This document shows, piece by piece, positions 1 through 64,000 of a stretch of 64,000 bases of DNA (positions are counted from its first letter, which is position 1; each line of letters starts with the position of its first letter). Origin of the DNA: Microbacterium sp. AB (lineage in GTDB: Bacteria > Actinomycetota > Actinomycetes > Actinomycetales > Microbacteriaceae). Location of the stretch: NCBI RefSeq assembly GCF_032878875.1, contig NZ_CP118157.1, forward strand, positions 2,046,001 to 2,110,000, in the 5' to 3' direction. The translations under genes were made by a program, and so were the position numbers. Under the pieces are notes generated by a model. That model was given only the letters and a program-made list of their open reading frames with translations, did not search any database and was not told the DNA's origin.

Positions 1-213
1 GGAGAGCATCTGCTCCGACGGCTGCGACCCCGCGCCCCGCTCGAGCTCGTTGTAGTAGTCGACGGACGCGCCGGCCAGCTGCGCCACCTCGTCGCGACGA
101 AGCCCCGGAACCCGTCGGCGGGGCCCGGACACGAGCCCGACGTCTCCGGGGCGGATGCGCTCGCGTCGGGATCGCAGGAACACACCCAGCTCACCGTGCT
201 TTGCAGGACTCAT
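1..213 (-). CDS. Partial XRE/MmyB-type helix-turn-helix regulator (N-terminus only)
   Basis: Reading leftward from an ATG at 213, an open frame of 71 codons runs off the window edge. The protein begins MSPAKHGELGVFLRSRRERI and contains the typical actinobacterial XRE/MmyB N-terminal segment LRRDEVAQLAGASVDYYNEL, whose helices form the DNA-binding domain. In full-length relatives a C-terminal MmyB ligand-binding domain follows, which is not visible here. It is divergent from the SDR operon that starts at 300, a common arrangement in which the regulator represses its neighbour; that role is inference. The start is the first ATG in frame and gives the usual short lead before the HTH. Confidence 0.85.
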   Translation of the reverse strand, partial: MSPAKHGELGVFLRSRRERIRPGDVGLVSGPRRRVPGLRRDEVAQLAGASVDYYNELERGAGSQPSEQMLS

Positions 214-299
214 GCATCCAGTGTGCTCCTGGGCGGGCCGCCGATACAGGGGACGACATCCCCTGGTTGCGATGCGCGAACAGGGGCATCGTGGCAGAC

Positions 300-1073
300 A
301 TGACAGACAACGACATCACCACCGCCCCCGCCGGTTCGGCCGCCTCGCGGATCGCCATCGTCACAGGAGGCTCGCGCGGCATCGGCCGCGCCGTCTCGAA
401 ACGGCTCGCCGCCGACGGGTTCGCCGTCGTCGTGAACTTTGCGGGCAACGCCGCGGCCGCGGACGAGACCGTCGCGTCGATCTCCGCCGAGGGCGGCACG
501 GCCATCGCGGTCCAGGCGGACGTCGCCGACGAGCACCAGGTCGCCGCGCTGTTCGACCGGACGGAGGAGGAGTTCGGCGGCGTCGACGTCGTGGTCAACT
601 CCGCCGGACGCATGGCGCTCTCGCCGATCGCCGACCTCGACCTGCAGGTGCTCGACGAGCTGCACCGCACGAACATCCGCGGCGCCTTCGTGGTCGCCCA
701 GCAGGCCGCACGCCGCCTGCACGACGGCGGATCCTTCGTCGGCTTCTCCACCACCGTCGTCTCCACCCAGTTCCCCGACTACGGCGCCTACGCGGCCAGC
801 AAGGGCGCGGTCGAGACGATGATCCTCATCCTCGCCCGGGAGCTGCGCGGGCGAGACATCACGGTCAACGCCGTGGCGCCCGGCCCGACCGCGACCGCGC
901 TGTTCCTCGACGGCAAGACCCCGGAGCAGATCGACGCCCTCGCCAAGAACCCGCCCCTGGAACGGCTCGGCACCCCCGAGGACATCTCGAACGTCGTCGC
1001 CTTCCTCGCCGGCCCCGACGGGCACTGGGTCAACGGCCAGGTGCTGCGCGCGAACGGCGGCATGGCCCGATGA
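300..1073 (+). CDS. SDR family NAD(P)-dependent oxidoreductase
   Basis: Classical short-chain dehydrogenase/reductase of about 257 residues with a Rossmann fold. The N-terminal cofactor motif TGGSRGIG lies in AIVTGGSRGIGRAV, NSAG follows in the middle, and the catalytic YAASKGAVE (YxxxK) is in the second half; GPTATALF matches the usual PG(P)xxT segment after the active site. The protein resembles 3-oxoacyl-ACP reductase-like SDRs, but the substrate cannot be read from sequence. I chose the ATG at 300; a GTG at 291 in the same frame, 4 nt after a GGGG, is an alternative start. Its stop overlaps the start of the next SDR gene by 4 bp (ATGA), so the two are probably co-translated. Confidence 0.92.
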   Translation: MTDNDITTAPAGSAASRIAIVTGGSRGIGRAVSKRLAADGFAVVVNFAGNAAAADETVASISAEGGTAIAVQADVADEHQVAALFDRTEEEFGGVDVVVNSAGRMALSPIADLDLQVLDELHRTNIRGAFVVAQQAARRLHDGGSFVGFSTTVVSTQFPDYGAYAASKGAVETMILILARELRGRDITVNAVAPGPTATALFLDGKTPEQIDALAKNPPLERLGTPEDISNVVAFLAGPDGHWVNGQVLRANGGMAR

Positions 1074-1975
1074 CGGGACGAGACCAGGTCATCGTCGTCA
1101 CCGGCGCCTCCAGCGGGTTCGGCAGACTGGCGGCGGAGTCCCTCGCCCGCGCCGGACACACCGTGGTCGCGGGCATGCGGGACATCGAGGGCCGCAACGC
1201 CCCCAACGCCGCAGCCCTGGCCGGCCTCGCGGCGGCGGACGGCATCGAGCTCGGTGCCGTGGAGCTGGACGTGCAGTCCGGGGAATCGGCGGACGCCGCG
1301 ATCGCCGAGGTGCTCGCCCGCCACGGTCGGATCGACGTGGTCGTCCACAACGCCGGCCACATGGTCCTCGGCCCTGCCGAGGCGTTCACGCCTGAGCAGC
1401 TCGCAGAGTTGTACGACGTCAACGTGATCGGCACCCAGCGCGTCAACCGGGCGGTGCTCCCGCACCTGCGGGCGCGGCGCTCCGGGCTGCTGCTGTGGGT
1501 CGGCAGCTCCTCCACACGCGGCGGCCATCCGCCCTTCCTCGCGCCGTACTTCGCCGCCAAGGCCGGAATGGACGCTCTTGCGGAGAGCTACGCGGCCGAG
1601 CTGATCCGCTTCGGCATCGACACGACCATCCTCGTCCCCGGCGCCTTCACCTCCGGCACCAACCACTTCGCCCACGCCGGAACCCCAGCCGACACCGACA
1701 CCGAGGCCGCATACGATGTCGAATACGGGCAGCTGCGATCCGAGATCGACGGACGCCTCGCCGACCTCGAACCGGAGGGCGCCGATGTGCGGGCCGTCGC
1801 AGACGAGATCGTCCGCATCGTCGGCCTTCCCGCCGGGCGGCGCCCCTTCCGCTCCCATGTCGATCCGTCGAAGGACGGCAGCGAGGTCGTGTCCGCCGTC
1901 GCCGACCGGATACGCGTCGAGTTCTACCGCCGCATCGGGATCACCGACCTGCTCCCCACGCACGCCGCACTCTGA
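1070..1975 (+). CDS. SDR family oxidoreductase, second of a pair
   Basis: 301-residue short-chain dehydrogenase. The glycine-rich cofactor motif TGASSGFG is near residue 12, HNAGH matches the NAG motif, and PYFAAKAGMDAL supplies the YxxxK active site. Compared with the upstream SDR it has a longer C-terminal half, typical of the extended-substrate SDRs often annotated only as oxidoreductases. The start ATG overlaps the preceding stop codon in an ATGA junction, so translation is likely coupled. No dedicated promoter is visible between the two genes. The pair is divergent from the XRE-type regulator at the window edge, which may control it (inference). Confidence 0.92.
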   Translation: MTGRDQVIVVTGASSGFGRLAAESLARAGHTVVAGMRDIEGRNAPNAAALAGLAAADGIELGAVELDVQSGESADAAIAEVLARHGRIDVVVHNAGHMVLGPAEAFTPEQLAELYDVNVIGTQRVNRAVLPHLRARRSGLLLWVGSSSTRGGHPPFLAPYFAAKAGMDALAESYAAELIRFGIDTTILVPGAFTSGTNHFAHAGTPADTDTEAAYDVEYGQLRSEIDGRLADLEPEGADVRAVADEIVRIVGLPAGRRPFRSHVDPSKDGSEVVSAVADRIRVEFYRRIGITDLLPTHAAL

Positions 1976-2007
1976 CAGGCCGCACCTGCGAGGAAAGGAC
2001 CGTTCCC

Positions 2008-2139
2008 GTGCCGTTCGCGAACCTCGAGGCGTCCGCCTGCCCCCTCGCCCCGACTCGTGATCCTCGAAGAGGTCCACGACGGCGGCGGGAGCCTCGGCGG
2101 CACCATCCTCGACGAGGACGTGCTCGGACGGAACCGGCC
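2008..2139 (+). pseudogene. Decayed 4-oxalocrotonate tautomerase-family gene (internal deletion and frameshift)
   Basis: A good ribosome binding site (AGGAAAGGA, 1991-1999) precedes a GTG at 2008 that starts VPFANLEASACPLAPT. This is the tautomerase N-terminus, in which the proline exposed after removal of the initiator is the catalytic base. About 16 codons later homology jumps to another frame: from about 2056 the sequence reads VILEEVHDGGGSLGGTILDEDVLG. That matches the C-terminal strand of the family, whose usual form is VxIEEVxxGDWGIGG. The intervening helix of roughly 25-30 residues is missing and the two pieces are out of frame, so no functional enzyme can be made. It follows the two SDR genes and was presumably part of their operon. 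Confidence 0.65.
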
Positions 2140-2292
2140 GGGCCCGCTCCGTCCGTCTGCATGCCGGCGGGCGGATAGCTGCGGACCCCCGCACGCGCGG
2201 TGGCACGGCGGTCGCAGGATGCAGGAGCCGTCGGGGAGGCTGGACCGTATGACAGAACACCTCGTTCAGTCTGACCAGGAGGTGAGGGATCG

Positions 2293-2925
2293 ATGCCCGT
2301 GCCCGAATCGCACACCATCGTCGTCCGCGACGCCGTCGTGCACGTGACGTCGTCACGAACGGTGCGCGGCGACGTCGTGACGACGGACGGAATGCTGTCA
2401 CGGGTCGGGCCGGCGCAGCGGCCCGACCCGCCGGGCGCCCTCGTGCTCGACGCTCCGGGAGCCTCCGTGGTCCCGCTCCTGGTCGACGGCGCGATCCGCG
2501 CACGAGGTGACGACGCCCGCGACCGCGACGAGCTGGCGCCGGGTCGCCCGGCGATCTTCGCCGTGATCCGCGGCGCCGTGCGCGCATCCCGCATCGGCGA
2601 GATGCTCATGGTCGATCCGAGGGACATGCTCGCCGTCGTCCTGGAGGACCGCCTGGTGGCCTGGGATGGCGCCGTGGCCGACTCGGACGATCCCGGTCCC
2701 GCCTGGACCGGCGCCTGGACGGACGGCCGCCGCGGAATGACGCAGTTCCTCACCGCGCACGGTCGCTACTCCGAGACGCGCGGCGGTCGCGCCGACGCCT
2801 ACACGGGTCGCTTCTGGGCGCACCGGGACCGGATCGCGTACCTCGACGACACCGGGTTCTGGGCGTTCGGCGAGCAGGTGGACGGGATCCTCCACCACGG
2901 CGGGTTCGTGCTGCGACGCGCATGA
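2293..2925 (+). CDS. Atu4866-domain protein with an amidohydrolase-like N-terminal segment
   Basis: 210 residues. The C-terminal half (about 130-210) has the small Atu4866 domain pattern: GRYSETRGGRADAYTGRF, then DRIAYLDDTGFWAFGEQVDG and ILHHGGFVLRR. The N-terminal part (TIVVRDAVVHVTSSRTVRGDVV) resembles the first strands of metal-dependent amidohydrolases, but no HxH or other metal ligands follow, so it is not a working hydrolase domain. The start at 2293 is supported by an AGGAGG-rich site at 2276-2288. A GAAC-ACCTC-GTTC inverted repeat lies about 30 bp upstream of that site and could be an operator. The function of the Atu4866 domain is unknown. Confidence 0.75.
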   Translation: MPVPESHTIVVRDAVVHVTSSRTVRGDVVTTDGMLSRVGPAQRPDPPGALVLDAPGASVVPLLVDGAIRARGDDARDRDELAPGRPAIFAVIRGAVRASRIGEMLMVDPRDMLAVVLEDRLVAWDGAVADSDDPGPAWTGAWTDGRRGMTQFLTAHGRYSETRGGRADAYTGRFWAHRDRIAYLDDTGFWAFGEQVDGILHHGGFVLRRA

Positions 2926-2973
2926 CGTCCCGCGCAGCGACGGCGCCCCGGCGCCCGCCGCGCCTCGGACACG

Positions 2974-4023
2974 TCAGCCGCCGGGCGCCGCGTCCACCGC
3001 CGCGCGCGTCACCCCGGACGCGACCTGAGCGCGCCACCACGGCGTCTCGATGAAGCCGCGCTTCATGAAGACGAGCTCCATCGAGGCGCTCCAGCCCCGG
3101 ACTCCCTTGAGGTGCGCGATGGTGCCGGTCATGAAGTCGTGCAGCGTCTCCGTGCTCGGCAGGATGATCTCGCAGTACAGCGAGTTCTCCTCCAGCGCGG
3201 CCGCGAGGAAGCGCACCGACACGTGCTGCGCGAGGGTCTGCGCGACCGAGGCGATCCGGGACGGCTCCACCCTCAGCATCAGCAGCGTCTCGGCGCTCAT
3301 CCCGAGAGCGGATGCCGGCACCATCGTCACGGTCGTGAGGCAGCCCGCGGCGCGCATCCGCTCGTACCGGCGGCGCACGCTGCTCTCGTTCATGTCGAGC
3401 TTCGCGCCGATCGAGAGGAACGACGCACGGCCGTCGTCGCGCAGCTCCTCGACGATCGCCCGATCGGCGTCATCGAAGTGCGTGGGATCGCACGTGTTCG
3501 GCGCCGGCATGTACGAGAGTGGATCGGTGGTCGCTTCGGCGTGCGCGTCGTAGAGCTGACGACCCCAGTCGAAGCTCACCTTGTAGGTGTGCACGACCAG
3601 GTCGCTGCGCCAGCGCTCCACACCGGGGATCCCCTGGAGATCGGTGAGCACATGAGCGTACGTGGCGGAGTCCCCCGGGATGACGACCTCGGCGAACACG
3701 TCGAACTTGCCCGTGACCAGTGTCACGAAGCGCACGTACGGAGACTCGATCAGCGCCTCGGCGACGGCGAGCTGCGAGCCGGGGCTGCAGTTGATCCGCA
3801 CGAAGAACGTCTCGACGTGGCCCTCGCTGCCCAGCGTCGGCACGATGCCCACTCGGACGATGCCCTCTGCGAGCAGACGCTGCCCGCGCCGGGTGACGGT
3901 CGAGACGGACGCCCCGGCGAACTCCGCGATCGAGGTCCAGCTCGCCCGTCCGTCCTGCTGAAGCGCCACGACGATGCGACGGTCGAGATCGCTGACCTCC
4001 CGGCCGAGCCGGATGCCGCTCAT
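2974..4023 (-). CDS. Tandem Lrp/AsnC family transcriptional regulator
   Basis: A 349-residue protein made of two Lrp/AsnC modules in series. The first HTH (about residues 11-60, LDRRIVVALQQDGRASWTSIA) is followed by a RAM-like ligand-binding domain. A second HTH (about 178-228, DDADRAIVEELRDDGRASFLSIG) is followed by another such domain. Single-module relatives are about 150 residues, so this is the double-length form common in actinobacteria. The start was set at 4023 because the ATG there overlaps the stop of the hydrolase gene by 4 bp (ATGA); an upstream ATG at 4074 would overlap that gene by 55 bp. As the last gene of the peptide operon it probably senses an amino acid or peptide and controls the cluster (inference). 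Confidence 0.9.
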   Translation of the reverse strand: MSGIRLGREVSDLDRRIVVALQQDGRASWTSIAEFAGASVSTVTRRGQRLLAEGIVRVGIVPTLGSEGHVETFFVRINCSPGSQLAVAEALIESPYVRFVTLVTGKFDVFAEVVIPGDSATYAHVLTDLQGIPGVERWRSDLVVHTYKVSFDWGRQLYDAHAEATTDPLSYMPAPNTCDPTHFDDADRAIVEELRDDGRASFLSIGAKLDMNESSVRRRYERMRAAGCLTTVTMVPASALGMSAETLLMLRVEPSRIASVAQTLAQHVSVRFLAAALEENSLYCEIILPSTETLHDFMTGTIAHLKGVRGWSASMELVFMKRGFIETPWWRAQVASGVTRAAVDAAPGG

Positions 4024-4919
4024 CGGGTCGGCGGACAGACCCGATGGAGGAATCCGCGCACCGTCCTCGTCCACGCCTCTGCCTCCTCGATCTGCGGGGA
4101 ATGCCCGGATCTCTCGAACACCACCATCTCGGAGTCCGGCACGAGATCGGCGATCGCCTCGCTACACGATACTGGCGTGATCCAGTCCGTCCGCCCCACG
4201 GTGATGAGTGTCGGCACAACGATCTCGTGCAGGCGGGGTTTCAGGTCGTAGCCCGGCAGGTTCAGCGAGAACGCGTCGTTGTGCGCCCGGTACCGGTACG
4301 GCGTCGCCTCCGCCTTGCGCTCGACCGCTTCCGGATCGTAGACGAAGTCGTACAGCGGCAGGATCTCCCGCCAGCAGTCCTTGAGGTCCTCGTCGTCGCG
4401 GACCCGCCCGGCATCGATCCGGTCGAACTTGTCCATGTCGATCGTCACCCGGTCCGAGGCGAGCACGTTCTCGCGGGCGAGGTGCGCGTGGGAGTTGTCC
4501 GGCGACGTGTCGCGCAGCACGATGGCCTCCACACGGTCCGGATACCGCAGCGCGTACTCCAGCGTCATGAAGCCGCCGTACGAGCCACCGGCCATCACGA
4601 TCCTCTCGGCGCCGATCCATGCGCGCAGGCCGTCGATGTCGGCCGCCCACTGCTCATGGCTGTAGCTGCCTTTCCCCTCGCTCTGGCCGCTCCCCCGCGC
4701 GTCGAACACCACGACGCGGTACTCGTCGGCGAGTCGCCCGAAGCTCGCTCGCGGCTCGGCGCGCGACCCCAGCCCGGGAGCGCCGTGATGGGCGATGATC
4801 ACCGGGGCGCCCTCCGGGCCGAGCACCTCGACCGCCAGGTGGTTGCCGTTGATCTCGACCCGCTGGTGCTCTCCGGTCGCCGCAGCGAACTCCGGGGAGA
4901 CGGTCTGATCTGCTGCCAT
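4020..4919 (-). CDS. Alpha/beta hydrolase, proline iminopeptidase (S33)-like
   Basis: 299 residues with the alpha/beta hydrolase fold. VVFDARGSGQSEG is the DxRGxGxS strand typical of prolyl aminopeptidases, and MAGGSYGGFMTLEYALRYP holds the nucleophile Ser in GGSYGG. GRTDWITP provides the acid Asp, and ERSGHSPQIEE provides the catalytic His. The best guess is an aminopeptidase releasing N-terminal residues, perhaps proline, from imported peptides. The gene has AGAGGAC upstream of its ATG and its stop overlaps the AsnC-type regulator. It lies downstream of an oligopeptide-type ABC importer, which supports a peptide substrate. Other S33 activities, such as esterase or amidase, cannot be excluded. 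Confidence 0.88.
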   Translation of the reverse strand: MAADQTVSPEFAAATGEHQRVEINGNHLAVEVLGPEGAPVIIAHHGAPGLGSRAEPRASFGRLADEYRVVVFDARGSGQSEGKGSYSHEQWAADIDGLRAWIGAERIVMAGGSYGGFMTLEYALRYPDRVEAIVLRDTSPDNSHAHLARENVLASDRVTIDMDKFDRIDAGRVRDDEDLKDCWREILPLYDFVYDPEAVERKAEATPYRYRAHNDAFSLNLPGYDLKPRLHEIVVPTLITVGRTDWITPVSCSEAIADLVPDSEMVVFERSGHSPQIEEAEAWTRTVRGFLHRVCPPTR

Positions 4920-5010
4920 GATGTCCTCTTTCTCGAAATCGGTGCCGCGCGCCCGGAGCGCGATCCGGTCTCGGACGCTGGTCGGACCCGGTGGGGGGGC
5001 TCCCGTTCCC

Positions 5011-5931
5011 TCACCGGGCGAGGCGGCGCGGATTGCGCGCGTCGTTGTAGGCGATGGAGAGGAGCGTCGCGGACAGGACCAGGATCAGGATCGCGATCGA
5101 GGGGAAGAGCGTGAGCCACCAGGCGCTGACCATCGCCCCGGCCTGCTGCGCCTCGAACAGGATCCGGCCCCACGACCAGGTCGTGGGATCGCCGAGACCG
5201 AGGAACGCCAGCCCCGCGGCGGACAGGACGGCCCGAGACGCCGTGACGACGACGGAGACGACGAGCACCGGAGTGACGGCGGGCAGGAGGTGCCGGGTGA
5301 TGATCCACCAGGGCGACGTCGTCATCAGCCGGGACGCGTCCACGTACGGGAGCCCGACGACGGTGAGCGCCTGCGACCGGACCAGACGAGTCACCTCCGG
5401 CCAGGAGAAGGCCGCGACCACGAGGATGATCGTCGTGGTGCTCGGACCGACCAGCGCCGCCACCAGGATCATCAGCGGCAGGACGGGCAGCGAGAGCGTC
5501 ATGTCGACGACGACGCTGATGACGCCGTCCAGACGCCGGAAGTAGGCGCCGATCACGGCGATGATCGTGCCGAAGACGATGGCGATCACGGAGGCGGCGA
5601 CGGCCACGAGAACGCTCTGCCGGGTTCCCCAGATCACCTCGGAGAACACGTCGCGTCCGAGCGCGTCCGTGCCGAGCCAGTGCTGCCCGCCCGGCGGACG
5701 GAGCACATCGGGGCCGTAGCTAGCCGGGTACGGCGCGATGAGAGGTGCGGCCAGCGCGATGGCGACCAGCAGGAGCAGCAGGCCGAGCGAGACGATCCCG
5801 AGCGGGTCTCGGCGGAACGCCCGCCAGGTGTGCGCGCCGGCGCGCTCCCTGCCGGAGGCGACCGGCTCGGCGAACGGCGCGGTGTCGGAGACCGGCAGCG
5901 GGGCCGCTCCGGCGAGGAAGGGAGCGGTCAT
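5011..5931 (-). CDS. Peptide/nickel-type ABC transporter permease (DppC/OppC-like)
   Basis: 306 residues, inner-membrane permease of the oligopeptide importer family. A long cytoplasmic lead is followed by a first membrane helix (IVSLGLLLLLVAIALAAPLIAP) and the DppC hallmark HWLGTDALGRDVFSEVIWGTR. Five more hydrophobic stretches follow, with the EAA-type loop near YVDASRLMTTSPWWIITRHL. The start ATG at 5931 overlaps the stop of the partner permease by 4 bp. It should pair with that permease, the lipoprotein at 6923-8542 and the double ATPase at 9911-11581 to import peptides. Confidence 0.93.
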   Translation of the reverse strand: MTAPFLAGAAPLPVSDTAPFAEPVASGRERAGAHTWRAFRRDPLGIVSLGLLLLLVAIALAAPLIAPYPASYGPDVLRPPGGQHWLGTDALGRDVFSEVIWGTRQSVLVAVAASVIAIVFGTIIAVIGAYFRRLDGVISVVVDMTLSLPVLPLMILVAALVGPSTTTIILVVAAFSWPEVTRLVRSQALTVVGLPYVDASRLMTTSPWWIITRHLLPAVTPVLVVSVVVTASRAVLSAAGLAFLGLGDPTTWSWGRILFEAQQAGAMVSAWWLTLFPSIAILILVLSATLLSIAYNDARNPRRLAR

Positions 5932-6890
5932 GACGTCTTCACTCTCGGGTCGAGGTAGCCGTAGACGATGTCGGTGATCGTGTTCGCGACCACGACGGTG
6001 ACGGCGAGCATCAGGAAGGCGCCCTGCAGGACGGGGAAGTCGAGCTGGGTGACCGCCTCGAAGATGCCGCGCCCGATCCCGGGGTAGGCGAACACGGTCT
6101 CGGTGAGCACCGCGCCGCCGACCAGGAAGCCGAGTTGCAGTCCGATGAGCGTCGTGGTGGGCAGCAGCGCGTTGCGCAGCGCGTGCTTCCAGAGGATGCG
6201 GCGGCCGTGCACGCCGTTGGCCTTGGCGAGGAGGATGTAGTCCTCCCCCAGGGTCTCGATGAGCGTCGAGCGCATCGTCAGCACGTACGAGCCGACCTGG
6301 ACGAGCATGAGGGAGACGGCCGGCAGCACCAGGTGCCTGGCCACGCTCGTGTACCACTCGAGCCCGTAGGCGCCGTTCGCGTACGCGCCGCCGATGGGCA
6401 GCCAGCCCAGGTTCAGGCCGAACGCGAACAGGAGCAGGATCGCGACGCTCGGCACGAAGAGCGACTGGCCGGTCACGCCGAGGACCTGCACGGACCTGTC
6501 GACGAAGCGGCCCTCGTGCGAAGCCGCGGCCACGCCGAGCGGGATGCCGATGACGATCGTCAGCGCCAGCGCGGAGAGGGTGAGCAGAAGCGTCCACGGC
6601 AGCCGCTGCAGGAGAACGTCCGACACGGGGATCGACTGGGTGAACGAGATCCCCAGGTTCCCCTGCAGCAGCTGCCACATGTACAGCGCGTACTGCACCA
6701 CGAGGGGCCGGTCCAGGCCGTACTGCTCGAGGATGGTCGCCCGGATGGCATCCGTCATGTTCGGGCTCGCCAGCGCCAGAGCGGGGTCGCCGGGCAGCAG
6801 ACGCAGGAGCAGGAACGTCACGGTCACGGCGAACCAGATCGTGAGCAGGCCTCGCCCCGCACGACGGAGAACGAACGATGCTCGGGACAC
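5928..6890 (-). CDS. Peptide/nickel-type ABC transporter permease (DppB/OppB-like)
   Basis: 320 residues. The first membrane helix is directly followed by LLRLLPGDPALAL, the LPGDP signature of DppB-type permeases. The family segment QYGLDRPLVVQYALYMWQLLQGNLG follows, and DYILLAKANGVHGRRILWKHALRNALLP is the cytoplasmic EAA loop that contacts the ATPase. GTG at 6890 was chosen because AGGAAGG sits 8 nt upstream and the protein then begins shortly before the first membrane helix. The stop overlaps the next permease by 4 bp. The gene is 32 bp downstream of the binding-protein gene in the same operon. Confidence 0.93.
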   Translation of the reverse strand: MSRASFVLRRAGRGLLTIWFAVTVTFLLLRLLPGDPALALASPNMTDAIRATILEQYGLDRPLVVQYALYMWQLLQGNLGISFTQSIPVSDVLLQRLPWTLLLTLSALALTIVIGIPLGVAAASHEGRFVDRSVQVLGVTGQSLFVPSVAILLLFAFGLNLGWLPIGGAYANGAYGLEWYTSVARHLVLPAVSLMLVQVGSYVLTMRSTLIETLGEDYILLAKANGVHGRRILWKHALRNALLPTTTLIGLQLGFLVGGAVLTETVFAYPGIGRGIFEAVTQLDFPVLQGAFLMLAVTVVVANTITDIVYGYLDPRVKTS

Positions 6891-6922
6891 CCGGGCGACC
6901 TTCCTCGAGATTCGACGGTGGA

Positions 6923-8542
6923 TTATTCGACCGGGTACGCGCTGGCGAGGGAGAGCGGGTTCACGATCGAGAGGAGCTCGCTCGGCTTCGAGATGAATCC
7001 GGCCCATTCGTCGCTGGCGGCGAAGAACAGGTTCTGCGTGTATATGATGTTGTCGTAGACCTGCTCGTGCACGATCCGGTTCGCCTCGCGCATGATCGAG
7101 ATCTTCTCCTCCTCGTCGAAGGTGACCATGCCCTGCTCGATCAGGGCGTTCAGCTCCGGATCGTCGACATCGGTGTAGTTGATCGCCCCGCCGGGCAGGT
7201 ACGACAGCGCGAAGTTCGTCACCGGGTCGTCCATGATCGCGAAGTTCCCGGCGTAGATGTCGTAGTCGCCCTCGCTCGTCATCGACAGGTAGGTGTTCCG
7301 CTCGGTGCCCTGAAGCTCGATGGCGATGCCGGCCTCTGCGGCGCTGTCCTTGACCATCTGCGCCCACTGGCTGGTCACGCTGTCCTGCAGCGAGTAGATC
7401 AGCCGGAACGAGACCGGGAAGGTCCCGTCGGCGTTCGCGGTGTGGCCGGCCTCCTCCATGAGGGAGCGCGACAGCTCGGGATCGAACGCGTATTCGGTGA
7501 CCGTGTCGTCGTAGTAGCTCGCCAACACCGGCATGAGCGCGCTGGAGCCCGTGGACACCGCCTGCCCCTGGAGCACCACCGTGCGGATCGCCTCGTAGTC
7601 GACCGCGTGCGCGAGCGCCTGCCGGACGAGGACGTCCTCCAGCTCGGGCTTGGCCATGTTGTAGACGAGGTGGGCGTAGCCCAGCCCCGCCGCCTCGATG
7701 ACCTGCAGGCCGTCGGCGCTGCTCAGCTGCTCGACCTGTGCGGGCGGAAGCGCGTTCGCGATGACGTCGATCTCGCCGCTCTGCAGCGCCAGGATCTCGG
7801 TGTTCACGTCGGGGTACACGCGGTAGACGACCTCGGCGGGTCCGGGGACGCCGCCCTCGACGAGGGGGTAGTCCTCGACGCGCTCGAGCGTGTAGTGCTG
7901 CCCGACCTGGAAGTCGGTCAGGACGAACGGCCCCATGCCGACCCATCCGCCGTCGCTGCCGTCGTTGGCGAACTCCGCGATCGATCCCTGCGGCTCGAAC
8001 ACGTGCTTCGGCACGACGACGCCCCAGAAGCCGATCTCGTCGACGATCGAGGAGTCCGGCTGCGTGAGCGCGAGCTCGACGCGCGTGTCCGACACCGCGG
8101 TGGCCGTGTCGAGGTTGCCCAGCTGGCCGTAGAAGGTGCCCGCCGCCTGATCGCGTTTGACCGCGTTCAGGGTCCAGGCCACGTCCTCCGCGGTGAGCGG
8201 CTCTCCGTCGCTCCACGTGAGGTCGTCGCGGATCTCGTAGTAGCCGGTCGTCTCGTCCACGTAGCCCCAGTCGGTGGCGACGTGCGCTTCCTTCGTGCCG
8301 TCGTCGCTGATGCTCAGCAGGTGCGGGTACATCAGGTTGGTGATCCACGAGTCGGTGCGACTGTTGCCGAGCACCGGATTGAAGTTCACCACGTCCGTGG
8401 TCGTGCCGATGCCGAGGGTCGCATCGCGGGGGCCCGGGCTCCTGCCGGACTCCCCCGGCTCCGGCGCCGAAGGGGCGCACGCGGCGAGGCCGACGGCGAG
8501 AGCCGCGGCCGCGCCGAGGGCGAGCACTCTGCGGTGTTTCAT
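6923..8542 (-). CDS. Peptide ABC transporter substrate-binding lipoprotein (SBP family 5)
   Basis: 539 residues. The N-terminus has a lipoprotein signal with lipobox LAAC, Cys at residue 22, followed by a Pro/Ser-rich linker, so the mature protein is anchored to the outer face of the membrane. The body shows family-5 extracellular solute-binding features, such as NFNPVLGNSRTDSWITNLMY near the N-terminus, WSDGEPLTAEDVAWTL, and VRQALAHAVDYEAI. The start ATG overlaps the stop of the dipeptidase by one base (TGATG). It presents substrate to the two permeases encoded immediately downstream; the substrate is probably a peptide, given the enzymes around it. Confidence 0.93.
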   Translation of the reverse strand: MKHRRVLALGAAAALAVGLAACAPSAPEPGESGRSPGPRDATLGIGTTTDVVNFNPVLGNSRTDSWITNLMYPHLLSISDDGTKEAHVATDWGYVDETTGYYEIRDDLTWSDGEPLTAEDVAWTLNAVKRDQAAGTFYGQLGNLDTATAVSDTRVELALTQPDSSIVDEIGFWGVVVPKHVFEPQGSIAEFANDGSDGGWVGMGPFVLTDFQVGQHYTLERVEDYPLVEGGVPGPAEVVYRVYPDVNTEILALQSGEIDVIANALPPAQVEQLSSADGLQVIEAAGLGYAHLVYNMAKPELEDVLVRQALAHAVDYEAIRTVVLQGQAVSTGSSALMPVLASYYDDTVTEYAFDPELSRSLMEEAGHTANADGTFPVSFRLIYSLQDSVTSQWAQMVKDSAAEAGIAIELQGTERNTYLSMTSEGDYDIYAGNFAIMDDPVTNFALSYLPGGAINYTDVDDPELNALIEQGMVTFDEEEKISIMREANRIVHEQVYDNIIYTQNLFFAASDEWAGFISKPSELLSIVNPLSLASAYPVE

Positions 8543-9750
8543 CAGACCCAGACCTCCTCGAGGACGCGCATGGTGTTGCCGCCGACGACGGCGCGGATCT
8601 CGTCGTCGGAGTAGTCGTGCTTGACGAGCCAGCCGATGATGTTGGAGAAGGCCTCGGCGGGGTTCTCGACACCGTCCACATACGGCTGCTTCTCGTACTC
8701 GACGTCGGCGTGCGCCTGGCCGAGGGACAGGTTCGACGAGAACGCGTCGTGCAGGCCCACATGATCGCCGAACAGCGTGTCGGGTCCGAAGCTGACGTGG
8801 TCCAGGCCGACGAGGTCGACGCAGTACTGGAAATGGTCCATCACCGACTCCAGAGAGTGCTTCGGATGCTGGGGCGAGATCGTCGTGTGCGGAGCCGCCT
8901 CGATGCCGATCACGCCACCGCGCTTGGCGCACTCGATGATCGTCTCGTCGGTCTTCATCCGGTTGGTGGGCCAGAGGCCGCGGGCGCCGGCGTGGGTGAT
9001 GAACACCGGCACCTTGGAGTGCGTGATGACGTCGACACAGGTGCGGTCGCCCGAGTGCGAGATGTCGATCGCGATGCCGAGCTTGTTCATCCGCTCGACG
9101 GCGCGCTCGCCCAAGTAGGTCAGTCCGCCGTCGGCCCGCTCCTTGAGACCGGAGCCCAGCATGTTCGCCTCGGAGTAGGCGATGCCCATCTGGCGCACGC
9201 CGAACCCGTAGAGCACGTCGAGACGGTCGACCTCGTTCTCGATCATGGTGGCGGCCTCGAGCGCGAAGACGTGAGCGACCCGGCCGGTCTCCGCCGCGCG
9301 CTGGATGTCCTTGACGGTCTCGGCCTTGATGACGAAGTCCTGGTGGGCGAGGTCCGCCATGCGCACGCCCAGGTCGAACAGCACGTCCTGGTACTTCCAC
9401 CCTGCGTCGCTGGAGATGCAGCACGTGCCGTCCATGCCGTTGTCGAACACGGCGGTCAGCCCGGAACGTGAGAGGCCCTCGTACCCGGTGGGCTCGCGGC
9501 CCTGACGGATGTGGTCGCGGAGCTCCCCCATGTCCTCGGGGAACACCTGGACGTGCTCGTGCAGGGAGATCACGGTCTCTTCGCGCAGCAGGCGCTGAGC
9601 GCGCTCCTTCTGCGCGTCGCCGAGCTCAAGCCCGGCGTAGGCGGGCACGCGGCCGATCTGCTGGGCGTAGCGGAACGCGCGGTAGTCCTTGCCCGCTTCG
9701 AGATAGTCGTAGGCGGTGTAGCCGGTGTACCGGGCTGCGGGTTCGAGCAC
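8542..9750 (-). CDS. Membrane dipeptidase family (M19) peptidase
   Basis: 402 residues, zinc peptidase of the renal dipeptidase family. SLHEHVQVFPED gives the N-terminal metal-binding HxH-like pair. AIDISHSGDRT and FITHAGARGLWPTNRMKTDE carry the later conserved histidines, and HVSFGPDTLFGDH carries the C-terminal aspartate. Family members cut dipeptides, including ones with a D-residue at the C-terminal position. GTG at 9750 was chosen because AAGGAG lies 7 nt upstream; upstream in-frame starts lack such a site. It is the first gene of the importer operon, which suggests a cytoplasmic role on imported dipeptides because no signal peptide is visible. Confidence 0.88.
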   Translation of the reverse strand: MLEPAARYTGYTAYDYLEAGKDYRAFRYAQQIGRVPAYAGLELGDAQKERAQRLLREETVISLHEHVQVFPEDMGELRDHIRQGREPTGYEGLSRSGLTAVFDNGMDGTCCISSDAGWKYQDVLFDLGVRMADLAHQDFVIKAETVKDIQRAAETGRVAHVFALEAATMIENEVDRLDVLYGFGVRQMGIAYSEANMLGSGLKERADGGLTYLGERAVERMNKLGIAIDISHSGDRTCVDVITHSKVPVFITHAGARGLWPTNRMKTDETIIECAKRGGVIGIEAAPHTTISPQHPKHSLESVMDHFQYCVDLVGLDHVSFGPDTLFGDHVGLHDAFSSNLSLGQAHADVEYEKQPYVDGVENPAEAFSNIIGWLVKHDYSDDEIRAVVGGNTMRVLEEVWV

Positions 9751-9840
9751 GGAGGCGCTCCTTCGGTTCGATGATGCGCGGGCCTCTCTCCGCGTGACGG
9801 ACGGAGAGAACGTCTCGAACTTCGGGGATTTCGGCGTAGA

Positions 9841-9889
9841 TGTCAACTGTTCTGGTGAATTTCGGCTGTTATGTTTCTTACTCGAAACA
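9841..9889. promoter_or_regulatory. Divergent promoter region with a TGTTTC-N6-GAAACA inverted repeat
   Basis: The gap between the dipeptidase operon (leftward) and the ATPase gene (rightward) is clearly AT-richer than its surroundings. It holds TTGACA on the minus strand (9846-9841), at a suitable distance for a -35 of the leftward operon, although the matching -10 is weak. A 6-bp-arm inverted repeat, TGTTTC and GAAACA separated by 6 nt, lies at 9872-9889. It is a candidate operator for the AsnC-type regulator encoded at the end of the operon. This is inference from position and symmetry only. Confidence 0.4.
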
Positions 9890-9910
9890 AAACAGATTCA
9901 TGCGGCTGTC

Positions 9911-11581
9911 ATGATGGGCTCCATGGAGAACGCGCCCGCACCCGTGCACGACATCGTGCTCGACGTCCAGAACCTCACGGTCACGCTCGGGAACGACGCG
10001 CGGCCCGCCCGCGTCGTGGACGGCGTGGACATCACGGTGCGCCGAGGCGAGGTGTTCGCGCTGCTGGGCGAGTCCGGCTCCGGCAAGTCGATGACGGCAC
10101 GGGCGATCATGGGGCTCATCGACCAGGGCGAGATCGAGGCGACCTCGATGACGCTGGGCGGGACGGATCTGCTCCGCCTCACGCCCGAGCAACACCGCCG
10201 CCTGCGCGGGGTTCGGGTCAGCCTTGTCCTCCAGGACGCCCTCTCAGCGCTGAACCCCGTCCTCAGCATCGGCGACCAGATCGTCGACCTCATCCGCGCG
10301 CACCGCGCGGTGAGCCGTCGCGCCGCGCTCGAGCGCGCCGTCGAGCTGCTGACGCTCGTCGGCATCCCGTCGCCCGCCACGCGCGTGCACGACCATCCGC
10401 ATCAGTTCTCCGGCGGCCAACGGCAGCGGATCCTGATCGCGATGGCGATCGCCCTCGAACCCGACCTCATCATCGCCGATGAGCCGACCACAGCGCTCGA
10501 CGTCACGGTGCAGGCGCAGATCCTCGAGCTGCTGCTCTCGCTGCGCGATCGCCTCGGCATGGGCATCCTGCTCATCACCCACGACCTGGGCGTCGTCATG
10601 GAGGTCGCCGACGAGGTCGCGATCATGCGCTCCGGTCGCATCGTCGAGGCCGGCGACGCCGACACGCTGCTGACGGCGCCGCGGCATCCGTACACGCTCC
10701 AACTGCTGAACTCGATGCCGAACGAGGTCTCCGCCATCCCCACCGCGGAGGAGGACGCCACTCCGATCCTGTCGGGCGTCGGGCTGCGGCGGACCTTCCG
10801 GGCGGGCAGCGGACCACGCGCGCATCGGGTGGTCGCTGTCGCCGGCGTCGACCTGAGCCTGCACAGCGGCGAGATCCTCGCCATCGTCGGGGAGTCCGGA
10901 AGCGGCAAATCCACGCTCGCCAGGATGCTGGTGGGCCTCGACTCCCCCGACGAAGGGACTCTGACCTACCGGGAGCAGGACGTGACCTGTGGTCGCCTTC
11001 GCGACCGGAAGATCCTGCGTCGAGGCGTGCAGATGGTGTTCCAGGATCCGTACACGTCCCTGAACCCCCGGATGACGGTGCAGCAGATCATCGCGGAGCC
11101 GCTGGCGGCGACGAGGACGGGGACTCCGGCATCCCGTCGTGCACGTGTCGGAGAACTGCTCGAGCTCGTCGGCCTCTCCCCGGAGATGGCCACCCGTTTC
11201 CCGCATCAGTTCTCGGGAGGTCAGCGACAGCGCATCGGGATCGCGCGAGCCCTCGCACTCGATCCCGACGTGCTCGTGTGCGACGAGCCCGTCTCGGCGC
11301 TGGACGTCTCGATCCGCGCGCAGATCATCGATCTGCTCTGCGAGCTGCGCGAGCGCCTCGGCATGTCGATCGTCTTCATCGCGCACGACCTCTCGCTCGT
11401 CCGGCACATCGCGGACCGCGTTGCGGTGATGTACCTCGGCGACATCGTGGAGATCGGCGAGACGGAAGAGGTCTACGCGCATCCCTCGCATCCCTACACC
11501 CGCTCGCTGCTGTCGGCGATCCCGCCTCAGACGCGGGAGGCACGCGGCATGCTCGGCCGTCGGACGCCGCTCGCCGTCTGA
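9911..11581 (+). CDS. Fused double ATP-binding protein of a peptide ABC transporter (DppD-DppF type)
   Basis: 556 residues with two complete ABC ATPase domains in one chain. The first has Walker [13 protein letters not shown], signature FSGGQRQR and Walker [14 protein letters not shown]. The second has [20 protein letters not shown] and [13 protein letters not shown]. Each ends with the oligopeptide-family tail ([12 protein letters not shown] and [12 protein letters not shown]). It should energise the importer whose permeases and binding protein are encoded divergently at 5011-8542. Three in-frame ATGs (9911, 9914, 9923) are possible starts and none has a strong ribosome binding site, so leaderless translation is possible. 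Confidence 0.93.
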
Positions 11582-11757
11582 GCGTCGCCGCCTCACGATC
11601 GGCCGGAGCGTCTGTCGTCAACGCGCACCGGCCGGCCACGCGGCCGTTTCGGGCAGCGATGAGAGCCACGCGCGCCGAGACGTGAAACGCCGCTCAGCGG
11701 AGCTCCTGGATCACGTCGAACGATCCGCGCGTCTGCGAAGATGTCGACGGCAGAGTG

Positions 11758-11792
11758 GCTGGGGTACCTGGACTCGAACCAAGAACAACTGA
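11758..11792. repeat. attL: displaced 3' end of tRNA-Gln
   Basis: Thirty-five bases identical to 33291-33325, covering the acceptor and T-arm end of tRNA-Gln up to the anticodon arm. Identity stops at 11793. This copy lacks the 5' part of the tRNA and is the piece of the original gene displaced by integration. Confidence 0.9.
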
Positions 11793-11919
11793 GAGCCACC
11801 TGGCCCGTCCGAGCGAAGCCCCGAATCGGTGGAGTTCCCCGTAATTTCAGGGATCTCATGGGGTCGAGTCTACCGACAGCTACGCAGTGATTCGTGCTGA
11901 TTCGCGCCTCTCAGGAGGA

Positions 11920-11946
11920 TTTCTGGTCACCAATCTGGTCACCAGA
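11920..11946. repeat. Inner 27-bp island-end repeat (left copy), near-palindromic
   Basis: Identical in sequence and orientation to 33196-33222. It contains CTGGTCACC twice, 12 bp apart, and the second copy lies in the near-palindrome TCTGGTCACCAGA. The position just inside each attachment repeat is what arm-type integrase or excisionase binding sites would show (inference). Confidence 0.6.
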
Positions 11947-12888
11947 TCAAGTGCCCTCCGGGAGACTGTCGCTCGGGACAGACGACGAGGCGATAGCGTC
12001 GATGACCTGATTAAGCCACTCACGCGCAGCGGCGATGTCCGGCAGTACGGGCGTCTGGCCGTCGACCTCCGTCTCGGCGCGCGCGTCGGCGTAGGCGAGT
12101 TCCCACCCGCCCATCGGGCGCAACGGGAGCGGCGGCCATGCCTGCTGCCGTCGCCAGTCGAACGTGCGCACGCACAACCCCCACAAGACTGGCAGATCAG
12201 GGCCGGCATTCCAGAGGAGTTGCAGGTCGACCAGGTCATGTGCTCTCACGTAGGCAGGATCGGTGACAGCGTGGAGCTTCTGCGCGATCTGGTACTCCAG
12301 ATCGACGAGCTCAACGGGTTGCAGATCCCCGAATCCGAAGTAGGCACCGAACTGCACAAGCTCGCCGTCGATCTCCTTTCGCGCATGCGCGTAGGGATCG
12401 ATCTCGGGATCCGAGACCTCAACATCAAGCGCACCCCAGGCTGCGCCGAGGAACGCGATCGACACCCGGTACGGGTGCATCACATACTCCGGTCGAGCGA
12501 GCCCCGGGTCATGGAGCTTCACCGTTCGGACGGTCGCGGTGAACGCGACGCGTTCGGGCGCATCCGGATCGCGACGCAGCTCGCCCTTCGACGCCGGCAC
12601 TGTTCCCCATCCCTCGGCCAAACGCGCACGGAACGCCTGCTCGAACTCCTCGCCGCGGACGCGGGTGGAGACATCGAGGTCGGAGGTAGCGCGTGTACCG
12701 CGCTCGCCGAAGCGCAGCTTCACACCCATGCCGCCCTTGACGGCGACAGCATCGGGAAGCATCTGTGACACGATCAGCGTGCAGAGCATCACTCGAGCAC
12801 GCGCAATCGGGATACGGAGTTCGGCGGCGACCTGCGCGAGCCGGGCATTGAGTTGCGTCACGTTCAGCGGCGGGGCCACTTCAGTCAC
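11947..12888 (-). CDS. abiEii: AbiEii/AbiGii-type nucleotidyltransferase toxin
   Basis: 313 residues with a DNA polymerase beta-like nucleotidyltransferase core. The sequence VKGGMGVKLRFG (GG at about 52-53) followed by TSDLDVSTR (D70 and D72) gives the GG-(x)n-DxD pattern of the AbiEii family. AbiE toxins are bacteriostatic nucleotidyltransferases, and related enzymes modify tRNA 3' ends. GTG at 12888 overlaps the antitoxin stop by 4 bp (GTGA), as is usual for abiEi-abiEii pairs. It is the gene closest to attL. No operon partner other than the antitoxin is seen. Confidence 0.85.
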   Translation of the reverse strand: MTEVAPPLNVTQLNARLAQVAAELRIPIARARVMLCTLIVSQMLPDAVAVKGGMGVKLRFGERGTRATSDLDVSTRVRGEEFEQAFRARLAEGWGTVPASKGELRRDPDAPERVAFTATVRTVKLHDPGLARPEYVMHPYRVSIAFLGAAWGALDVEVSDPEIDPYAHARKEIDGELVQFGAYFGFGDLQPVELVDLEYQIAQKLHAVTDPAYVRAHDLVDLQLLWNAGPDLPVLWGLCVRTFDWRRQQAWPPLPLRPMGGWELAYADARAETEVDGQTPVLPDIAAAREWLNQVIDAIASSSVPSDSLPEGT

Positions 12889-13418
12889 GCCGACACCGCC
12901 TTCCCTGCAGCCGCGTCCTGCTCGCCGATCAAGTCTCGTCTGAGCGCCTCATCGACCATGTCCTCCCATCGATCCGGCGGCATCCGATCGCGCATGTCCT
13001 CCAGTGCCCGCTGAACAGTCGTCGCCGGGATGCCCTCGTAGTGAGTGAGATCCTCTTCGGGTACGTCAGGCCGGTTCTCCAGTTCCATCCACTCTGGCAA
13101 CGTGCGCCGTACGCGGCGGCGCGTGCCCACACGCACCTTCGGCGGATTGAATTGCCCGAGCCCGAGCAGATCGAGCACGGATTCGCGGTGTAGGAACGCG
13201 CCTTCCCCGGCAAGAGCCACGGCAACCAGCGGTTCGGTGAACGGGGACGTCGGCACGTCGCGGTGCGTGTATACACCCTGCCCGTATCCGCGGAGCGCAC
13301 CGCGAGCAGCGAGCTTCCGCACCTCGACGGCAGGCACGCCCGCGTCCTCCGCCTCGGCGACAGTCACCACGCCGTTGCGGGATGCAGCGAGCTCCCAGAG
13401 ATCTATCCGGTATCCCAT
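12885..13418 (-). CDS. abiEi: AbiEi-type antitoxin and transcriptional repressor
   Basis: 177 residues when started at ATG 13418. The N-terminal winged-helix region (IDLWELAASRNGVVTVAEAEDAGVPAVEVRKLAARGALRGYGQGVYTH) matches the AbiEi_4 DNA-binding domain, and the rest matches AbiEi C-terminal helices (EGIPATTVQRALEDM). AbiEi neutralises the AbiEii nucleotidyltransferase and represses the operon by binding inverted repeats in the promoter. An upstream ATG at 13508 in the same frame would place the promoter palindrome inside the gene, so I rejected it. GGGTGG lies just upstream of 13418. Confidence 0.85.
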   Translation of the reverse strand: MGYRIDLWELAASRNGVVTVAEAEDAGVPAVEVRKLAARGALRGYGQGVYTHRDVPTSPFTEPLVAVALAGEGAFLHRESVLDLLGLGQFNPPKVRVGTRRRVRRTLPEWMELENRPDVPEEDLTHYEGIPATTVQRALEDMRDRMPPDRWEDMVDEALRRDLIGEQDAAAGKAVSA

Positions 13419-13438
13419 CGCTTCCACCCTTCGCCAAA

Positions 13439-13468
13439 ATAGTACCATTAACGGTACGGTTATGACAG
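13439..13468 (-). promoter_or_regulatory. abiE promoter with operator palindrome
   Basis: On the minus strand TACTAT (13444-13439) is a fair -10, with CTGTCA (13468-13463) 18 bp upstream as a possible -35. The 16-bp imperfect palindrome GTACCATTAACGGTAC (13442-13457) spans the spacer and -10. It is a likely AbiEi binding site for autoregulation, as known for AbiE systems. Spacing to the ATG at 13418 is about 20 bp. Confidence 0.5.
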
Positions 13469-13601
13469 GCCTGCAGCACTCGCATGAGTACCCAAACGTC
13501 AGTTGCACGGCAGGTTCGCCTCATCGGCCGTGATGAGCTCCGCACGTCCGGCTCGAGCCCGGTTACTCGACGGGGAGTAATACGGGCCTGGGGCCGACTC
13601 C

Positions 13602-14147
13602 CTAGTCGCCGATACCCGCCACCGCCACCGCCGCATCCAACGCGACAACGTAATCGATCAGCATTCTGATCGCCTCCTCGACCGACTCTCGAGTAATGAT
13701 GATGCTGCGACCCACCACCGAGACATGCAACTTCCGCTCCAGGTTTCGGCGCAACTCGTTCGCCCGAGACCAATTCGTGGTCTGCATGGTAGTCAGTGCT
13801 CCGTCACCATGTGCGAGAGCATTACGGGCATCGACGATGAGCATCAAGTGCTGAACAAGAGTCTGAGGTTCGATGACAATGCCGAACCCATCCCGCAAGA
13901 CCTCCTGACGGGCCGACCAGTTCTGCTTGAACGCCGGTGTAGAACGCCCGATCAAGAACTCACCAAGCCTGGATCGCCGCGCGGGCGACAGGTCGAAGAG
14001 CTGCTGGATAGTTTCATCGACGTGGGCTTCCGTCGTCGCAACCGCGACTGTGAGGGCGGATGAAGGTGGGGTTCGCTCTATGAGTACTCGTGCCAGTCTG
14101 CGAGCTGTCACCTCCGCTTCTGCGCCGACCATGCCGCTAACCAGCAT
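13602..14147 (-). CDS. HEPN-domain protein, partner of the reverse transcriptase
   Basis: 181 residues, mostly helical. The segment LIVDARNALAHGDGALT (about 104-118) contains R108-N-A-L-A-H113, the Rx4-6H motif of HEPN ribonuclease domains, in the usual context of an acidic residue just before it and a G-rich turn after it. HEPN domains form the C-terminus of AbiA-type reverse transcriptases and are effectors in many toxin and abortive infection systems. Here the domain is a separate gene whose ATG overlaps the RT gene by 11 bp, with GGGGGAG upstream. Base composition is noticeably lower in GC than in the flanking core genes. RNase activity is inference. Confidence 0.65.
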   Translation of the reverse strand: MLVSGMVGAEAEVTARRLARVLIERTPPSSALTVAVATTEAHVDETIQQLFDLSPARRSRLGEFLIGRSTPAFKQNWSARQEVLRDGFGIVIEPQTLVQHLMLIVDARNALAHGDGALTTMQTTNWSRANELRRNLERKLHVSVVGRSIIITRESVEEAIRMLIDYVVALDAAVAVAGIGD

Positions 14148-15624
14148 TCACACTCCCCCACTCGTACGCGGCTCGAACTAGCTGCGAATCTGCCTGCATT
14201 GCTTTACCAAGTTTCGAGGGAGCCTCGCCGTCAAGCTTTCCCACGACTGCAGAAACGCCGCACCGTGTGATGCTCGTCGACTCCACGAACAGGTCGGCAA
14301 GTTGCTCAGCAGTGATGGCATGTGAATGAGATAGTGCCCAGGCCGCTTCTGCACGAACTACTTCAGACCTGTCTTTTAGGCATAGCTGCGCCCAATCATC
14401 GAAGGGAACACGATCGGCGGCCTTTGGTACCGTGAGCGTCTCGGCCATCCTGAGCAGCCATATTCGCGCCCACGATGACGTCCTGGGTAGGGCTACCAGA
14501 CGAGCTACCGTCGCCCAGTTCTCGCGGTGCTCTGGCCTCGCTCGTAGGTAGACGAGCACATTGCGAAGATGAGGAGGCTCCCTTGCGACGATTTCCAACA
14601 GCCAGTCGTCCGGAAGCCGCTCCGGTGCCGCCCGAAGAACGCGCAGTGCGCGGGAGCCGAATGTGGCGTGCAGAGTGCGCTGCTCAGGGTCGCCCTGTAC
14701 CCAGTCCTCTACAATCCCCTTGAGTGCTGCGAAGTCGACTTCATCGTCGGGCGCGTCGATCTCTTCGAGCTCAAAGTCTTCGTAGCCAACCTGGACAAAC
14801 TCCATCGAGCGAAGATTGTCTGCCGCACGTGAGCGATAGCCGTCGAGTAGCGCCTCACGCTCCTCCTCCGCCTCCTGTAGCTGCTTCACCGAGTGGATTC
14901 GTGTCTTGCCATCGGCGAGAGTGAGCCCAAGAGACCGAGCTTCCTCTACGACAAGCTCAATAGCATGGTGCGCGGATGCCCAGTCCTGCGAGATGACTCG
15001 GAAGTCATCGGCAAAGCGATTGACCTCGTAGCCTCCCCGACGGATACCGCGTTCGACACGATCGAGATACACATCGGCGAGCAAATGACTTGCCGACATA
15101 GCCTGCGGGATTCCGACCGCTCGCGGAAACAAATCTCCAAGAAGGTCCGACAGTGAGCGCGACGCTTCATGATCCAGGCTCTGCATCAAGATCTCGTCGG
15201 CGAGGATGCGGTGATCGACATACTCGTAGCAGGCCGCGATATCCACGTCGACAATCCTCACTTCGGATGGTCGTCCCGGATCGACGCCGAACGCACGATG
15301 AGCGTGGATTCCCTGCTCACGAGACGGCTTAGGAAGGTGCGGCTGGAGTCGGCCGACAATTGACTCATAGATCGTCCGTGCAACTGGGGAAAGGATCCCG
15401 ATCGGCCTCGGACCGTACCCCCGTTTCGGCATCGCAATCACGTCCATAGTGGGAGTGTGACCCGCAATAGACATCGCTTCAGCGGATCCTGCCAGCACGT
15501 CAACCCCGTCAACCAGAGCCCGCTCGGAGATCAACAGCGGCAGCTCCAAGAGCGGCCGAGACACCACTTCCTTCGCCGACTCCTCGAAGCGCAGACTCTT
15601 CGCAAACTCCGGAGAGAGTCTCAT
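14137..15624 (-). CDS. Reverse transcriptase with helical-repeat C-terminus (AbiA/DRT-like)
   Basis: 495 residues. The RT core occupies about 60-250: MPKRGYGPRPIGILSPVARTIY (motifs 0-1), VDVDIAACYEYVDHRIL with D128 in motif A, AVGIPQAMSASHLLADVYLD (motif B, where the usual PQG is PQA), RFADDFRVIS with D206 and D207 in motif C, and GLTLADGKTRIHS (motif D). The remaining half is alpha-helical with HEAT-like spacing, as in abortive infection RTs. No group II intron maturase or retron features are present. Its ATG overlaps the GIY-YIG gene by 4 bp and its 3' end overlaps the HEPN gene. The exact RT class needs a phylogeny. Confidence 0.85.
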   Translation of the reverse strand: MRLSPEFAKSLRFEESAKEVVSRPLLELPLLISERALVDGVDVLAGSAEAMSIAGHTPTMDVIAMPKRGYGPRPIGILSPVARTIYESIVGRLQPHLPKPSREQGIHAHRAFGVDPGRPSEVRIVDVDIAACYEYVDHRILADEILMQSLDHEASRSLSDLLGDLFPRAVGIPQAMSASHLLADVYLDRVERGIRRGGYEVNRFADDFRVISQDWASAHHAIELVVEEARSLGLTLADGKTRIHSVKQLQEAEEEREALLDGYRSRAADNLRSMEFVQVGYEDFELEEIDAPDDEVDFAALKGIVEDWVQGDPEQRTLHATFGSRALRVLRAAPERLPDDWLLEIVAREPPHLRNVLVYLRARPEHRENWATVARLVALPRTSSWARIWLLRMAETLTVPKAADRVPFDDWAQLCLKDRSEVVRAEAAWALSHSHAITAEQLADLFVESTSITRCGVSAVVGKLDGEAPSKLGKAMQADSQLVRAAYEWGSVNAG

Positions 15625-16781
15625 AGTTCGGCCCGTCCAGTCAGTTTGCGCGCGGATGAATCGTAGACGAAGTCGATGATGCCGCCCGACGCGATCAATG
15701 AAACAGCCTGGTCAATGACCTCGATCGGCACGATGTACCATTCTGACGGCTCATAGCGGCGCCCGTCTTTGCCGACCTGGCTAACGTCGAGACGTACCTC
15801 AGCGAACACACGGTGCAGCAGGTTCTCGAGCGCCGATGTCCGCATATTGTACGTGCGGTATGACGCCACGATTTCCACTGGTGCCATGAGGTAGGTGGGC
15901 TGCTTCTCAGCATGGGCGATCCGATCCTCGGCGGGTCCGCGAGAAAAGCCGATCTTGTGGAGATCCGCGATGCCTGCGATCTGCGGGTCGTCGCTGAGCG
16001 AGCGCAGGACGTATACGTAGCCGGTTGCGACGTCATCGGCCAGGATTGACTCGAACTCTGCCGGAACGACAGCCTGGCCGTGCCCCTCGCCCATGCGGAT
16101 GCCGAGCGACTGCCGGTACATCGAGGACTCAGTGCCGTTCTCGAAGATGACGCGCAGCCGTTCCCGGCGGTTCACGCGAACGGTGGTGGTCTTGTACTCG
16201 GTCTCGCCAACATCAGCGATGAAGAGCATCACACCGTTGAGGACGAAGAACGCGCCCTCGACGATGTGTTGCATCCCCGGGAACGCCACCAGCTTCGATG
16301 CGCCGTTCGCGAGCTCTGCATGCTGTTGCTGGAACAGCGGCTCGAACTGCTCGAAGTCCTCTGCGCGCACACGCTGGGCCGCATCGACCGATGCTTCCGG
16401 GCTCTTACGCTGCGGCAGATCGGAGGTGTCGAGAAGCCCACTGTCGTCATCGAGCAGCCCGAGATCGTCACCTTCGAGGAGATCATCGAGGGAGGCCGGC
16501 GCTTCCGGCTCGACGAGCAAGCCGAACTCGTCCAGGTGCTTGAGCGCCGCGATCTTGTCGTCGCTGGCCAGGATGCCATCGAGACGTGCACCGAGCTTGC
16601 GCTCCGCGATCTCTCTGGTGTCCGAGCGCGGTGGCCGCTCATGCTCGAGGTAGAACTCGACGATCTCGAGGAACGACCGCTCGAGCCGGTCGGAGCTGGT
16701 GAGCTTGGGAGCCTTCTCCGGGGTGTCGAGGAGGCCGTCTTCGTCCGAGTCGAAGATGCTCTGGAAGTCGGTATCGCTCAT
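15621..16781 (-). CDS. GIY-YIG nuclease family protein (T5orf172/MUG113-like)
   Basis: 386 residues. The first ~130 residues are acidic and look linker-rich, and a middle region (about 140-250) is unassigned. The C-terminal third is a GIY-YIG domain: GYVYVLRSL (254-262), LHKIGFSRGPAEDRIAHAE (275-292), ALENLLHRVF with the conserved Glu (about E319), and YEPSEWYIVP near 343-352. This form, with KIGxS instead of YIGxS, is the T5orf172-type arrangement. It lies between the helicase and the RT with 4-bp overlaps on both sides. It is the only recognisable nuclease of the preceding methyltransferase and helicase module, so it is the likely cutting subunit (inference). Confidence 0.8.
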   Translation of the reverse strand: MSDTDFQSIFDSDEDGLLDTPEKAPKLTSSDRLERSFLEIVEFYLEHERPPRSDTREIAERKLGARLDGILASDDKIAALKHLDEFGLLVEPEAPASLDDLLEGDDLGLLDDDSGLLDTSDLPQRKSPEASVDAAQRVRAEDFEQFEPLFQQQHAELANGASKLVAFPGMQHIVEGAFFVLNGVMLFIADVGETEYKTTTVRVNRRERLRVIFENGTESSMYRQSLGIRMGEGHGQAVVPAEFESILADDVATGYVYVLRSLSDDPQIAGIADLHKIGFSRGPAEDRIAHAEKQPTYLMAPVEIVASYRTYNMRTSALENLLHRVFAEVRLDVSQVGKDGRRYEPSEWYIVPIEVIDQAVSLIASGGIIDFVYDSSARKLTGRAEL

Positions 16782-18751
16782 GACTCCTGCAACCTCTGCT
16801 GGGCTTCGTGCTCGCGCTTCTTCTTGCGCAGGAACAGCAGCGCTTCGGCGTAACGCTTCTCGGTCGGGTCATCGCTGCGCACGTCGGGCTGGCGTCGGTT
16901 GACCTTGGCGAACTGCTGGATCTTCGGCCAGAGCAGCCGCGCCTCTTCCTCGGTGATCTCGATACGGGTCGCCGTGATCGTGTCCTGGATGATGCGCAGC
17001 ACCTGTGGCGTCACCGACTTCGAGAGCACCTCGAAGGCGCGCTGGAACGGGTTGACCTTGTCGATTAGGTTGATGTCGAGATCGTCGACATCAAAGAAGC
17101 GATTGTTCAAGATGAACTTCTTGCTCCCGCCAACTTCACGTGCCTCGCCGTTCTTGATCACGGAGTCGACGACAACCTGCTGGCGCAGCTCCTCGACCTG
17201 GGCCTCGTTGAGATCGGGATAGCGCTCCCGGATGATCTTCGGGATCAGCACCTTGTTGGCCACCTCGGCGTCGAGGTTGCCCGCCGCGGCCTTGACGAAG
17301 GTGTCGTCCTGCAGGATCGTCGCCTTGAGGTCGTTCAGGTCAGTGGCGACGATCTGCTTCACGCGATCAGTAGACGGCTCCTTGAAGCCCTTGATCCGAA
17401 GCTCCCCCGGCTGCGGCGCATCGTCGTTTCCGGTCTTCGTCTTGAATGTGAAGTTCGGTGCCAGCACCTGCTCCATGAGCAGGGAGGCGGTGATCGCCTT
17501 GAGCATGTTGTTGACCGAAAGCTTCACCTCATCGGTGGTCGCGTCGGGCTGGGCGATGAGGTTGGTGAACTGCGCGTGCTCCTTGCCAGGGCTGTCGCGG
17601 GTAACCCGCCCGATGATCTGGATGACCTCGGTCAGCGACGCCCGGTAACCGACAGTCAGGGCGTGCTCCGCGAAGGGCCAGTCGAAGCCCTCCTTGGCCA
17701 TGCCGAGTGCGATGATAATGTCCACCGCGTCGCGCTCCTTCGAGGCGACCGAGGTCAGGTAGTGCAGGGTCTCAGCACGGGCGATCTGGTCGGTGTCGTC
17801 AACGAGATCCGCCACACGCACGATCTCGCCGTTGTCGCGGCGACGAATCCGCATGACGTTGGATTCCTCGGTCTCGGTCGAAATGACCTCACCGATGGCA
17901 TCGAGGATGAAGCCGACCTCCTCGATCTTGTCCTTGGTGGACTCGCCGCTGTTGACGTTCGGGATGTGGATGATCGTCTTCTTGTCGAGATCGAGGATCT
18001 CGTGGATCGCGCTCGTGTAGCGGCCCTGGTAGAAGTGGTGCCCGATGCCGAGCGATTTGAGATACTCGTAGCCGTTGAGCTGGTCGTAGTAGTTGAACGT
18101 GACCGGCGTGAACCTCGCCTCATCCTCCGGCAGCAACACCGGCACCGAGTCACCCCGGAAGTACGAGCCGGTCATCGCGACGATGTGCGCATCCGACCCG
18201 GCCATCACGCCCTTGAGGAGATCGCCGAGGCGATTGCTTGCGGTGTCCGCCGAAACGTGGTGGAACTCGTCGATGGCGAGCACCGTGCCGTCGAACGTAG
18301 AGGCGGGCAGCTTCTCGTAGGCGAAGCGCAGCGTGGCGTGGGTGCAGACAAGGGTGGCGTCCGGCCCTTCCAGGAAGTCGATGAACTGCTGCACCTTGCC
18401 CGACGATGAGCCGGGCATACAGAGGTTGTTCTTGTCCTTGATCTCCCAGTCCGCAAAAAAGCCGAACCGGCTCAGAGTCGTCGTCGAGAACGATCCACCG
18501 ATGGAGCGCTCGGGCACAGCAACGATGACCTTCTTGCGGCCCTGGTTGTAGAGCTTGTCGAGCGCGACGAACATGAGGGCTCGAGACTTGCCCGAGGCCG
18601 GCGGCGCCTTGACGAGCAGGTACTGCGCACCACGCTGCTCCCAGACACGCTGCTGCATCTCACGCATGCCGAGCTCGTTGGTGTGGACGCTGTTGCCAGT
18701 CTGCGCATACGTCACATTGACGATGTTCGTCGGCTTCTTGATCTCGGTCAC
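16778..18751 (-). CDS. Superfamily 2 DEAD/DEAH-type helicase
   Basis: 657 residues. Walker A is APPASGKSRALM (49-60), motif II is IDEFHH (160-165, a DEFH variant of DEAH), motif III is MTGSYFRG, and motif VI is QIIGRVTRD (378-386). LGMAKEGFDWPFAEHALTVG is the motif V region. The helicase core is followed by about 250 residues of mainly charged helical sequence that I cannot assign. SF2 enzymes of this type serve as translocases in type I and III restriction systems and other defence systems. The start overlaps the methyltransferase stop by 4 bp and the stop overlaps the nuclease start by 4 bp. Confidence 0.88.
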   Translation of the reverse strand: MTEIKKPTNIVNVTYAQTGNSVHTNELGMREMQQRVWEQRGAQYLLVKAPPASGKSRALMFVALDKLYNQGRKKVIVAVPERSIGGSFSTTTLSRFGFFADWEIKDKNNLCMPGSSSGKVQQFIDFLEGPDATLVCTHATLRFAYEKLPASTFDGTVLAIDEFHHVSADTASNRLGDLLKGVMAGSDAHIVAMTGSYFRGDSVPVLLPEDEARFTPVTFNYYDQLNGYEYLKSLGIGHHFYQGRYTSAIHEILDLDKKTIIHIPNVNSGESTKDKIEEVGFILDAIGEVISTETEESNVMRIRRRDNGEIVRVADLVDDTDQIARAETLHYLTSVASKERDAVDIIIALGMAKEGFDWPFAEHALTVGYRASLTEVIQIIGRVTRDSPGKEHAQFTNLIAQPDATTDEVKLSVNNMLKAITASLLMEQVLAPNFTFKTKTGNDDAPQPGELRIKGFKEPSTDRVKQIVATDLNDLKATILQDDTFVKAAAGNLDAEVANKVLIPKIIRERYPDLNEAQVEELRQQVVVDSVIKNGEAREVGGSKKFILNNRFFDVDDLDINLIDKVNPFQRAFEVLSKSVTPQVLRIIQDTITATRIEITEEEARLLWPKIQQFAKVNRRQPDVRSDDPTEKRYAEALLFLRKKKREHEAQQRLQES

Positions 18752-21426
18752 TTGCGCTTCTCCTCGGCAGTCATCTGTTCATACATACCGAAGAGGTATG
18801 ACAGGCGCTCTTCGTCGCTGTCGAAGCCGCGCTTGCGGTAGACCGCGTCCACGAGCTCGTCCAGCTCCTGGTGTGCCAGGCGAAGGTCGTCGGGCATCAG
18901 GTCAGGGTCGTACAGCTCCGCCAGCGTCTTCTCGGAGTGATACTCGCGTACGTCGAGCACGCGGAGGGCGGCATCGGTGAGCTGTTCCTTGGCTGCGGCG
19001 GACAGTGACGGCACCGGGAAGTTGTTGTAGACGATGGTGCCGGAGTAGCGGTAGTCAGTCTTCATTCGGCCTGCGACCGCTCGAACCCAGGTCATGTGTG
19101 TACGGGAGGTGAGAAGGGCGAACGTCCACGGTTCCACTTCATAGGCGGCATTGGCTGAGTTCGAAATGACCGTGTTCCGGTCGAGATAGCCAATCGGGAT
19201 GTACTCGCGGCGCTCGGAGGTGGTAGCCGGTACGATCACCGAGTCGCTCTCCCGGTGAGCGAAGAAATAGAACCGATGCGGGGTTTCAGCAAGAGCACGA
19301 GTTGACTTCTCGGTGCTCTTGGCACGGTGGTCCCGAACCTTATCCAGCCGTACTGCGATCTCATCGATACCGAGCGCGGCTTCGAGATCGTCGTCGCTGA
19401 TAACGAGGCACCACCGGCTCTTACCTTTGATGAACTCGTCGGAACCGCTGAAGCCCCGAACGAACCGAGACGCTTCCGGCCAGCGCTCGAGGAGCGTGTC
19501 GCGCTGGTCATCGGTGAGCAAGAGATTGCCTCCGTCGTTCGGCATCGATCCGAAGCCAAGTCGAGGGAGCACTGGGCTCAGAGGCGCGCTCCTACGACCA
19601 ATCCAGATGTCTGGGCCGTCCGCCAGGTATGCGTTGATCCGATTCACTTCATGCCGAAGCTCATCCGAGAAGATGAACTTCGGCGCCTCCCCTTTGTTCC
19701 GAACCCCGACAACGACGCACGTAACGCCAGCTGCGTTCTTCGCCTGGTTCGACCACCTGAACGACGTGTAGGCGTACCCGATCTCTAGGTCGTCCTCGAG
19801 TACGTCCGGCCAGAGAAGCCCTACCTGTTCACCCTGTGTAACGGAGTTGGTCGAGACGAGCGCCAACTCAGCTTTGGTTCCCCGGATGTACTCGCCGCCC
19901 TTGATGAACCAAGCGCTGACGTAGTCGAGACTCTTGTACCGTGGCGTGACCGACTGCAGATCGCGCTTATGCTCAGACGTCTGGTTGCGGCTTCCGAGGT
20001 ACGGCGGATTGCCAATCACATAGATCTCTTCGGCACCCGTGTTCGGGCACACCTCATTCCAGTCGCGCGTGATCGCGTTCCCCTGATGGATGCTTCCAGA
20101 TTCCTTCAGCGGGATCAGTGGCAGGTCGATGCCGAATTTCTCACGGAACTCAACGTTCATCTGATGCTTCGCGATCCAGAGCGACAAGATCGCGACCTCC
20201 ACCGCGAAGTCGTCAATTTCGAGTCCGTAGAAGTGCTCGACATTGATCCGGGAGCCGAGCAGGTTGAAGGTGAACTTGTCGCCCTGGAGCCCCTGAAGCC
20301 GCTCCAGGATGGCATGCTCGAGCTTGCGCAATTCCTTGTAAACGATGACGAGGAAGTTGCCAGAACCACAGGCGGGGTCGAACACCTTAATCCGCGCGAT
20401 GCGCCGCAGCAGTGCTTCTAGCTTGGGCGCGCTGTCGAAGGCAACATCGAACTGCTCCTTGAGTCCGTCGAGGAACAGCGGCTCGATGGTCTTGAGGATG
20501 TTCGGCACCGAAGTGTAGTGCTGCCCGAGATCGGAGCGCTGACCGGGCGTGACGACTGCCTGGAACATCGAGCCGAAGATGTCGGGGTTGATCTCGTTCC
20601 AGAGCAGCCGACCGCTCTCCAGCAGCAGGTCGCGAGCCTTCTTGTTGAAGGTCGGCACCGTGTGGTGCTCCTCGACCGTGAATAGGCGCCCGTTGACGTA
20701 AGGGAACCCTGCAAGATGTGTCGGCTTGTTGGCAGGGTCGGCAGTGTCCAGCGCGGTGAAGAGATCAGTCAGGAACTGGCTGACGTCCGAGCCATCGGCT
20801 TGTGTGAGCGTGCCGACGGCCCCGGTGAACTGCCCCTCCTTGAAGATGCCGGTGTCCTCTGCAAAGAAGCAGAAGAGCAGCCGTGTAAAGAAGACGTTCA
20901 GGGCGTGACGCCCGAGCGTCATGGTGTTGAGCTCGGGGTTGAGCGCCAGCAGCTCATCGAACAGCTTCGCCATGCGCTCGGCAGCCTTGACATCAGCATG
21001 GGCCTCAGCAACGTACTGGGCTTTCTCCATGCCTGCCCACGGCAGGAAGAATGTGAAGTGCTTGTCGATGTCCGAGATCGGGATGGCGAGCGAGTCGTTC
21101 GTCTTCGTGTCGACGGCCAGCAGCTCTTCGTAGTCGGTGACGACGACGAAGCGAGTGTTGTAGCGAACCACGGTCGGTGCGCTGCGGAGCTCATCGATCA
21201 CCCCCAGAAGGTCGTCCGTCGTCTCCTTGAAGTAGATGACGTTCTTCTGAGCGACCTCGGTCGACGGATCATCGGCGACGTTGAGCGAGCCGTTGCGCAG
21301 GCGCGTGATGTTGCTCGACGAGCGCCCGTACGCGGCCAGCAGCTCGAAGATGAACTCCCGGTCGTAGTGGCTGCGTCCGCCGAGCGGCCTGACACGCTCC
21401 TGGACGGACTTGAGGTTGAGCCTCAT
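18748..21426 (-). CDS. MmeI-like class I DNA methyltransferase
   Basis: 892 residues. Motif I is KVFDPACGSGNFLV (348-360) and the catalytic adenine-methylase motif is VIGNPPYLG (470-478); GQHYTSVPNIL before motif I is the X motif. The region after NPPY has target-recognition character, and the C-terminus (LYDPDLMPDDLRLAHQELDE onward) matches the MmeI C-terminal domain. The N-terminal third aligns in outline to the MmeI N-terminal region, but I do not see its D...ExK nuclease residues, so the protein may methylate only. The enzyme would modify adenine in the host target. GGGGGAGG lies just upstream of the ATG at 21426. Confidence 0.88.
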   Translation of the reverse strand: MRLNLKSVQERVRPLGGRSHYDREFIFELLAAYGRSSSNITRLRNGSLNVADDPSTEVAQKNVIYFKETTDDLLGVIDELRSAPTVVRYNTRFVVVTDYEELLAVDTKTNDSLAIPISDIDKHFTFFLPWAGMEKAQYVAEAHADVKAAERMAKLFDELLALNPELNTMTLGRHALNVFFTRLLFCFFAEDTGIFKEGQFTGAVGTLTQADGSDVSQFLTDLFTALDTADPANKPTHLAGFPYVNGRLFTVEEHHTVPTFNKKARDLLLESGRLLWNEINPDIFGSMFQAVVTPGQRSDLGQHYTSVPNILKTIEPLFLDGLKEQFDVAFDSAPKLEALLRRIARIKVFDPACGSGNFLVIVYKELRKLEHAILERLQGLQGDKFTFNLLGSRINVEHFYGLEIDDFAVEVAILSLWIAKHQMNVEFREKFGIDLPLIPLKESGSIHQGNAITRDWNEVCPNTGAEEIYVIGNPPYLGSRNQTSEHKRDLQSVTPRYKSLDYVSAWFIKGGEYIRGTKAELALVSTNSVTQGEQVGLLWPDVLEDDLEIGYAYTSFRWSNQAKNAAGVTCVVVGVRNKGEAPKFIFSDELRHEVNRINAYLADGPDIWIGRRSAPLSPVLPRLGFGSMPNDGGNLLLTDDQRDTLLERWPEASRFVRGFSGSDEFIKGKSRWCLVISDDDLEAALGIDEIAVRLDKVRDHRAKSTEKSTRALAETPHRFYFFAHRESDSVIVPATTSERREYIPIGYLDRNTVISNSANAAYEVEPWTFALLTSRTHMTWVRAVAGRMKTDYRYSGTIVYNNFPVPSLSAAAKEQLTDAALRVLDVREYHSEKTLAELYDPDLMPDDLRLAHQELDELVDAVYRKRGFDSDEERLSYLFGMYEQMTAEEKRK

Positions 21427-21481
21427 CGGATCGGGCCTCCCCCGTGTCGTGCCCTGAGCCCACGGTGGGCAGTTGCGCCGC

Positions 21482-21670
21482 TCACTCTACGTCCGCCGTT
21501 CCGGCGCGGCCGCTCCGCACCCACTCGTCGATTTCGCTCGTCTGGAACTTCCAGAGGCGACCAACCTTGTGGGCGGGCATGTCCTTCTCCGCGATCCAGG
21601 CGTAGACGGTGTCCTTCGTCACACCGAGGTGGGCCGCGATGTCGTCGGCCGAGAGCCAAGGCTCAGTCAC
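21482..21670 (-). CDS. Small excisionase/AlpA-family helix-turn-helix protein
   Basis: 62 residues: WLSADDIAAHLGVTKDTVYAWIAEKDMPAHKVGRLWKF is a complete HTH_17 (MerR-like excisionase) domain. GTG at 21670 has AGGAGG six bases upstream. It is the first gene of the operon that continues with the methyltransferase 55 bp downstream. Proteins of this type often head restriction-modification and mobile operons, acting as controllers. The palindrome ACCGGGT-N3-ACCCGGT 24 bp upstream of the start is a plausible target. It is separate from the excisionase-like gene next to the integrase. Confidence 0.85.
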   Translation of the reverse strand: MTEPWLSADDIAAHLGVTKDTVYAWIAEKDMPAHKVGRLWKFQTSEIDEWVRSGRAGTADVE

Positions 21671-21694
21671 AAGCGACCTCCTACGCCGAATCAG

Positions 21695-21724
21695 ACCGGG
21701 TTTGACCCGGTTCCCTTGATCCTA
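21695..21724 (-). promoter_or_regulatory. Operator-like palindrome and weak -10 upstream of the six-gene operon
   Basis: A perfect 7-bp-arm inverted repeat, ACCGGGT and ACCCGGT with a 3-nt centre, occupies 21695-21711. TAGGAT (minus strand, 21724-21719) just upstream could be a -10, placing the palindrome over the transcription start; no convincing -35 was found. This is the only candidate promoter for the approximately 8-kb operon. The HTH protein encoded first may bind it (inference). Confidence 0.4.
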
Positions 21725-21807
21725 CCGGGCTGCACTTGGGCGTAGGTAGGGCGAGTTGGGTCGCATGCCTCTTCTGCCCGATCTATGCCGCCCTCTAGGA
21801 TCGGGAC

Positions 21808-22332
21808 ATGGCAGGCATCATCGGAGACGACGCGATGCCATCGCCTGCGCCCACCATGTCGCTCTCCGCAGCACAGGGCCGCTTCGGCGTCGACTACCTG
21901 CAGCTCGCCTGTAGCCACGCCGGGTTCGGCTGCAGCGAGCCTCGCCCGGGCGAGGACGTTCGCGCGATCGACGCGACGATCGGCTTCGAGTACGGTGACG
22001 CCCACGTGCAGGTGAAATGCACGACGAAGACGTTCAGCCCGAAGCGCCAGACCATCCGCATCCCGGTCGAGGAAGAGTGGGTCGCGTCCTGGCAGAAGTT
22101 GCGTGTTCGAGGTCCGGTTTATCTTGTGGTCGTTCAGGTGCCCGAGCAGGCGAAGTGGATCGACTACCCGGCATCCCACACGCTGGTGGCCGCGACCGCG
22201 TACTGGGCAGCGATGGATCCGTCGACGACGCCGAAGAGTCTGGTGGTTCACCGCAATCAGCAGCTCACGGTGGAGACGCTACGGGATTGGGCACTCGAAC
22301 GACAGCTTGCAGTCAACGGAAAGGCGGCGTAA
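21808..22332 (+). CDS. DUF4365 family protein, PD-(D/E)XK nuclease-like
   Basis: 174 residues. EDVRAIDATIGFEYGDAHVQVKCTT gives an acidic residue on one strand and QVK on the next, the D...(Q/E)xK arrangement of restriction-endonuclease-like folds that defines DUF4365. The N-terminal SLSAAQGRFGVDYLQLACSHAGF matches the lead helix of the family. Catalytic competence is not proven, since the family often has Q in place of E. It is divergent from the methyltransferase operon with a 137-bp gap, and starts a three-gene run with a 3-bp gap and then a 4-bp overlap. Confidence 0.78.
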   Translation: MAGIIGDDAMPSPAPTMSLSAAQGRFGVDYLQLACSHAGFGCSEPRPGEDVRAIDATIGFEYGDAHVQVKCTTKTFSPKRQTIRIPVEEEWVASWQKLRVRGPVYLVVVQVPEQAKWIDYPASHTLVAATAYWAAMDPSTTPKSLVVHRNQQLTVETLRDWALERQLAVNGKAA

Positions 22333-22335
22333 CCC

Positions 22336-23490
22336 ATGACCGCCTCATTCACCGATCTCATCGACTACCTCACCCTCACGGGTTGGCGCCGCGATTCCAG
22401 CGGACAGTCGGGCTCCGTCTGGCGACGGGAGGGCTGGGACAAGCCGCTGCCCGTGCTCGACGACCTGAGTCGCGAAGACTACGAATGGACGTCGACCGTC
22501 GAGCGGATCGCCAGTGCCGTCGAAACCTCGCCACGCGAGGTCGACGAAGCAATTGGGCGCATGTACTTCGACGTTCAGGAGTTCCGAGCGGCCGACGACA
22601 TCTACATCAAGGGCTCGATCCCCGTCGAGGCGGGCTTCACGCTGTTCTCATCAGCTCGCGCCATGATCCGCGCGGCGGCTGCGACGGCACGCTCCCATAA
22701 AGCCCGTATCGGCGGCAACTACGGCCCGGCAGCGCTTCGGATTGCGGAGAAGGCTCGCTTCGGCCACACCATCCATGGCTCGTACATCGTGCCGCTCCTG
22801 ATGCCGCTCGATCGCCCCCAGGAACCCACGTCGGACACCCCGCTCGAGTTCGAGGGCCAGGGCGTCGCGCACCCGCTGGTGGAACCGGAAGAACGACGCA
22901 CGACACGCATGCTTGCGCAGGCGCTTGCTGCGATTCAGCATGGCATCGTCGAACCAGCCCGGGAGCCGCGCGGCTCCGTCGTGAATGACTTGGTGGCCAC
23001 TGGCGTCAGCCGCGAAATGGTGGTTGCGGTCGAGAAGATCGTCGGTTCCGAGGGTGTCGCCGTCTTCGAGGTCAATTTCGACTGGGCAGGGGCCTTCACA
23101 CCGCCGCCGGGTGACCTCCGCCAGATCTCGTTCCCGCACGACAGCGCCGAGATCCTGCGGCTTGCCGCCGACAAGTTCGTCCCCAGCCCACGTAACCCGT
23201 ATGAGACGCTCTCCGGCCAGATCATCGATCTCGAGGACGACCCCCAAGCACCTGGCGGACGAGCTACGATCCGCACCTTCCGGCGCGGACGGCAAGTACG
23301 CATCGATATCCCACTGACCCAAGCACAGACCGACGAAGCACATTCATGGTTCAGCGAGCATCGCCATGTTGTCGTCGCGGGCATCGTGAAGAGCGCACCG
23401 GGTAAAACCTCGTGGGTCGAGGATGCGAGGCAGTTCGCGCCCCTCGACGAGGTGGTGCTGTTCAGCGATCTCGACGACTCGAAGTCATGA
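22336..23490 (+). CDS. Hypothetical protein, middle gene of the DUF4365/DUF4238 cassette
   Basis: 384 residues, no family that I recognise. No signal peptide or membrane segment is seen and composition is that of a soluble cytoplasmic protein. SPREVDEAIGRMYFDV looks like a small helix-turn-helix-like helical unit near residues 65-80, and FEVNFDWAGAFTPPPGD lies at about 250. It starts 3 bp after the DUF4365 stop, and its own stop overlaps the DUF4238 start in an ATGA junction. This tight packing suggests it works with both neighbours, though its biochemical role cannot be assigned. Confidence 0.8.
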   Translation: MTASFTDLIDYLTLTGWRRDSSGQSGSVWRREGWDKPLPVLDDLSREDYEWTSTVERIASAVETSPREVDEAIGRMYFDVQEFRAADDIYIKGSIPVEAGFTLFSSARAMIRAAAATARSHKARIGGNYGPAALRIAEKARFGHTIHGSYIVPLLMPLDRPQEPTSDTPLEFEGQGVAHPLVEPEERRTTRMLAQALAAIQHGIVEPAREPRGSVVNDLVATGVSREMVVAVEKIVGSEGVAVFEVNFDWAGAFTPPPGDLRQISFPHDSAEILRLAADKFVPSPRNPYETLSGQIIDLEDDPQAPGGRATIRTFRRGRQVRIDIPLTQAQTDEAHSWFSEHRHVVVAGIVKSAPGKTSWVEDARQFAPLDEVVLFSDLDDSKS

Positions 23491-24644
23491 GCGGCACCAC
23501 CTCCGACAGCATCTGGGAAGTCGCCTGGCGAAACGCCGAGGCGATGACCGCTGCTGGGCAGGAGCCACGTCGCCATCATCTGCTGCCGCGCTTCTACCTG
23601 CAGCGATGGGCTGTCGAGGATCGCGTGCGCGTCATCGACCTCGAGCGCAACCGCAACGCCTACGAACCGGCACCCGAACAGGCAGCGGTTGAGACGGACT
23701 TCTATCGTCTGCCCGATGCGGACGGCGTCTCTCCCGTCTATTGGGAGGCGTGGCTCTCGCAAGTCGAGGGCCACGCGGCGTCTGCGTTTCAGGTGCTCGA
23801 CACGGATCGCCCCGGAGACCTAGACGAGGAGCAGCACCAATGGCTGACGCTGTTCCTCGCGACGCAGATGACGCGGGGCCGGAAGGCGCGTGAGAAGCGG
23901 CGTGCGATGCTCGCAGAGGAGCTCACGCAGGTTCTTGACGCATACGGCCCAGAGAACCTTGCCGACGAGCTCAGGCAGGGCGACCTGTTCGCCTATGGCG
24001 CCGACGACTCACTCGAGACGATCATGGCCGATGTCGAGCGATTCCGCGCCGACCCGTCACAGCTCCCGCTCACCCGCGAGCAGGACCTGGAAGTGTTCGC
24101 GCGCACGGCAGCACACGTCGCCGGCCTCCTGACGATGCGCCACTTCGCGATCTATACGACGCCGCGCGCCCTGATCACCTCCGACGAGCCGATGGTCGAA
24201 CTGCACGAGGACATGGCAGCCCCTGCGCTCTGGGGAGGCGTCTGGGGCGCACCGATCTTCGCGTTCCCGATCGGCCCGTACCGAGTGGCCGCGTTCTACC
24301 GTCGAGACATCGAGCCTCGTCAGGCGGGCTCCAGGTTGAGCATCGAGGAGACGCTGGATCTGAACGCTGCCCTGCTGGCCAACGCCCACAGCTTCGCGAT
24401 CGCACGGCCCGGGGACCGAATAGCGGAACGGCTCTTCCTTCCCGATGCGCCACGAAGCTACCGATCCAGTCGCCATACCAACCCCGAGACGAAAGCCATG
24501 CTCTTCCGGCTCTGGGCGCCGTCGCGCTGGGAAGGTCGATCGGACGCACCTACTCGCGTGGTGTCACGTTGGTGGCCGCCGTACGTTCCGCCCGCATCGC
24601 CGCCCACCGATGAAGAGCAGAAGATCATCGACGGCTGGGCGTAG
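23487..24644 (+). CDS. DUF4238 domain-containing protein
   Basis: 385 residues. EPRRHHLLPRFYLQRWA near residue 28 matches the conserved HHxxPRFYLRxF start of DUF4238. MRHFAIYTTPRALITSDEPMV, about two thirds along, matches the second conserved block, W...F.(T/S)SD.P. The function of DUF4238 is unknown. ATG at 23487 overlaps the preceding stop by 4 bp; an upstream in-frame start at 23412 would overlap far into the neighbour and is unlikely. It is convergent with the relaxase gene, 65 bp away. Confidence 0.82.
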   Translation: MSGTTSDSIWEVAWRNAEAMTAAGQEPRRHHLLPRFYLQRWAVEDRVRVIDLERNRNAYEPAPEQAAVETDFYRLPDADGVSPVYWEAWLSQVEGHAASAFQVLDTDRPGDLDEEQHQWLTLFLATQMTRGRKAREKRRAMLAEELTQVLDAYGPENLADELRQGDLFAYGADDSLETIMADVERFRADPSQLPLTREQDLEVFARTAAHVAGLLTMRHFAIYTTPRALITSDEPMVELHEDMAAPALWGGVWGAPIFAFPIGPYRVAAFYRRDIEPRQAGSRLSIEETLDLNAALLANAHSFAIARPGDRIAERLFLPDAPRSYRSSRHTNPETKAMLFRLWAPSRWEGRSDAPTRVVSRWWPPYVPPASPPTDEEQKIIDGWA

Positions 24645-24709
24645 CAATAGCTCCGCGGCCACGAAGACGAAACCGCCTGCTGGAGACTTGCAGCGCGAAC
24701 ACTCGGGCC

Positions 24710-27700
24710 CTACAACGATGGCCCGTCACGGTATGCGGAGGAACCTCGGCTCTGTTCATGCCCGAGGATGTCGAGCCGCTTCGCGCGCACTTCTGCTGCC
24801 TTCCGCGCCCGTGCAGCGGCGAGGCGCTGAACCTCGACCTTGGCAGCGCGCTGGTGGACGAGCTTGACCGCTTCATCTGGCGAAAGCGCATCAAGTTGGG
24901 CGAGGTAGCGGCGATCCTGCGCCGCCTGCTCGCTCAGGGCCTTCACCCGCGCGGCAATCGCGCTCGGACGCCGGTTCCCGAGGACGCGCTCGTACGGCGC
25001 TATGTGCTCCCGCGACTGCCTCGCGGCGATCTCGCTGACCTGCGTGGCTTCCGCGCGTGCTTCGACGACGGCGGGCACATGGCCGGCTTCGTGCTGGGCG
25101 ACTGACTCGGACCACGCGGGCAGATTGCTCTCGCTGCGGGGGACGCTCTGCCACCGGTCACGCACGACCCTCTCTGCCGCCTCGCGACGGGCGTCTGCGC
25201 CGTCCGCGGTTCGGGTGGCAAAGCGCTTGCGGAACCGAGATGCTCTCTCCTTGGCCCGGCGTGCCGCGATAGCGTCCTGCTGCGCAGCCAGGAACGCGGC
25301 GCCATCCGCGACTGCTTCCTGTGTCAGCGACTCCACAACGTCCGCGAGTACCGCAGCTGCCTTCGCATCTGCGGCTTCCGCGAGCTCGCGCTGCGGCTCG
25401 TACTCGGCCTTGTGTCGTTCGGACTGGTCGTGCAATCTGGCGGCTGCCGCCACCCAGTGCTCTCGCTCCGCGTCAGCCTTCGAGATCCGCTCGACAATCC
25501 GGTCGCGCTCCGCGCCGACGATGGACATAGGCCCGTCCGCAACGAGGTCCGCGACGGCCTCACGGGCGCGTTCGGCGGCGTCTTCCAGGCCGCGGTCGGC
25601 GCGGTCTCGGGCGAGCGCATCGACGAACTGCTGCTTCGCGTCTGCGAGATCGCTGGCGACGATGTGCAGCCTGTTCGTCTCGCGCCCGCGGGTCATGCCG
25701 ACATAGATGCCTGCCGCATCAAGCGCGTCGGAGAGCAACGTGTGTGCCGCGTTCACGGTCGAGCCCTGGACGCCGTACGCGGTGACCGCGTAGGCCAAAT
25801 GCGCATCTTCGGTCACGTACTCCGCAGGCAAGGTCATGGTGCGCTGCTGCTTACGGCCGTTGCCGGTCTCGACGATGTTCAGCGCGCCGTCTTCGCCGAC
25901 GTGCTGCACCGTCCAGGTCTGCCGGTTGGCAACGCCGAGCGTGGACTCGTTGCGGCGGGTCTGGATCACGTCCCCGGTGCCGATGGGGAGCCCGTCGCTG
26001 CCGAGCACCGTCCGCGCGTCGTCGACTTCGCCGCGGTCGACCCGCTCGGCACGGACGCGTTCGTTCAGCCCCCGGGCCTCGTCGTTCGTCGCCGCGGTGA
26101 TCGCATCGGCCGGGCGCGTCGTCCTGGCAATGTTCTCCCGCACGTCGTGGTCGGTGTCGTGCAGGACGATCAGTCCGTGCTCGTTCAGCCGATCGAAGAT
26201 CGCGGCGGGGTTGCGGGCATGCCGCAGCTCGAGCGTGAGCGCCGCATACGCAGGGTCGGTGAAGCGGTGCAGGCTCGTCATATCGACGACTGCTGGGCTG
26301 AGTTTGGTGGCGATGTCGAGAACGCCTCCGCGTCCGACCGCGGGGAGTTGCGCCCGGTCTCCGACGAGCGCGACAGTCACCCCGGCTTCGTCCGCGACTT
26401 GCAACAGGGCGAGGGCGGAGTCTTGGTCGAGCATCCCTGCCTCGTCGACGACGATCCGCTCACCTCGCGCGAGACGCGCCTCCTGCACCGGCCCCCGATA
26501 GATGCCTCCGGTTTCGGGATCGGCGTCCCCGGGTCGCAGGCGTGTCCACACGCCGTCGCTGTTCCACCGGAACCCATGCGCGTAGATGAGCGTGGCCACG
26601 GAGTCAGCGGGGATGCCGAGTTCCTGGGCAGCAACGTCGGCAGCCTTCTTCGTCGGCGTGACGACCCGCATTCCACGGCCCTCCGCGGCTGCGGCGGCAA
26701 TCGCAGTCTTGAGCATCGTGGTCTTGCCCGACCCGGCCGCGCCTTCGACCACGACGAGCGGGTTGCGGGATGCGACGACTGCGGCTGCATGTTCCTGGGC
26801 ATCATCCAGTCCCGCCAGCACCGCAAACTCGTGTACGTCCGGAATGTGCTGGTTGGACTTCTCCGCGCGAGCGGTGAGCAAGTCGCGCAGTTCCGTCTCG
26901 GCAGCGACGACGCGCAGCGATGTCAGATGCGCGACGTGTTCCGGCGTCGGCGCACCGGGTGGGAGGACGGAGAGGCAATCCGATGCCGCGAGCTGCGTCG
27001 CCAGTTGCCCGAACACTCGCAGCTCCTCGGGGGTGGCTTGCACACCGTGCTCGGTGGTGATGCGGGTGACGTGCTCGCGCAGCGTGTGCACCGTCCACGC
27101 CGATGCACCCGCCGCCGCACGGTCAAGCGCACGCGATGCGACTTCCTCGATGCGCAGTTCGTCGAGTGCAACCGGTGCAGGCCTGCGCACCCGAGGTGCA
27201 TCCGGGCTATAGCCGGCGTCTTCAATCTCCGCACGCCAACCGGCCTCGCTGCCAAGCACCGTGGGCTTCTTCCCTGGGCGTTGGTGCTCCCACGCCTTCG
27301 CTTTCAGCCGCGCCCGCACGACCGGCCCGGGTTCCTCACCAGGATGCGCAGCTTCCCACTCGGCCCCGAAGTTGGCGAGGTTGCGTTCGACCTGCGCGCC
27401 GCGCTTCGACAGCGCCGCGTTGTATGGCTCCAGCTCCGCGACCTCTCCGGTCGCCGGGTCGAGCGTGAGACCGTGCTTGTCGAGTACGGCGGCGAGTTGC
27501 GGGTGCGCGGCGATGATGGCGGTGCCGAGAGCACGGATGGCTCCCTGCTGCTTGAACAAGGCTGCGGTGTCCAGACCGCGCCACTTTCCCGTGGCGTAGA
27601 CGCGAGTGCCGATCTGGAAGTGGATGTGCCGGTGCGGGTCACCCGCACGGCTGGTCTTGTGCGCGACGGCGACGGTCTGCAACTGCTGCACCGGCACAAC

Positions 27701-28138
27701 TTCTCGCGCGTGCCGAGGCCCGACCCGGGTGACCGAGTGCTGAGCGAGCCACCGGCGGATCTCCGCCGCCGCATCCTGTTGCGCGGCGTCGAGCGCGTCG
27801 GAGACCTCCGGGTGCAGGGCGGCGGCGATGGAGAGGGACTTCGGGGCGTTGATCACCATCTCCGCGAACCGCGGCGAACCCCGCATGCCCTCGCCCGCGC
27901 CGCGCGGGGCTCCCATCGAGGTGCCGCTGATCGGGTCCGTCCAGTCCACCCATGCGGCGTACTGCTCCGGGTCGAGCGTCCGTCCCTCGATGACCTCGCC
28001 CGCGGAATCGGTGACGGTGAACTCCGCGAGCGCGGTGCCGCCCTCCAAGTAGTACTCGTCGGCAGTGGACCTGTCCGCCTCCAGGTATCGGCGTGCGGCC
28101 GCGCCGGTACCGCGAAACAGGATCACACCGCCTTTCAC
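24710..28138 (-). CDS. MobF family conjugative relaxase-helicase
   Basis: 1142 residues. The N-terminal TrwC-type relaxase begins with GGVILFRGTGAAARRYLEAD and DEYYLEG, with candidate active tyrosines at Y18 and Y29-Y30. The metal-binding histidine triad is PHRHIHF (H169, H171, H173). A RecD2-like helicase follows, with Walker A EGAAGSGKTTM at about 480 and VVDEAGML as motif II. The last 250 residues are coiled and Ala/Glu/Arg rich. GTG at 28138 was chosen because AGGAGG lies 7 nt upstream and MobF proteins start at this point; earlier in-frame starts lack a site. It would nick the island at an oriT and unwind the strand for transfer. Confidence 0.93.
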   Translation of the reverse strand: MKGGVILFRGTGAAARRYLEADRSTADEYYLEGGTALAEFTVTDSAGEVIEGRTLDPEQYAAWVDWTDPISGTSMGAPRGAGEGMRGSPRFAEMVINAPKSLSIAAALHPEVSDALDAAQQDAAAEIRRWLAQHSVTRVGPRHAREVVPVQQLQTVAVAHKTSRAGDPHRHIHFQIGTRVYATGKWRGLDTAALFKQQGAIRALGTAIIAAHPQLAAVLDKHGLTLDPATGEVAELEPYNAALSKRGAQVERNLANFGAEWEAAHPGEEPGPVVRARLKAKAWEHQRPGKKPTVLGSEAGWRAEIEDAGYSPDAPRVRRPAPVALDELRIEEVASRALDRAAAGASAWTVHTLREHVTRITTEHGVQATPEELRVFGQLATQLAASDCLSVLPPGAPTPEHVAHLTSLRVVAAETELRDLLTARAEKSNQHIPDVHEFAVLAGLDDAQEHAAAVVASRNPLVVVEGAAGSGKTTMLKTAIAAAAAEGRGMRVVTPTKKAADVAAQELGIPADSVATLIYAHGFRWNSDGVWTRLRPGDADPETGGIYRGPVQEARLARGERIVVDEAGMLDQDSALALLQVADEAGVTVALVGDRAQLPAVGRGGVLDIATKLSPAVVDMTSLHRFTDPAYAALTLELRHARNPAAIFDRLNEHGLIVLHDTDHDVRENIARTTRPADAITAATNDEARGLNERVRAERVDRGEVDDARTVLGSDGLPIGTGDVIQTRRNESTLGVANRQTWTVQHVGEDGALNIVETGNGRKQQRTMTLPAEYVTEDAHLAYAVTAYGVQGSTVNAAHTLLSDALDAAGIYVGMTRGRETNRLHIVASDLADAKQQFVDALARDRADRGLEDAAERAREAVADLVADGPMSIVGAERDRIVERISKADAEREHWVAAAARLHDQSERHKAEYEPQRELAEAADAKAAAVLADVVESLTQEAVADGAAFLAAQQDAIAARRAKERASRFRKRFATRTADGADARREAAERVVRDRWQSVPRSESNLPAWSESVAQHEAGHVPAVVEARAEATQVSEIAARQSREHIAPYERVLGNRRPSAIAARVKALSEQAAQDRRYLAQLDALSPDEAVKLVHQRAAKVEVQRLAAARARKAAEVRAKRLDILGHEQSRGSSAYRDGPSL

Positions 28139-28440
28139 CCCGGGCCTCCTCACGACTCGTCTCATGAGGGAGGTGCGCACGCCCCACCAGCGGTGGCATA
28201 CGTCCATGAATGAATCTGAGAGGAGAGCCGCAATCTGTAGAGCTCGCGGTGGTGAGGTTCGCTGGAGCCGCAGCTGTGTCAGGCCATCGGCTATGGCTTC
28301 AGAGCCTGGGGCGTGCTCGCAGGCGGCGACGCCTTCTCATGGCCTGAATGTCAGCCACGAGCACTACCCTGGGTTCACGACGTGATATGCCCAAGACCCT
28401 CACGACGTGCAGATGGAGATGAGCTGAGGAAGGTGCGCCG
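28139..28440. other. Non-coding region upstream of the relaxase; candidate oriT
   Basis: No gene is visible here. It contains a 9-bp inverted repeat, TCAGGCCAT (28279-28287) and ATGGCCTGA (28339-28347), and two copies of the near-palindrome CACGACGTG (28376-28384 and 28401-28409) 25 bp apart. Transfer origins commonly lie next to the relaxase gene and contain such repeats, so this is the best oriT candidate. The nic site cannot be placed. The copies nearest 28441 could instead control the rightward membrane-protein gene. Confidence 0.35.
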
Positions 28441-28981
28441 ATGGTCTTGCCGCTCGTTCCTCTGATAATCGTCGTGGTCACCGCAGCTACCGGCACAGCG
28501 GGCGTGGGCACGGGAGTCTGGGGCGGCGCACAGATCGCTCGCGCCAAGAAGGACATGAAGACGCAGGCTGAGCTGTATGAAAATCGCTATGCTGCGCATC
28601 TCGGGAAGACCGAGGAAACGAACCTCATCTTTCAGGCTCTTGGCCGTTCGCAGGAGCGCGCGCAGCATGAAGTCATCTACCGAATGAAGGACTTCCTGGA
28701 GCGAAACGCCAAGCAGGTGAAGGCGCACGAGCACTTGATCCTCGACGGAGTCGACGGGTCAAGTCAGCACGTTGTTGGCCTCACAAAGCTTGAGGCCGAT
28801 GTCGCTGGTTGGGTCCGCGGCGTCGTGGGCTCAACCATCGTCGGTGTAGCGACCCCCACGGTGATCCGCGCCGGGGTAATTCAGCTCGCGACAGCGAGCA
28901 CTGGCACGGCCATTGCCGGACTGAGCGGCGCGGCGACGACAAGTGCGACGTTGGCCTGGCTCGGTGGTGGCGCGTTGGCGG
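28441..28981 (+). pseudogene. 5' part of an IS-interrupted glycine-zipper membrane protein gene
   Basis: The frame begins at ATG 28441 with a hydrophobic helix (LPLVPLIIVVVTAATG). A helical stretch follows, then a long Gly/Ala/Thr-rich hydrophobic region that includes LAWLGGGALA just before the IS. The IS at 28982 cuts the gene at codon 181. The remaining reading frame runs into the IS to a stop at 29017-29019, adding foreign residues. Deleting the IS and one 4-bp target repeat joins this part in frame to 30320-30771, giving GGGALAAGGGGMALGAV across the junction and an intact 330-residue protein. The family is unknown; the hydrophobic hairpin resembles those of membrane-inserting proteins. 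Confidence 0.75.
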
Positions 28982-29041
28982 TGTCGCGCGTCAGACTTGT
29001 TGGCAGGACTGTTGGTTGAGTTCTGAAGGAGCAGTTCTGAC

Positions 29042-29359
29042 ATGGGAAGACCACCTGTGATCCCGGTGGAGCAGAAGACGAGGATCGTGCTGAGCGTCCT
29101 CGCTGGCGAGGTCACGATCGCCGAGGCCGCGAGGCGTGAGAAGGTGTCCGAGCAGTCGATCGGCCGCTGGAAGTCTGACTTCCTCGAGGCGGGGAAGACG
29201 GGCCTGGCGGCGGGCAGGTCCGGTCCGTCGACGCGGGAGCAGCAGCTCGAAGCCGAGGTCGCGGAGCTGACCCAGGCGCTCGGGGAAGCGCATCTCGAAG
29301 TCCGCGTCTGGAAGAAGTCCGCCGAGGGCCGCTTGGGCCCTTCGAGGACCTCGAGGTGA
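29042..29359 (+). CDS. IS3-like transposase OrfA (helix-turn-helix, coiled coil)
   Basis: 105 residues. The N-terminal HTH, VTIAEAARREKVSEQSIGRWKSDF (split about residues 24-47), binds the IS ends, and a leucine-zipper-like helix follows (REQQLEAEVAELTQALGEA). It matches the OrfA arrangement of two-ORF IS elements. A GGAG lies about 10 nt before the ATG. The stop overlaps the GTG start of OrfB (GTGA), so OrfB may be made by coupling or frameshifting. Confidence 0.85.
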   Translation: MGRPPVIPVEQKTRIVLSVLAGEVTIAEAARREKVSEQSIGRWKSDFLEAGKTGLAAGRSGPSTREQQLEAEVAELTQALGEAHLEVRVWKKSAEGRLGPSRTSR

Positions 29360-30306
29360 TCCGCGTCGAGGCGGGCATGCCGACTTCGAGGTGGTGCGAG
29401 AGGTTCGGCGTGCCCGAGCGGACCTGGCGGCGCTGGCAGGCCAAAGCGCGGCAGGACCGCCCGCCGAAGGGCCCGTGGCCGCAGCCCGCGCGGGACGCCG
29501 CCCGGCCGCTGGTGACGAAGCATGCGCTGGCGAAGCCGGAGTGGGGGCACCGGAAGATCTGGGCGATGACCCGTCACGACGGGCACCGGGTCTCGCAGGC
29601 GACCGTGCTGCGGCTCCTCCGCGACGACGGGCTGATCCTCCCGTCGGAGTACCAGAAGCAGCGCCGCGACCTCGCCCGGGCGCGCAAGGACGCGTTCGCG
29701 AGGACCCCGACGGGCCCGAACCAGGTGTGGCAGCTGGACTTCAGCGAGTTCGAGACCACCAGCGGCGGCACCTGGCGGCTGGCCGGATGCCGAGACTGGT
29801 ATTCGAAGTACGAGCACCGGTTTCACACGTCGCCGACGGCGAATCAGTACGACGCGATCGCCGCCGTCGAACTCGCCCTCGAAGACTACGAGGCGATGTT
29901 CGGGCATCCGCTCATCGATGCCTGCGAGGTCGACCCCGACACCGGCGAGGTGACACCCGCGGTGACGATCGTGACGGACAACGGCGGCCCGTTCCGGTCG
30001 CTGAACTTCGAGCTGTTCATCACCCGCCACCCCGAGCTCACGCACGTCCGCACCCGAGTGAAGTCGCCGGGGCAGAACGGGTCACGCGAACGCGGGTTCG
30101 GGACGCTGAAGTATGAGCGGCTGTTCCTCGACGAGATCCCCGACGCCCTCACTCTCGTCGAGCGCGCCGAGGACTACCGGATCGAGTACAACACGATCCG
30201 CCCTCACGAGGCGATCGCCTGGAACCGGCCAGCCGAGGTCCACCTCGGCCACGCCGACCCCACCATCCCCAACTTCGAAAGAGAAGAAACCCTGCCAACT
30301 ACTTGA
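29356..30306 (+). CDS. IS3-like transposase OrfB (DDE integrase core)
   Basis: 316 residues. A helical N-terminus (CERFGVPERTWRRWQAK) precedes the rve-type catalytic core. The DDE triad is D128 in VWQLDFSEFE, D208 in IVTDNGGPF, and E245 in GQNGSRERGFGTLK. The C-terminal YNTIRPHEAIAWNRPAE matches the usual IS3 OrfB ending. No frameshift or premature stop is seen, so the enzyme looks intact. It starts at a GTG overlapping OrfA. Confidence 0.9.
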   Translation: MIRVEAGMPTSRWCERFGVPERTWRRWQAKARQDRPPKGPWPQPARDAARPLVTKHALAKPEWGHRKIWAMTRHDGHRVSQATVLRLLRDDGLILPSEYQKQRRDLARARKDAFARTPTGPNQVWQLDFSEFETTSGGTWRLAGCRDWYSKYEHRFHTSPTANQYDAIAAVELALEDYEAMFGHPLIDACEVDPDTGEVTPAVTIVTDNGGPFRSLNFELFITRHPELTHVRTRVKSPGQNGSRERGFGTLKYERLFLDEIPDALTLVERAEDYRIEYNTIRPHEAIAWNRPAEVHLGHADPTIPNFEREETLPTT

Positions 30307-30319
30307 CGCGGGACAGCGG

Positions 30320-30771
30320 CGGGCGGCGGGGGCATGGCGCTTGGGGCTGTGATGCTCAACGTCGCAGTCATTGGCCCCAGCGCACTGGTCGCGGGGATGA
30401 CAGTCAAGAACCGCGGCACGAAGGCGAAGACTGAAGCTGAGAAACACCGCACGGATGTTGAGATCGAGATCGTCAAGTTGGACGCGCAGAACGAACTACT
30501 CCGCGCCGTCAATGCCAGGGCCAACGAATTGGACCACATCCTCATTCGTCTCACCGATGACGCGACCGTGTCGATGGACACTCTGGAGTCGGAGCCGTTC
30601 GATATGGAGCGGCACGCAGAGCGCCTTCAGAGGGCGCTCATCCTCGTGAAGGCCGTCCGAGATGTGGCGACTGCGCCAGTCGCCGATGAGCAGGGCAACC
30701 TCGACCAACAAACTGAGGAACTCGTCCTCAAGTACCGCAACACGAGCAAGGAGACGGCCGATGGCTACTGA
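30320..30771 (+). pseudogene. 3' part of the IS-interrupted glycine-zipper membrane protein gene
   Basis: The right-hand remnant begins in the glycine-rich turn GGGGMALGAVMLNVAVIGP and continues with a long charged helical tail to the stop at 30769-30771. An ATG at 30334 lies inside the original gene and could allow internal initiation, giving a 145-residue fragment without the first membrane helices. The end overlaps the start of the next gene by 11 bp, so the pair was originally co-translated. Removal of the IS restores the frame with the segment ending at 28981. Confidence 0.75.
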
Positions 30772-31216
30772 ATCTGGAGCGGACAAGGGCAGCATCGTGC
30801 CGTCCAAGGCGGGTGACGTCATCTTCGCCGCCGTGAGCAAGATCAGCGCGACTGATGCACTTGGCGCTCTGACGCAGTTGGTCAATGCGACCCGTGAGAC
30901 GATCAAGATTCACGAGGTAGAGAGCACCAAGCGCGAGAAGCTCAGGACTTACAGGGAGACTGAGGTTGCCCGCATCCAGGCGTCCGAACGTGTCCTGAAG
31001 AACTATTTCGACCGCATCTTCGAGGAACGCAAAGAGACTCACCGACAGCTCTTCGCCGGCCTCGACCTGGCGCTCAAGTCCGGAGACGTCGCCGCCATGC
31101 AGGCTGTCATCGGCGGCATCGTGGAAGTCGCCCGAACCTCTCCGCTCGCGAACCTCGGTAATCTCGCGGAGTTGCGCGCAGCGATGGACGACCCGGACGC
31201 CGTCTTCGAGTTCTGA
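30761..31216 (+). CDS. Hypothetical helical protein, partner of the disrupted membrane protein
   Basis: 151 residues, predicted to be almost wholly alpha-helical, with a probable coiled coil in HEVESTKREKLRTYRETEVARIQASERVL (split about 48-76). No membrane segment or known family is seen. ATG at 30761 overlaps the disrupted gene's stop by 11 bp, so expression may now depend on a promoter in the IS or on the internal start at 30334. The overlapping arrangement suggests a two-component unit with the membrane protein; the role is unknown. Confidence 0.75.
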   Translation: MATESGADKGSIVPSKAGDVIFAAVSKISATDALGALTQLVNATRETIKIHEVESTKREKLRTYRETEVARIQASERVLKNYFDRIFEERKETHRQLFAGLDLALKSGDVAAMQAVIGGIVEVARTSPLANLGNLAELRAAMDDPDAVFEF

Positions 31217-31702
31217 GCTTCGTAGGACGACTCAAGCACGACGGTCCCGGACATTTTCCGGCACCGTGATTGAGGACGTCCAAGAAGCTGTCGCAAATCA
31301 TCCATCCGCGTCGTCCACGGTGCCGCCAAATTGACGGAACCGTCCGGCCTCCCAAAGTTCAGATGGCCGAGTCCTCGTACGGTGGTGGCAAGTTGACACC
31401 GCCTGCAATCCCGGGGCTCGGGCTTCGTGGGGGTGGAAGATTTGCGCCACCACGGTGGTGTCGATTCGGCACAACCGGAGGACTTTCACTGGGGGTGCCG
31501 AATCGACACCCCCGTCGCCGAGCCTCGACCCGGCACCGCGGTGCAGCCGTCTCCGCCCAACCTACGGTGGTTGAGATTCCACACCGCCACCGCACGCTCA
31601 TGGACTTGTGGTGCAGGTACGCTACCTCTCCTCTCGCAGAGGCGCAAGGCTTCAGTGAGGAAGGTACGCGGCCCGTCCCACGCGACCAGCGAGCCGCATG
31701 AC
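31217..31702. other. 486-bp non-coding stretch rich in inverted repeats
   Basis: No credible gene is seen between the helical protein and the integrase stop. The stretch holds a 16-bp perfect stem (annotated separately) and several short palindromes: CACCAC-G-GTGGTG (31448-31460 region) and GACGG-AA-CCGTC near 31333. It also has four ACGGTG sites (31317, 31379, 31452, 31564), each followed by related sequence, as if a unit of roughly 60-110 bp were degenerately repeated. It could be a structured RNA, a decayed repeat element or a second nicking or replication region. Confidence 0.4.
31457..31510. repeat. Perfect 16-bp inverted repeat with 22-nt loop
   Basis: GGTGTCGATTCGGCAC at 31457-31472 is exactly complementary to GTGCCGAATCGACACC at 31495-31510, with 22 nt between. 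There is no T-run after either arm, so a simple intrinsic terminator is unlikely. Such a long perfect stem points to a hairpin DNA site or a stable RNA. Confidence 0.75.
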
Positions 31703-32908
31703 TCACGTGCCAAGGATCGTGTCGAGGATGTCGGCGGTGACGACATCAACTTGCTCAGCGGTGATGACGTAGCTGTTGCGAGTGACCATCTCGTTCGCGT
31801 GCCCAAGCAACCTCGACGCGATCGTGAGCCCCGCCGCGCGCTCCACGAGCGTCGCAGTGGTGCGCCGGTAGATGTGCGTCGAGTACTCGTCGACCTCGAC
31901 GCCGAGACGCACGAGCTCATCACGGTTGTCGTCGATGAACGAGCGCAGCAGCCGCTCATAGTTCGACACGCTCATCGGCTTACCGGTCTTCGTCGGGAAC
32001 AGCAACGCCTCGGGCCCACGCTCTGCGAGTGCGAGTCGGCGTCGCACCGCGTCGGCTGCGAGAGCTGGCAGCGCGACGCGGCGACGCTGTCGAGTGCGTT
32101 TGGGTGCGTTCTTGCGCTGGACGCCCTGCACCTTGTTCTGGATCACGGTGCCGTCGATCAGGATTGTCGGCGGGGCGGTGGTCATATCCACGTCACAGCG
32201 ACGCAGGCCGATGCACTCCCCCACACGGGCGGAGGTGCCGAGCATGATGTCCATGCCGTCCACGAGCGCCCGCCAGTTCGGGCGCGGCCCCATGCCCTCC
32301 GTCTCGCGCCAGTGCGTCATGAGATCGCGGATCGCCTCGATCTGCTGCGGGAGGAGCATCGCGGTCTTCTTCTCCGGCGTCGGCAGCCGGGTGACGTCGC
32401 GCACCGGGTTCGTCGGGATCGCGTCGTCGCGCACGGCGAACCCGCAGATGAGCGACAGCACCGAACGCGCCTTCCGCGCCGACGACACGCCCCGGTCGGC
32501 GAGAAGGTTCTGAATGATCCGGTCGCAGCGGCCGACCGTGAGCGCCTCCAACGTGACGCCACCACAGACGGGGACGAGCGTGAGACGGACGGTGGTCTCG
32601 TAATTCTCGTACGTCGACCACGACAGCGTGCCGTTCTCAGCGCGCACCTTCACCGTCGGCAGCCACGCCTCCGCCGCCTCCGCGATGGTCGATCCGGCAG
32701 TGACGATGGCCTTCGTGTGAGTCGTCATCGTCTTCGCTCGTGAAAGCAGTTCTTCGCGGGCTGCATCCTCGGTGGCGCCTTCGGCGCGGAGTTGCACCAG
32801 CTCGCCGGAGTCGTTGCGCATCCGGGCGCGTGCCCGCCATTTGCCGTTCGTGAGCTGTGTCACCTGCACCTGGCCGACCCCGCCCGCGGCGATCTTCGGC
32901 CTAGCCAT
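31703..32908 (-). CDS. Tyrosine recombinase (phage-type integrase) of the island
   Basis: 401 residues. An Arm-binding-like N-terminus is followed by a core-binding SAM-like domain (AEAWLPTVKVRAENGTLSWSTY split region) and the catalytic domain. The active residues are R228 (SARVGECIGLR), H345 and R348 (STHIYRRTT), H370 (LLGHANE) and Y380 (NSYVITAE). It should catalyse integration into and excision from tRNA-Gln 400 bp away. ATG at 32908 overlaps the excisionase-like gene by 8 bp; an ATG at 32920 is possible but redundant. The arrangement of xis, int and tRNA at one end is classical for tRNA-targeting elements. Confidence 0.93.
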   Translation of the reverse strand: MARPKIAAGGVGQVQVTQLTNGKWRARARMRNDSGELVQLRAEGATEDAAREELLSRAKTMTTHTKAIVTAGSTIAEAAEAWLPTVKVRAENGTLSWSTYENYETTVRLTLVPVCGGVTLEALTVGRCDRIIQNLLADRGVSSARKARSVLSLICGFAVRDDAIPTNPVRDVTRLPTPEKKTAMLLPQQIEAIRDLMTHWRETEGMGPRPNWRALVDGMDIMLGTSARVGECIGLRRCDVDMTTAPPTILIDGTVIQNKVQGVQRKNAPKRTRQRRRVALPALAADAVRRRLALAERGPEALLFPTKTGKPMSVSNYERLLRSFIDDNRDELVRLGVEVDEYSTHIYRRTTATLVERAAGLTIASRLLGHANEMVTRNSYVITAEQVDVVTADILDTILGT

Positions 32909-33101
32909 GACGCTGCTCACGCGCCCAGGCGAGCACGTCGTCGCGGTCGTACTTCACGTGCCGGCCGAGCTTCAGCCACGGCGGCCCGGACTTCGTGAGC
33001 CGCCAGCCTTCGAGCGTGCGCTCGGGCACGCCCAGCAGCACGGCGACCTCGGCCTGGGTCAGGAACGCGGGCTCGACCTCGATGCGTACATGAGCTTCCA
33101 T
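32901..33101 (-). CDS. Excisionase-like helix-turn-helix protein
   Basis: 66 residues if started at ATG 33101 (MEAHVRIEVEPAFL). The sequence LTQAEVAVLLGVPERTLEGWRLTKSGPPWLKLG is a complete HTH_17 excisionase/AlpA domain. An in-frame upstream start at 33218 would run through the inner island-end repeat and is unlikely. It overlaps the integrase gene by 8 bp. Proteins of this type bind near attachment sites and direct the integrase towards excision; the inner repeats at both island ends are candidate sites. Confidence 0.85.
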   Translation of the reverse strand: MEAHVRIEVEPAFLTQAEVAVLLGVPERTLEGWRLTKSGPPWLKLGRHVKYDRDDVLAWAREQRHG

Positions 33102-33195
33102 GCCAGACAGGTGCGGAGCGCGTACCCAAGCGAACCATCGGGGACGAGTGCGTACCTCATCGGCAGAGACGAGGGCGAGACGCGCCCCGTGGGGG

Positions 33196-33222
33196 TTTCT
33201 GGTCACCAATCTGGTCACCAGA
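33196..33222. repeat. Inner 27-bp island-end repeat (right copy)
   Basis: Identical to 11920-11946 and in the same orientation, with CTGGTCACC twice and the near-palindrome TCTGGTCACCAGA. It lies 68 bp inside the attR repeat and about 95 bp upstream of the excisionase-like start, so it may serve both recombination and control of that gene. Confidence 0.6.
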
Positions 33223-33290
33223 CGCCAAATCGGGCCACTCGATGGAGTGAGAAGGGAGCCGGACTTCCTAGAGAACTCTAGCGATTCGTT

Positions 33291-33325
33291 GCTGGGGTAC
33301 CTGGACTCGAACCAAGAACAACTGA
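33291..33325. repeat. attR: 35-bp repeat within the intact tRNA-Gln 3' end
   Basis: Matches 11758-11792 base for base and overlaps the acceptor and T-arm half of the tRNA-Gln gene. Integration has rebuilt a complete tRNA here. Confidence 0.9.
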
Positions 33326-33363
33326 ACCAGAATCAGCCGTGTTGCCAATTACACCATACCCCA
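33292..33363 (-). tRNA. tRNA-Gln (anticodon CTG)
   Basis: The minus strand folds into a full cloverleaf of 72 nt. The acceptor stem pairs TGGGGTA with TACCCCA. The D-arm is closed by GTG/CAC, the anticodon stem GCTGA/TCAGT encloses the loop TTCTGGT, and the T-stem CTTGG/CCAGG encloses TTCGAGT. The anticodon CTG reads CAG (Gln). CCA is not encoded. The gene is the insertion target of the adjacent island and is probably transcribed on its own from the right. Confidence 0.92.
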
Positions 33364-33461
33364 AGGCGGTGACGACCTGAGCCGTACCGAGGGTCTACGT
33401 TACCCGATGCTCAGAGGGCCGACAAATCTGCCCCCGACACATGGCGTGTCGTCGCGGAGCC

Positions 33462-34970
33462 TCAACCCAGGGCCTGGACGAGTGCGCCGAGCCGGCGGAT
33501 CGACTCCGCCTTGCCGAGGAGCTCGATCGACTCGAACAGCGGCGGGGAGACCCGTCGCCCCGTGATCGCGACGCGCGGCGGGCCGTAGGCGACGCGCGGC
33601 TTGAGACCGAGCCCCTCCACGAGTGCGCCGCTCAGGGCATCCTGGACGGCCTGCGCGTGGAAGTCGGCCTCGGGGACGACCTCGAGGGCCGCCACGCACG
33701 CGTTCAGCACGACCGCCGCGTTCTCCGGCAGACCGGACAGGGCGTCCTCGTCGTACGAGATCTCGTCCGTGAAGAGGAACCCGATCATGCCGGGCGCATC
33801 GCCGAGCAGCGTCAGACGCTCCTGGACGAGCGGAGCCGCCTCCGCGATGAGCGCACGCTGCGCGTCCGTCGGCTGCTCCCCCACGACGCCCGCCTTCACG
33901 AGGTACGGGACGAGACGCTCGGCGAAGTCGGCGGGCTCGAGCAGGCGGATGTGGTCGCCGTTGATCGACTCGGCCTTCTTCTGGTCGAAGCGGGCCGGGT
34001 TCGGGTTGACGTCGGCGACGTCGAAGGCGGCGACGAACTCGTCGAGCGAGAAGACGTCTCGGTCGGGGCCGATGGACCATCCCAGCAGCGACAGGTAGTT
34101 GAGCAGACCCTCGTGGATGAAGCCCTTGTCGCGCTGCAGGAACAGGTCGGCACGCGGGTCGCGCTTCGACAGCTTCTTGTTCCCGTCGCCGAGGACGAGG
34201 GGCAGGTGCCCGAAACGCGGGATGAACGACGTCACGCCGGCGTCGATGAGCGCGCGGTACAGCACGAGCTGACGACCGGTCGACGGCATGAGGTCCTCGC
34301 CGCGCAGCACGTGGGTGATGCCCATGAGGGCGTCGTCCACGGGGTTCACGAAGGTGTAGAGCGGGATGCCGTTGGGGCGGACCACCACGTAGTCGGGGAA
34401 CGACCCGGCCGGGAATGTCACCTCGCCGCGCACCAGGTCGTCGTAGGTGATGTCCTCGTCGGGCACCTTGATGCGCAGCGCGGGCTGACGTCCCTCTGCG
34501 CGGAACGCCGCTTTCTGCTCCTCGGTGAGGTCCCGGTCGAAGTTGTCGTAGCCGAGCTGCGTGGCGCGTCCGTTGGCCTCGTTGCGCGCGTCGATCTCCT
34601 CGGCGGTCGAGAAGCTCTCGTAGACGAGGCCCGCGTCGACGAGCTTCCGGAGCACCTCGCGGTGCAGGTCGTGACGCTCCGACTGACGATACGGCGCGTA
34701 CGGGCCGCCGACCTCGACGCCCTCGTCCCAGTCGATGCGCAGCCACCGGAGCGCGTCGAGCAGCTGCCGGTAGCTCTCCTCGCTGTCGCGCGAGGCGTCG
34801 GTGTCCTCGATGCGGAAGACCAGCTTGCCGCCGTGATGACGGGCGTAGCCCCAGTTGAACAGCGCGGTGCGGATGAGGCCGACGTGCGGCAGTCCTGTGG
34901 GCGACGGGCAGAAGCGGACGCGCACATCGGAGCCGGTGGCCGTGGTGGTGCGGGGATCGGGAGCAGACAT
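33462..34970 (-). CDS. gltX: Glutamate--tRNA ligase
   Basis: 502 residues, class I aminoacyl-tRNA synthetase. [20 protein letters not shown] carries the HIGH-region motif and [12 protein letters not shown] the KMSKR motif; the rest matches the bacterial GluRS anticodon-binding helices. It charges tRNA-Glu. In actinobacteria using the GatCAB route, GluRS is non-discriminating and also mischarges tRNA-Gln; whether that applies here cannot be seen. It is the last gene of the leuB-ilvE-FAH-gltX string on the minus strand, 62 bp after the FAH gene. Confidence 0.95.
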
Positions 34971-35032
34971 CCCGTCCAGTCTAGTTCGCGCGCGTCGGCG
35001 GCGATCCCGCGGCGCGGGCGGCGCGCCTCACC

Positions 35033-35803
35033 TCATGCGGCCGCATCCCGCGCCGTGTTGCGCAGCACGCCGATGCCGGGGATCTCGATCTCGATGGTGT
35101 CCCCCGCCGTGAACGCGCCCACTCCCGCCGGTGTGCCGGTGAGGATGAGATCGCCGGGAAGCAGTGTGAAGGCCGCCGACGCGTATTCGATGACGGTCGG
35201 CAGGTCGAAGATCATGTCCGTGAAGGGGGCCTGCTGCACGACCTCGCCGTTGAGGCGCGTCGTGACGCCGCTCTGCGCGATGTCGAAGTCCGTCTCGATG
35301 GCGGGCCCCACGGGGCAGAACGTGTCGAAGCCCTTCGCGCGCGCCCACTGGCCGTCGGGCTTCTGCAGGTCGCGCGCGGTCACGTCGTTCGCGATCGTGT
35401 AGCCGAAGACGTAGTCGAGCGCGTCCTCGGCCGTCACGTTCTTCGCGATGCGCCCGACGACGGCCGCGAGCTCGCCCTCGAAGTGGGTGTCGTCGCTCTG
35501 CCGCGGGCGCACGATCGCATCGCCGGGGCCGATCACCGACGTGTTCGGCTTGAAGAACAGCAGGGGCTGCTTCGGCACCTCGTTGCCGAGCTCCGACACG
35601 TGGTCGCGGTAGTTGCGCCCGACCGCCACGATCTTCGAGCGCGGGATGACGGGCGCCAGGAGCGCGACGTCGCCGAGGCGCACGCGCTCCCCCGTGGGCT
35701 CGAAGCCCGCGAACATCGGATCCCCCGCGAGCACGACGAGCTCCGTGCCGTCGAGGATTCCGAAGGTGATGGCGTCGTTGTGGCTGAACCGGGCGATCTT
35801 CAC
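35033..35803 (-). CDS. Fumarylacetoacetate hydrolase family protein
   Basis: 256 residues. The FAH fold is shown by KIVAVGRNYRDHVSELGNE near the N-terminus, the metal-binding THFEGELAAVVGR (E-x-E), and later GYTIANDVTARDLQ and ILTGTPAGVG. Family members include 2-hydroxyhepta-2,4-diene-1,7-dioate isomerases and oxaloacetate or acylpyruvate hydrolases; the substrate is not decided by sequence. GTG at 35803 is the natural start. It lies between ilvE and gltX with short gaps, so it is probably co-transcribed with them. Confidence 0.92.
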   Translation of the reverse strand: MKIARFSHNDAITFGILDGTELVVLAGDPMFAGFEPTGERVRLGDVALLAPVIPRSKIVAVGRNYRDHVSELGNEVPKQPLLFFKPNTSVIGPGDAIVRPRQSDDTHFEGELAAVVGRIAKNVTAEDALDYVFGYTIANDVTARDLQKPDGQWARAKGFDTFCPVGPAIETDFDIAQSGVTTRLNGEVVQQAPFTDMIFDLPTVIEYASAAFTLLPGDLILTGTPAGVGAFTAGDTIEIEIPGIGVLRNTARDAAA

Positions 35804-35826
35804 CCGTTCAGCCTAGCGACCGCGGC

Positions 35827-36921
35827 TCAGCCGTCGAGGCGGTACAGCCAGCCGCGCGTGTCCTCGCGGCGACCGTACTGGATGTCCGTCAGCTCCTCGC
35901 GAAGCGACAGGCCCAGCTCGCCCAGCGGCTGCGCGTCCTCGAACCCCTCGGCCTTGAGCGAGCCGATGGGGGTGACCACGGCGGCGGTGCCGCACGCGAA
36001 CACCTCCGTGATGTCGCCCGAGGCGACGCCCTCGCGCCACTCCCCGAGGGAGACGGGGCGCTTCTCCACGGCGAGGCCGCGGGTCCGGGCGAGCTCGAGG
36101 ATCGAGTTGCGCGTGACGCCGTCGAGGATGCTGTCCGAGGCCGGCGTGACGAGCGTGCCGTCCTTCTTCACGAAGACGATGTTCATGCCGCCGAGCTCCT
36201 CGACGTTGCCGTCGTCGTCGAGGAAGACGACCTGGTCGCATCCCCGCTCGTACGCCTCGGCCTGCGGCAGCAGGCTCGACGCGTAGTTCCCGCCCGTCTT
36301 GGCCGCGCCCGTGCCGCCGCGCGCCGCGCGGGCGTAGTTCTCGCTCAGCCAGATCGAGACGGGCTTGACTCCTCCGGTGAAGTACGACCCGGCCGGGCTC
36401 GCGATGACGTAGTACGCGTACTTGTTCGCCGGGCGCACCCCGAGGAACGCCTCCTTGGCGAACATGAAGGGCCGCAGGTAGAGGGTCTGGTCCTCACCCT
36501 CCGGCACCCACGCGCCGTCGACCGCGATGAGCTCGCGCAGCGACTGCAGGAAGTGCTCCACGGGGAGCTCCGGCATGGCCAGGCGTCGCGCGCTGCGCTG
36601 CAGGCGGAGCGCGTTCTGCTCGGGCCGGAAGGTGTAGATGCCTCCGTCCACGTGACGGTACGCCTTCAGTCCCTCGAAGATCTCCTGCGCGTAGTGCAGC
36701 ACCGCGGCCGCCGGGGAAAGGCTGAGGGGTCCGTAGGGCTGCACGCGCGGTCGGTGCCAGCCGCCCCGGGCGGACCAGCAGATGTCGACCATGTGGTCCG
36801 TGAAGACCGTGCCGAAGCCGGGGTCCTCGAGCTTCTCGGCACGCTGGGCGGGCGAGAGGGCGGCGAGGTTCTTCGTCACGGCGAACTCGAGCGGAGCGAA
36901 CGTGGTGTCTGCGGTGGTCAT
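35827..36921 (-). CDS. ilvE: Branched-chain amino acid aminotransferase
   Basis: 364 residues, PLP-dependent class IV transaminase. YAQEIFEGLKAYRH is the family segment near residue 80, and AAKTGGNYASSLLPQ holds the PLP-binding lysine at about 208. VEELGGMNIVFV and GVTRNSIL are conserved C-terminal motifs that bind the cofactor phosphate. It performs the last step of leucine, isoleucine and valine synthesis. It lies 31 bp downstream of leuB, which fits a shared branched-chain amino acid operon. Confidence 0.95.
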   Translation of the reverse strand: MTTADTTFAPLEFAVTKNLAALSPAQRAEKLEDPGFGTVFTDHMVDICWSARGGWHRPRVQPYGPLSLSPAAAVLHYAQEIFEGLKAYRHVDGGIYTFRPEQNALRLQRSARRLAMPELPVEHFLQSLRELIAVDGAWVPEGEDQTLYLRPFMFAKEAFLGVRPANKYAYYVIASPAGSYFTGGVKPVSIWLSENYARAARGGTGAAKTGGNYASSLLPQAEAYERGCDQVVFLDDDGNVEELGGMNIVFVKKDGTLVTPASDSILDGVTRNSILELARTRGLAVEKRPVSLGEWREGVASGDITEVFACGTAAVVTPIGSLKAEGFEDAQPLGELGLSLREELTDIQYGRREDTRGWLYRLDG

Positions 36922-36952
36922 GGGTGAATCCTGTCTGCGCCGGGGGCGCCGG

Positions 36953-38011
36953 TCAACGTACGGCCTGCGCGCGGGCCGCGATCGCGTCGCCGATCTCCGA
37001 GGTCGTGCGGGATGCGCCCGCGCGGGCGGCGATGTCGTCCTCGATCGCGCGCGACACGCGATCCGCCTCGTCCCGCAGTCCCAGATGGTCGAGCAGGAGG
37101 GCGACGGACCCGATCGCGGCGGTCGGGTCGGCTTGCTGGGTTCCCGCGATGTCGGGCGCCGAACCGTGGACGGGCTCGAACATCGAGGGGAAGGCGCCGT
37201 CGGGATTGATGTTGCCCGAGGCGGCGAGGCCGATGCCGCCGGTGACGGCGCCGGCCAGGTCCGTGAGGATGTCGCCGAAGAGGTTGTCGGTGACCACGAC
37301 GTCGAACCGACCCGGGTTCGTGACCAGGAAGATCGTCGCGGCGTCGACGTGAAGATAGTCTACGACCACATCGGGGTGCTCCTGCGCGACGACGTCCACG
37401 ATGCGCTGCCACAGGCGCCCCGCGTTCACGAGCACGTTCGTCTTGTGCACGAGGGTGAGCCGCTTGCGCCGGCGCTTCGCGAGCTCGAACGCGTAGCGGA
37501 CGACCCGCTCGACGCCATACGCCGTGTTGACGCTCGTCTCGTTGGCGATCTCGTGCCGCGTGCCCTGGCGGATCGCGCCGCCGTTGCCGACGTACGGGCC
37601 CTCGGTCCCCTCGCGCACGACGACGAAGTCGATGTCGCCCGGCTCCGCGAGCGGGCCCGCCTGACCCGGATACAGCTTCGACGGACGGAGGTTGACGTAG
37701 TGGTCGAGCGCGAAGCGCAGCTTCAGGAGGAGCCCGCGCTCGATGTTGGCGTCCTTCAGGCGCGGGTCTCCCGGCACGCCGCCGACGGCGCCCAGGAGGA
37801 TCGCGTCGTGCGCCTTGACCGCGTCGAGGTCGTCGTCGGTGAGCGTGTCGCCGGTCTCGAGGAACCGTCCGGCGCCCAGCGAGAAACGGGTCTTCTCGAA
37901 CGACACGTCGCTCGAGGCCGTGACGGCGTCGAGCACCTTCTCGGCTTCTGCGACGACCTCGGGGCCGATCCCGTCGCCCGGGATGACGGCCAGTTTCACG
38001 ACGCGCGGCAT
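36953..38011 (-). CDS. leuB: 3-isopropylmalate dehydrogenase
   Basis: 352 residues. The family start [13 protein letters not shown] is intact. [10 protein letters not shown] and [14 protein letters not shown] contact substrate, [13 protein letters not shown] holds the metal-binding aspartates, and [13 protein letters not shown] is the NAD-binding loop. It oxidatively decarboxylates 3-isopropylmalate in leucine synthesis. AGGAGA precedes the ATG at 38011 by 5 nt. The upstream MFS gene ends only 40 bp away, so leuB may share its transcript or have a small promoter within that gap. No T-box or leader attenuator is evident. Confidence 0.95.
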
Positions 38012-38051
38012 TGCTCTCCTTCAGACGTTCTGCGTCCGCCGGAAGCGCGCG

Positions 38052-39578
38052 TCACTCCGACGTGCTCCTCCGGCGTCCTCCCAGGGTAGTCGCCGCGACG
38101 ACGGCCGCGAGCACGACCAGCGCGGCGCCGATGAGCGATGTGACCGTCACGCCCCCGTCGAAGGCCTCCGCCGCCGCGGCTCGCAGGGCCTCCCCCGCCG
38201 TGCCGCCGACCTGATCGGCGACGTTCATCGCACCCGCGAGCGTCTCGGCGGCCGGCCCCGCGAGGCCTGCGGGAACACCCGGAGGGACGACGAGGGTCGC
38301 CCTGTACCACGCGGTCAGGATGCCGCCCAGGATCGACGTGCCCAGCACGGCGCCCAGCTCGTAAGCCGTCTCCGAGACCGCGCTGGCGGCGCCCGCCTTC
38401 GCCGCGGGGGCGTTCGCCAGGATGAGCTCGCCCGACACGGTCTCCGCCGCGCCGACCCCCGCGCCCAGCAGGGCGAACCCGAGGACGAGCATCCCGACGT
38501 CGTGCGCGCCGACGAACGCGACGATGAGGTAGGCCGCCACCGCGAGCGCGAGCGCGCTCGGGATCACGACGGACGCGCGCACGCGCCGTGCGATCGGGGT
38601 GACGACGAAGCCGCCCGCGATCGACGTGACGGCTCCCGGCAGCAGTGCCAGGCCGGCCATCATGGGACTGAGCCCGACGATCATCTGCAGGTGCTGCGAG
38701 ACGAAGTACAGGAAGCCCACGAGGGCGATGACGCTGAACAGGTTGACGAGCAGCGATCCGCTGAAGCCGGCGCGGCGGAAGAGCGACATGTCGAGCATGG
38801 GCCGATCCATCCGGAGCTGGCGTCGCACGAACAGCCATCCGAACAGCCCGCCGATCGCGACCGGCACGGCACCCGCGGCGCCCTGCACCGCGATCTCCTT
38901 GATGCCGTACGCGACGGGCGCGAGGGTGAGCATCGACAGGACGATGCTCGCAGGGTCGATGCGGCCGGGATCCGGGTCGCGGCTCTCCGTCACGAAGACC
39001 GGCGCGAGCGCGAGCATGAGGACGAGCATCGGGACGGCCAGGAGGAACACGCTCTGCCACGGGAAGTGCTCGATGAGGAAGCCGCCGACGATGGGGCCGA
39101 GCGCGCCGCCCGCGGAGAACATCCCCGCCCAGACGGCGACCGCGATGCGGCGCTGATCACGCTCGGGGAAGATCGAGCGCAGCAGCGACATGGTCGACGG
39201 CATCAGCGTCGCGCCGAAGAAGCCCATGGCCGCGCGGGCGGCGATGAGCCATCCCGCGGTCGGGGCGAAGGCCGCGAGCACCGATACGACGGTGAAGCCG
39301 ATCGCTCCCGTGAGCAGCAGGCGGCGCCGCCCGAACCGGTCGCCGAGGGATCCCATCGTGACGAGCAGCCCCGCCAGCACGAGCGAGTAGGCGTCGATGA
39401 TCCACAGCTGCTGCGCGCTCGTCGGCTCGAGCTCCTGCGCAATCGCCGGAAGCGCGAAGTTGAGGATCGTGTTGTCGATCGAGACGAGCAGCACGGGCAG
39501 CATGAGGACGGCCAGCGCCGCCCATGCCCGCCACCCCGCGCGCTGCGTCGTCGGAGCCTCGATCATCCCGGTCGCCAT
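38052..39578 (-). CDS. MFS drug transporter, DHA2 (14-TM) type
   Basis: 508 residues with about 14 membrane helices. VLLVSIDNTILNFALPAIAQEL near the N-terminus is the DHA2 motif D1 region, GSLGDRFGRRRLLLTG is motif A, and the second half has GFVVTPIARRVRASVV. Such pumps export toxic cations or drugs by proton antiport. ATG 39578 has GAGGGAAG 3-4 nt upstream. It is divergent from a TetR regulator with a clear palindromic operator between them, so it is probably induced by a TetR ligand. Confidence 0.93.
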   Translation of the reverse strand: MATGMIEAPTTQRAGWRAWAALAVLMLPVLLVSIDNTILNFALPAIAQELEPTSAQQLWIIDAYSLVLAGLLVTMGSLGDRFGRRRLLLTGAIGFTVVSVLAAFAPTAGWLIAARAAMGFFGATLMPSTMSLLRSIFPERDQRRIAVAVWAGMFSAGGALGPIVGGFLIEHFPWQSVFLLAVPMLVLMLALAPVFVTESRDPDPGRIDPASIVLSMLTLAPVAYGIKEIAVQGAAGAVPVAIGGLFGWLFVRRQLRMDRPMLDMSLFRRAGFSGSLLVNLFSVIALVGFLYFVSQHLQMIVGLSPMMAGLALLPGAVTSIAGGFVVTPIARRVRASVVIPSALALAVAAYLIVAFVGAHDVGMLVLGFALLGAGVGAAETVSGELILANAPAAKAGAASAVSETAYELGAVLGTSILGGILTAWYRATLVVPPGVPAGLAGPAAETLAGAMNVADQVGGTAGEALRAAAAEAFDGGVTVTSLIGAALVVLAAVVAATTLGGRRRSTSE

Positions 39579-39611
39579 GTCACTTCCCTCCGAATGTGCT
39601 CGCCGATGTTT

Positions 39612-39633
39612 CTGTACCGTCCAGATGGTACAG
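39612..39633. promoter_or_regulatory. TetR-type operator between the MFS pump and its regulator
   Basis: CTGTACC and GGTACAG form perfect 7-bp arms separated by 8 nt, between the divergent MFS gene (start 39578) and TetR gene (start 39692). The right arm overlaps TACAGT (39629-39634), a possible -10 for the rightward transcript. Binding here would control both genes. Confidence 0.65.
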
Positions 39634-39641
39634 TAATTCAC

Positions 39642-39695
39642 ATGGCTGTGCACGTCCTGGGCAGGCCGATCCGCATGAGAGGCTCGTCACCATGA
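39642..39695 (+). CDS. Possible 17-residue leader peptide overlapping the TetR start
   Basis: ATG at 39642 opens a 17-codon frame (MAVHVLGRPIRMRGSSP) whose TGA overlaps the TetR ATG in an ATGA junction. A -10-like TACAGT ends 7 nt before the ATG, so the transcript could start at or next to the ATG and be leaderless. Translation could then couple to the regulator. There is no ribosome binding site and no homology evidence, so this is speculative. Confidence 0.3.
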   Translation: MAVHVLGRPIRMRGSSP

Positions 39696-40234
39696 GCCGC
39701 CCGCCCCGCGCCCGCGACAAGGTCCTCGACGCCTTCGAGAGCATCCTCATCGAGGACGGAGAGCGTGCCGCGACCCTCGACGCCGTCGCCCGGCGCGCGG
39801 GCGTGTCCAAGGGCGGTCTCCTGTACCATTTCGGCTCACGGGACGCACTGGACGCCGGCCTCGTCGAACGCCTTCGCCTGCTCGCAGCCGACGACGTCGC
39901 GGCCACGCAGGGAGCGCCCGAAGGACCCGTGGGCTACTTCCTCGCCACATCCGCGCACGTCGGCAGCCCCTTCGACCGGACCATCGTCTCGGTCAGCCGC
40001 CTCGCCAACGGCGGCAACGCCACGGCGACCGCGGCGCTCACGGAGCTGCGCCGCGCCTGGGCGGACGCCATCCGGCCCCATGTGCGCGACGACGCGTCGC
40101 TCGACCTCGTCCTGCTCCTGAGCGACGGGCTCTACATCAACTCCGCGCTGCTCAACGACGTCCCGGGCCCGGTGCCGACCGGCGACGCCCTGGACGCGCT
40201 CATCCGCCTCGTCGAGAGCGCCACCCGGACCTGA
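39692..40234 (+). CDS. TetR/AcrR family transcriptional regulator
   Basis: 180 residues. The N-terminal HTH is VLDAFESILIEDGERAATLDAVARRAGVSKGGLLYHFGSRDAL, with the TetR hallmark GVSKGGLLYHF; the remainder is a helical ligand-binding domain of the TetR_C_17-like kind. GAGAGGC lies upstream of the ATG. It presumably represses the divergent MFS pump, and itself, through the palindrome at 39612-39633. It is convergent with serA, 20 bp away. Confidence 0.93.
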   Translation: MSRPPRARDKVLDAFESILIEDGERAATLDAVARRAGVSKGGLLYHFGSRDALDAGLVERLRLLAADDVAATQGAPEGPVGYFLATSAHVGSPFDRTIVSVSRLANGGNATATAALTELRRAWADAIRPHVRDDASLDLVLLLSDGLYINSALLNDVPGPVPTGDALDALIRLVESATRT

Positions 40235-40254
40235 CGGCCCGCGTCAGAGGACTC

Positions 40255-41847
40255 TCATGCCTCGACGATCTCGATCTGACGGATGACCGACGCGTCGATC
40301 GCGGCTCCCACCTCGGCGAGCAGCTCGTCGGGCACGCGCGAATCGACCGTGAGCACCGACAGGGCCTGCCCGCCCGCCTCGCGGCGCGCGATCTGCATGC
40401 CCGCGATGTTGATGCCCGCCTCGCCGAAGCTCTGACCGTAGACCGCGACGATGCCGGGGCGGTCGGTGTAGAGCATGACGATGTGGTGCCGGCCCAGCGG
40501 AACCTCGACCTCGTAGCCGTTGACGCCGACGATCTTCTGCACCATGCGCGTGCCGGCGAGCGTGCCGGCGACCGTCAGCACGGTGCCGTCGGCGAGCGCG
40601 CCGCGAAGGGTCGTGAGGTTGCGGTACTCGGGGCTCTCCTTCTCGACGATGAGGCGCGTCTCGATCCCGCGCTGCTCGGCGAAGACGGGGGCGTTGACGT
40701 AGGAGACGCTCTCGCTCACGACGTTGGAGAGGATGCCCTTGAGCGCCGCGAGGCGGTAGACGCTCACGTCGTAGTCCGCGAGCTCGCCGCGGACCTCGAC
40801 GTCGAGGCTCGTGAGCGCAGAGGTCGCGAGGCCGCTGAAGACCTGCCCGAGCTTCTCGACGAGCGCGATCCCGGGGCGGACGAAGGGATCGATGACGCCG
40901 CCGGCGACGTTGACCGCATCCGGCACGAGGTCGCCTTCGAGGGCGAGCTTGACCGACCGGGCGACCGAGACGCCGGCCTTCTCCTGCGCCTCGTCCGTCG
41001 ACGCGCCCAGGTGCGGCGTGGCGACGACGTTCGCAAGAGCCGTGAGCCGCGTGTCGGCCGGCGGCTCGCTCGTGAAGACGTCCAGCCCCGCCCCGGCGAT
41101 CTCGCCGGTCGTCAGCGCCTCGTACAGGGCGCTCTCGTCGATGAGCCCGCCGCGCGCGACGTTCACCACGAACGCCGTCGGCTTCATGGCCTTCAGCTGC
41201 TCCGTCGAGATCATGCCCGTCGTCTCCGGCGTCCTCGGCATGTGGATCGTGAGGAAGTCGGCCTGCGCGACGAGCTCGTCCAGGGTCAGCAGCTCGACCC
41301 CGAGCTGCTGCGCGCGCGCGCTCGTGACATACGGGTCGTACGCGACCACGCGCATCCCGAAGCCCTGCATGCGGGCGGCGACGAGCGCGCCGATGCGGCC
41401 GAGGCCCACAACGCCGAGCGTCTTCTCGAAGAGCTCGATGCCCGTGTAGGCGCTCCGCTTCCACTCCCCCGCGCCCAGCGACGCGCGAGCGGCGGGGATG
41501 TGCCGGGCCAGGCTCAGGATGTGGCCGCAGGTCAGCTCCGCCGCGGAGACGATGTTCGAGGTCGGCGCGTTCACGACCATGACGCCCGCCGTCGTGGCGG
41601 CCTTGATGTCGACGTTGTCGAGGCCGACGCCGGCGCGGGCGATGACCTTGAGGCCCTTCGCGTGGCCGATCGCCTCCTCGTCCATCTTCGTCGCCGACCG
41701 GATGAGGACCGCGTCGGCGTCCGCGAGGGCGTCGAACAGGGCGGGACGATCGGTCCCGTCGACGCTGCGGACGTCGAAGTCGGGGCCGAGCGCCTCGATC
41801 GTTGCGGGGGAGAGTTCTTCGGCGATGAGGACGACGGGCTTCGGCAC
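40255..41847 (-). CDS. serA: D-3-phosphoglycerate dehydrogenase
   Basis: 530 residues, the long actinobacterial form: catalytic and NAD domains, an intervening domain and a C-terminal ACT domain. LGVVGLGRIGALVAARMQGFG is the NAD-binding GxGxxG motif, NVARGGLIDESALYEAL and TPHLGASTDEAQ hold active-site residues, and GRHHIVMLYTDRPGIVAVYG begins the ACT domain that gives serine feedback. It starts serine synthesis from 3-phosphoglycerate. GTG 41847 has AAGGA 9 nt upstream; an in-frame ATG at 41907 adds an unconserved arginine-rich lead and was rejected. Confidence 0.95.
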   Translation of the reverse strand: MPKPVVLIAEELSPATIEALGPDFDVRSVDGTDRPALFDALADADAVLIRSATKMDEEAIGHAKGLKVIARAGVGLDNVDIKAATTAGVMVVNAPTSNIVSAAELTCGHILSLARHIPAARASLGAGEWKRSAYTGIELFEKTLGVVGLGRIGALVAARMQGFGMRVVAYDPYVTSARAQQLGVELLTLDELVAQADFLTIHMPRTPETTGMISTEQLKAMKPTAFVVNVARGGLIDESALYEALTTGEIAGAGLDVFTSEPPADTRLTALANVVATPHLGASTDEAQEKAGVSVARSVKLALEGDLVPDAVNVAGGVIDPFVRPGIALVEKLGQVFSGLATSALTSLDVEVRGELADYDVSVYRLAALKGILSNVVSESVSYVNAPVFAEQRGIETRLIVEKESPEYRNLTTLRGALADGTVLTVAGTLAGTRMVQKIVGVNGYEVEVPLGRHHIVMLYTDRPGIVAVYGQSFGEAGINIAGMQIARREAGGQALSVLTVDSRVPDELLAEVGAAIDASVIRQIEIVEA

Positions 41848-41974
41848 GGGTGGATCCTTCGATGCGTGTGTGCGCGGGGCGCGCACGGAGGGGGTTCGAC
41901 GCGCCACACGCCGTGGGGGCGCGATCGCGAACCACTCTATCGGAGGCCGCGCTTGTCCCCCGCCAGCCGCGCGG

Positions 41975-42316
41975 TCAGAACAGATTGGAGGGGTTGGACG
42001 TGAACGCCTGCATGTCGAGCCAGAACACGGCCGTGAGGGCGAGCCCCGTGAACAGCGCGGCCGCGAGCCATCCGATCCCGCGCCCGCGCCCGATCGCGAA
42101 GGCGATCGCGAACGCGGCGATCGGGACGAGCACGGCGAGGACGAGGACGATCCATGCCGTGACCGAGAGGGCGATCCCCTGCGCCGCCGTGGTCTGCGAG
42201 AGCGTCACGAGATAGATCACGGCGCTCCACACCGCGTACGCGTAGAACAGCGCGAAGATTCCGGTCACCACGCCGACGGCCCAGCCGGGCGCGGTGCGCG
42301 TCGCCGTCCCGCTCAC
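41975..42316 (-). CDS. Small integral membrane protein, unknown
   Basis: 113 residues with three to four predicted membrane helices (GVVTGIFALFYAYAVWSAVI, IVLVLAVLVPIAAFAIAFAI, IGWLAAALFTGLALTAVFWL). No recognised family. GTG at 42316 overlaps the stop of the upstream gene by 4 bp (GTGA), so the two membrane proteins are probably co-translated. It ends 128 bp upstream of serA. Confidence 0.75.
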   Translation of the reverse strand: MSGTATRTAPGWAVGVVTGIFALFYAYAVWSAVIYLVTLSQTTAAQGIALSVTAWIVLVLAVLVPIAAFAIAFAIGRGRGIGWLAAALFTGLALTAVFWLDMQAFTSNPSNLF

Positions 42317-42864
42317 TGCCCGATCACCCCCACCATGACGAACGGCCACGGCACGAGCAGCACGGCACCCGCCACGAGCCAGAGGAAGCGCTGCCAGAGC
42401 GGCGCCCTCCGGGTGCCGAGCCAGACAACGGCGAACCAGATGAGCGGCGACGCGACCGCCAGCCACATGCTCCCCAGGTACATGAAGTCGGCGACGGCGT
42501 CCGTGCTCGTCTCGATCCGGTCGCGCAGGCGCGTCGCGCCGAGGAACCAGCCGACGCTCCAGAGGAGGTAGACGCCGCCGAGCAGGCCCAGCGACACGAG
42601 CGCGACGTTGCCCAGCGGCGCGCGCTCCTCGGCGTCGGCGCGACGGTCCGCGTCCGCGGGCTCGGAGCCCTCGGGGACCGCATCGCCGCCCCCGCCGCCC
42701 CCGCCGACGGCGTGCCGGCCGTCGGGCGACGGCGACTCCGCATCGGGCGATGCCTGCGGTTCCGCGTCGGGTGCCCCGCCGTCGGCGAGCGCATCGCCTC
42801 CCGGCTGGAGCGTGGGGTCGTCGTCGCCCTCCCAGGTCAGGGCCTCATCTTCACGCGACGGCAT
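42313..42864 (-). CDS. Hypothetical membrane protein with acidic, Gly/Pro-rich cytoplasmic tail
   Basis: 183 residues. The first 85 residues are low-complexity, rich in Asp, Glu, Pro and Gly with a run of seven glycines. Three hydrophobic helices follow (VALVSLGLLGGVYLLWSVGWFL, LGSMWLAVASPLIWFAVVWLG, FLWLVAGAVLLVPWPFVMVG). No catalytic motif is seen. It lies 17 bp downstream of prfB and overlaps the next membrane protein gene, so the three may form one transcript. Confidence 0.8.
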   Translation of the reverse strand: MPSREDEALTWEGDDDPTLQPGGDALADGGAPDAEPQASPDAESPSPDGRHAVGGGGGGGDAVPEGSEPADADRRADAEERAPLGNVALVSLGLLGGVYLLWSVGWFLGATRLRDRIETSTDAVADFMYLGSMWLAVASPLIWFAVVWLGTRRAPLWQRFLWLVAGAVLLVPWPFVMVGVIGQ

Positions 42865-42880
42865 ACGGCCAGCGTACCGA

Positions 42881-43990
42881 TCAGTCCTCGGTCTTGCGCT
42901 TGCGCCAGCGGATGCCCGCGTTGATGAAGCCGTCGATGTCGCCGTCGAACACGGCCGACGGCGTGCCCACCTCGTGCTCGGTGCGGAGGTCCTTCACCAT
43001 CTGATAGGGCGCGAGCACGTAGGAGCGCATCTGATCGCCCCAGCTCGCGGTGATGGTGCCGGCGAGCTCCTTCTTCTTCGCCGCCTCCTCTTCCTTCTGC
43101 AGCAGGAGCAGGCGCGACTGCAGCACCCGCATGGCCGCCGCGCGGTTCTGGATCTGCGACTTCTCGTTCTGCATCGACACGACGATGCCCGTCGGGAGGT
43201 GCGTGATGCGCACGGCGGAGTCGGTGGTGTTCACCGACTGGCCTCCGGGGCCCGACGAGCGGAAGACGTCGACGCGGATGTCGTTCTCCGGGACGTCGAC
43301 CTCCTGCGCCTCCTCCATGAGCGGGATGACCTCGACGGCCGCGAAGCTCGTCTGTCGCTTCCCGGCTGCGCCGAAGGGGCTCATGCGCACGAGGCGATGC
43401 GTTCCGGCCTCGACGCTCAGGGTGCCGAACGCGTACGGGGCGTCGATCTCGAACGTCGCCGACTTGATGCCGGCCTCCTCCGCGTAGGAGGTGTCCATGA
43501 CGGTCGCCTTGTAGCCGTGCTGCTCGGCCCAGCGCAGGTACATGCGCAGGAGCATCTCGGCGAAGTCGGCGGCGTCGACGCCACCCGCTCCCGCGCGGAT
43601 GGTGATGACGGCGGGCCTGGCGTCGTACTCGCCGTCGAGGAGGGTCTGCACCTCGAGCTCGCCGATGATCTTCTCGAGATCGCGCAGCTCCCTGCGCGAC
43701 TCCTCGGCGGCGTCCTCGTCGTCCATCTCGTTGGCGAGCTCGACCATCACCTCCAGGTCGTCGAGGCGCTGGTCGATCCGCTCGACCTTCGCGAGCGTCG
43801 ACTTGCGGTGGCTCAGCGCGCTCGTGACCTTCTGCGCGTTGTCGGTGTCGTTCCAGAGACCGGGATCCGCCGCCCGGTCCTCGAGCCCCGCGACCTCGGC
43901 GCGCAGCGCGTCGACGTCGACCACCTCGCGGATGTTCGTGAACGTGGTGCGCAGGGCCTGGATGTCGGCGGAGAGATCGAGTTCTAACAT
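42881..43990 (-). CDS. prfB: Peptide chain release factor 2
   Basis: 369 residues. The GGQ motif is in [20 protein letters not shown], and the stop-codon recognition tripeptide SPF is in [16 protein letters not shown], which identifies RF2 (UGA/UAA). The frame is uninterrupted from ATG 43990, so the autoregulatory +1 frameshift found near codon 26 in many bacteria is absent, as is usual in actinobacteria. It releases the finished peptide at stop codons. Confidence 0.96.
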
Positions 43991-44073
43991 TTCCCCTCAG
44001 CCTATCGCGGGCGGGTGCGCGCCCGATGCGGTCCCCCGCGGCGCCGCCGTGCGGGGGCGTACTGTCGAAGGCG

Positions 44074-45369
44074 ATGACCACGATGCCCGAGCCAGGCGAC
44101 GCCGCCTTCGACGCGCTCCGCCGATACGCGCCGATGGTGTACGGGCCGACGGCCCTCTACTCGCTCGGGCAGGGCGCCATCCTCCCCCTCCTCCCGGCCC
44201 TCGCCGCCGACCTCGGCGCCAGCATCGCCTCGGCCGCCCTCATCGCCGCCGCGATCGTCGTCGGCCAGCTGTGCGGGAACATCCCCGCGGGATGGCTCGT
44301 GTCGAGGGTCGGAGAACGCTCCACGATGCTCATCGCCGCGGTCGCCTCGCTCGCCGGGATCGCCGGCGTGCTGCTCGCCCGGCAGATCGGGGTGCTGGGG
44401 ATCTCGGTGTTCGTGCTCGGCTTCTGCGCCTCGTCGTTCGCCGTCGCCCGGCACACCTTCATGACCACGCGCGTGCCGTTCCGCTACCGGGCCAGGGCGC
44501 TCTCGCTCGTCGGCGGATCGTTCCGGCTGGGCGGTTTCACCGGACCGTTCGTCACGGCGGGCCTGCTCGCCCTGTTCGGCGACGAGCACGCGTCCGTCTG
44601 GTTCTTCGGGGCGTGCCTCCTGGGTGTGGCGCTGCTCGTCGCCTTCGGACCGGACCCCGAGGAGAAGGCCATCGCCGCTGAGCGCCTGGCCGCGAGGGAT
44701 CCCTCGCCGTCCGAGGCGGCGGAGGACACGGGCGAGCCGGTCACGGGCTCGGTCCCGGCCGGGGAGAGACTCGGCGTCGCCGGGACGATCTGGCGGTACC
44801 GGGGCCTCCTCGCCCGCCTCGGATCCGCGGCGGCATCGCTCTCCGCCGTCCGGTCGGCGCGTCAGGCCGTGCTGCCCCTGTGGGGCGTGTCGATCGGCCT
44901 CGACTCGCAGACCCTCGCGCTCGTCATCGGCGTCGCGGGGGCCGTCGAGTTCTCCCTGTTCTACGTGAGCGGCCAGGTGATGGACCGCTTCGGCCGGCTC
45001 TGGGCCGCGGTGCCGGCGCTGCTGCTCATGGGCGCGGGGTTCGGCGCCCTCGCCTTCACCCACGACCTCGACACGTCGGTGCTGTGGTTCGGCGTGCTCG
45101 CCCTCGTCATCGGCGTCGGGAACGGGCTCTCGTCGGGCACCCTCATGACGCTCGGAGCCGATGTCGCCCCGAAGGCGGATCCCGCGTCGTTCCTCGGCGC
45201 GTGGCGCACGCTCACCGACGGCGGCGCCGCGCTCACGCCCTTGATGATCTCGGGCGTCACGGCGATCTCCTCCCTCTCGGTCGCCACGGGCCTCGTCGGG
45301 GTGATCGGCCTCGTCGGCGCCGGCGCGTTCGTCCGGTACGTGCCCCGGTTCGCACCCCGGCAGCGCTGA
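44074..45369 (+). CDS. MFS transporter (12-TM)
   Basis: 431 residues, about 12 membrane helices. The first half has VVGQLCGNIPAGWLVSRVGERSTML with a motif-A-like loop, and the central cytoplasmic loop (about 205-245) is acidic. Many actinobacterial MFS exporters of this kind have unknown substrates. ATG at 44074 was chosen because GAAGG is just upstream; earlier in-frame starts add a Pro/Gly lead with no membrane segment. It is convergent with the Tad cluster, and the end of the TadG-like frame reads through it on the other strand. Confidence 0.9.
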   Translation: MTTMPEPGDAAFDALRRYAPMVYGPTALYSLGQGAILPLLPALAADLGASIASAALIAAAIVVGQLCGNIPAGWLVSRVGERSTMLIAAVASLAGIAGVLLARQIGVLGISVFVLGFCASSFAVARHTFMTTRVPFRYRARALSLVGGSFRLGGFTGPFVTAGLLALFGDEHASVWFFGACLLGVALLVAFGPDPEEKAIAAERLAARDPSPSEAAEDTGEPVTGSVPAGERLGVAGTIWRYRGLLARLGSAAASLSAVRSARQAVLPLWGVSIGLDSQTLALVIGVAGAVEFSLFYVSGQVMDRFGRLWAAVPALLLMGAGFGALAFTHDLDTSVLWFGVLALVIGVGNGLSSGTLMTLGADVAPKADPASFLGAWRTLTDGGAALTPLMISGVTAISSLSVATGLVGVIGLVGAGAFVRYVPRFAPRQR

Positions 45370-45806
45370 GCACGACCTCGCGGCGGCCGGTCCCGTCGCC
45401 TCAGCGTCGTCCGGCTCGTCGCCGTGGACTCCAACGCGACGCCCTCGGGCACGAGGACGCCGAAGGCGAACGGACGCCACGTCGTGGCGACGGTCACGCG
45501 GGCCGACAGGCCGTCCGGCGTCGACGCGGACACGAGCGCGGCATCGACCGGCGTCGCCGCGACGACGACCTGTGCCTGCTCCCGCACAGACGCGTCGTGG
45601 AGACGCGCGTGCACGGTGTCGCCGTCGAGGGCGATCGTGAAGCCGTCGGCCGCGGCGAGCGCCGCGGCGTCGGCGAGCGCGTCGAGCCGCTTCTGGGCGA
45701 GATGGAGCGACGTCGCATTGACGCACACGAGGATCAGCGCGATCGCGAGGATCGCGGAGCCGATGGTGAGCGGCAGGATGCTCCCGCGTTCGGAGTCCTT
45801 CGTCAT
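44961..45806 (-). CDS. TadG-like pilus assembly protein with abnormal C-terminal read-through
   Basis: The first ~136 residues (45806 to about 45399) are a typical actinobacterial TadE/TadG-like minor pilin. A short basic N-terminus precedes the hydrophobic helix GSILPLTIGSAILAIALILV, and LHLAQKRLDALADAAALAAADGF follows. Relatives end soon after the equivalent of LESTATSRTTLR. Here the frame stays open for another 145 codons of arginine-rich sequence, overlapping the oppositely directed MFS gene by about 400 bp. A stop (TGA) occurs in the +1 frame at exactly the expected end, so a one-base indel or lost stop is likely. ATG 45806 overlaps the preceding TadE-like gene by 4 bp. Confidence 0.6.
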   Translation of the reverse strand: MTKDSERGSILPLTIGSAILAIALILVCVNATSLHLAQKRLDALADAAALAAADGFTIALDGDTVHARLHDASVREQAQVVVAATPVDAALVSASTPDGLSARVTVATTWRPFAFGVLVPEGVALESTATSRTTLRRRDRPPRGRAQRCRGANRGTYRTNAPAPTRPITPTRPVATEREEIAVTPEIIKGVSAAPPSVSVRHAPRNDAGSAFGATSAPSVMRVPDESPFPTPMTRASTPNHSTDVSRSWVKARAPNPAPMSSSAGTAAQSRPKRSITWPLT

Positions 45807-46285
45807 GAGCCGCCCCAGAAGCGCGAGACCTTCTGCACGGACGTCGCCTCGACGGGGATCGCGAGGAAGCGGTCGAGGCCGAGGAGCGGCGGCACGAAGG
45901 GCAGCCGCACGTCCGCGCCGATCGTGACGGAGACGGACGCGCCGGCCTCGGGGCAGGTCGTCCGCGCGGGCGTGCAGACGATCGACAGGTCCATCTCGTC
46001 GGGATCGATGCCGTACTCGGCGGAGACCGATCCGATCACGGCGGGCAGCCGGGAGAAGGTCTCGTCGAGACCGCCCGTCCGGGCCAGGGTGTGAGCCGCA
46101 TGGCGTGCCGTCGCCTCGACTCCGAGCGTCTGCTCCTGCACCTCCCCGAGCACGACGACGAGATACGCGAGGGGGACGAGCATCACGATGCCCGCGAGGA
46201 GGAACTCGATGGCCGCGGACCCGGCATCGTCCCCGAGCACGCGCGTGGGTGGACCGCGCCTAGCCCCTCGGCTCGACCGGCGCAT
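45803..46285 (-). CDS. TadE-like pilus assembly protein
   Basis: 160 residues. A short arginine-rich N-terminus precedes DDAGSAAIEFLLAGIVMLVPLAYLVVVL, the TadE-type helix with its preceding conserved Gly and Glu. The rest is an extracytoplasmic domain with two cysteines (VCTPARTTC). ATG 46285 has GGGAGGTGA upstream, and the gene overlaps the previous TadE gene by 26 bp and the following TadG-like gene by 4 bp. It is a minor pseudopilin-like component of the Flp pilus. Confidence 0.88.
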   Translation of the reverse strand: MRRSSRGARRGPPTRVLGDDAGSAAIEFLLAGIVMLVPLAYLVVVLGEVQEQTLGVEATARHAAHTLARTGGLDETFSRLPAVIGSVSAEYGIDPDEMDLSIVCTPARTTCPEAGASVSVTIGADVRLPFVPPLLGLDRFLAIPVEATSVQKVSRFWGGS

Positions 46286-46652
46286 GCGCCGTCACCTCCC
46301 AGCCGCCGGGAAGGCCGATGAGACCGAAGACCGGCAGTCCCGTGCGGACCGTCACGGCGATCGAGGGGGCACCGGGCCCGTCCGCGTAGGCCGCCGTGAC
46401 GTCCTGAGCGTACGAGGGCCCCACGGCGCGATCGATCACGAGCCGCGTGCGCTCCGCTCCCGCCGCCGGCCCCACATCGGCGAGGGCCGCGTGGTAGGCG
46501 CCCTCCACCGCGGCGTCGTGGACGACGTTGCGCACGTAGACCGCCAGACCCAGTTGCAGCACGGCGAGCGTGAGCGCGGTGAGGAGGCTGCCGACGAGGA
46601 CGAACTCGACCGTGCTCGACCCGCGCTCGTCCGCGACGCCGTGCCCGCGCAT
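46260..46652 (-). CDS. TadE family pilus assembly protein
   Basis: 130 residues from ATG 46652. ERGSSTVEFVLVGSLLTALTLAVLQL is the classical TadE N-terminal helix (GS-x-x-VEF-x-L), and LAVYVRNVVHDAAVEGAYHAA continues the helix. It follows the Flp-like pilin gene by 2 bp. TadE proteins are minor pilins required for Flp pilus assembly at the membrane. Confidence 0.88.
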   Translation of the reverse strand: MRGHGVADERGSSTVEFVLVGSLLTALTLAVLQLGLAVYVRNVVHDAAVEGAYHAALADVGPAAGAERTRLVIDRAVGPSYAQDVTAAYADGPGAPSIAVTVRTGLPVFGLIGLPGGWEVTAHAPVEPRG

Positions 46653-46654
46653 CC

Positions 46655-46870
46655 TCAGATCCCGTTGACGCTGCTGATCGCCCGCTCGAACAGCCCCGTC
46701 AGTGCGGGGCCCGCGAGCGCCCAGATCAGCACGACGAGGCCCGCGGACATCAGCGTGATGAGCACCCATCCGGGCACGTCGCCTGTCTCGTCGTCACGCA
46801 GGTCGTTCCAGACGTCGCCCCACGCCGTGCGGACGCGGACGGCCGTGCGGCGGGCTCTCGATGTGTTCAT
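46655..46870 (-). CDS. DUF4244 Flp-like major pilin
   Basis: 71 residues. A basic, Asp/Glu-flanked leader ends at DDETGDVPGWVLITLMSAGLVVLIWALAG, a single hydrophobic helix that follows a Gly, as in Flp prepilins cut by a TadV/PilD-type peptidase. AAGGAG lies 5 nt before the ATG. It lies 40 bp downstream of tadC. No prepilin peptidase gene is in the cluster, so the peptidase must be encoded elsewhere. Confidence 0.88.
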   Translation of the reverse strand: MNTSRARRTAVRVRTAWGDVWNDLRDDETGDVPGWVLITLMSAGLVVLIWALAGPALTGLFERAISSVNGI

Positions 46871-46910
46871 GCGGTTCTCCTTCGCGTCGTGAGGGATGGG
46901 GTCGGAGGCG

Positions 46911-47855
46911 TCAGCCGATGCCGAGGCGCAGCATGACGATGCCGGGGAAGACGGCGAACAGGACGCTGAGCGGCAGGAGGCCGAAGACGAGCGGCAGCAG
47001 CATGAGGATCTCCTTGCGGCCCGCCTGCTCGATGAGGCGGCGCTTGGCGTCCTCCCGCGCGTCCACCGCCTGCGCCTGGAGCGCCCCCGCCAGCGGCGAG
47101 CCGCGGTCGATCGCCGCGACGACGTGCTCGACGGCACGACCCAGCGCCGGCGCCTGGAGCCGCCGGGACATCGCGAGCAGGGCGTCGGGCAGGGTGTCGC
47201 CCGTGCGCACGTCGAGCACGACGCGACGCAGCTCGCCCGTCAGCTCGCCGCTGCCGAGCTCGGCCACGCGCGCAACGCTGTCGAAGATCCCCTCGCCGGC
47301 GGCGAGGCACAGCGCGAGGAACTCGAGCACCGTCGGAAGCTCGTCCCCGATCCGGTCCATCCGCACACGTGCTCTCGACGTCAGCAGCAGATCGGTCCCG
47401 ACGGCTCCCGCCACGGCGCCGAGCACCGGCACGACGAGCGACTGCCCCGTGAGCGCCCCGGTGAGCGCGAAGCCGATCACGACGACGACGCCGGCGGCGA
47501 ACCCGGCGAGCGCCCACGCGAGCTGCGACCCCCGGAACGCCGTGACGTCGGCGGGCTTCCCGGCCTGTGTGAGACGCCGGGCGATGCCGTCCGCGCCTCC
47601 CAGGAGGGCGGTCGCACGCCGCTGCGCCGCCCTCCACACGGCGCTCGCGCCGCCGGCGATCGCCGCTCCGGGATCCGCGACGGCCGTCCAAACCGTGGTC
47701 CCCGCGGGGTCGGTGACATCTCGCACGTACGGCGCGACGCGCCGCGCGAGGCTCGGCGCAGCCCACCGGGGCAGGACCATCAGCAGCGCCCACGCGCCCG
47801 TGCCGAACGCGCCTCCCAGCAGCAGCGCGATCGCGACGTCGGTGGCGGAGCTCAT
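46911..47855 (-). CDS. tadC: Type II secretion F family protein (TadC-like)
   Basis: 314 residues. Hydrophobic helices lie at the N-terminus, at about 110-160 (AWALAGFAAGVVVVIGFALTG) and at the C-terminus (ILMLLPLVFGLLPLSVLFAVFPG). The cytoplasmic T2SSF domain is VLEFLALCLAAGEGIFDSVARVAE. It forms the inner membrane platform for pilus assembly together with TadB. ATG 47855 overlaps the tadB stop by 4 bp, and GGAGGTGG precedes it. Confidence 0.9.
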   Translation of the reverse strand: MSSATDVAIALLLGGAFGTGAWALLMVLPRWAAPSLARRVAPYVRDVTDPAGTTVWTAVADPGAAIAGGASAVWRAAQRRATALLGGADGIARRLTQAGKPADVTAFRGSQLAWALAGFAAGVVVVIGFALTGALTGQSLVVPVLGAVAGAVGTDLLLTSRARVRMDRIGDELPTVLEFLALCLAAGEGIFDSVARVAELGSGELTGELRRVVLDVRTGDTLPDALLAMSRRLQAPALGRAVEHVVAAIDRGSPLAGALQAQAVDAREDAKRRLIEQAGRKEILMLLPLVFGLLPLSVLFAVFPGIVMLRLGIG

Positions 47856-48712
47856 GCGAACCACCTCCGCGCCTCCGGGAGCCTGCCGATGCGCAGCATG
47901 ACGCGGAACGCGACGAACGACACGGCGGCGCCGACCAGCAGGAGGCCGACGCCCTCCGGGCTCGAGTAGGCCTCGGCGCCTTCCGGCCGCATCGCCAGCA
48001 GAGCCACGATCACCCAGGGCGCGACGGCGCCCAGGATCGCCGCGCCGCGCGTCCACGACTGCCGCGACTCCACCTCCGCACGCACGGCGACGTCGACCCT
48101 CACCGACGCCGACAGCGCCCGCAGCACGGGCGTGAGCTCTGTGCCCCCGACCTGTCTGGCCATCCGCAGCGTCTCGATGATCCGATCGCCCATCGGGTCG
48201 GACAGCGCCGTCTTGAGCCGGTCGGCGCTGGAGTCGAAGTGTCCCGACGCCGCCATGTCGCGCGCGAACCCCTCGAACGCCGCGCGGAGCGGAGCCGGGG
48301 CCGCGTGCGCGAGGCTCGAGACCGCGTCCGGGAGCGACATGCCGGCCCGCACGGACGCGACGAGCAGGTCGCACACGTCCGGCCACAGGCCCCGGCGGAG
48401 TCGCACGAGGCCCTGCGCCCGCCCGCGCAGCCAGACGATCGGCCCGAGCCCCGCGGCGAGGGCGGCGAGGGCCGCGAGCACGGCCACGGTCGTGAGGAGC
48501 CAGGCGACGGCCGCCGCCGCGAGCGCGGCGGCCGCGCACAGGGCCACGAACACGCGCGGCGCGACATGCGCGAAGCCCGCGGCCTCCAACAGCGACGACA
48601 GCGGCGCCGGCCCGTCGTGCACGCGCTTCTCCCGCACCGGCCAGAGCCACGGCGCCGCGGCGAGCAGCAGACCCCCGGCGAGCACGGCGCCGAGCAGGAG
48701 GATCACCGCCAT
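47852..48712 (-). CDS. tadB: Type II secretion F family protein (TadB-like)
   Basis: 286 residues. Membrane helices lie near residues 1-20 and 55-95 and in two C-terminal stretches. The T2SSF core is VCDLLVASVRAGMSLPDAVSSLAHAAP, followed by MARQVGGTELTPVLRALSASVR. It overlaps the ATPase gene by 10 bp and tadC by 4 bp, so ATPase and platform are co-translated. Confidence 0.9.
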   Translation of the reverse strand: MAVILLLGAVLAGGLLLAAAPWLWPVREKRVHDGPAPLSSLLEAAGFAHVAPRVFVALCAAAALAAAAVAWLLTTVAVLAALAALAAGLGPIVWLRGRAQGLVRLRRGLWPDVCDLLVASVRAGMSLPDAVSSLAHAAPAPLRAAFEGFARDMAASGHFDSSADRLKTALSDPMGDRIIETLRMARQVGGTELTPVLRALSASVRVDVAVRAEVESRQSWTRGAAILGAVAPWVIVALLAMRPEGAEAYSSPEGVGLLLVGAAVSFVAFRVMLRIGRLPEARRWFA

Positions 48713-49848
48713 CTCTCCCCCATCCGGAAGAGGGTGCGCGTCTCGGGCACGCCCTCGATCACGCGCCCCGTGGGGGCGATGATCTGCTGGACGCGCCGGC
48801 GCCCGTCGTCCGCGCGCTGGCAGTGGACGACGAGGTCGACGCTGGAGGCGATGGCCGGGACGACGAATCCCCTGTCGATGTTGCGGCCGGCCAGTAGCGG
48901 GAGCGCTGCGAGCTTGGCGAGGGCGTCGACAGCCGAGTTCGCATGGATGGTCGCCGCGCCGGGGATCCCGGTGTTGAGCGCGAGCAGGAGGTCGAGCGCC
49001 TCGGCGTCGCGCACCTCGCCGACGACGAGCCGGTCGGGGCGCATGCGGAGCGCCTCCTTCACGAGCCGCCGCGGCGTGATCTCCCCCGTGCCCTCGAGGC
49101 TCGGCTGACGTCCCTGCAGGGCGACGAGGTCGGGGGCGTCGACGCCGAGCTCGAACGTCTCCTCGACCGTGACGACGCGATGGCTGTCGGGGCACGCGGC
49201 GATGAGGGCGCCGAGGAGGGTGGTCTTCCCGGCGTGCGTCGCGCCAGACACCAGAATGCTGCGGCCGTGCCGCATCGCCTCGCGCAGGATGGCCTCCGCC
49301 CCGGGCGCGAGGGAGCCGATCTCGACGAGCTGATCGAGCGTGCGCACCGCGGGCAGGAACTTCCGGATGTTCACCGCCCAGTGCCTGCGCGCGATCCCGC
49401 CCAGGACGACGTGCAGACGCGACCCGTCGGGAAGGGACGCGTCCACGAACGGCTGCGACAGATCGATCCGGCGCCCCGTCGCATGCAGCATCCGCTCGAC
49501 GAGATCGCGCACGGCCTCCTCCGTCAGCACCAGCGGAAGCCGCTCCGACACGCCGCCTCGCGCGATGAACACGCGGTCCGGGGCGTTGATCCACAGCTCC
49601 TCGACCTCCGGGTCGTCCAGGAACTCCTGCAACGCCCCGTACCCCGTCACCGCAGCGAGGACCTCCCGCACGGCACCCGGCTCGTCGTCCACCGTCGCGA
49701 GCCCCCGCGCGAGCGCGAAGTCGTTGTGACGCCGCACCTCCGCCTGCACGACCCGCCGCACCGCCTCCGGCGCACGCGACGGATCCGTCCGCTCCGCGCG
49801 CAGGCGATCGCGCACCCGCTCCGCGACAGCACTCACAACAGAACCCAC
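48703..49848 (-). CDS. CpaF/TadA family pilus assembly ATPase
   Basis: 381 residues, secretion ATPase of the VirB11/TadA group. Walker A is SGATHAGKTTLLG, the Asp-box and Walker B region is RPDRLVVGEVRDAEALDLL, and the His-box is IPGAATIHANSA. It powers Flp pilus extension. GTG at 49848 is the first start; a GTG at 49836 is an alternative. It heads the tad operon; no TadZ/Ssd partitioning-like gene precedes it, unlike many actinobacterial tad loci. Confidence 0.92.
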   Translation of the reverse strand: MGSVVSAVAERVRDRLRAERTDPSRAPEAVRRVVQAEVRRHNDFALARGLATVDDEPGAVREVLAAVTGYGALQEFLDDPEVEELWINAPDRVFIARGGVSERLPLVLTEEAVRDLVERMLHATGRRIDLSQPFVDASLPDGSRLHVVLGGIARRHWAVNIRKFLPAVRTLDQLVEIGSLAPGAEAILREAMRHGRSILVSGATHAGKTTLLGALIAACPDSHRVVTVEETFELGVDAPDLVALQGRQPSLEGTGEITPRRLVKEALRMRPDRLVVGEVRDAEALDLLLALNTGIPGAATIHANSAVDALAKLAALPLLAGRNIDRGFVVPAIASSVDLVVHCQRADDGRRRVQQIIAPTGRVIEGVPETRTLFRMGERWR

Positions 49849-49930
49849 GCCGCCATCCTGGCCGAAACGGCGACACCGCCTCGAAAGTTATCCACAGGGC
49901 GGCGAGCGCGCCGTCTGGCACGCTGGACCC

Positions 49931-50308
49931 GTGATCACCGACGCCGGACTCGCTCTCCTCACCGAGCGCCACCTCGCGACCCTCTCCACCTTCGGCAGGG
50001 ACGGCCGCATCCACGCCGTCCCCGTCGGGATCACCTACCGCGACGGCATCGTCCGCGTCATCGGATCGCGCGGCACGCAGAAGTTCGTCAACGCGCGGAG
50101 ATCCGGACGCGCGAGCGTCAGCACGGTCGACGGACGGCGCTGGATCAGCCTCGAAGGCCCCGCCGTCGTGCGCGAGGAGCCCGAGGCGGTCGCCCTCGCG
50201 GTCGAGCTCTACACGGAACGGTACGGCGCCCCGCGCGCGAACCCGCGGCGGGTCGCGCTCGAGATCGCGGTCGAGCACGTGCTCGCCTCCGCGGGCCTGC
50301 GGGCATGA
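49931..50308 (+). CDS. Pyridoxamine 5'-phosphate oxidase-fold protein (F420- or FMN-dependent type)
   Basis: 125 residues. The split-barrel fold is indicated by LALLTERHLATLSTFGRDGRIHAVPVGITY, then IGSRGTQKFVNARRSGRASVSTVDG, the short PPOX-class arrangement seen in F420-dependent oxidoreductases. Cofactor choice is not decided. GTG 49931 lacks a ribosome binding site and may be read from a leaderless transcript. It is divergent from the tad operon by 82 bp. Confidence 0.85.
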   Translation: MITDAGLALLTERHLATLSTFGRDGRIHAVPVGITYRDGIVRVIGSRGTQKFVNARRSGRASVSTVDGRRWISLEGPAVVREEPEAVALAVELYTERYGAPRANPRRVALEIAVEHVLASAGLRA

Positions 50309-50356
50309 GCGCCCGCCTCGGGACGCGAAGCGCTGCCCCGTAGACTGGGCGGTCTC

Positions 50357-50438
50357 GCGGGAGTGGTGAAACTGGCAGACACGCAGGATTTAGGTTCCTG
50401 TGCCTCCGGGCATGTGGGTTCGAGTCCCACCTTCCGCA
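50357..50438 (+). tRNA. tRNA-Leu (anticodon TAG)
   Basis: 82-nt cloverleaf with the long variable arm of class II tRNAs. The acceptor pair is GCGGGAG/CTTCCGC with discriminator A, and the anticodon stem CAGGA/TCCTG encloses TTTAGGT. The variable arm is TGCCTCCGGGCA, and the T-arm is GTGGG-TTCGAGT-CCCAC. CCA is not encoded. Confidence 0.93.
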
Positions 50439-50545
50439 CGCAGTGAGCCCCGCGGGCCCTCCCGAGACCACGCTCAGACGCGCGACATAGACTGTCCACA
50501 GCGTCCGGTCAGACGTCCTCCCCCTCAGCTGATACTCGGAGCATC

Positions 50546-51280
50546 GTGCGTCACATCGCTCTCCTGCCGTGGCTCGACCCGCAGGCCATCATCGACGCGG
50601 CAGGCCCCTGGGCGCTGCTCGTCGTGTGCCTCATCGTGTTCTCGGAGACGGGGCTCCTCGTCGGGTTCCTGCTGCCCGGCGACACGCTGCTGGTCATCTC
50701 GGGGCTGCTGACGCACACCAACGACGTGTTCGGCCTCAACATCTGGGTCGTGAGCGCGCTCATCGCGCTCGCCGCGTTCGTGGGCGGCGAGGTCGGCTAC
50801 TTCATCGGGCACAAGGGCGGTCCGGCGATCTTCGAGCGCAAGGACTCCGGCATCTTCAGCAGGCACAACGTCGAGCGCACCAACGCGTTCTTCGAGCGCT
50901 TCGGCGGCCTCACGATCGTGCTCGCCCGCTTCGTGCCGATCGTCCGCACGTTCGCGCCCGTCGCCGCGGGCATCGGCCACATGTCGTGGCGCCGGTACTC
51001 GATCTACAACCTCATCGGCGCCGTGCTCTGGGGCTTCGGGCTGACGATGCTCGGCTACGTCATCGCGTACATCCCCTTCGTGAGCCGCTTCGTCACGGAC
51101 TACATCGACCTCATCCTGCTGGCCGCCGTCGCCGGCACCGCGCTCATCGTGCTCTGGCACTTCCTCTCCGAGCGCCGCAAGGCCCGGGAGAGCGCCGCAC
51201 GCCCCGAGAGCGCGAGCGTGGCTCTCGATCCCGAGGTCTTCGAGCGCGCTCCCGACGGCGACGGCCGGCCGGGCCTCTGA
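50546..51280 (+). CDS. DedA family membrane protein
   Basis: 244 residues with five to six membrane helices. VFSETGLLVGFLLPGDTLL is the DedA E...G..(L)PGD motif and VLARFVPIVRTFAPVAAGIGHM is the second signature, ending in R..P...G. DedA/DTT proteins flip lipids such as undecaprenyl phosphate or phosphatidylethanolamine. GTG 50546 has GGAG 6 nt upstream. It is convergent with ku, 10 bp away. Confidence 0.92.
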   Translation: MRHIALLPWLDPQAIIDAAGPWALLVVCLIVFSETGLLVGFLLPGDTLLVISGLLTHTNDVFGLNIWVVSALIALAAFVGGEVGYFIGHKGGPAIFERKDSGIFSRHNVERTNAFFERFGGLTIVLARFVPIVRTFAPVAAGIGHMSWRRYSIYNLIGAVLWGFGLTMLGYVIAYIPFVSRFVTDYIDLILLAAVAGTALIVLWHFLSERRKARESAARPESASVALDPEVFERAPDGDGRPGL

Positions 51281-51290
51281 CGCCGGAGGC

Positions 51291-52145
51291 TCAGGACGCC
51301 TTCTTCGACGCCTTCCCCCGGGGCTTCGCGGCCGCCGGAGTCTCGCCCTCTCCGCCGCCCCGCTCCGCCCGCGAGCGCTCGATGCTCGCCCGCAGCGCCT
51401 CCATGAGGTCGATGACCTCGCCGTCCGTCTCGGGCTCCGCCCCGAAGGTCGCCTCGATGTCGACCGCGTCGCCCTGGTCGAGCTTGGCCTCGATGAGCGT
51501 GCGCAGCTCCTTCTGATACTCGTCCACGAACGACTCCGGGTCGAAGTCGCTCGAATAGCTCTCCACGAGGCTCGCCGACAGCTCGAGCTCCTTCTTGCTG
51601 ATCTTCACCGGCCCCTCGAGCGCGGGGAACGAGACCTGCCGCACCTCGTCGGCCCACAGCAGCGTCTGCAGCATGAGGACGTCGCCCCGCACGCGCAGCG
51701 CGGCCAGACGCGTCTTCTGCCGCAGTGAGAACCGCACGATGGCCGTGCGCTCCGTGCGCTCGAGGGTCTCACGCAGCAGCGCGTACGACTTGGGCGAGGC
51801 GGAGTCGGGCTCGAGGAAGTACGCACGGTCGAACGTGATGGGGTCGACCTGCTCGCTCGGCACGAACTCGACCACCTCGATCTCGCGGCTGCGCTCGGAC
51901 GGCAGCGACCTCAGGTCCTCGCCGGTGAGGACGACGGTCTGCTCGCCGTCGTCGTAGGCGCGCTCGATGTCGCGGTAGGCGACCACCTCGCCGCACACCT
52001 CGCACCGGCGCTGGTAGCGGATGCGTCCGCCGTCCGCGGCGTGCACCTGATGCAGCGGCACGTCGTGATCCTCGGTCGCGGCGTAGACCTTGACCGGCAC
52101 GTTGACGAGGCCGAAGCTCAGCGCGCCCTTCCAGATCGATCTCAT
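51291..52145 (-). CDS. ku: Non-homologous end joining protein Ku
   Basis: 284 residues starting MRSIWKGALSFGLVNVPVKVY, the invariant bacterial Ku N-terminus. The core DNA-ring region is present (YRDIERAYDDGEQTVVLTGEDL, CEVCGEVV), followed by a lysine-rich tail (PRGKASKKAS) that binds DNA. Homodimeric Ku loads on DNA ends and recruits LigD. ATG 52145 was chosen; upstream codons lack homology. It is divergent from ligD, 76 bp apart. Confidence 0.95.
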   Translation of the reverse strand: MRSIWKGALSFGLVNVPVKVYAATEDHDVPLHQVHAADGGRIRYQRRCEVCGEVVAYRDIERAYDDGEQTVVLTGEDLRSLPSERSREIEVVEFVPSEQVDPITFDRAYFLEPDSASPKSYALLRETLERTERTAIVRFSLRQKTRLAALRVRGDVLMLQTLLWADEVRQVSFPALEGPVKISKKELELSASLVESYSSDFDPESFVDEYQKELRTLIEAKLDQGDAVDIEATFGAEPETDGEVIDLMEALRASIERSRAERGGGEGETPAAAKPRGKASKKAS

Positions 52146-52221
52146 GCGACCAGTGAAGCGCGTGACCGGCGCCGCGACCAGGGGTTGACGGCGCGCGACG
52201 GCACCCGCATACCCTGGGCGC

Positions 52222-54594
52222 ATGGCCACGGGGCAGCAGACGGTGGAGGTGTCGGGACGCCGCCTGCGCGTGTCCCGCCTCGACCGCGTGCTCTATCCCG
52301 AGTCGGGCACGACGAAGGCCGACGTGATCGGCTACTACACCCGCGTCGCGCCGCTCCTGCTCCCCCATGTCGCAGGTCGCCCCGTCACGCGGAAGCGGTG
52401 GGTGGACGGCGTCGGCACGGCGGGCGCTCCCGCGGAGGCGTTCTTCGCGAAGGCGCTCGAGGCCGGAGCGCCGAGCTGGATCCCGAGGGGCCGCATCGTC
52501 CATGGCACGGGACCGAAGGAGTATCCGCTCGTCGACGAGGTCGCCGCCCTCGTCTACCTCGCCCAGGTCGCGAGCCTCGAGCTGCACGTGCCGCAGTGGC
52601 GGTTCGACGCTGACGGCGCGCAGGGCCCCGCCGACCGGCTCGTGCTCGACCTCGACCCCGGCGCGGGCGTCGGTCTCGCGGAGTGCGCGGAGGTGGCCCG
52701 GCTCGTGCGCCCGATCCTCGCCGGGATGGGGCTCGAGCCGTTCCCCGTGACGAGCGGCAGCAAGGGCATCCACCTGTACGCCGCGCTGCCTCAGCCGCTC
52801 CCGAGCGACCGCGCGTCGGCCCTCGCGCATGAGCTCGCCCGCGCGCTCGAGGCCGACCATCCCGACCTCGTCGTCAGCGCGATGAGGAAGGACGCGCGCG
52901 CCGGGCGGGTGCTCGTGGACTGGAGCCAGAACAACGGCAAGAAGACGACGATCGCGCCCTACTCCCTCCGCGGCCGCGCGAGGCCGTGGGCAGCCGTCCC
53001 CCGCACGTGGGAGGAGCTCGACGATCCGGGGCTCCGCCAGCTCGAGCTCGACGAGGTGCTCGGGCGCACAGAGGCCCTCGGCGATCCCCTCGCCCCCGTC
53101 GACGCGCCGTCCGACGTCGACCCGCTCGGCTCGTATCGCGCCAGGCGCGCGGCGGCGCGGACCCCGGAACCCGTGCCGGAGCCCGATCGGCCCGGCACGA
53201 CGTCGGATGGACTCCCCCGCTTCGTGATCCACGAGCACCATGCATCGCGGCTGCACTGGGACCTGCGACTCGAGCACGACGGCGTCCTCGTGAGCTGGGC
53301 CGTCCCGAAGGGGATCCCCGAGACCGTCGAGCGCAACCATCTCGCGGTGCAGACCGAGAACCATCCGCTCGCCTACGCCGACTTCCACGGCACCATCCCG
53401 CAGGGCGAGTACGGCGCCGGCACGATGACGATCTGGGACGCCGGCACCTACGAGGCGGAGAAATGGCGCGATGCGGAGGTCATCGTCACGTTGCGCGGGC
53501 GACCGGGGGGACCGATCCGCGACGCGCGCATCGCGCTCATCCGCACGGACGGCGCCGGCGAGAGGTCGTCGTGGCTGCTGCACCGCACGAAGCGGCAGCC
53601 GGCGACGCACGACGGACAGCGTGGACGGCCGCCGCGACCCGCCCCGATGCTCGCGACGCACGGCACGCCGGGTCTCGCCCGCGCCCTCTCGACGCCGCCC
53701 TGGGTCGAGTTCAAGTGGGACGGCGTGCGCGCGCTCGGCGAGTGGCGCGGCGGGGCCCTCCGGCTCTTCGCGCGTTCCGGGTCGGAGATCACGGTCCGCT
53801 ATCCGGAGCTCTCGGAACCGGCGCGCGCGCATCTCGACGCCTGGGACGCGGTCGTCGACGGCGAGATCGTCGCGCTCGACGACCGGGGCCGCCCGAGCTT
53901 CTCCCTCCTCCAGCGGAGGATGCACCTGGAGCGGCCGGAGGACATCGCCCGCGAGCGGAGCCGCGTGCCCGTCCTGCTCTACCTCTTCGACCTGCTGCGG
54001 CTCGACGGCCGCGACCTCACGCCGCTCCCCCTGCGCGAGCGCCGCCGTCTGCTCGAGCAGGCGACGGCCGACGCGGGTCGAGCGGTCGTCGTCCCTCCCG
54101 TCTCCGACGACGTGGACGCCGCGCTCGGCGCCGCGGAGGAGCACGGTCTCGAGGGGATCGTCGCGAAGCGCGCCGACTCCCCCTATCGCGGCGGCGAACG
54201 GAGCGAGGACTGGCTGAAGGTCACGCTCGTCCGGACGCAGGAGGTCGTGATCGGAGGATTCCGCCGAGGGAACGGCTGGCGGACGTCCACGTTCGGGTCT
54301 CTGCTGCTGGGCGTTCCCGGCCCGGACGGGCTCGCCTACGTCGGACGCGTGGGCACGGGGCTCGACGACCGCGAGCTGCGGCATCTGCGGGAGACCCTCC
54401 GGACGCGCGAGACCGGCGAGCCCGCCCTCGTCGGCGTGCCGCCGGAGGACGCCCACGACGCGACCTGGGTGCGCCCGGAGCTCGTCGGCGAGGTGGAGTT
54501 CGCCGCGTGGACGCCCGGCGGCAGGCTGCGGCACGCACGCTGGCGCGGCCTGCGTCCGGACAAGTCCCCGCCGGAGGTCCGCCGCGAGTCGTGA
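52222..54594 (+). CDS. ligD: Multidomain DNA ligase D (polymerase, phosphoesterase, ligase)
   Basis: 790 residues in the order POL-PE-LIG. The primase-like polymerase (about 1-290) has DRLVLDLDPGAG as the DxD metal site. The 3'-phosphoesterase (about 325-450) has HEHHASRLHWDLRLEHDG and ADFHGTIPQGEYGAG. The ATP-dependent ligase (about 480-790) has VEFKWDGVRALGEW with K498 as the adenylated lysine and DGEIVALDDRGRPSF. It repairs double-strand breaks with Ku. The gene runs without frameshift from ATG 52222. Confidence 0.96.
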   Translation: MATGQQTVEVSGRRLRVSRLDRVLYPESGTTKADVIGYYTRVAPLLLPHVAGRPVTRKRWVDGVGTAGAPAEAFFAKALEAGAPSWIPRGRIVHGTGPKEYPLVDEVAALVYLAQVASLELHVPQWRFDADGAQGPADRLVLDLDPGAGVGLAECAEVARLVRPILAGMGLEPFPVTSGSKGIHLYAALPQPLPSDRASALAHELARALEADHPDLVVSAMRKDARAGRVLVDWSQNNGKKTTIAPYSLRGRARPWAAVPRTWEELDDPGLRQLELDEVLGRTEALGDPLAPVDAPSDVDPLGSYRARRAAARTPEPVPEPDRPGTTSDGLPRFVIHEHHASRLHWDLRLEHDGVLVSWAVPKGIPETVERNHLAVQTENHPLAYADFHGTIPQGEYGAGTMTIWDAGTYEAEKWRDAEVIVTLRGRPGGPIRDARIALIRTDGAGERSSWLLHRTKRQPATHDGQRGRPPRPAPMLATHGTPGLARALSTPPWVEFKWDGVRALGEWRGGALRLFARSGSEITVRYPELSEPARAHLDAWDAVVDGEIVALDDRGRPSFSLLQRRMHLERPEDIARERSRVPVLLYLFDLLRLDGRDLTPLPLRERRRLLEQATADAGRAVVVPPVSDDVDAALGAAEEHGLEGIVAKRADSPYRGGERSEDWLKVTLVRTQEVVIGGFRRGNGWRTSTFGSLLLGVPGPDGLAYVGRVGTGLDDRELRHLRETLRTRETGEPALVGVPPEDAHDATWVRPELVGEVEFAAWTPGGRLRHARWRGLRPDKSPPEVRRES

Positions 54595-54794
54595 TCCGCG
54601 TCAGCGATGTGCGACGTCGCGGTCGGCGTGTCCCGCCGGCTCGATCGGGAACGTCGAGCGCGACGTCGAAGTGTTCGGCGAGGCACTCCCGCAGGCCGTT
54701 CGGGATCGCCCCGGCCCGCGCCTCGTCGCGCGAGGATGACGACGGCCGCGACAGGGGATGGGGCGCCGCCGGCCGGGAACGGGTCCGGTTCTCG

Positions 54795-55391
54795 TCACAG
54801 CGCCGTCAGCAGCGGCCCGAGCCGCTCGAACGCGCGTGCGCGATGCGAGACGGCGTTCTTCTCCTCGGCCGTCCACTCCCCGACCGTCCGCTCGTCCGCG
54901 GGATCCTGGCCCTCCGGGACGAAGACGGGGTCGTACCCGAAGCCGCCGTCGCCGCGGGGCTCGAGCGCGATGCGTCCCGGCCAGACGCCCTCCACCGTGT
55001 GCTCGTCGCCCTCGGGGGTGACGAGCGCGATGGTCGAGGCGTAGTGCGCCGAACGATGCGGGTCGGTGATGTCGGCGATCTGGTCCAGCAGCAGGGCGAC
55101 GTTCGCGGCGTCGTCCTTCGCGTGTCCCGCCCAGTAGGCGGAGAACACCCCGGGAGACCCTCCCAGGACGTCGACGCACACGCCGGAGTCGTCGGCGAGC
55201 GCGGGCAGGCCCGTGTGGGCGGCGGCCGCACGCGCCTTGACGAGCGCGTTCTCGGCGAACGTCGTGCCGTCCTCGACGGGTTCGGGGCCGCCGTAGGAGA
55301 CCACCTCGAGGTCGGGGCGCGTCAGCGCGACGATCGCCTGGAACTCCGCCACCTTGTGGGCGTTGTGCGTCGCGAGGACGATCTGCGCCAT
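54795..55391 (-). CDS. rdgB: RdgB/HAM1 family non-canonical purine NTP pyrophosphatase
   Basis: 198 residues. LATHNAHKVAEF is the substrate-binding SGNxxK-like N-terminus, ADDSGVCVDVLGGSPGVFSAYWAG is the DDSG signature, and DGGFGYDPVF and SHRARAFERL complete the site. It hydrolyses ITP, dITP and XTP to keep them out of nucleic acids. It lies 2 bp downstream of rph on the same strand. The 200 bp between its stop and ligD hold no gene that I can support. Confidence 0.94.
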   Translation of the reverse strand: MAQIVLATHNAHKVAEFQAIVALTRPDLEVVSYGGPEPVEDGTTFAENALVKARAAAAHTGLPALADDSGVCVDVLGGSPGVFSAYWAGHAKDDAANVALLLDQIADITDPHRSAHYASTIALVTPEGDEHTVEGVWPGRIALEPRGDGGFGYDPVFVPEGQDPADERTVGEWTAEEKNAVSHRARAFERLGPLLTAL

Positions 55392-55393
55392 CC

Positions 55394-56128
55394 TCAGCCC
55401 TCCTGGCCGAGCGCCGCGAGCTGGTGCGAGCGCAGCTGGGCGCAGCCGTCGACGCCGAGCTCCAGGAGCGCGTCGAGCTCGCGCTTGTCGAACGGGGCGC
55501 CCTCGGCGGTCCCCTGCACCTCGACGAAGAGCCCGCGGCCCGTGACCACGATGTTCATGTCGGTCTCGGCGCGCGAGTCCTCGACGTAGGGCAGGTCGAG
55601 CATGGGCACGCCGTCGATGATGCCGGCCGACACCGCGGCCACGGAGTCCGTCAGCACCTGCGACCTCTGCGCGACGAACTTCTTCTCGCGGCCCCACTCG
55701 ATCGCGTCGGCGAGCGCGACGTACGCCCCCGTGATCGCGGCGGTGCGGGTGCCGCCGTCGGCCTGCAGGACGTCGCAGTCGATGACGATCGTGTTCTCGC
55801 CCAGCGCCCGGGTGTCGACCACCGCGCGCAGGGCACGACCGATCAGACGCGAGATCTCGTGCGTGCGTCCGCCGATCCTCCCCTTCACGCTCTCGCGCTG
55901 GTTGCGCTCGTTCGTCGCGCGCGGGAGCATCGCGTACTCCGCCGTGACCCAGCCCCTGCCCTTCCCCGTGAGCCAGCGCGGCACGCCGTTCGTGAAGGAC
56001 GCGGTGCAGAGCACCTTCGTCTCGCCGAAGCTGATGAGGGCGGAGCCCTCCGCCTGGCCGCTCCAGCCGCGCTCGATCGCGATGGGCCGGAGCTGGTCGG
56101 GGGTGCGGCCGTCCGCGCGCTGCGTCAT
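55394..56128 (-). CDS. rph: Ribonuclease PH
   Basis: 244 residues. [19 protein letters not shown] is the family start, [23 protein letters not shown] and [24 protein letters not shown] hold the phosphate-binding and catalytic residues. It trims tRNA 3' ends by phosphorolysis. ATG 56128 is 13 bp downstream of the murI stop. The murI-rph-rdgB order is common in actinobacteria. Confidence 0.95.
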
Positions 56129-56141
56129 GGGTTCCTCGTCT

Positions 56142-56960
56142 CTATCGTGGAAGGTCGATGGCGCCCGTGCGCACGAGGCGCACGTCGCGCACCTCGCGCC
56201 CGAGCAGCCGGTTCGCGAGGCTCGTGAAGGTCGCCGTGTCGGCCCCCGTGGCCTCGTAGGTGTGAGCGGGCGTCGCATCGCGGTCGGCCAGCAGATCTCC
56301 CGAGACGAGCTGGCGGTAGACGTCCTTGGCCGTCTCGGTGTCGCTCGACACGAGCGACACGCCGTCGCCCATGAGGTATCCGATGGCCCCCTTCAGGAAC
56401 GGGTAGTGCGTGCACCCGAGGACGAGCGTGTCGACGCCGGCATCGCGCAACGGCGAGAGGTACTCCTCGGCGGCCCGGAGCAGCTCGGGCGAGTCCGTGA
56501 CGCCGGCCTCGACGAACTCCACGAACCGCGGGCAGGCGGCGGCGAACACCTCGATGCCGGGGTTCACGCCGAGCATGTCCTGATAGGCGCCCGATCCGAT
56601 CGTGCCCTCCGTGCCGATCACACCGATGCGCCCGCTGCGCGTGGCGGCCATCGCCTTCCGCACGGCGGGGCCGATGACCTCCACCACGGGCACGTCGTAG
56701 CGCTCGCGCGCGTCGCGCAGCATCGCCGCCGAGGCGGTGTTGCACGCGATCACGAGCATCTTCACGCCCTGCTCCACGAGCGTGTCGAGGACCTCGAGCG
56801 AATAGCGCCGGACGTCGGCGATGGGCTTGGGGCCGTACGGCGAGTGCAGCGTGTCGCCGATGTAGACCATCGACTCCCGGGGGAGCTGGTCGCCGATCGC
56901 ACGGGCCACCGTGAGGCCGCCGACTCCCGAGTCGAAGATCCCGATCGGCGCGTTGTCCAC
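56142..56960 (-). CDS. murI: Glutamate racemase
   Basis: 272 residues. [16 protein letters not shown] is the N-terminal signature, and the two catalytic cysteines are in IACNTASA and [10 protein letters not shown]. It makes D-glutamate for peptidoglycan. GTG 56960 is the start. It is divergent from pncB with a 59-bp gap. Confidence 0.95.
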
Positions 56961-57019
56961 GATGACCCAGCCTACCCGCCGTCGCCGGGAGGCATCCCCG
57001 CGCCGGTAGGCTGACCGCC

Positions 57020-58351
57020 ATGCGCGCCTCCACGGCCCTGATGACCGACCGATACGAACTGACCATGCTCGACGCCGCGCTGCGCGACGGGACGGCCGGC
57101 CGGAACTGCGTCTTCGAGCTCTTTGCCCGCCGGCTCTCCGGCGGACGGCGGTTCGGCGTCGTCGCGGGCACCGGAAGGCTGCTGAGCCTGCTGCGCGATT
57201 TCCGCTTCGGCGACGACGAGCTGCGCTTCCTCCGCGACGAGCGGGTCGTGAGCCCCGCAGCCGTCCGACATCTCGAGGACTACCGCTTCTCCGGCACCAT
57301 CACGGGCTACCGGGAGGGCGAGCTCTACTTCCCCGGCTCTCCCGTGCTCACGGTCGAAGGCTCCTTCGCGGACGCCGTGATCCTCGAGACGCTCGCGCTG
57401 AGCGTGATGAACCACGACTCGGCCGTCGCCACGGCGGCGTCCCGCATGAGCATCGCGGCGGGCGACCGGCCGCTGGCCGAGATGGGGTCGCGGCGGGCCG
57501 CCGAGCACTCCGCCGTGGCCGCGGCGCGAGCGGCGTTCATCGCGGGCTTCGGCGCGACGAGCAACCTCGAGGCGGGACGCCTGTGGGGGATCCCCACGAT
57601 GGGCACGGCGGCCCACGCCTGGACGCTCCTCCACGACACGGAAGAGGGCGCCTTCCGATCGCAGATCGACGCGCTCGGCACCGGCACGACGCTCCTCGTC
57701 GACACGTACGACATCGCCCGCGGGGTGGAGCTGGCCGTCCGGGTCGCCGGCACCGGGCTGGGCGGCGTGCGCATCGACTCGGGGGACCTGCCGATCGTGG
57801 CGGCCGACGTGCGCTCGCAGCTCGACGCGCTCGGCGCGACCGGGACGAGGATCACCGTCACGAGCGATCTCGACGAGTACGCGATCGCCGCCCTCGCCGC
57901 GTCGCCCGTCGACGCCTACGGCGTGGGGACGTCGGTCGTCACGGGATCCGGCTATCCGACGGCCGGCATGGTGTACAAGCTCGTCGCGCGCCAGGGCGCG
58001 GACGGCGGATGGGTGGCGGTCTCGAAGAAGGCCGAGGGCAAGAACTCTCAGGGCGGCCGCAAGAGCGCGTTCCGCCGTCTCGTGCGCGGCGTCGCGCGCG
58101 AGGAGCTCGTCGAGATCGCGGACGGCTTCGAGATCTCCGCCGATCCGGGCGACATCGCGGATTCCCGCCCGCTGCAGGTCACGCTCGTCGACCACGGCGC
58201 CATCGACGCCGCGCACGAGGGCCCGCAGGGCGTCCGGACGGCGCGCGCGCATCATCTCCGCGTGCGCGAGGAGCTTCCCGTGCGCGCGCTGGCGCTCAGC
58301 AAGTCCGATCCGGCGATCCCCACCGTCTTCTCCGATGCGGGAAGGCGCTGA
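57020..58351 (+). CDS. pncB: Nicotinate phosphoribosyltransferase
   Basis: 443 residues. [22 protein letters not shown] is the family start. [33 protein letters not shown] spans the substrate site, and GVRIDSGDL with [14 protein letters not shown] bind phosphoribosyl groups. It makes nicotinate mononucleotide in NAD salvage. The ATG at 57020 agrees with the family start. Confidence 0.95.
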
Positions 58352-58384
58352 CGGAAGGAAGCGGGGGCGTCGGCGCCCCCTGCC

Positions 58385-58651
58385 TCACTTCTGCAGCGAC
58401 TCGTAGATCTCCTTGCAGGTGGGGCACACGGGGAACTTCTCGGGGTCGCGCCCCGGGGTCCACTTCTTCCCGCACAGCGCACGCACCGGCTTGCCGGTGA
58501 TCGCCGACTCGAGGATCTTCTCCTTCTTGACGTAGTGCGAGAAGCGCTCGTGGTCTCCGGGCTCGATCGTCTCCTCGCGGATGAGCTCTTCGAGCTCGCG
58601 GTCGAGGAGCGCGGTGCCGCCCTCGTCGGGGCTGTCAAGCGGGGTGCTCAT
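58385..58651 (-). CDS. DUF3039 domain-containing protein
   Basis: 88 residues. The C-terminal half RALCGKKWTPGRDPEKFPVCPTCKEIYE has three cysteines in a C-x(18)-CPxC spacing that resembles a small zinc ribbon, and the N-terminal half has HERFSHYVKKEKI. It is a short actinobacterial conserved family of unknown function. It is convergent with pncB. Confidence 0.88.
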   Translation of the reverse strand: MSTPLDSPDEGGTALLDRELEELIREETIEPGDHERFSHYVKKEKILESAITGKPVRALCGKKWTPGRDPEKFPVCPTCKEIYESLQK

Positions 58652-58699
58652 GCCGTGAAGTCTAGCCGCGCTCCGCGGGGGCGTCGCGGGTCGGAGGAG

Positions 58700-60271
58700 T
58701 CACGTCGCGCCCGCGAACTCCATGAGTCGCGTGCCGCGCGCGTCGAACACCGCCGCGCCCACGGCGATCCCCGCGATCAGCACCCCGGCGCCCGTCCCGA
58801 GCCCCGTCCACAGCGCGGGCATCGCGTCGTGATGCCCCTCGCCGATGGCGAGCACGCCCAGCCACAGCGTCGGCGCGCTCAGGAGGAGCGCCCCCAGCAG
58901 CACGAGCGCCTGCGACCAGATGCCCGCCGAACCGCTGCGCTGCGGCTGCCGGAAGGGACCGTCGCCGGGTCGCGCGACCGAGTAGGGGGAGACCACCGAC
59001 GCGATGCTCGAGAGTCCGAACCCCGAGAGCAGCAGGGCGGCGGCGACGCCGATCAGGACGGGCAGGGTGTCCGCCCTGCCGTGGAGAAGAAGCGCGATCG
59101 GCACCGCGATCACGAGGATCGGCACCGACACGAGCACGACCGGAGCAAGCCGGCCGGCGCGGTCGGCGACCCCGCGCACGCCGCTCGCGATGTGCAGCCA
59201 CAGGGCGGAGGAGTCGTAGGCGAGGTCGTTGTGCGGAAGCCATCCGTAGAAGAGCGCGATGAGCGGGACCGGGAGGAGCGCGGCGACCTCGAGCGGCACA
59301 CCGGCGACGAGCAGGGGGACCACGGTGAGCACCCCCGCCACGGGGATGACGACGACGTTGGCCAGATAGCGGCTGTCGCGGAGCCAGTAGACGAGGCTGC
59401 GCGCGGCGATCGCGCCGGTCGCGGTGCCGGGGAGCACGGCGAACCATCCCAGGCCCGTCCCGCTGCGAACGGCCACCGGATGCTCGACGGTCGTGACGAG
59501 CCGGCGCACCGCGACCGCCCATGCCGCGACGGTCAGGGCGAGCGTCGCGACGCCCACGACGGCTCCGAGCCACGCTGCGGACCCGTCTCCCGTCCCGACC
59601 GCCGCCGGGATCCCGGACCACGCCCCGAACGGGGTGAAGACGAGAGCCCGCGCGACGCGCCCGAACGCCTGCGCCGTGCTCTCGCCCCACGAGCCGGCGA
59701 GCAGGATGGCCGCGGCGATGCCCGCGAGGACGACGGCGACGACGAATCCTCCGGCGAGCTCGATCCCGCGGCCGTCTCCGGCGGCGAGCAGCGCCCGCAG
59801 CGCCATCGCGACCCGCGCGAGGACGACGCAGGTGGCCGCGTGGGCGGCCGCTGCGGCCACGGCGACGGCGACGGGCACGTCCAGCGCCGTCCACGCGACG
59901 GCCGCGGCGACGTCGAAGGCGACCACCAGCCACGTGGGAACGCTGATGAGGCCCGACAGCAGCAGCGTCGCGGCGAGCGGACGCGGCTCGAGCCCCGCCG
60001 TCCGGAACCGCCGCGGATCGAGCGGATCGGTCGCCGCCGTCAGGAGCGGGACGACCATGAAGGCGATCGTGATGCCCGCTCCGGCGAGCACGAGCGCCGT
60101 GGCGGCCGTCTCCCGGGGCAGCGACGACAGCGCCGCCGTGCGCGCGAAGAGGAAGGCGCAGGCCGCCGCCAGCGCCACGGCGCCGGCGATGCGCGCGGCG
60201 GCCCTGCCCGCCGTCGCTCGGAACGCCCCCAGAAGGAGCGCCGCCCTCAGTCGGAGAACGTCTGCAACCAC
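58700..60271 (-). CDS. ABC exporter membrane protein, unknown substrate
   Basis: 523 residues with about 12 hydrophobic segments and no soluble domain. FRTAGLEPRPLAATLLLSGL and WLPHNDLAYDSSALWLHIASGV are the cytoplasmic loops most like those of actinobacterial ABC-2-type permeases. GTG at 60271 has GGAGGGG 5-6 nt upstream and overlaps the ATPase gene by 25 bp. With the ATPase it likely forms an exporter. Confidence 0.85.
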   Translation of the reverse strand: MVADVLRLRAALLLGAFRATAGRAAARIAGAVALAAACAFLFARTAALSSLPRETAATALVLAGAGITIAFMVVPLLTAATDPLDPRRFRTAGLEPRPLAATLLLSGLISVPTWLVVAFDVAAAVAWTALDVPVAVAVAAAAAHAATCVVLARVAMALRALLAAGDGRGIELAGGFVVAVVLAGIAAAILLAGSWGESTAQAFGRVARALVFTPFGAWSGIPAAVGTGDGSAAWLGAVVGVATLALTVAAWAVAVRRLVTTVEHPVAVRSGTGLGWFAVLPGTATGAIAARSLVYWLRDSRYLANVVVIPVAGVLTVVPLLVAGVPLEVAALLPVPLIALFYGWLPHNDLAYDSSALWLHIASGVRGVADRAGRLAPVVLVSVPILVIAVPIALLLHGRADTLPVLIGVAAALLLSGFGLSSIASVVSPYSVARPGDGPFRQPQRSGSAGIWSQALVLLGALLLSAPTLWLGVLAIGEGHHDAMPALWTGLGTGAGVLIAGIAVGAAVFDARGTRLMEFAGAT

Positions 60272-61041
60272 TCGAGCCCCTCCACCTCGCCGAGGCCTCC
60301 GGACAGCTCCACGAACCTCTGCTCGAGGGTGAGATCGCCCTTCACCTCGTGGACGGTCCCCTCCTCCAGGACCTGCCCGGCGACGAGCACGGCGACGCGG
60401 GTGCAGACCTGCTCGATGAGGTCCATCCCGTGGCTCGAGAGCAGGACGGCCCCGCCGCCGGCGACATAGGCGTCGAGGATCTCCAGGACCTTCGCGGCGG
60501 AAGCGGGGTCGACGGCCTCGAAGGGCTCGTCGAGGACGAGCAGCTGCGGCGAGTGGATCATGGCCGCCGCGAGCATGACCTTCTTCGTCATGCCGGCCGA
60601 GTAGTCCGACACGACGCGGCCGAGCGCGTCGTCGAGGCCCAGCGCCCCCGCGAGGTCCGCCGTGCGATCGGCCACGACGTCCGGCCTCATCCCGCGGAGC
60701 ATGCCCGTGTAGTGGAGCAGCTGTCGTCCCGTCAGGCGATCGAAGGTGCGCAGCCTGTCGGGCAGCACGCCCATGCGCTTCTTGGCCGCACGCGGCTCGG
60801 CTCTCAGGTCGACGTCTCCCACCCGGATCTCGCCGCGGTCGGGACGCAGCAGCCCCGCGATCATCGAGAGCGTCGTCGTCTTCCCCGCGCCGTTCGGCCC
60901 GAGGAGCCCGTAGTACATCCCCGCAGGCACCGTCAGGTCGATGCCTGCGACGGCATGTGTTCCGCCGTACGACTTCGAGACGCCCCGGAGCGTCAGCACG
61001 GGGATCCCCGGATCGGGGTCGGGAATCTCGGCGTCGGTCAC
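60247..61041 (-). CDS. ABC transporter ATP-binding protein
   Basis: 264 residues. Walker A is LGPNGAGKTTTL, the signature region is SDYSAGMTKKVMLAAA (SAGM in place of SGGQ), Walker B is LLVLDEPFEAVD, and the H-loop is SSHGMD. The SAGMxK form is typical of ABC-2 exporters rather than importers. It is transcribed before the permease at 58700-60271. Confidence 0.92.
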   Translation of the reverse strand: MTDAEIPDPDPGIPVLTLRGVSKSYGGTHAVAGIDLTVPAGMYYGLLGPNGAGKTTTLSMIAGLLRPDRGEIRVGDVDLRAEPRAAKKRMGVLPDRLRTFDRLTGRQLLHYTGMLRGMRPDVVADRTADLAGALGLDDALGRVVSDYSAGMTKKVMLAAAMIHSPQLLVLDEPFEAVDPASAAKVLEILDAYVAGGGAVLLSSHGMDLIEQVCTRVAVLVAGQVLEEGTVHEVKGDLTLEQRFVELSGGLGEVEGLEWLQTFSD

Positions 61042-61145
61042 CGACCCAACGTACCAAGGGAGCGCCCGATCCCCGCTGAGCGGTCACGATCGGATCACGA
61101 GTCGCCTGGCATGTGCTGGAAATCCTCCCGGCCAGAGCGGGCATT

Positions 61146-61175
61146 CTGACACATCGCGGCGCGGGCGGCTACCAT
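61146..61175 (+). promoter_or_regulatory. Promoter candidate for the nucleotidyltransferase gene
   Basis: CTGACA (61146-61151, 5 of 6 to the -35 consensus) and TACCAT (61170-61175) are separated by 18 bp. Transcription would start near 61182, about 58 nt before the ATG. Confidence 0.5.
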
Positions 61176-61239
61176 GGGCGAGGCACCTCATCGTGAATCT
61201 TCGATGAATCGGCCGTGAACCGAGCACCAGGAGATCAGC

Positions 61240-61935
61240 ATGACCATCCAGACCGTCATCCTCGCCGCAGGCATGGGATCGCGCCTCGGCCGGGTGCTTC
61301 CGAAGTCCCTGACCGTGCTGAGCGACGGACGCTCCATCATGCAGCAGCAGCACGAGAACGTCCGCGCCGCCTTCGGCGACGACGCGCGCATCACCACCGT
61401 CGTGGGCTACCGCGCGGAGGACATCGTCGAGCGTTTCCCCGACGCGAACTACGTCTACAACGAGCGCTACGACCAGACGAACACCTCGAAGAGCCTGCTG
61501 CGCGCGCTCTCCGCGACCGGCCGCGGCGGCGTGCTGTGGATGAACGGCGACGTCGTCTTCGACCCTCGGATCCTCGGCCGGGCGGTCTCCCTCATCGAGC
61601 GCGAGCAGTCCTTCGTCACCGTGAACACCTCCAAGGTGAGCGACGAGGAGGTCAAGTACACCGTCGCCCCCGACGGCCACATCGACGAGCTCTCGAAGAC
61701 GGTCGTCGGCGGGATCGGCGAGGCCGTGGGCATCAACTACGTCTCGCAGCGCGACAAGCGGGCCTTCATGCGGCAGCTGGGCCGCGTGAACGATCAGGAC
61801 TACTTCGAGCGCGGTCTCGAGCTCGCGATCGCCGAGGACGGGCTGCGCATCGCGCCGATGGACATCTCGGACCTGTACGCCGTCGAGGTCGACTTCGCCG
61901 AGGACCTCGAGCGAGCGAACGCGGCCCTCGTCTGA
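61240..61935 (+). CDS. Sugar-phosphate or choline-phosphate nucleotidyltransferase
   Basis: 231 residues. VILAAGMGSRLGRVLPKSLTVL is the nucleotide-binding signature (LAAGxGxR...PK) of the sugar-nucleotidyl transferase fold, and VLWMNGDVVFDPRIL holds the metal-binding Asp. The short length, with no C-terminal hexapeptide domain, is like LicC-type CTP:phosphocholine cytidylyltransferases, but the substrate is unproven. CAGGAG lies 6 nt before the ATG. Confidence 0.9.
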   Translation: MTIQTVILAAGMGSRLGRVLPKSLTVLSDGRSIMQQQHENVRAAFGDDARITTVVGYRAEDIVERFPDANYVYNERYDQTNTSKSLLRALSATGRGGVLWMNGDVVFDPRILGRAVSLIEREQSFVTVNTSKVSDEEVKYTVAPDGHIDELSKTVVGGIGEAVGINYVSQRDKRAFMRQLGRVNDQDYFERGLELAIAEDGLRIAPMDISDLYAVEVDFAEDLERANAALV

Positions 61936-61969
61936 GCATCCCCCCTCGACCCGTGCCGACCATCGGCTG

Positions 61970-62983
61970 ATGCCCGAGGACGTCCATCGCATCCATTCGC
62001 TGCCCGAGGATGCGCCGTGGCAGAGCGGCCTGCCGCCCGTGGGCTCCGCCGAGCACCCGATCGCGATCCGCGCCCTCGACGGGGTGCTCGCCGTCCAGCG
62101 TCCGGTCGTGCTGGCCCACCTGCGATCGATGCGCCTGCGTCACCCGGAGGCGACGCCCGCCCAGATCGTGCGCATGCTCGAGCGGCGCTATCTCGCCGGC
62201 GTGACCGCAGGGGGCGCCGCCGTGGGTGCGACGGCGGTCGTGCCGGGCATCGGGACGGGCGTGACGCTCGCGCTGTCGGGGGTCGAGACGGCGGGGTTCC
62301 TGGAGGCGACGACGCTGTTCGCGCAGTCGCTCGCGGAGGTGCACGGCTTCGCCGTCGAGAGCCCCGATCGCTCGCGCGCCCTCGTGCTGACGCTCATGCT
62401 CGGCGGTGAGGGCGTCGCCCTCGTCCGTCAGCTTGCGGGGCAGGCCCTGGGCAAGGGGGCCTCGCTCTCGACGCATTGGGGCGATCTCATCGCGAAGTCG
62501 CTCCCCAAGGCCGCTGTCGGTCCGCTGGTCGATCGGCTCAAGAAGACCTTCATCCATCAGTTCGCGGCACGGGGCGGGGCGAGCTTCGTCGGGAAGGCCC
62601 TTCCGTTCGGCGTCGGCGCCGCCGTCGGCGGCGCCGGGAACCACCTCCTGGGGCGCCGTGTCGTGCAGGCGTCGCGGCGGGCGTTCGGCGAGGTCCCGGA
62701 ACGGCTGCCGTCCGCGATCGAGCCGCGACCGGGCGCGGAGCGGATCGAACACGTCGCCCTGCACGGCCTGGAGCAGGCGCGATCCGCGATGTGGGCGGCC
62801 GCCGGCTCCGTGGGCGCCGGTCTGGGCGCGGCGCGGCGCGGCATCGCCGCTGCGGGAGACGGCGCGGGCAGGGCGGGCCGGGGCGCGGCGGGCTCCGTGC
62901 GTCGTGCGCTCTCCCGGCGGACGGACGACCGCGCCGAGTCAGCGGATCCCGAGCGGGACGACGACGCCGGCGAACGACGCTGA
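61970..62983 (+). CDS. Hypothetical protein with glycine-rich hydrophobic region (EcsC-like)
   Basis: 337 residues. A hydrophobic Gly/Ala stretch (AGVTAGGAAVGATAVVPGIGTGVTLALSG) and a second one near KALPFGVGAAVGGAGNHLL flank helical segments, similar in outline to EcsC-family proteins. The C-terminal 80 residues are rich in Ala, Arg and Asp and appear disordered. It starts 35 bp after the nucleotidyltransferase and may be co-transcribed. Family assignment is uncertain. Confidence 0.7.
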   Translation: MPEDVHRIHSLPEDAPWQSGLPPVGSAEHPIAIRALDGVLAVQRPVVLAHLRSMRLRHPEATPAQIVRMLERRYLAGVTAGGAAVGATAVVPGIGTGVTLALSGVETAGFLEATTLFAQSLAEVHGFAVESPDRSRALVLTLMLGGEGVALVRQLAGQALGKGASLSTHWGDLIAKSLPKAAVGPLVDRLKKTFIHQFAARGGASFVGKALPFGVGAAVGGAGNHLLGRRVVQASRRAFGEVPERLPSAIEPRPGAERIEHVALHGLEQARSAMWAAAGSVGAGLGAARRGIAAAGDGAGRAGRGAAGSVRRALSRRTDDRAESADPERDDDAGERR

Positions 62984-63117
62984 TCCTCTTCGGCGGGGCC
63001 TCGACGAGGCGCGACGTCCCGTGCACAGGCGCCGATGCGGATGACTTCTCCACAGATCCGCGCTCGAGGAGGGAGTCCGAGCCCCCGCGCGTCGGCGGCC
63101 GCTCGTAGCGTCGCCGC

Positions 63118-63417
63118 ATGCTCACGATCCTCGACGGCGCGCGCACTCCCCCGGCCTATCGCGTTCCGTGGCATGTCGACCGCTCGGACGCTCCGCATCC
63201 CCGCGTGTCGAACATCGCGTCGGAGCCGGTCGACGTCGTCCGCGCGTTCATCATGGACGACACGTCGCCGCCGATGAGCGAGCGCTGGGGCCTCGTGCTC
63301 CCCGGCGAGGTCTGCGAGCTCTGCCTCTGCGATCGCGAGCTCGCCTCCGTCATCGTCAGCCTCGCGTGGTTCCGTCCGGGCGAGGACGCGGAGTATCTGT
63401 GGCGGTTCTCCCTGTGA
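63118..63417 (+). CDS. Hypothetical small protein
   Basis: 99 residues. No signal peptide, membrane segment or known domain is seen. GEVCELCLCDRE contains three closely spaced cysteines but no matching pair for a zinc site. A non-coding gap of 134 bp precedes it, and its stop is 5 bp from the convergent XRE gene. Confidence 0.6.
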   Translation: MLTILDGARTPPAYRVPWHVDRSDAPHPRVSNIASEPVDVVRAFIMDDTSPPMSERWGLVLPGEVCELCLCDRELASVIVSLAWFRPGEDAEYLWRFSL

Positions 63418-63422
63418 GCAGC

Positions 63423-63734
63423 TCAGTCGCCCAGGGTGCGCGGCTGACGGCGGTGCCGCTCGCGCTCGGTGTAGCCGTACGGGCGCCGCCCCTGCGGCAG
63501 ATCGGACGCGTCGAGGTCCTGAAGCAGATCGCCCACCTCGACTTCGAGGGCGATCGCGATCTGCAGGAGCGTGTACACGGTGGGGTTGCCCGCGCCCTTC
63601 TCGATCCGCTGGAGGTGCGTCAGGTCGAGATCGGCGCATTCCGCAAGCGAGCGAGCGCTGAGGCTGGCTCGATGACGGAGTTCGGCGATGCGCTGCCCTA
63701 CTTTCACCGACACGGCTGACTGGGGCTTCGGCAT
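63423..63734 (-). CDS. XRE family helix-turn-helix regulator
   Basis: 103 residues. The HTH is VGQRIAELRHRASLSARSLAECADLDLTHLQRIEKGAGNPTVYTLLQIAIALEV (split over about 12-65), followed by a short basic tail. ATG 63734 is the first start. The upstream gap contains a perfect palindrome and further ATGCC half-sites, so autoregulation is likely (inference). Confidence 0.9.
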   Translation of the reverse strand: MPKPQSAVSVKVGQRIAELRHRASLSARSLAECADLDLTHLQRIEKGAGNPTVYTLLQIAIALEVEVGDLLQDLDASDLPQGRRPYGYTERERHRRQPRTLGD

Positions 63735-63796
63735 CCTTCAAGCTTCACGACGGTCGCGTGCGATGCCTAAGTATGCCTGCACTCGTTTTCAGTCTA

Positions 63797-63810
63797 CGGC
63801 ATATATGCCG
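63797..63810. promoter_or_regulatory. Perfect 14-bp palindrome in the divergent gap
   Basis: CGGCATATATGCCG is exactly self-complementary and lies between the XRE regulator and the SCO4848-like gene. ATGCC half-sites recur near 63763-63777. It is a candidate operator for the XRE protein. Confidence 0.5.
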
Positions 63811-63848
63811 GCGACGATCATCCGATCCCCGGCTCGTAGACTCGACGC

Positions 63849-64000
63849 ATGACCGTCCTCCTGGGTGTCCTGCTGCTCGTCAACGCCGTCTTCAACGTCG
63901 TGGTGTGGCCCCGCTTCGGGAAGCGCGTCGCGGCCGATCCGAGGGCTCGGGACGCCGACGGGCGGAAGACGTCGTTCTACACCGTCCACGCCGTGCTCAT
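63849..64000 (+). CDS. SCO4848-like membrane protein (5' end only)
   Basis: The open frame from ATG 63849 runs off the window after 50 codons. VLLGVLLLVNAVFNVVVWPRFG followed by RKTSFYTVH matches the start of the short actinobacterial SCO4848 family, about 75 residues in full. It is divergent from the XRE regulator and may be controlled by it. Confidence 0.8.
   Translation, partial: MTVLLGVLLLVNAVFNVVVWPRFGKRVAADPRARDADGRKTSFYTVHAVL

Follow-up and report, generated by a model that had tools for sequence, protein, structure and literature searches.

Two separately known defence modules, a DnmA-YeeB-YeeC module and a UG22 reverse transcriptase-HEPN pair, are probably stacked in one operon of a Microbacterium integrative element

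An operon of Microbacterium sp. AB joins restriction-like genes to a reverse transcriptase (RT) and a HEPN protein, raising the question of whether the six genes form one layered phage defence or two defences that came to lie next to each other. The window analysed here comprises 64,000 nt of the forward strand, numbered from 1 (assembly GCF_032878875.1, contig NZ_CP118157.1, positions 2,046,001-2,110,000). Profile matches and open reading frame coordinates confirmed the six minus-strand genes and the domains that a sequence-only reading had assigned to them:

21482..21670, minus strand: HTH_17/excisionase-type DNA-binding protein, 62 aa (PF12728, 1.6e-15)
18748..21426, minus strand: DnmA/MmeI-like N6-adenine DNA methyltransferase, 892 aa (five MmeI Pfam domains including MmeI_N, best 1.4e-98)
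16778..18751, minus strand: YeeB-like SF2 helicase, 657 aa (PF00270, 4.2e-7)
15621..16781, minus strand: YeeC-like T5orf172/GIY-YIG protein, 386 aa (PF13455, 2.6e-13; PF10544, 8.1e-11)
14137..15624, minus strand: UG22 RT with C-terminal helical repeats, 495 aa (PF00078, 3.7e-14; PADLOC RT_UG22, 1.5e-151)
13602..14147, minus strand: HEPN protein, 181 aa (PADLOC RTasHEPN, 4.1e-39, profile positions 4-146 of 148)

The HTH and methyltransferase genes are 55 bp apart, and the junctions that follow overlap by 4, 4, 4 and 11 bp, as the same reading had it; the last of these lies between RT and HEPN, which are separate open reading frames. The start codon of the RT gene overlaps the stop codon of the GIY-YIG gene by 4 bp (ATGA), suggesting shared transcription and translational coupling. 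This junction leaves no space in the window for a noncoding RNA between the genes, and an Rfam search found only tRNA, giving no support to the idea of an RT-associated noncoding RNA. The sole promoter-like region had been placed before the HTH gene, where a sigma-70-type scan recognised none. Over positions 11700-22400 the scan returned two promoter-like sites, both on the plus strand, versus 1.5 expected, and actinobacterial promoters may escape it. The 137 bp before the HTH gene (21671-21807) are the only gap longer than 55 bp within or upstream of the operon. Both halves are probably arranged as one transcript.

By their sequences, the methyltransferase, helicase and GIY-YIG protein make up a DnmA-YeeB-YeeC module, a kind already described. 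The methyltransferase aligned with MmeI (5hr4, 2.3e-180) from residue 90 onwards and contains the motif NPPY-473; among 14 control genomes, its profile matched in B. subtilis only (E up to 1e-30). The catalytic residues of MmeI are D70, E80 and K82. At the expected E-x-K nuclease position, all 10 aligned methyltransferases, the window's included, have Y-F-K, a placement made by offset from the 5hr4 alignment, which begins after those residues, so that an unusual active site could be present. With its N-terminal nuclease motif replaced in this placement, the protein was rejected as a single-chain Type IIL/IIG MmeI restriction enzyme. Membership in MADS was also rejected, the NCBIfam scores being 76 bits for the HTH protein against MAD1 (cut-off 80) and 17.2 bits for MAD2 (cut-off 720). 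The helicase has the motifs GKS, DEFH and QxxGRxxR, and the GIY-YIG protein, likely a nuclease, has GYVYVL-254, LHKIG-274 and SALE-316. In all 23 module loci the methyltransferase is followed first by the helicase and then by the T5orf172/GIY-YIG gene; one of the 10 copies in the genus, that of G633, has a frame-broken helicase gene. The HTH protein is likely the operon regulator. Its homologues precede the methyltransferase in G633 (91.7%) and G1463 (83.9%), so that 3 of the 23 module loci, the window among them, have the gene at the search thresholds applied, a count from which a 62-aa query may have missed others.

The DnmA-YeeB-YeeC cluster described in Bacillus subtilis (PMC9973331, excerpt) has the same succession of an MmeI-like methyltransferase without REase motif, an SF2 helicase and a T5orf172/GIY-YIG protein, and likewise lies on a mobile island containing toxin-antitoxin genes. 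The window's copy differs in having an HTH gene in front and RT-HEPN genes behind on the same strand. In B. subtilis, according to that excerpt, none of three phages tested was restricted, deletions of dnmA, yeeB and yeeC had no phage phenotype, and the methyltransferase was concluded to be an orphan; its account of Vibrio crassostreae has module deletions affecting some phages. The lack of restriction in B. subtilis counts against reading the operon as a stack of two defences.

UG22 RTs and RTasHEPN proteins are both profiled in the PADLOC DRT set, and the window's pair, with its adjacent genes, resembles this combination in its near full-length matches and in the HEPN gene right behind the RT; it differs in the 4-bp overlap with the GIY-YIG gene. 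The RT_UG22 profile was covered from 2 to 476 of 476, and the catalytic aspartates D128, D206 and D207 are invariant across 14 RTs. A model of the RT matched the folds of DRT4/DRT6 and AbiK/Abi-P2 across almost the whole chain, but in published descriptions DRT4 and DRT6 each consist of one gene, whereas this RT has a HEPN partner. The HEPN protein had no Pfam match at 0.01 and Foldseek did not confirm a HEPN fold; its motif is R108-x4-H113, with R108, N109 and H113 invariant across 13 HEPNs. The sequence-only reading had called the pair AbiA type. An RT with a helical domain and a HEPN are indeed both present, as in AbiA of Lactococcus, but AbiA carries both domains in a single chain. Here they lie in two polypeptides and the best RT profile is that of another group, UG22, and AbiA membership was rejected. 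The HEPN domain of AbiA showed no RNase activity in vitro (PMC11077055). Our literature search found no published function for UG22 and no study of an actinobacterial UG22 RT-HEPN pair, the Mestre 2022 UG/Abi survey lying outside its reach.

We then asked how often the two modules meet, using genome searches, related-locus searches and tblastn of plasmids and phages. RT-HEPN genes usually occurred apart from the module, the finding that the sequence-only reading had named as contrary to its proposal. Only 2 of 23 RT-HEPN loci adjoin the module, and 2 of 23 module genome loci carry RT-HEPN, the window counted both times; without the window, which had been picked for having both modules, the pairing is 1 of 22 in each direction. 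Within the genus, co-occurrence was 2 observed versus 0.27 expected with the window counted (P = 0.027; P = 0.013 when the 7 closer RTs alone are considered), and in both cases the modules are adjacent. Both observations count against the stacked pair, the excess more weakly because, with the window excluded, 1 observed versus 0.22 expected (P = 0.20) is no more than chance.

These counts include 10 RTs of the genus, three of them distant relatives (G737, G417 and G652). No HEPN was found beside the RT of G652, and the HEPN of G417 was counted from a profile match on the same contig, L050. As a single query, the RT was found in 2 of 396 genomes of the phylum sample, its own and G316. Genome contigs gave no match when scanned with a single protein and 26 loci when scanned with an alignment; six of these duplicate genus loci, and each was counted once. 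The upstream view is bounded by short contigs at L041 (1.8 kb), L047 and L048 (3.5 kb), L056 (4.8 kb) and L050 (6.3 kb). Viral contigs had no match to the GIY-YIG protein and three weak relatives of the RT, in two of which neither module nor HEPN was found on searching. Phages gave one weak RT match. An RT match was present in 119 plasmid records, of which the best, H1, was the sole one examined further; among the 40 plasmid matches listed, most were from Sinorhizobium at ~30% identity and several were annotated as group II intron RTs.

Relatives show what else can stand behind the GIY-YIG gene. The near relative G633 (80-84% DNA identity) has the genes from HTH to GIY-YIG and no RT-HEPN. In the second paired case, M. 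nymphoidis, the RT-HEPN cassette recurs in another species at a different location; this pairing had a separate origin from the window's, making two independent joinings. In G507 the two halves are not contiguous: between them lie a truncated PDC-S11 gene and, after it, a gap of 123 bp. A third module locus, in G557, has a different RT, UG5-nitrilase, ~1.3 kb behind the GIY-YIG gene on the opposite strand, and this too counts against the stacked pair. Unrelated defence genes occupy the place in other genomes: among the genes scanned, a defence gene, known or candidate, lies downstream of the module in 6 of its 10 genus loci. The PADLOC scan behind GIY-YIG covered 10 proteins, nine from six of the nine other genus loci and one from L017, with L035, L036 and L037 left out.

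An integrative element of 21.6 kb, located in tRNA-Gln (33291-33363), carries the operon as cargo and has these further features:

11755..11792: left end, 38-bp copy of the tRNA-Gln 3' end (97%)
33288..33325: right end, extending into tRNA-Gln
31703..32920, minus strand: tyrosine integrase (PF00589, 6.5e-12)
24710..28207, minus strand: TrwC-type relaxase/helicase (PF08751, 1.4e-41; AAA_30, 5.3e-44)
12885..13508, minus strand: AbiEi antitoxin-like gene, next downstream of HEPN after 93 bp
11947..12888, minus strand: AbiEii nucleotidyltransferase toxin-like gene

PADLOC additionally identified a PDC-M02A/B pair on the element. A search for the empty integration site compared window positions 6001-11754 with 7-19 kb of sequence surrounding tRNA-Gln in four relatives and found no match.

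Could the operon be one layered system, in which restriction acts first and its subunits restrain an RT/HEPN arm that is released upon restriction failure or DNA damage? The single-strand operon with overlapping junctions, the two independent joinings and the co-occurrence with the window counted would fit such a system. There is precedent in PrrC-PrrI, where HEPN and restriction genes also share one locus; to our knowledge, PrrC involves no RT. A 2013 survey (Anantharaman et al. 2013, PMC3710099, excerpt) proposed that HEPN genes in R-M operons act second, after restriction. It describes PrrC-PrrI as an R-M system plus a HEPN anticodon nuclease masked by the R-M enzyme, and its entry for the HEPN at the C-terminus of AbiA reads 'Fused to Reverse Transcriptase; in operon with R-M system'. 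Against it stand the rarity of the pairing (2 of 23 both ways), the co-occurrence without the window (P = 0.20), the split halves of G507 and the unrelated defence genes behind GIY-YIG elsewhere, and we consider one layered system unlikely. We are equally doubtful that second-line defences preferentially settle at the 3' end of DnmA-YeeB-YeeC operons (the examples being UG22 RT-HEPN in two cases, PDC-S11, a type IV/HEC-06-like gene and a PDC-M36-like gene) and that in this element RT-HEPN has been wired translationally to YeeC, with restriction activity, through free DNA ends or nuclease loss, controlling untemplated DNA synthesis and HEPN action.

The DnmA-YeeB-YeeC half might instead be a relic that only methylates, leaving RT-HEPN as the live defence. 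The B. subtilis deletions without phenotype for three phages (PMC9973331, excerpt) agree with this, but the window's helicase and GIY-YIG motifs are intact, and helicase and nuclease are retained with the methyltransferase in all 23 loci, the frame-broken G633 helicase notwithstanding; a relic seems very unlikely. Finally, the stacking might be functionally meaningless crowding of a defence island in a mobile element, with RT-HEPN read through from an upstream promoter. The AbiE and PDC-M02A/B genes of the element and the defence genes downstream of 6 of 10 genus modules, among genes scanned, are in line with crowding, which is compatible with the stacked pair and differs only in denying a benefit of coupling; in this strict form we regard it as highly improbable.

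We thus favour, with good though incomplete confidence, the explanation that the operon consists of two self-sufficient, separately known defence modules made adjacent as cargo of the tRNA-Gln element. Each module usually occurs alone in the genomes examined, which argues for a stacked pair and makes a new single system unlikely. The sequence-only reading was right in placing both halves in known defence families; its union of them into one system was not supported. It had also known of no described system with this combination. Our literature search recognised no paper describing DnmA-YeeB-YeeC together with an RT (the Mestre 2022 survey was outside its reach), but the layered idea dates from 2013 and each half has been described separately. 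In the stacked pair, the methyltransferase would mark host DNA adenines at a specific site, a non-palindromic one if it follows the pattern of such modules, and helicase and GIY-YIG nuclease may form the arm that cuts unmarked DNA, since the methyltransferase has, by alignment, lost the MmeI nuclease motif. The UG22 RT would be a DNA polymerase ending in a helical-repeat domain; its product is most likely untemplated, protein-primed DNA, as for DRT4, AbiK and AbiA, its neighbours in structure. The HEPN protein would be its regular partner, either helping it to assemble, which is the role in AbiA, or acting as RNase effector. The two modules may act additively against phages, and some functional coupling between them is possible.

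An operon with perfect overlaps may thus still comprise two portable defence modules, which corrects a tempting one-system reading. The locus also provides a UG22 RT-HEPN pair from an actinobacterium, together with a DnmA-YeeB-YeeC module that is headed by an HTH gene and has its motifs intact. Natural comparisons on additive versus synergistic stacking are provided by G633, which has no RT-HEPN, and by one RT-HEPN cassette found in two neighbourhoods.

The six minus-strand genes that a sequence-only reading had placed at 13602-21670 are present there, in this operon order:

HTH protein, minus strand, 62 aa
MmeI-like methyltransferase, minus strand, 892 aa
SF2 helicase, minus strand, 657 aa
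T5orf172/GIY-YIG protein, minus strand, 386 aa
reverse transcriptase (RT), minus strand, 495 aa
HEPN protein, minus strand, 181 aa

Fifty-five base pairs separate the HTH and methyltransferase genes, and the later junctions overlap by 4, 4, 4 and 11 bp, as had been read, with ATGA joining the GIY-YIG stop to the RT start codon. The promoter-like region proposed before the HTH gene was not recovered: in a sigma-70-type scan the minus strand yielded no promoter-like site. GC3 is 0.79-0.88 in the three module enzymes (methyltransferase, helicase, GIY-YIG) versus 0.63-0.69 in the RT-HEPN pair.

All five MmeI Pfam domains have matches in the methyltransferase, and its alignment to solved MmeI begins only at residue 90. 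At the position where E-x-K, the nuclease residues, would be expected in MmeI-type enzymes, all 10 aligned rows of this methyltransferase family, the window among them, have Y-F-K. The best-fitting profile in the PADLOC defence set matched 1 of 14 control genomes, only Bacillus subtilis. By domain content and gene order, the restriction-like half is a DnmA-YeeB-YeeC cluster. PMC9973331 describes such a cluster as an MmeI-like methyltransferase that lacks the REase motif, with genes for an SF2 helicase and a T5orf172/GIY-YIG protein behind it, a conserved synteny linked to defence islands; it gives no phage phenotype for the B. subtilis cluster with three phages tested, and retells from another study a phage phenotype in Vibrio crassostreae. 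The three genes occur together in 23/23 genome loci and in all five plasmid loci that were read, two from Rhodococcus and one each from Proteus, Niallia and Agrobacterium. Four of these plasmid loci have a 4-bp methyltransferase/helicase overlap and a helicase/GIY-YIG overlap of 4-14 bp, which shows that overlaps of this kind are a trait of the module and are uninformative about the RT. On the Proteus terrae plasmid the methyltransferase gene is shortened and adjoins an IS26 copy; in the Microbacterium genome G633 the helicase gene is split across two frames (L032:6552-8512), by sequencing error or decay.

The operon is cargo of an integrative element of ~21.6 kb (11755-33325) with these features:

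11755-11792, 38-bp copy of the tRNA-Gln 3' end, element end, 97% alike to its partner
33288-33325, partner 38-bp repeat, element end, extending into tRNA-Gln (33291-33363)
11917-11946 and 33193-33222, second repeat pair, just within both ends
31703-32920, tyrosine integrase
24710-28207, TrwC-type relaxase
12885-13508, minus strand, AbiEi of a type IV toxin-antitoxin-like pair, 93 bp downstream of the HEPN gene
11947-12888, minus strand, AbiEii of that pair, behind AbiEi

In three relatives (G563, G568 and G525), similarity on the gltX side starts at 33285-33291, the tRNA end, and stops short of the element. A fourth, G751 (L095), carries a sister element of ~14 kb whose ends have the same sequence and whose integrase region is 71% alike. 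The other chromosomal flank (6001-11754) had no counterpart in the stretches extracted from the four relatives, so no empty integration site was seen there. The window's genome is a single 3.64-Mb contig. Divergent to the operon and likewise within the element, 21808-24644 holds a DUF4365 gene and a partner gene, which together match PDC-M02A/B, a candidate pair in PADLOC, and then a DUF4238 gene.

The module/RT-HEPN junctions of the window and of G507 arose independently, as indicated by three comparisons. G633 is 80-84% identical to the window in DNA from HTH to GIY-YIG; similarity stops at 15661, 40 bp short of the GIY-YIG stop, and in place of RT-HEPN comes a gene with matches to the Orf5, mREase_IV and HEC-06 profiles. 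A 3.8-kb stretch common to G507 and G639 (89.6%) begins at the RT start codon and comprises RT, HEPN, a small HTH gene and a 435-442-aa gene; it lies behind the module in G507 and apart from it in G639. The RT tree groups the window RT with G316 and the G507 RT with G639 (support 100/100 and 99/100), with 6/11 inner branches unresolved. Within the cassette (L018:11664-13367), the small HTH gene was recognised by eye and is disrupted in G639, and the 435-442-aa protein has no Pfam match. About 1 kb from the G639 cassette (L017:11705-16681) lies another methyltransferase/helicase-like set, including a 1095-aa protein that by eye resembles a GIY-YIG-helicase fusion and matches PADLOC as type IIG only (6e-24).

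Other genes also follow GIY-YIG in the genus: PDC-S11 in G557, a truncated PDC-S11 in G507 and a partially matching PDC-M36A-like gene in G520. Directly behind the module of G459, on the opposite strand, is a CBASS set of cyclase, E1-E2 and NucC effector (L034:6614-10471). In G557 (L039:3666-8002) the PDC-S11 start overlaps the GIY-YIG end, its NucS_C match being weak and below cut-off, and the other strand encodes a UG5 RT-nitrilase of 1000 aa, which puts another type of RT next to the same module.

UG22 RT matches were found in 10 of 366 Microbacterium genomes, and the module adjoined the RT in one of the nine loci other than the window (G507). In a second collection, of 26 RT loci, 19 also have HEPN and only L042 of M. 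nymphoidis has the module; this locus is the G507 one and was counted once. Taking each locus of both sets once, and adding the pair on the Rhodococcus sp. H-CA8f plasmid, the module stands beside RT-HEPN in 2 of 23 RT-HEPN loci, window included. Conversely, the GIY-YIG protein was found in 10/366 genus genomes, 2 more from a class sample of 394 and another 11 from a family sample of 398, and RT-HEPN is present at two of these 23 loci. Such rare pairing in both directions speaks against the proposal that the halves form one system. Assuming independence and ignoring kinship and defence-island crowding, two genus genomes with both halves compare with 0.27 expected (P(>=2) = 0.027); with the window left out, since it had been picked for carrying both, one compares with 0.22 (P = 0.20) under the same assumptions.

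A single layered defence is what the sequence-only reading proposed. PMC3710099 (Anantharaman et al. 2013) already sets out its general form, HEPN as a second line behind restriction, and specifically names the AbiA HEPN fused to RT in R-M operons; PMC8934634 likewise places AbiA alongside R-M genes in operons and mentions one AbiK seemingly part of an R-M locus. The exact module and RT-HEPN combination did not appear in the literature searched, which did not include the main UG/Abi survey. Given the counts, we regard a single layered system as improbable here. The best-supported account, and a fairly likely one, is that two self-sufficient defences, one restriction-like and one RT-based, are stacked in one predicted transcript.
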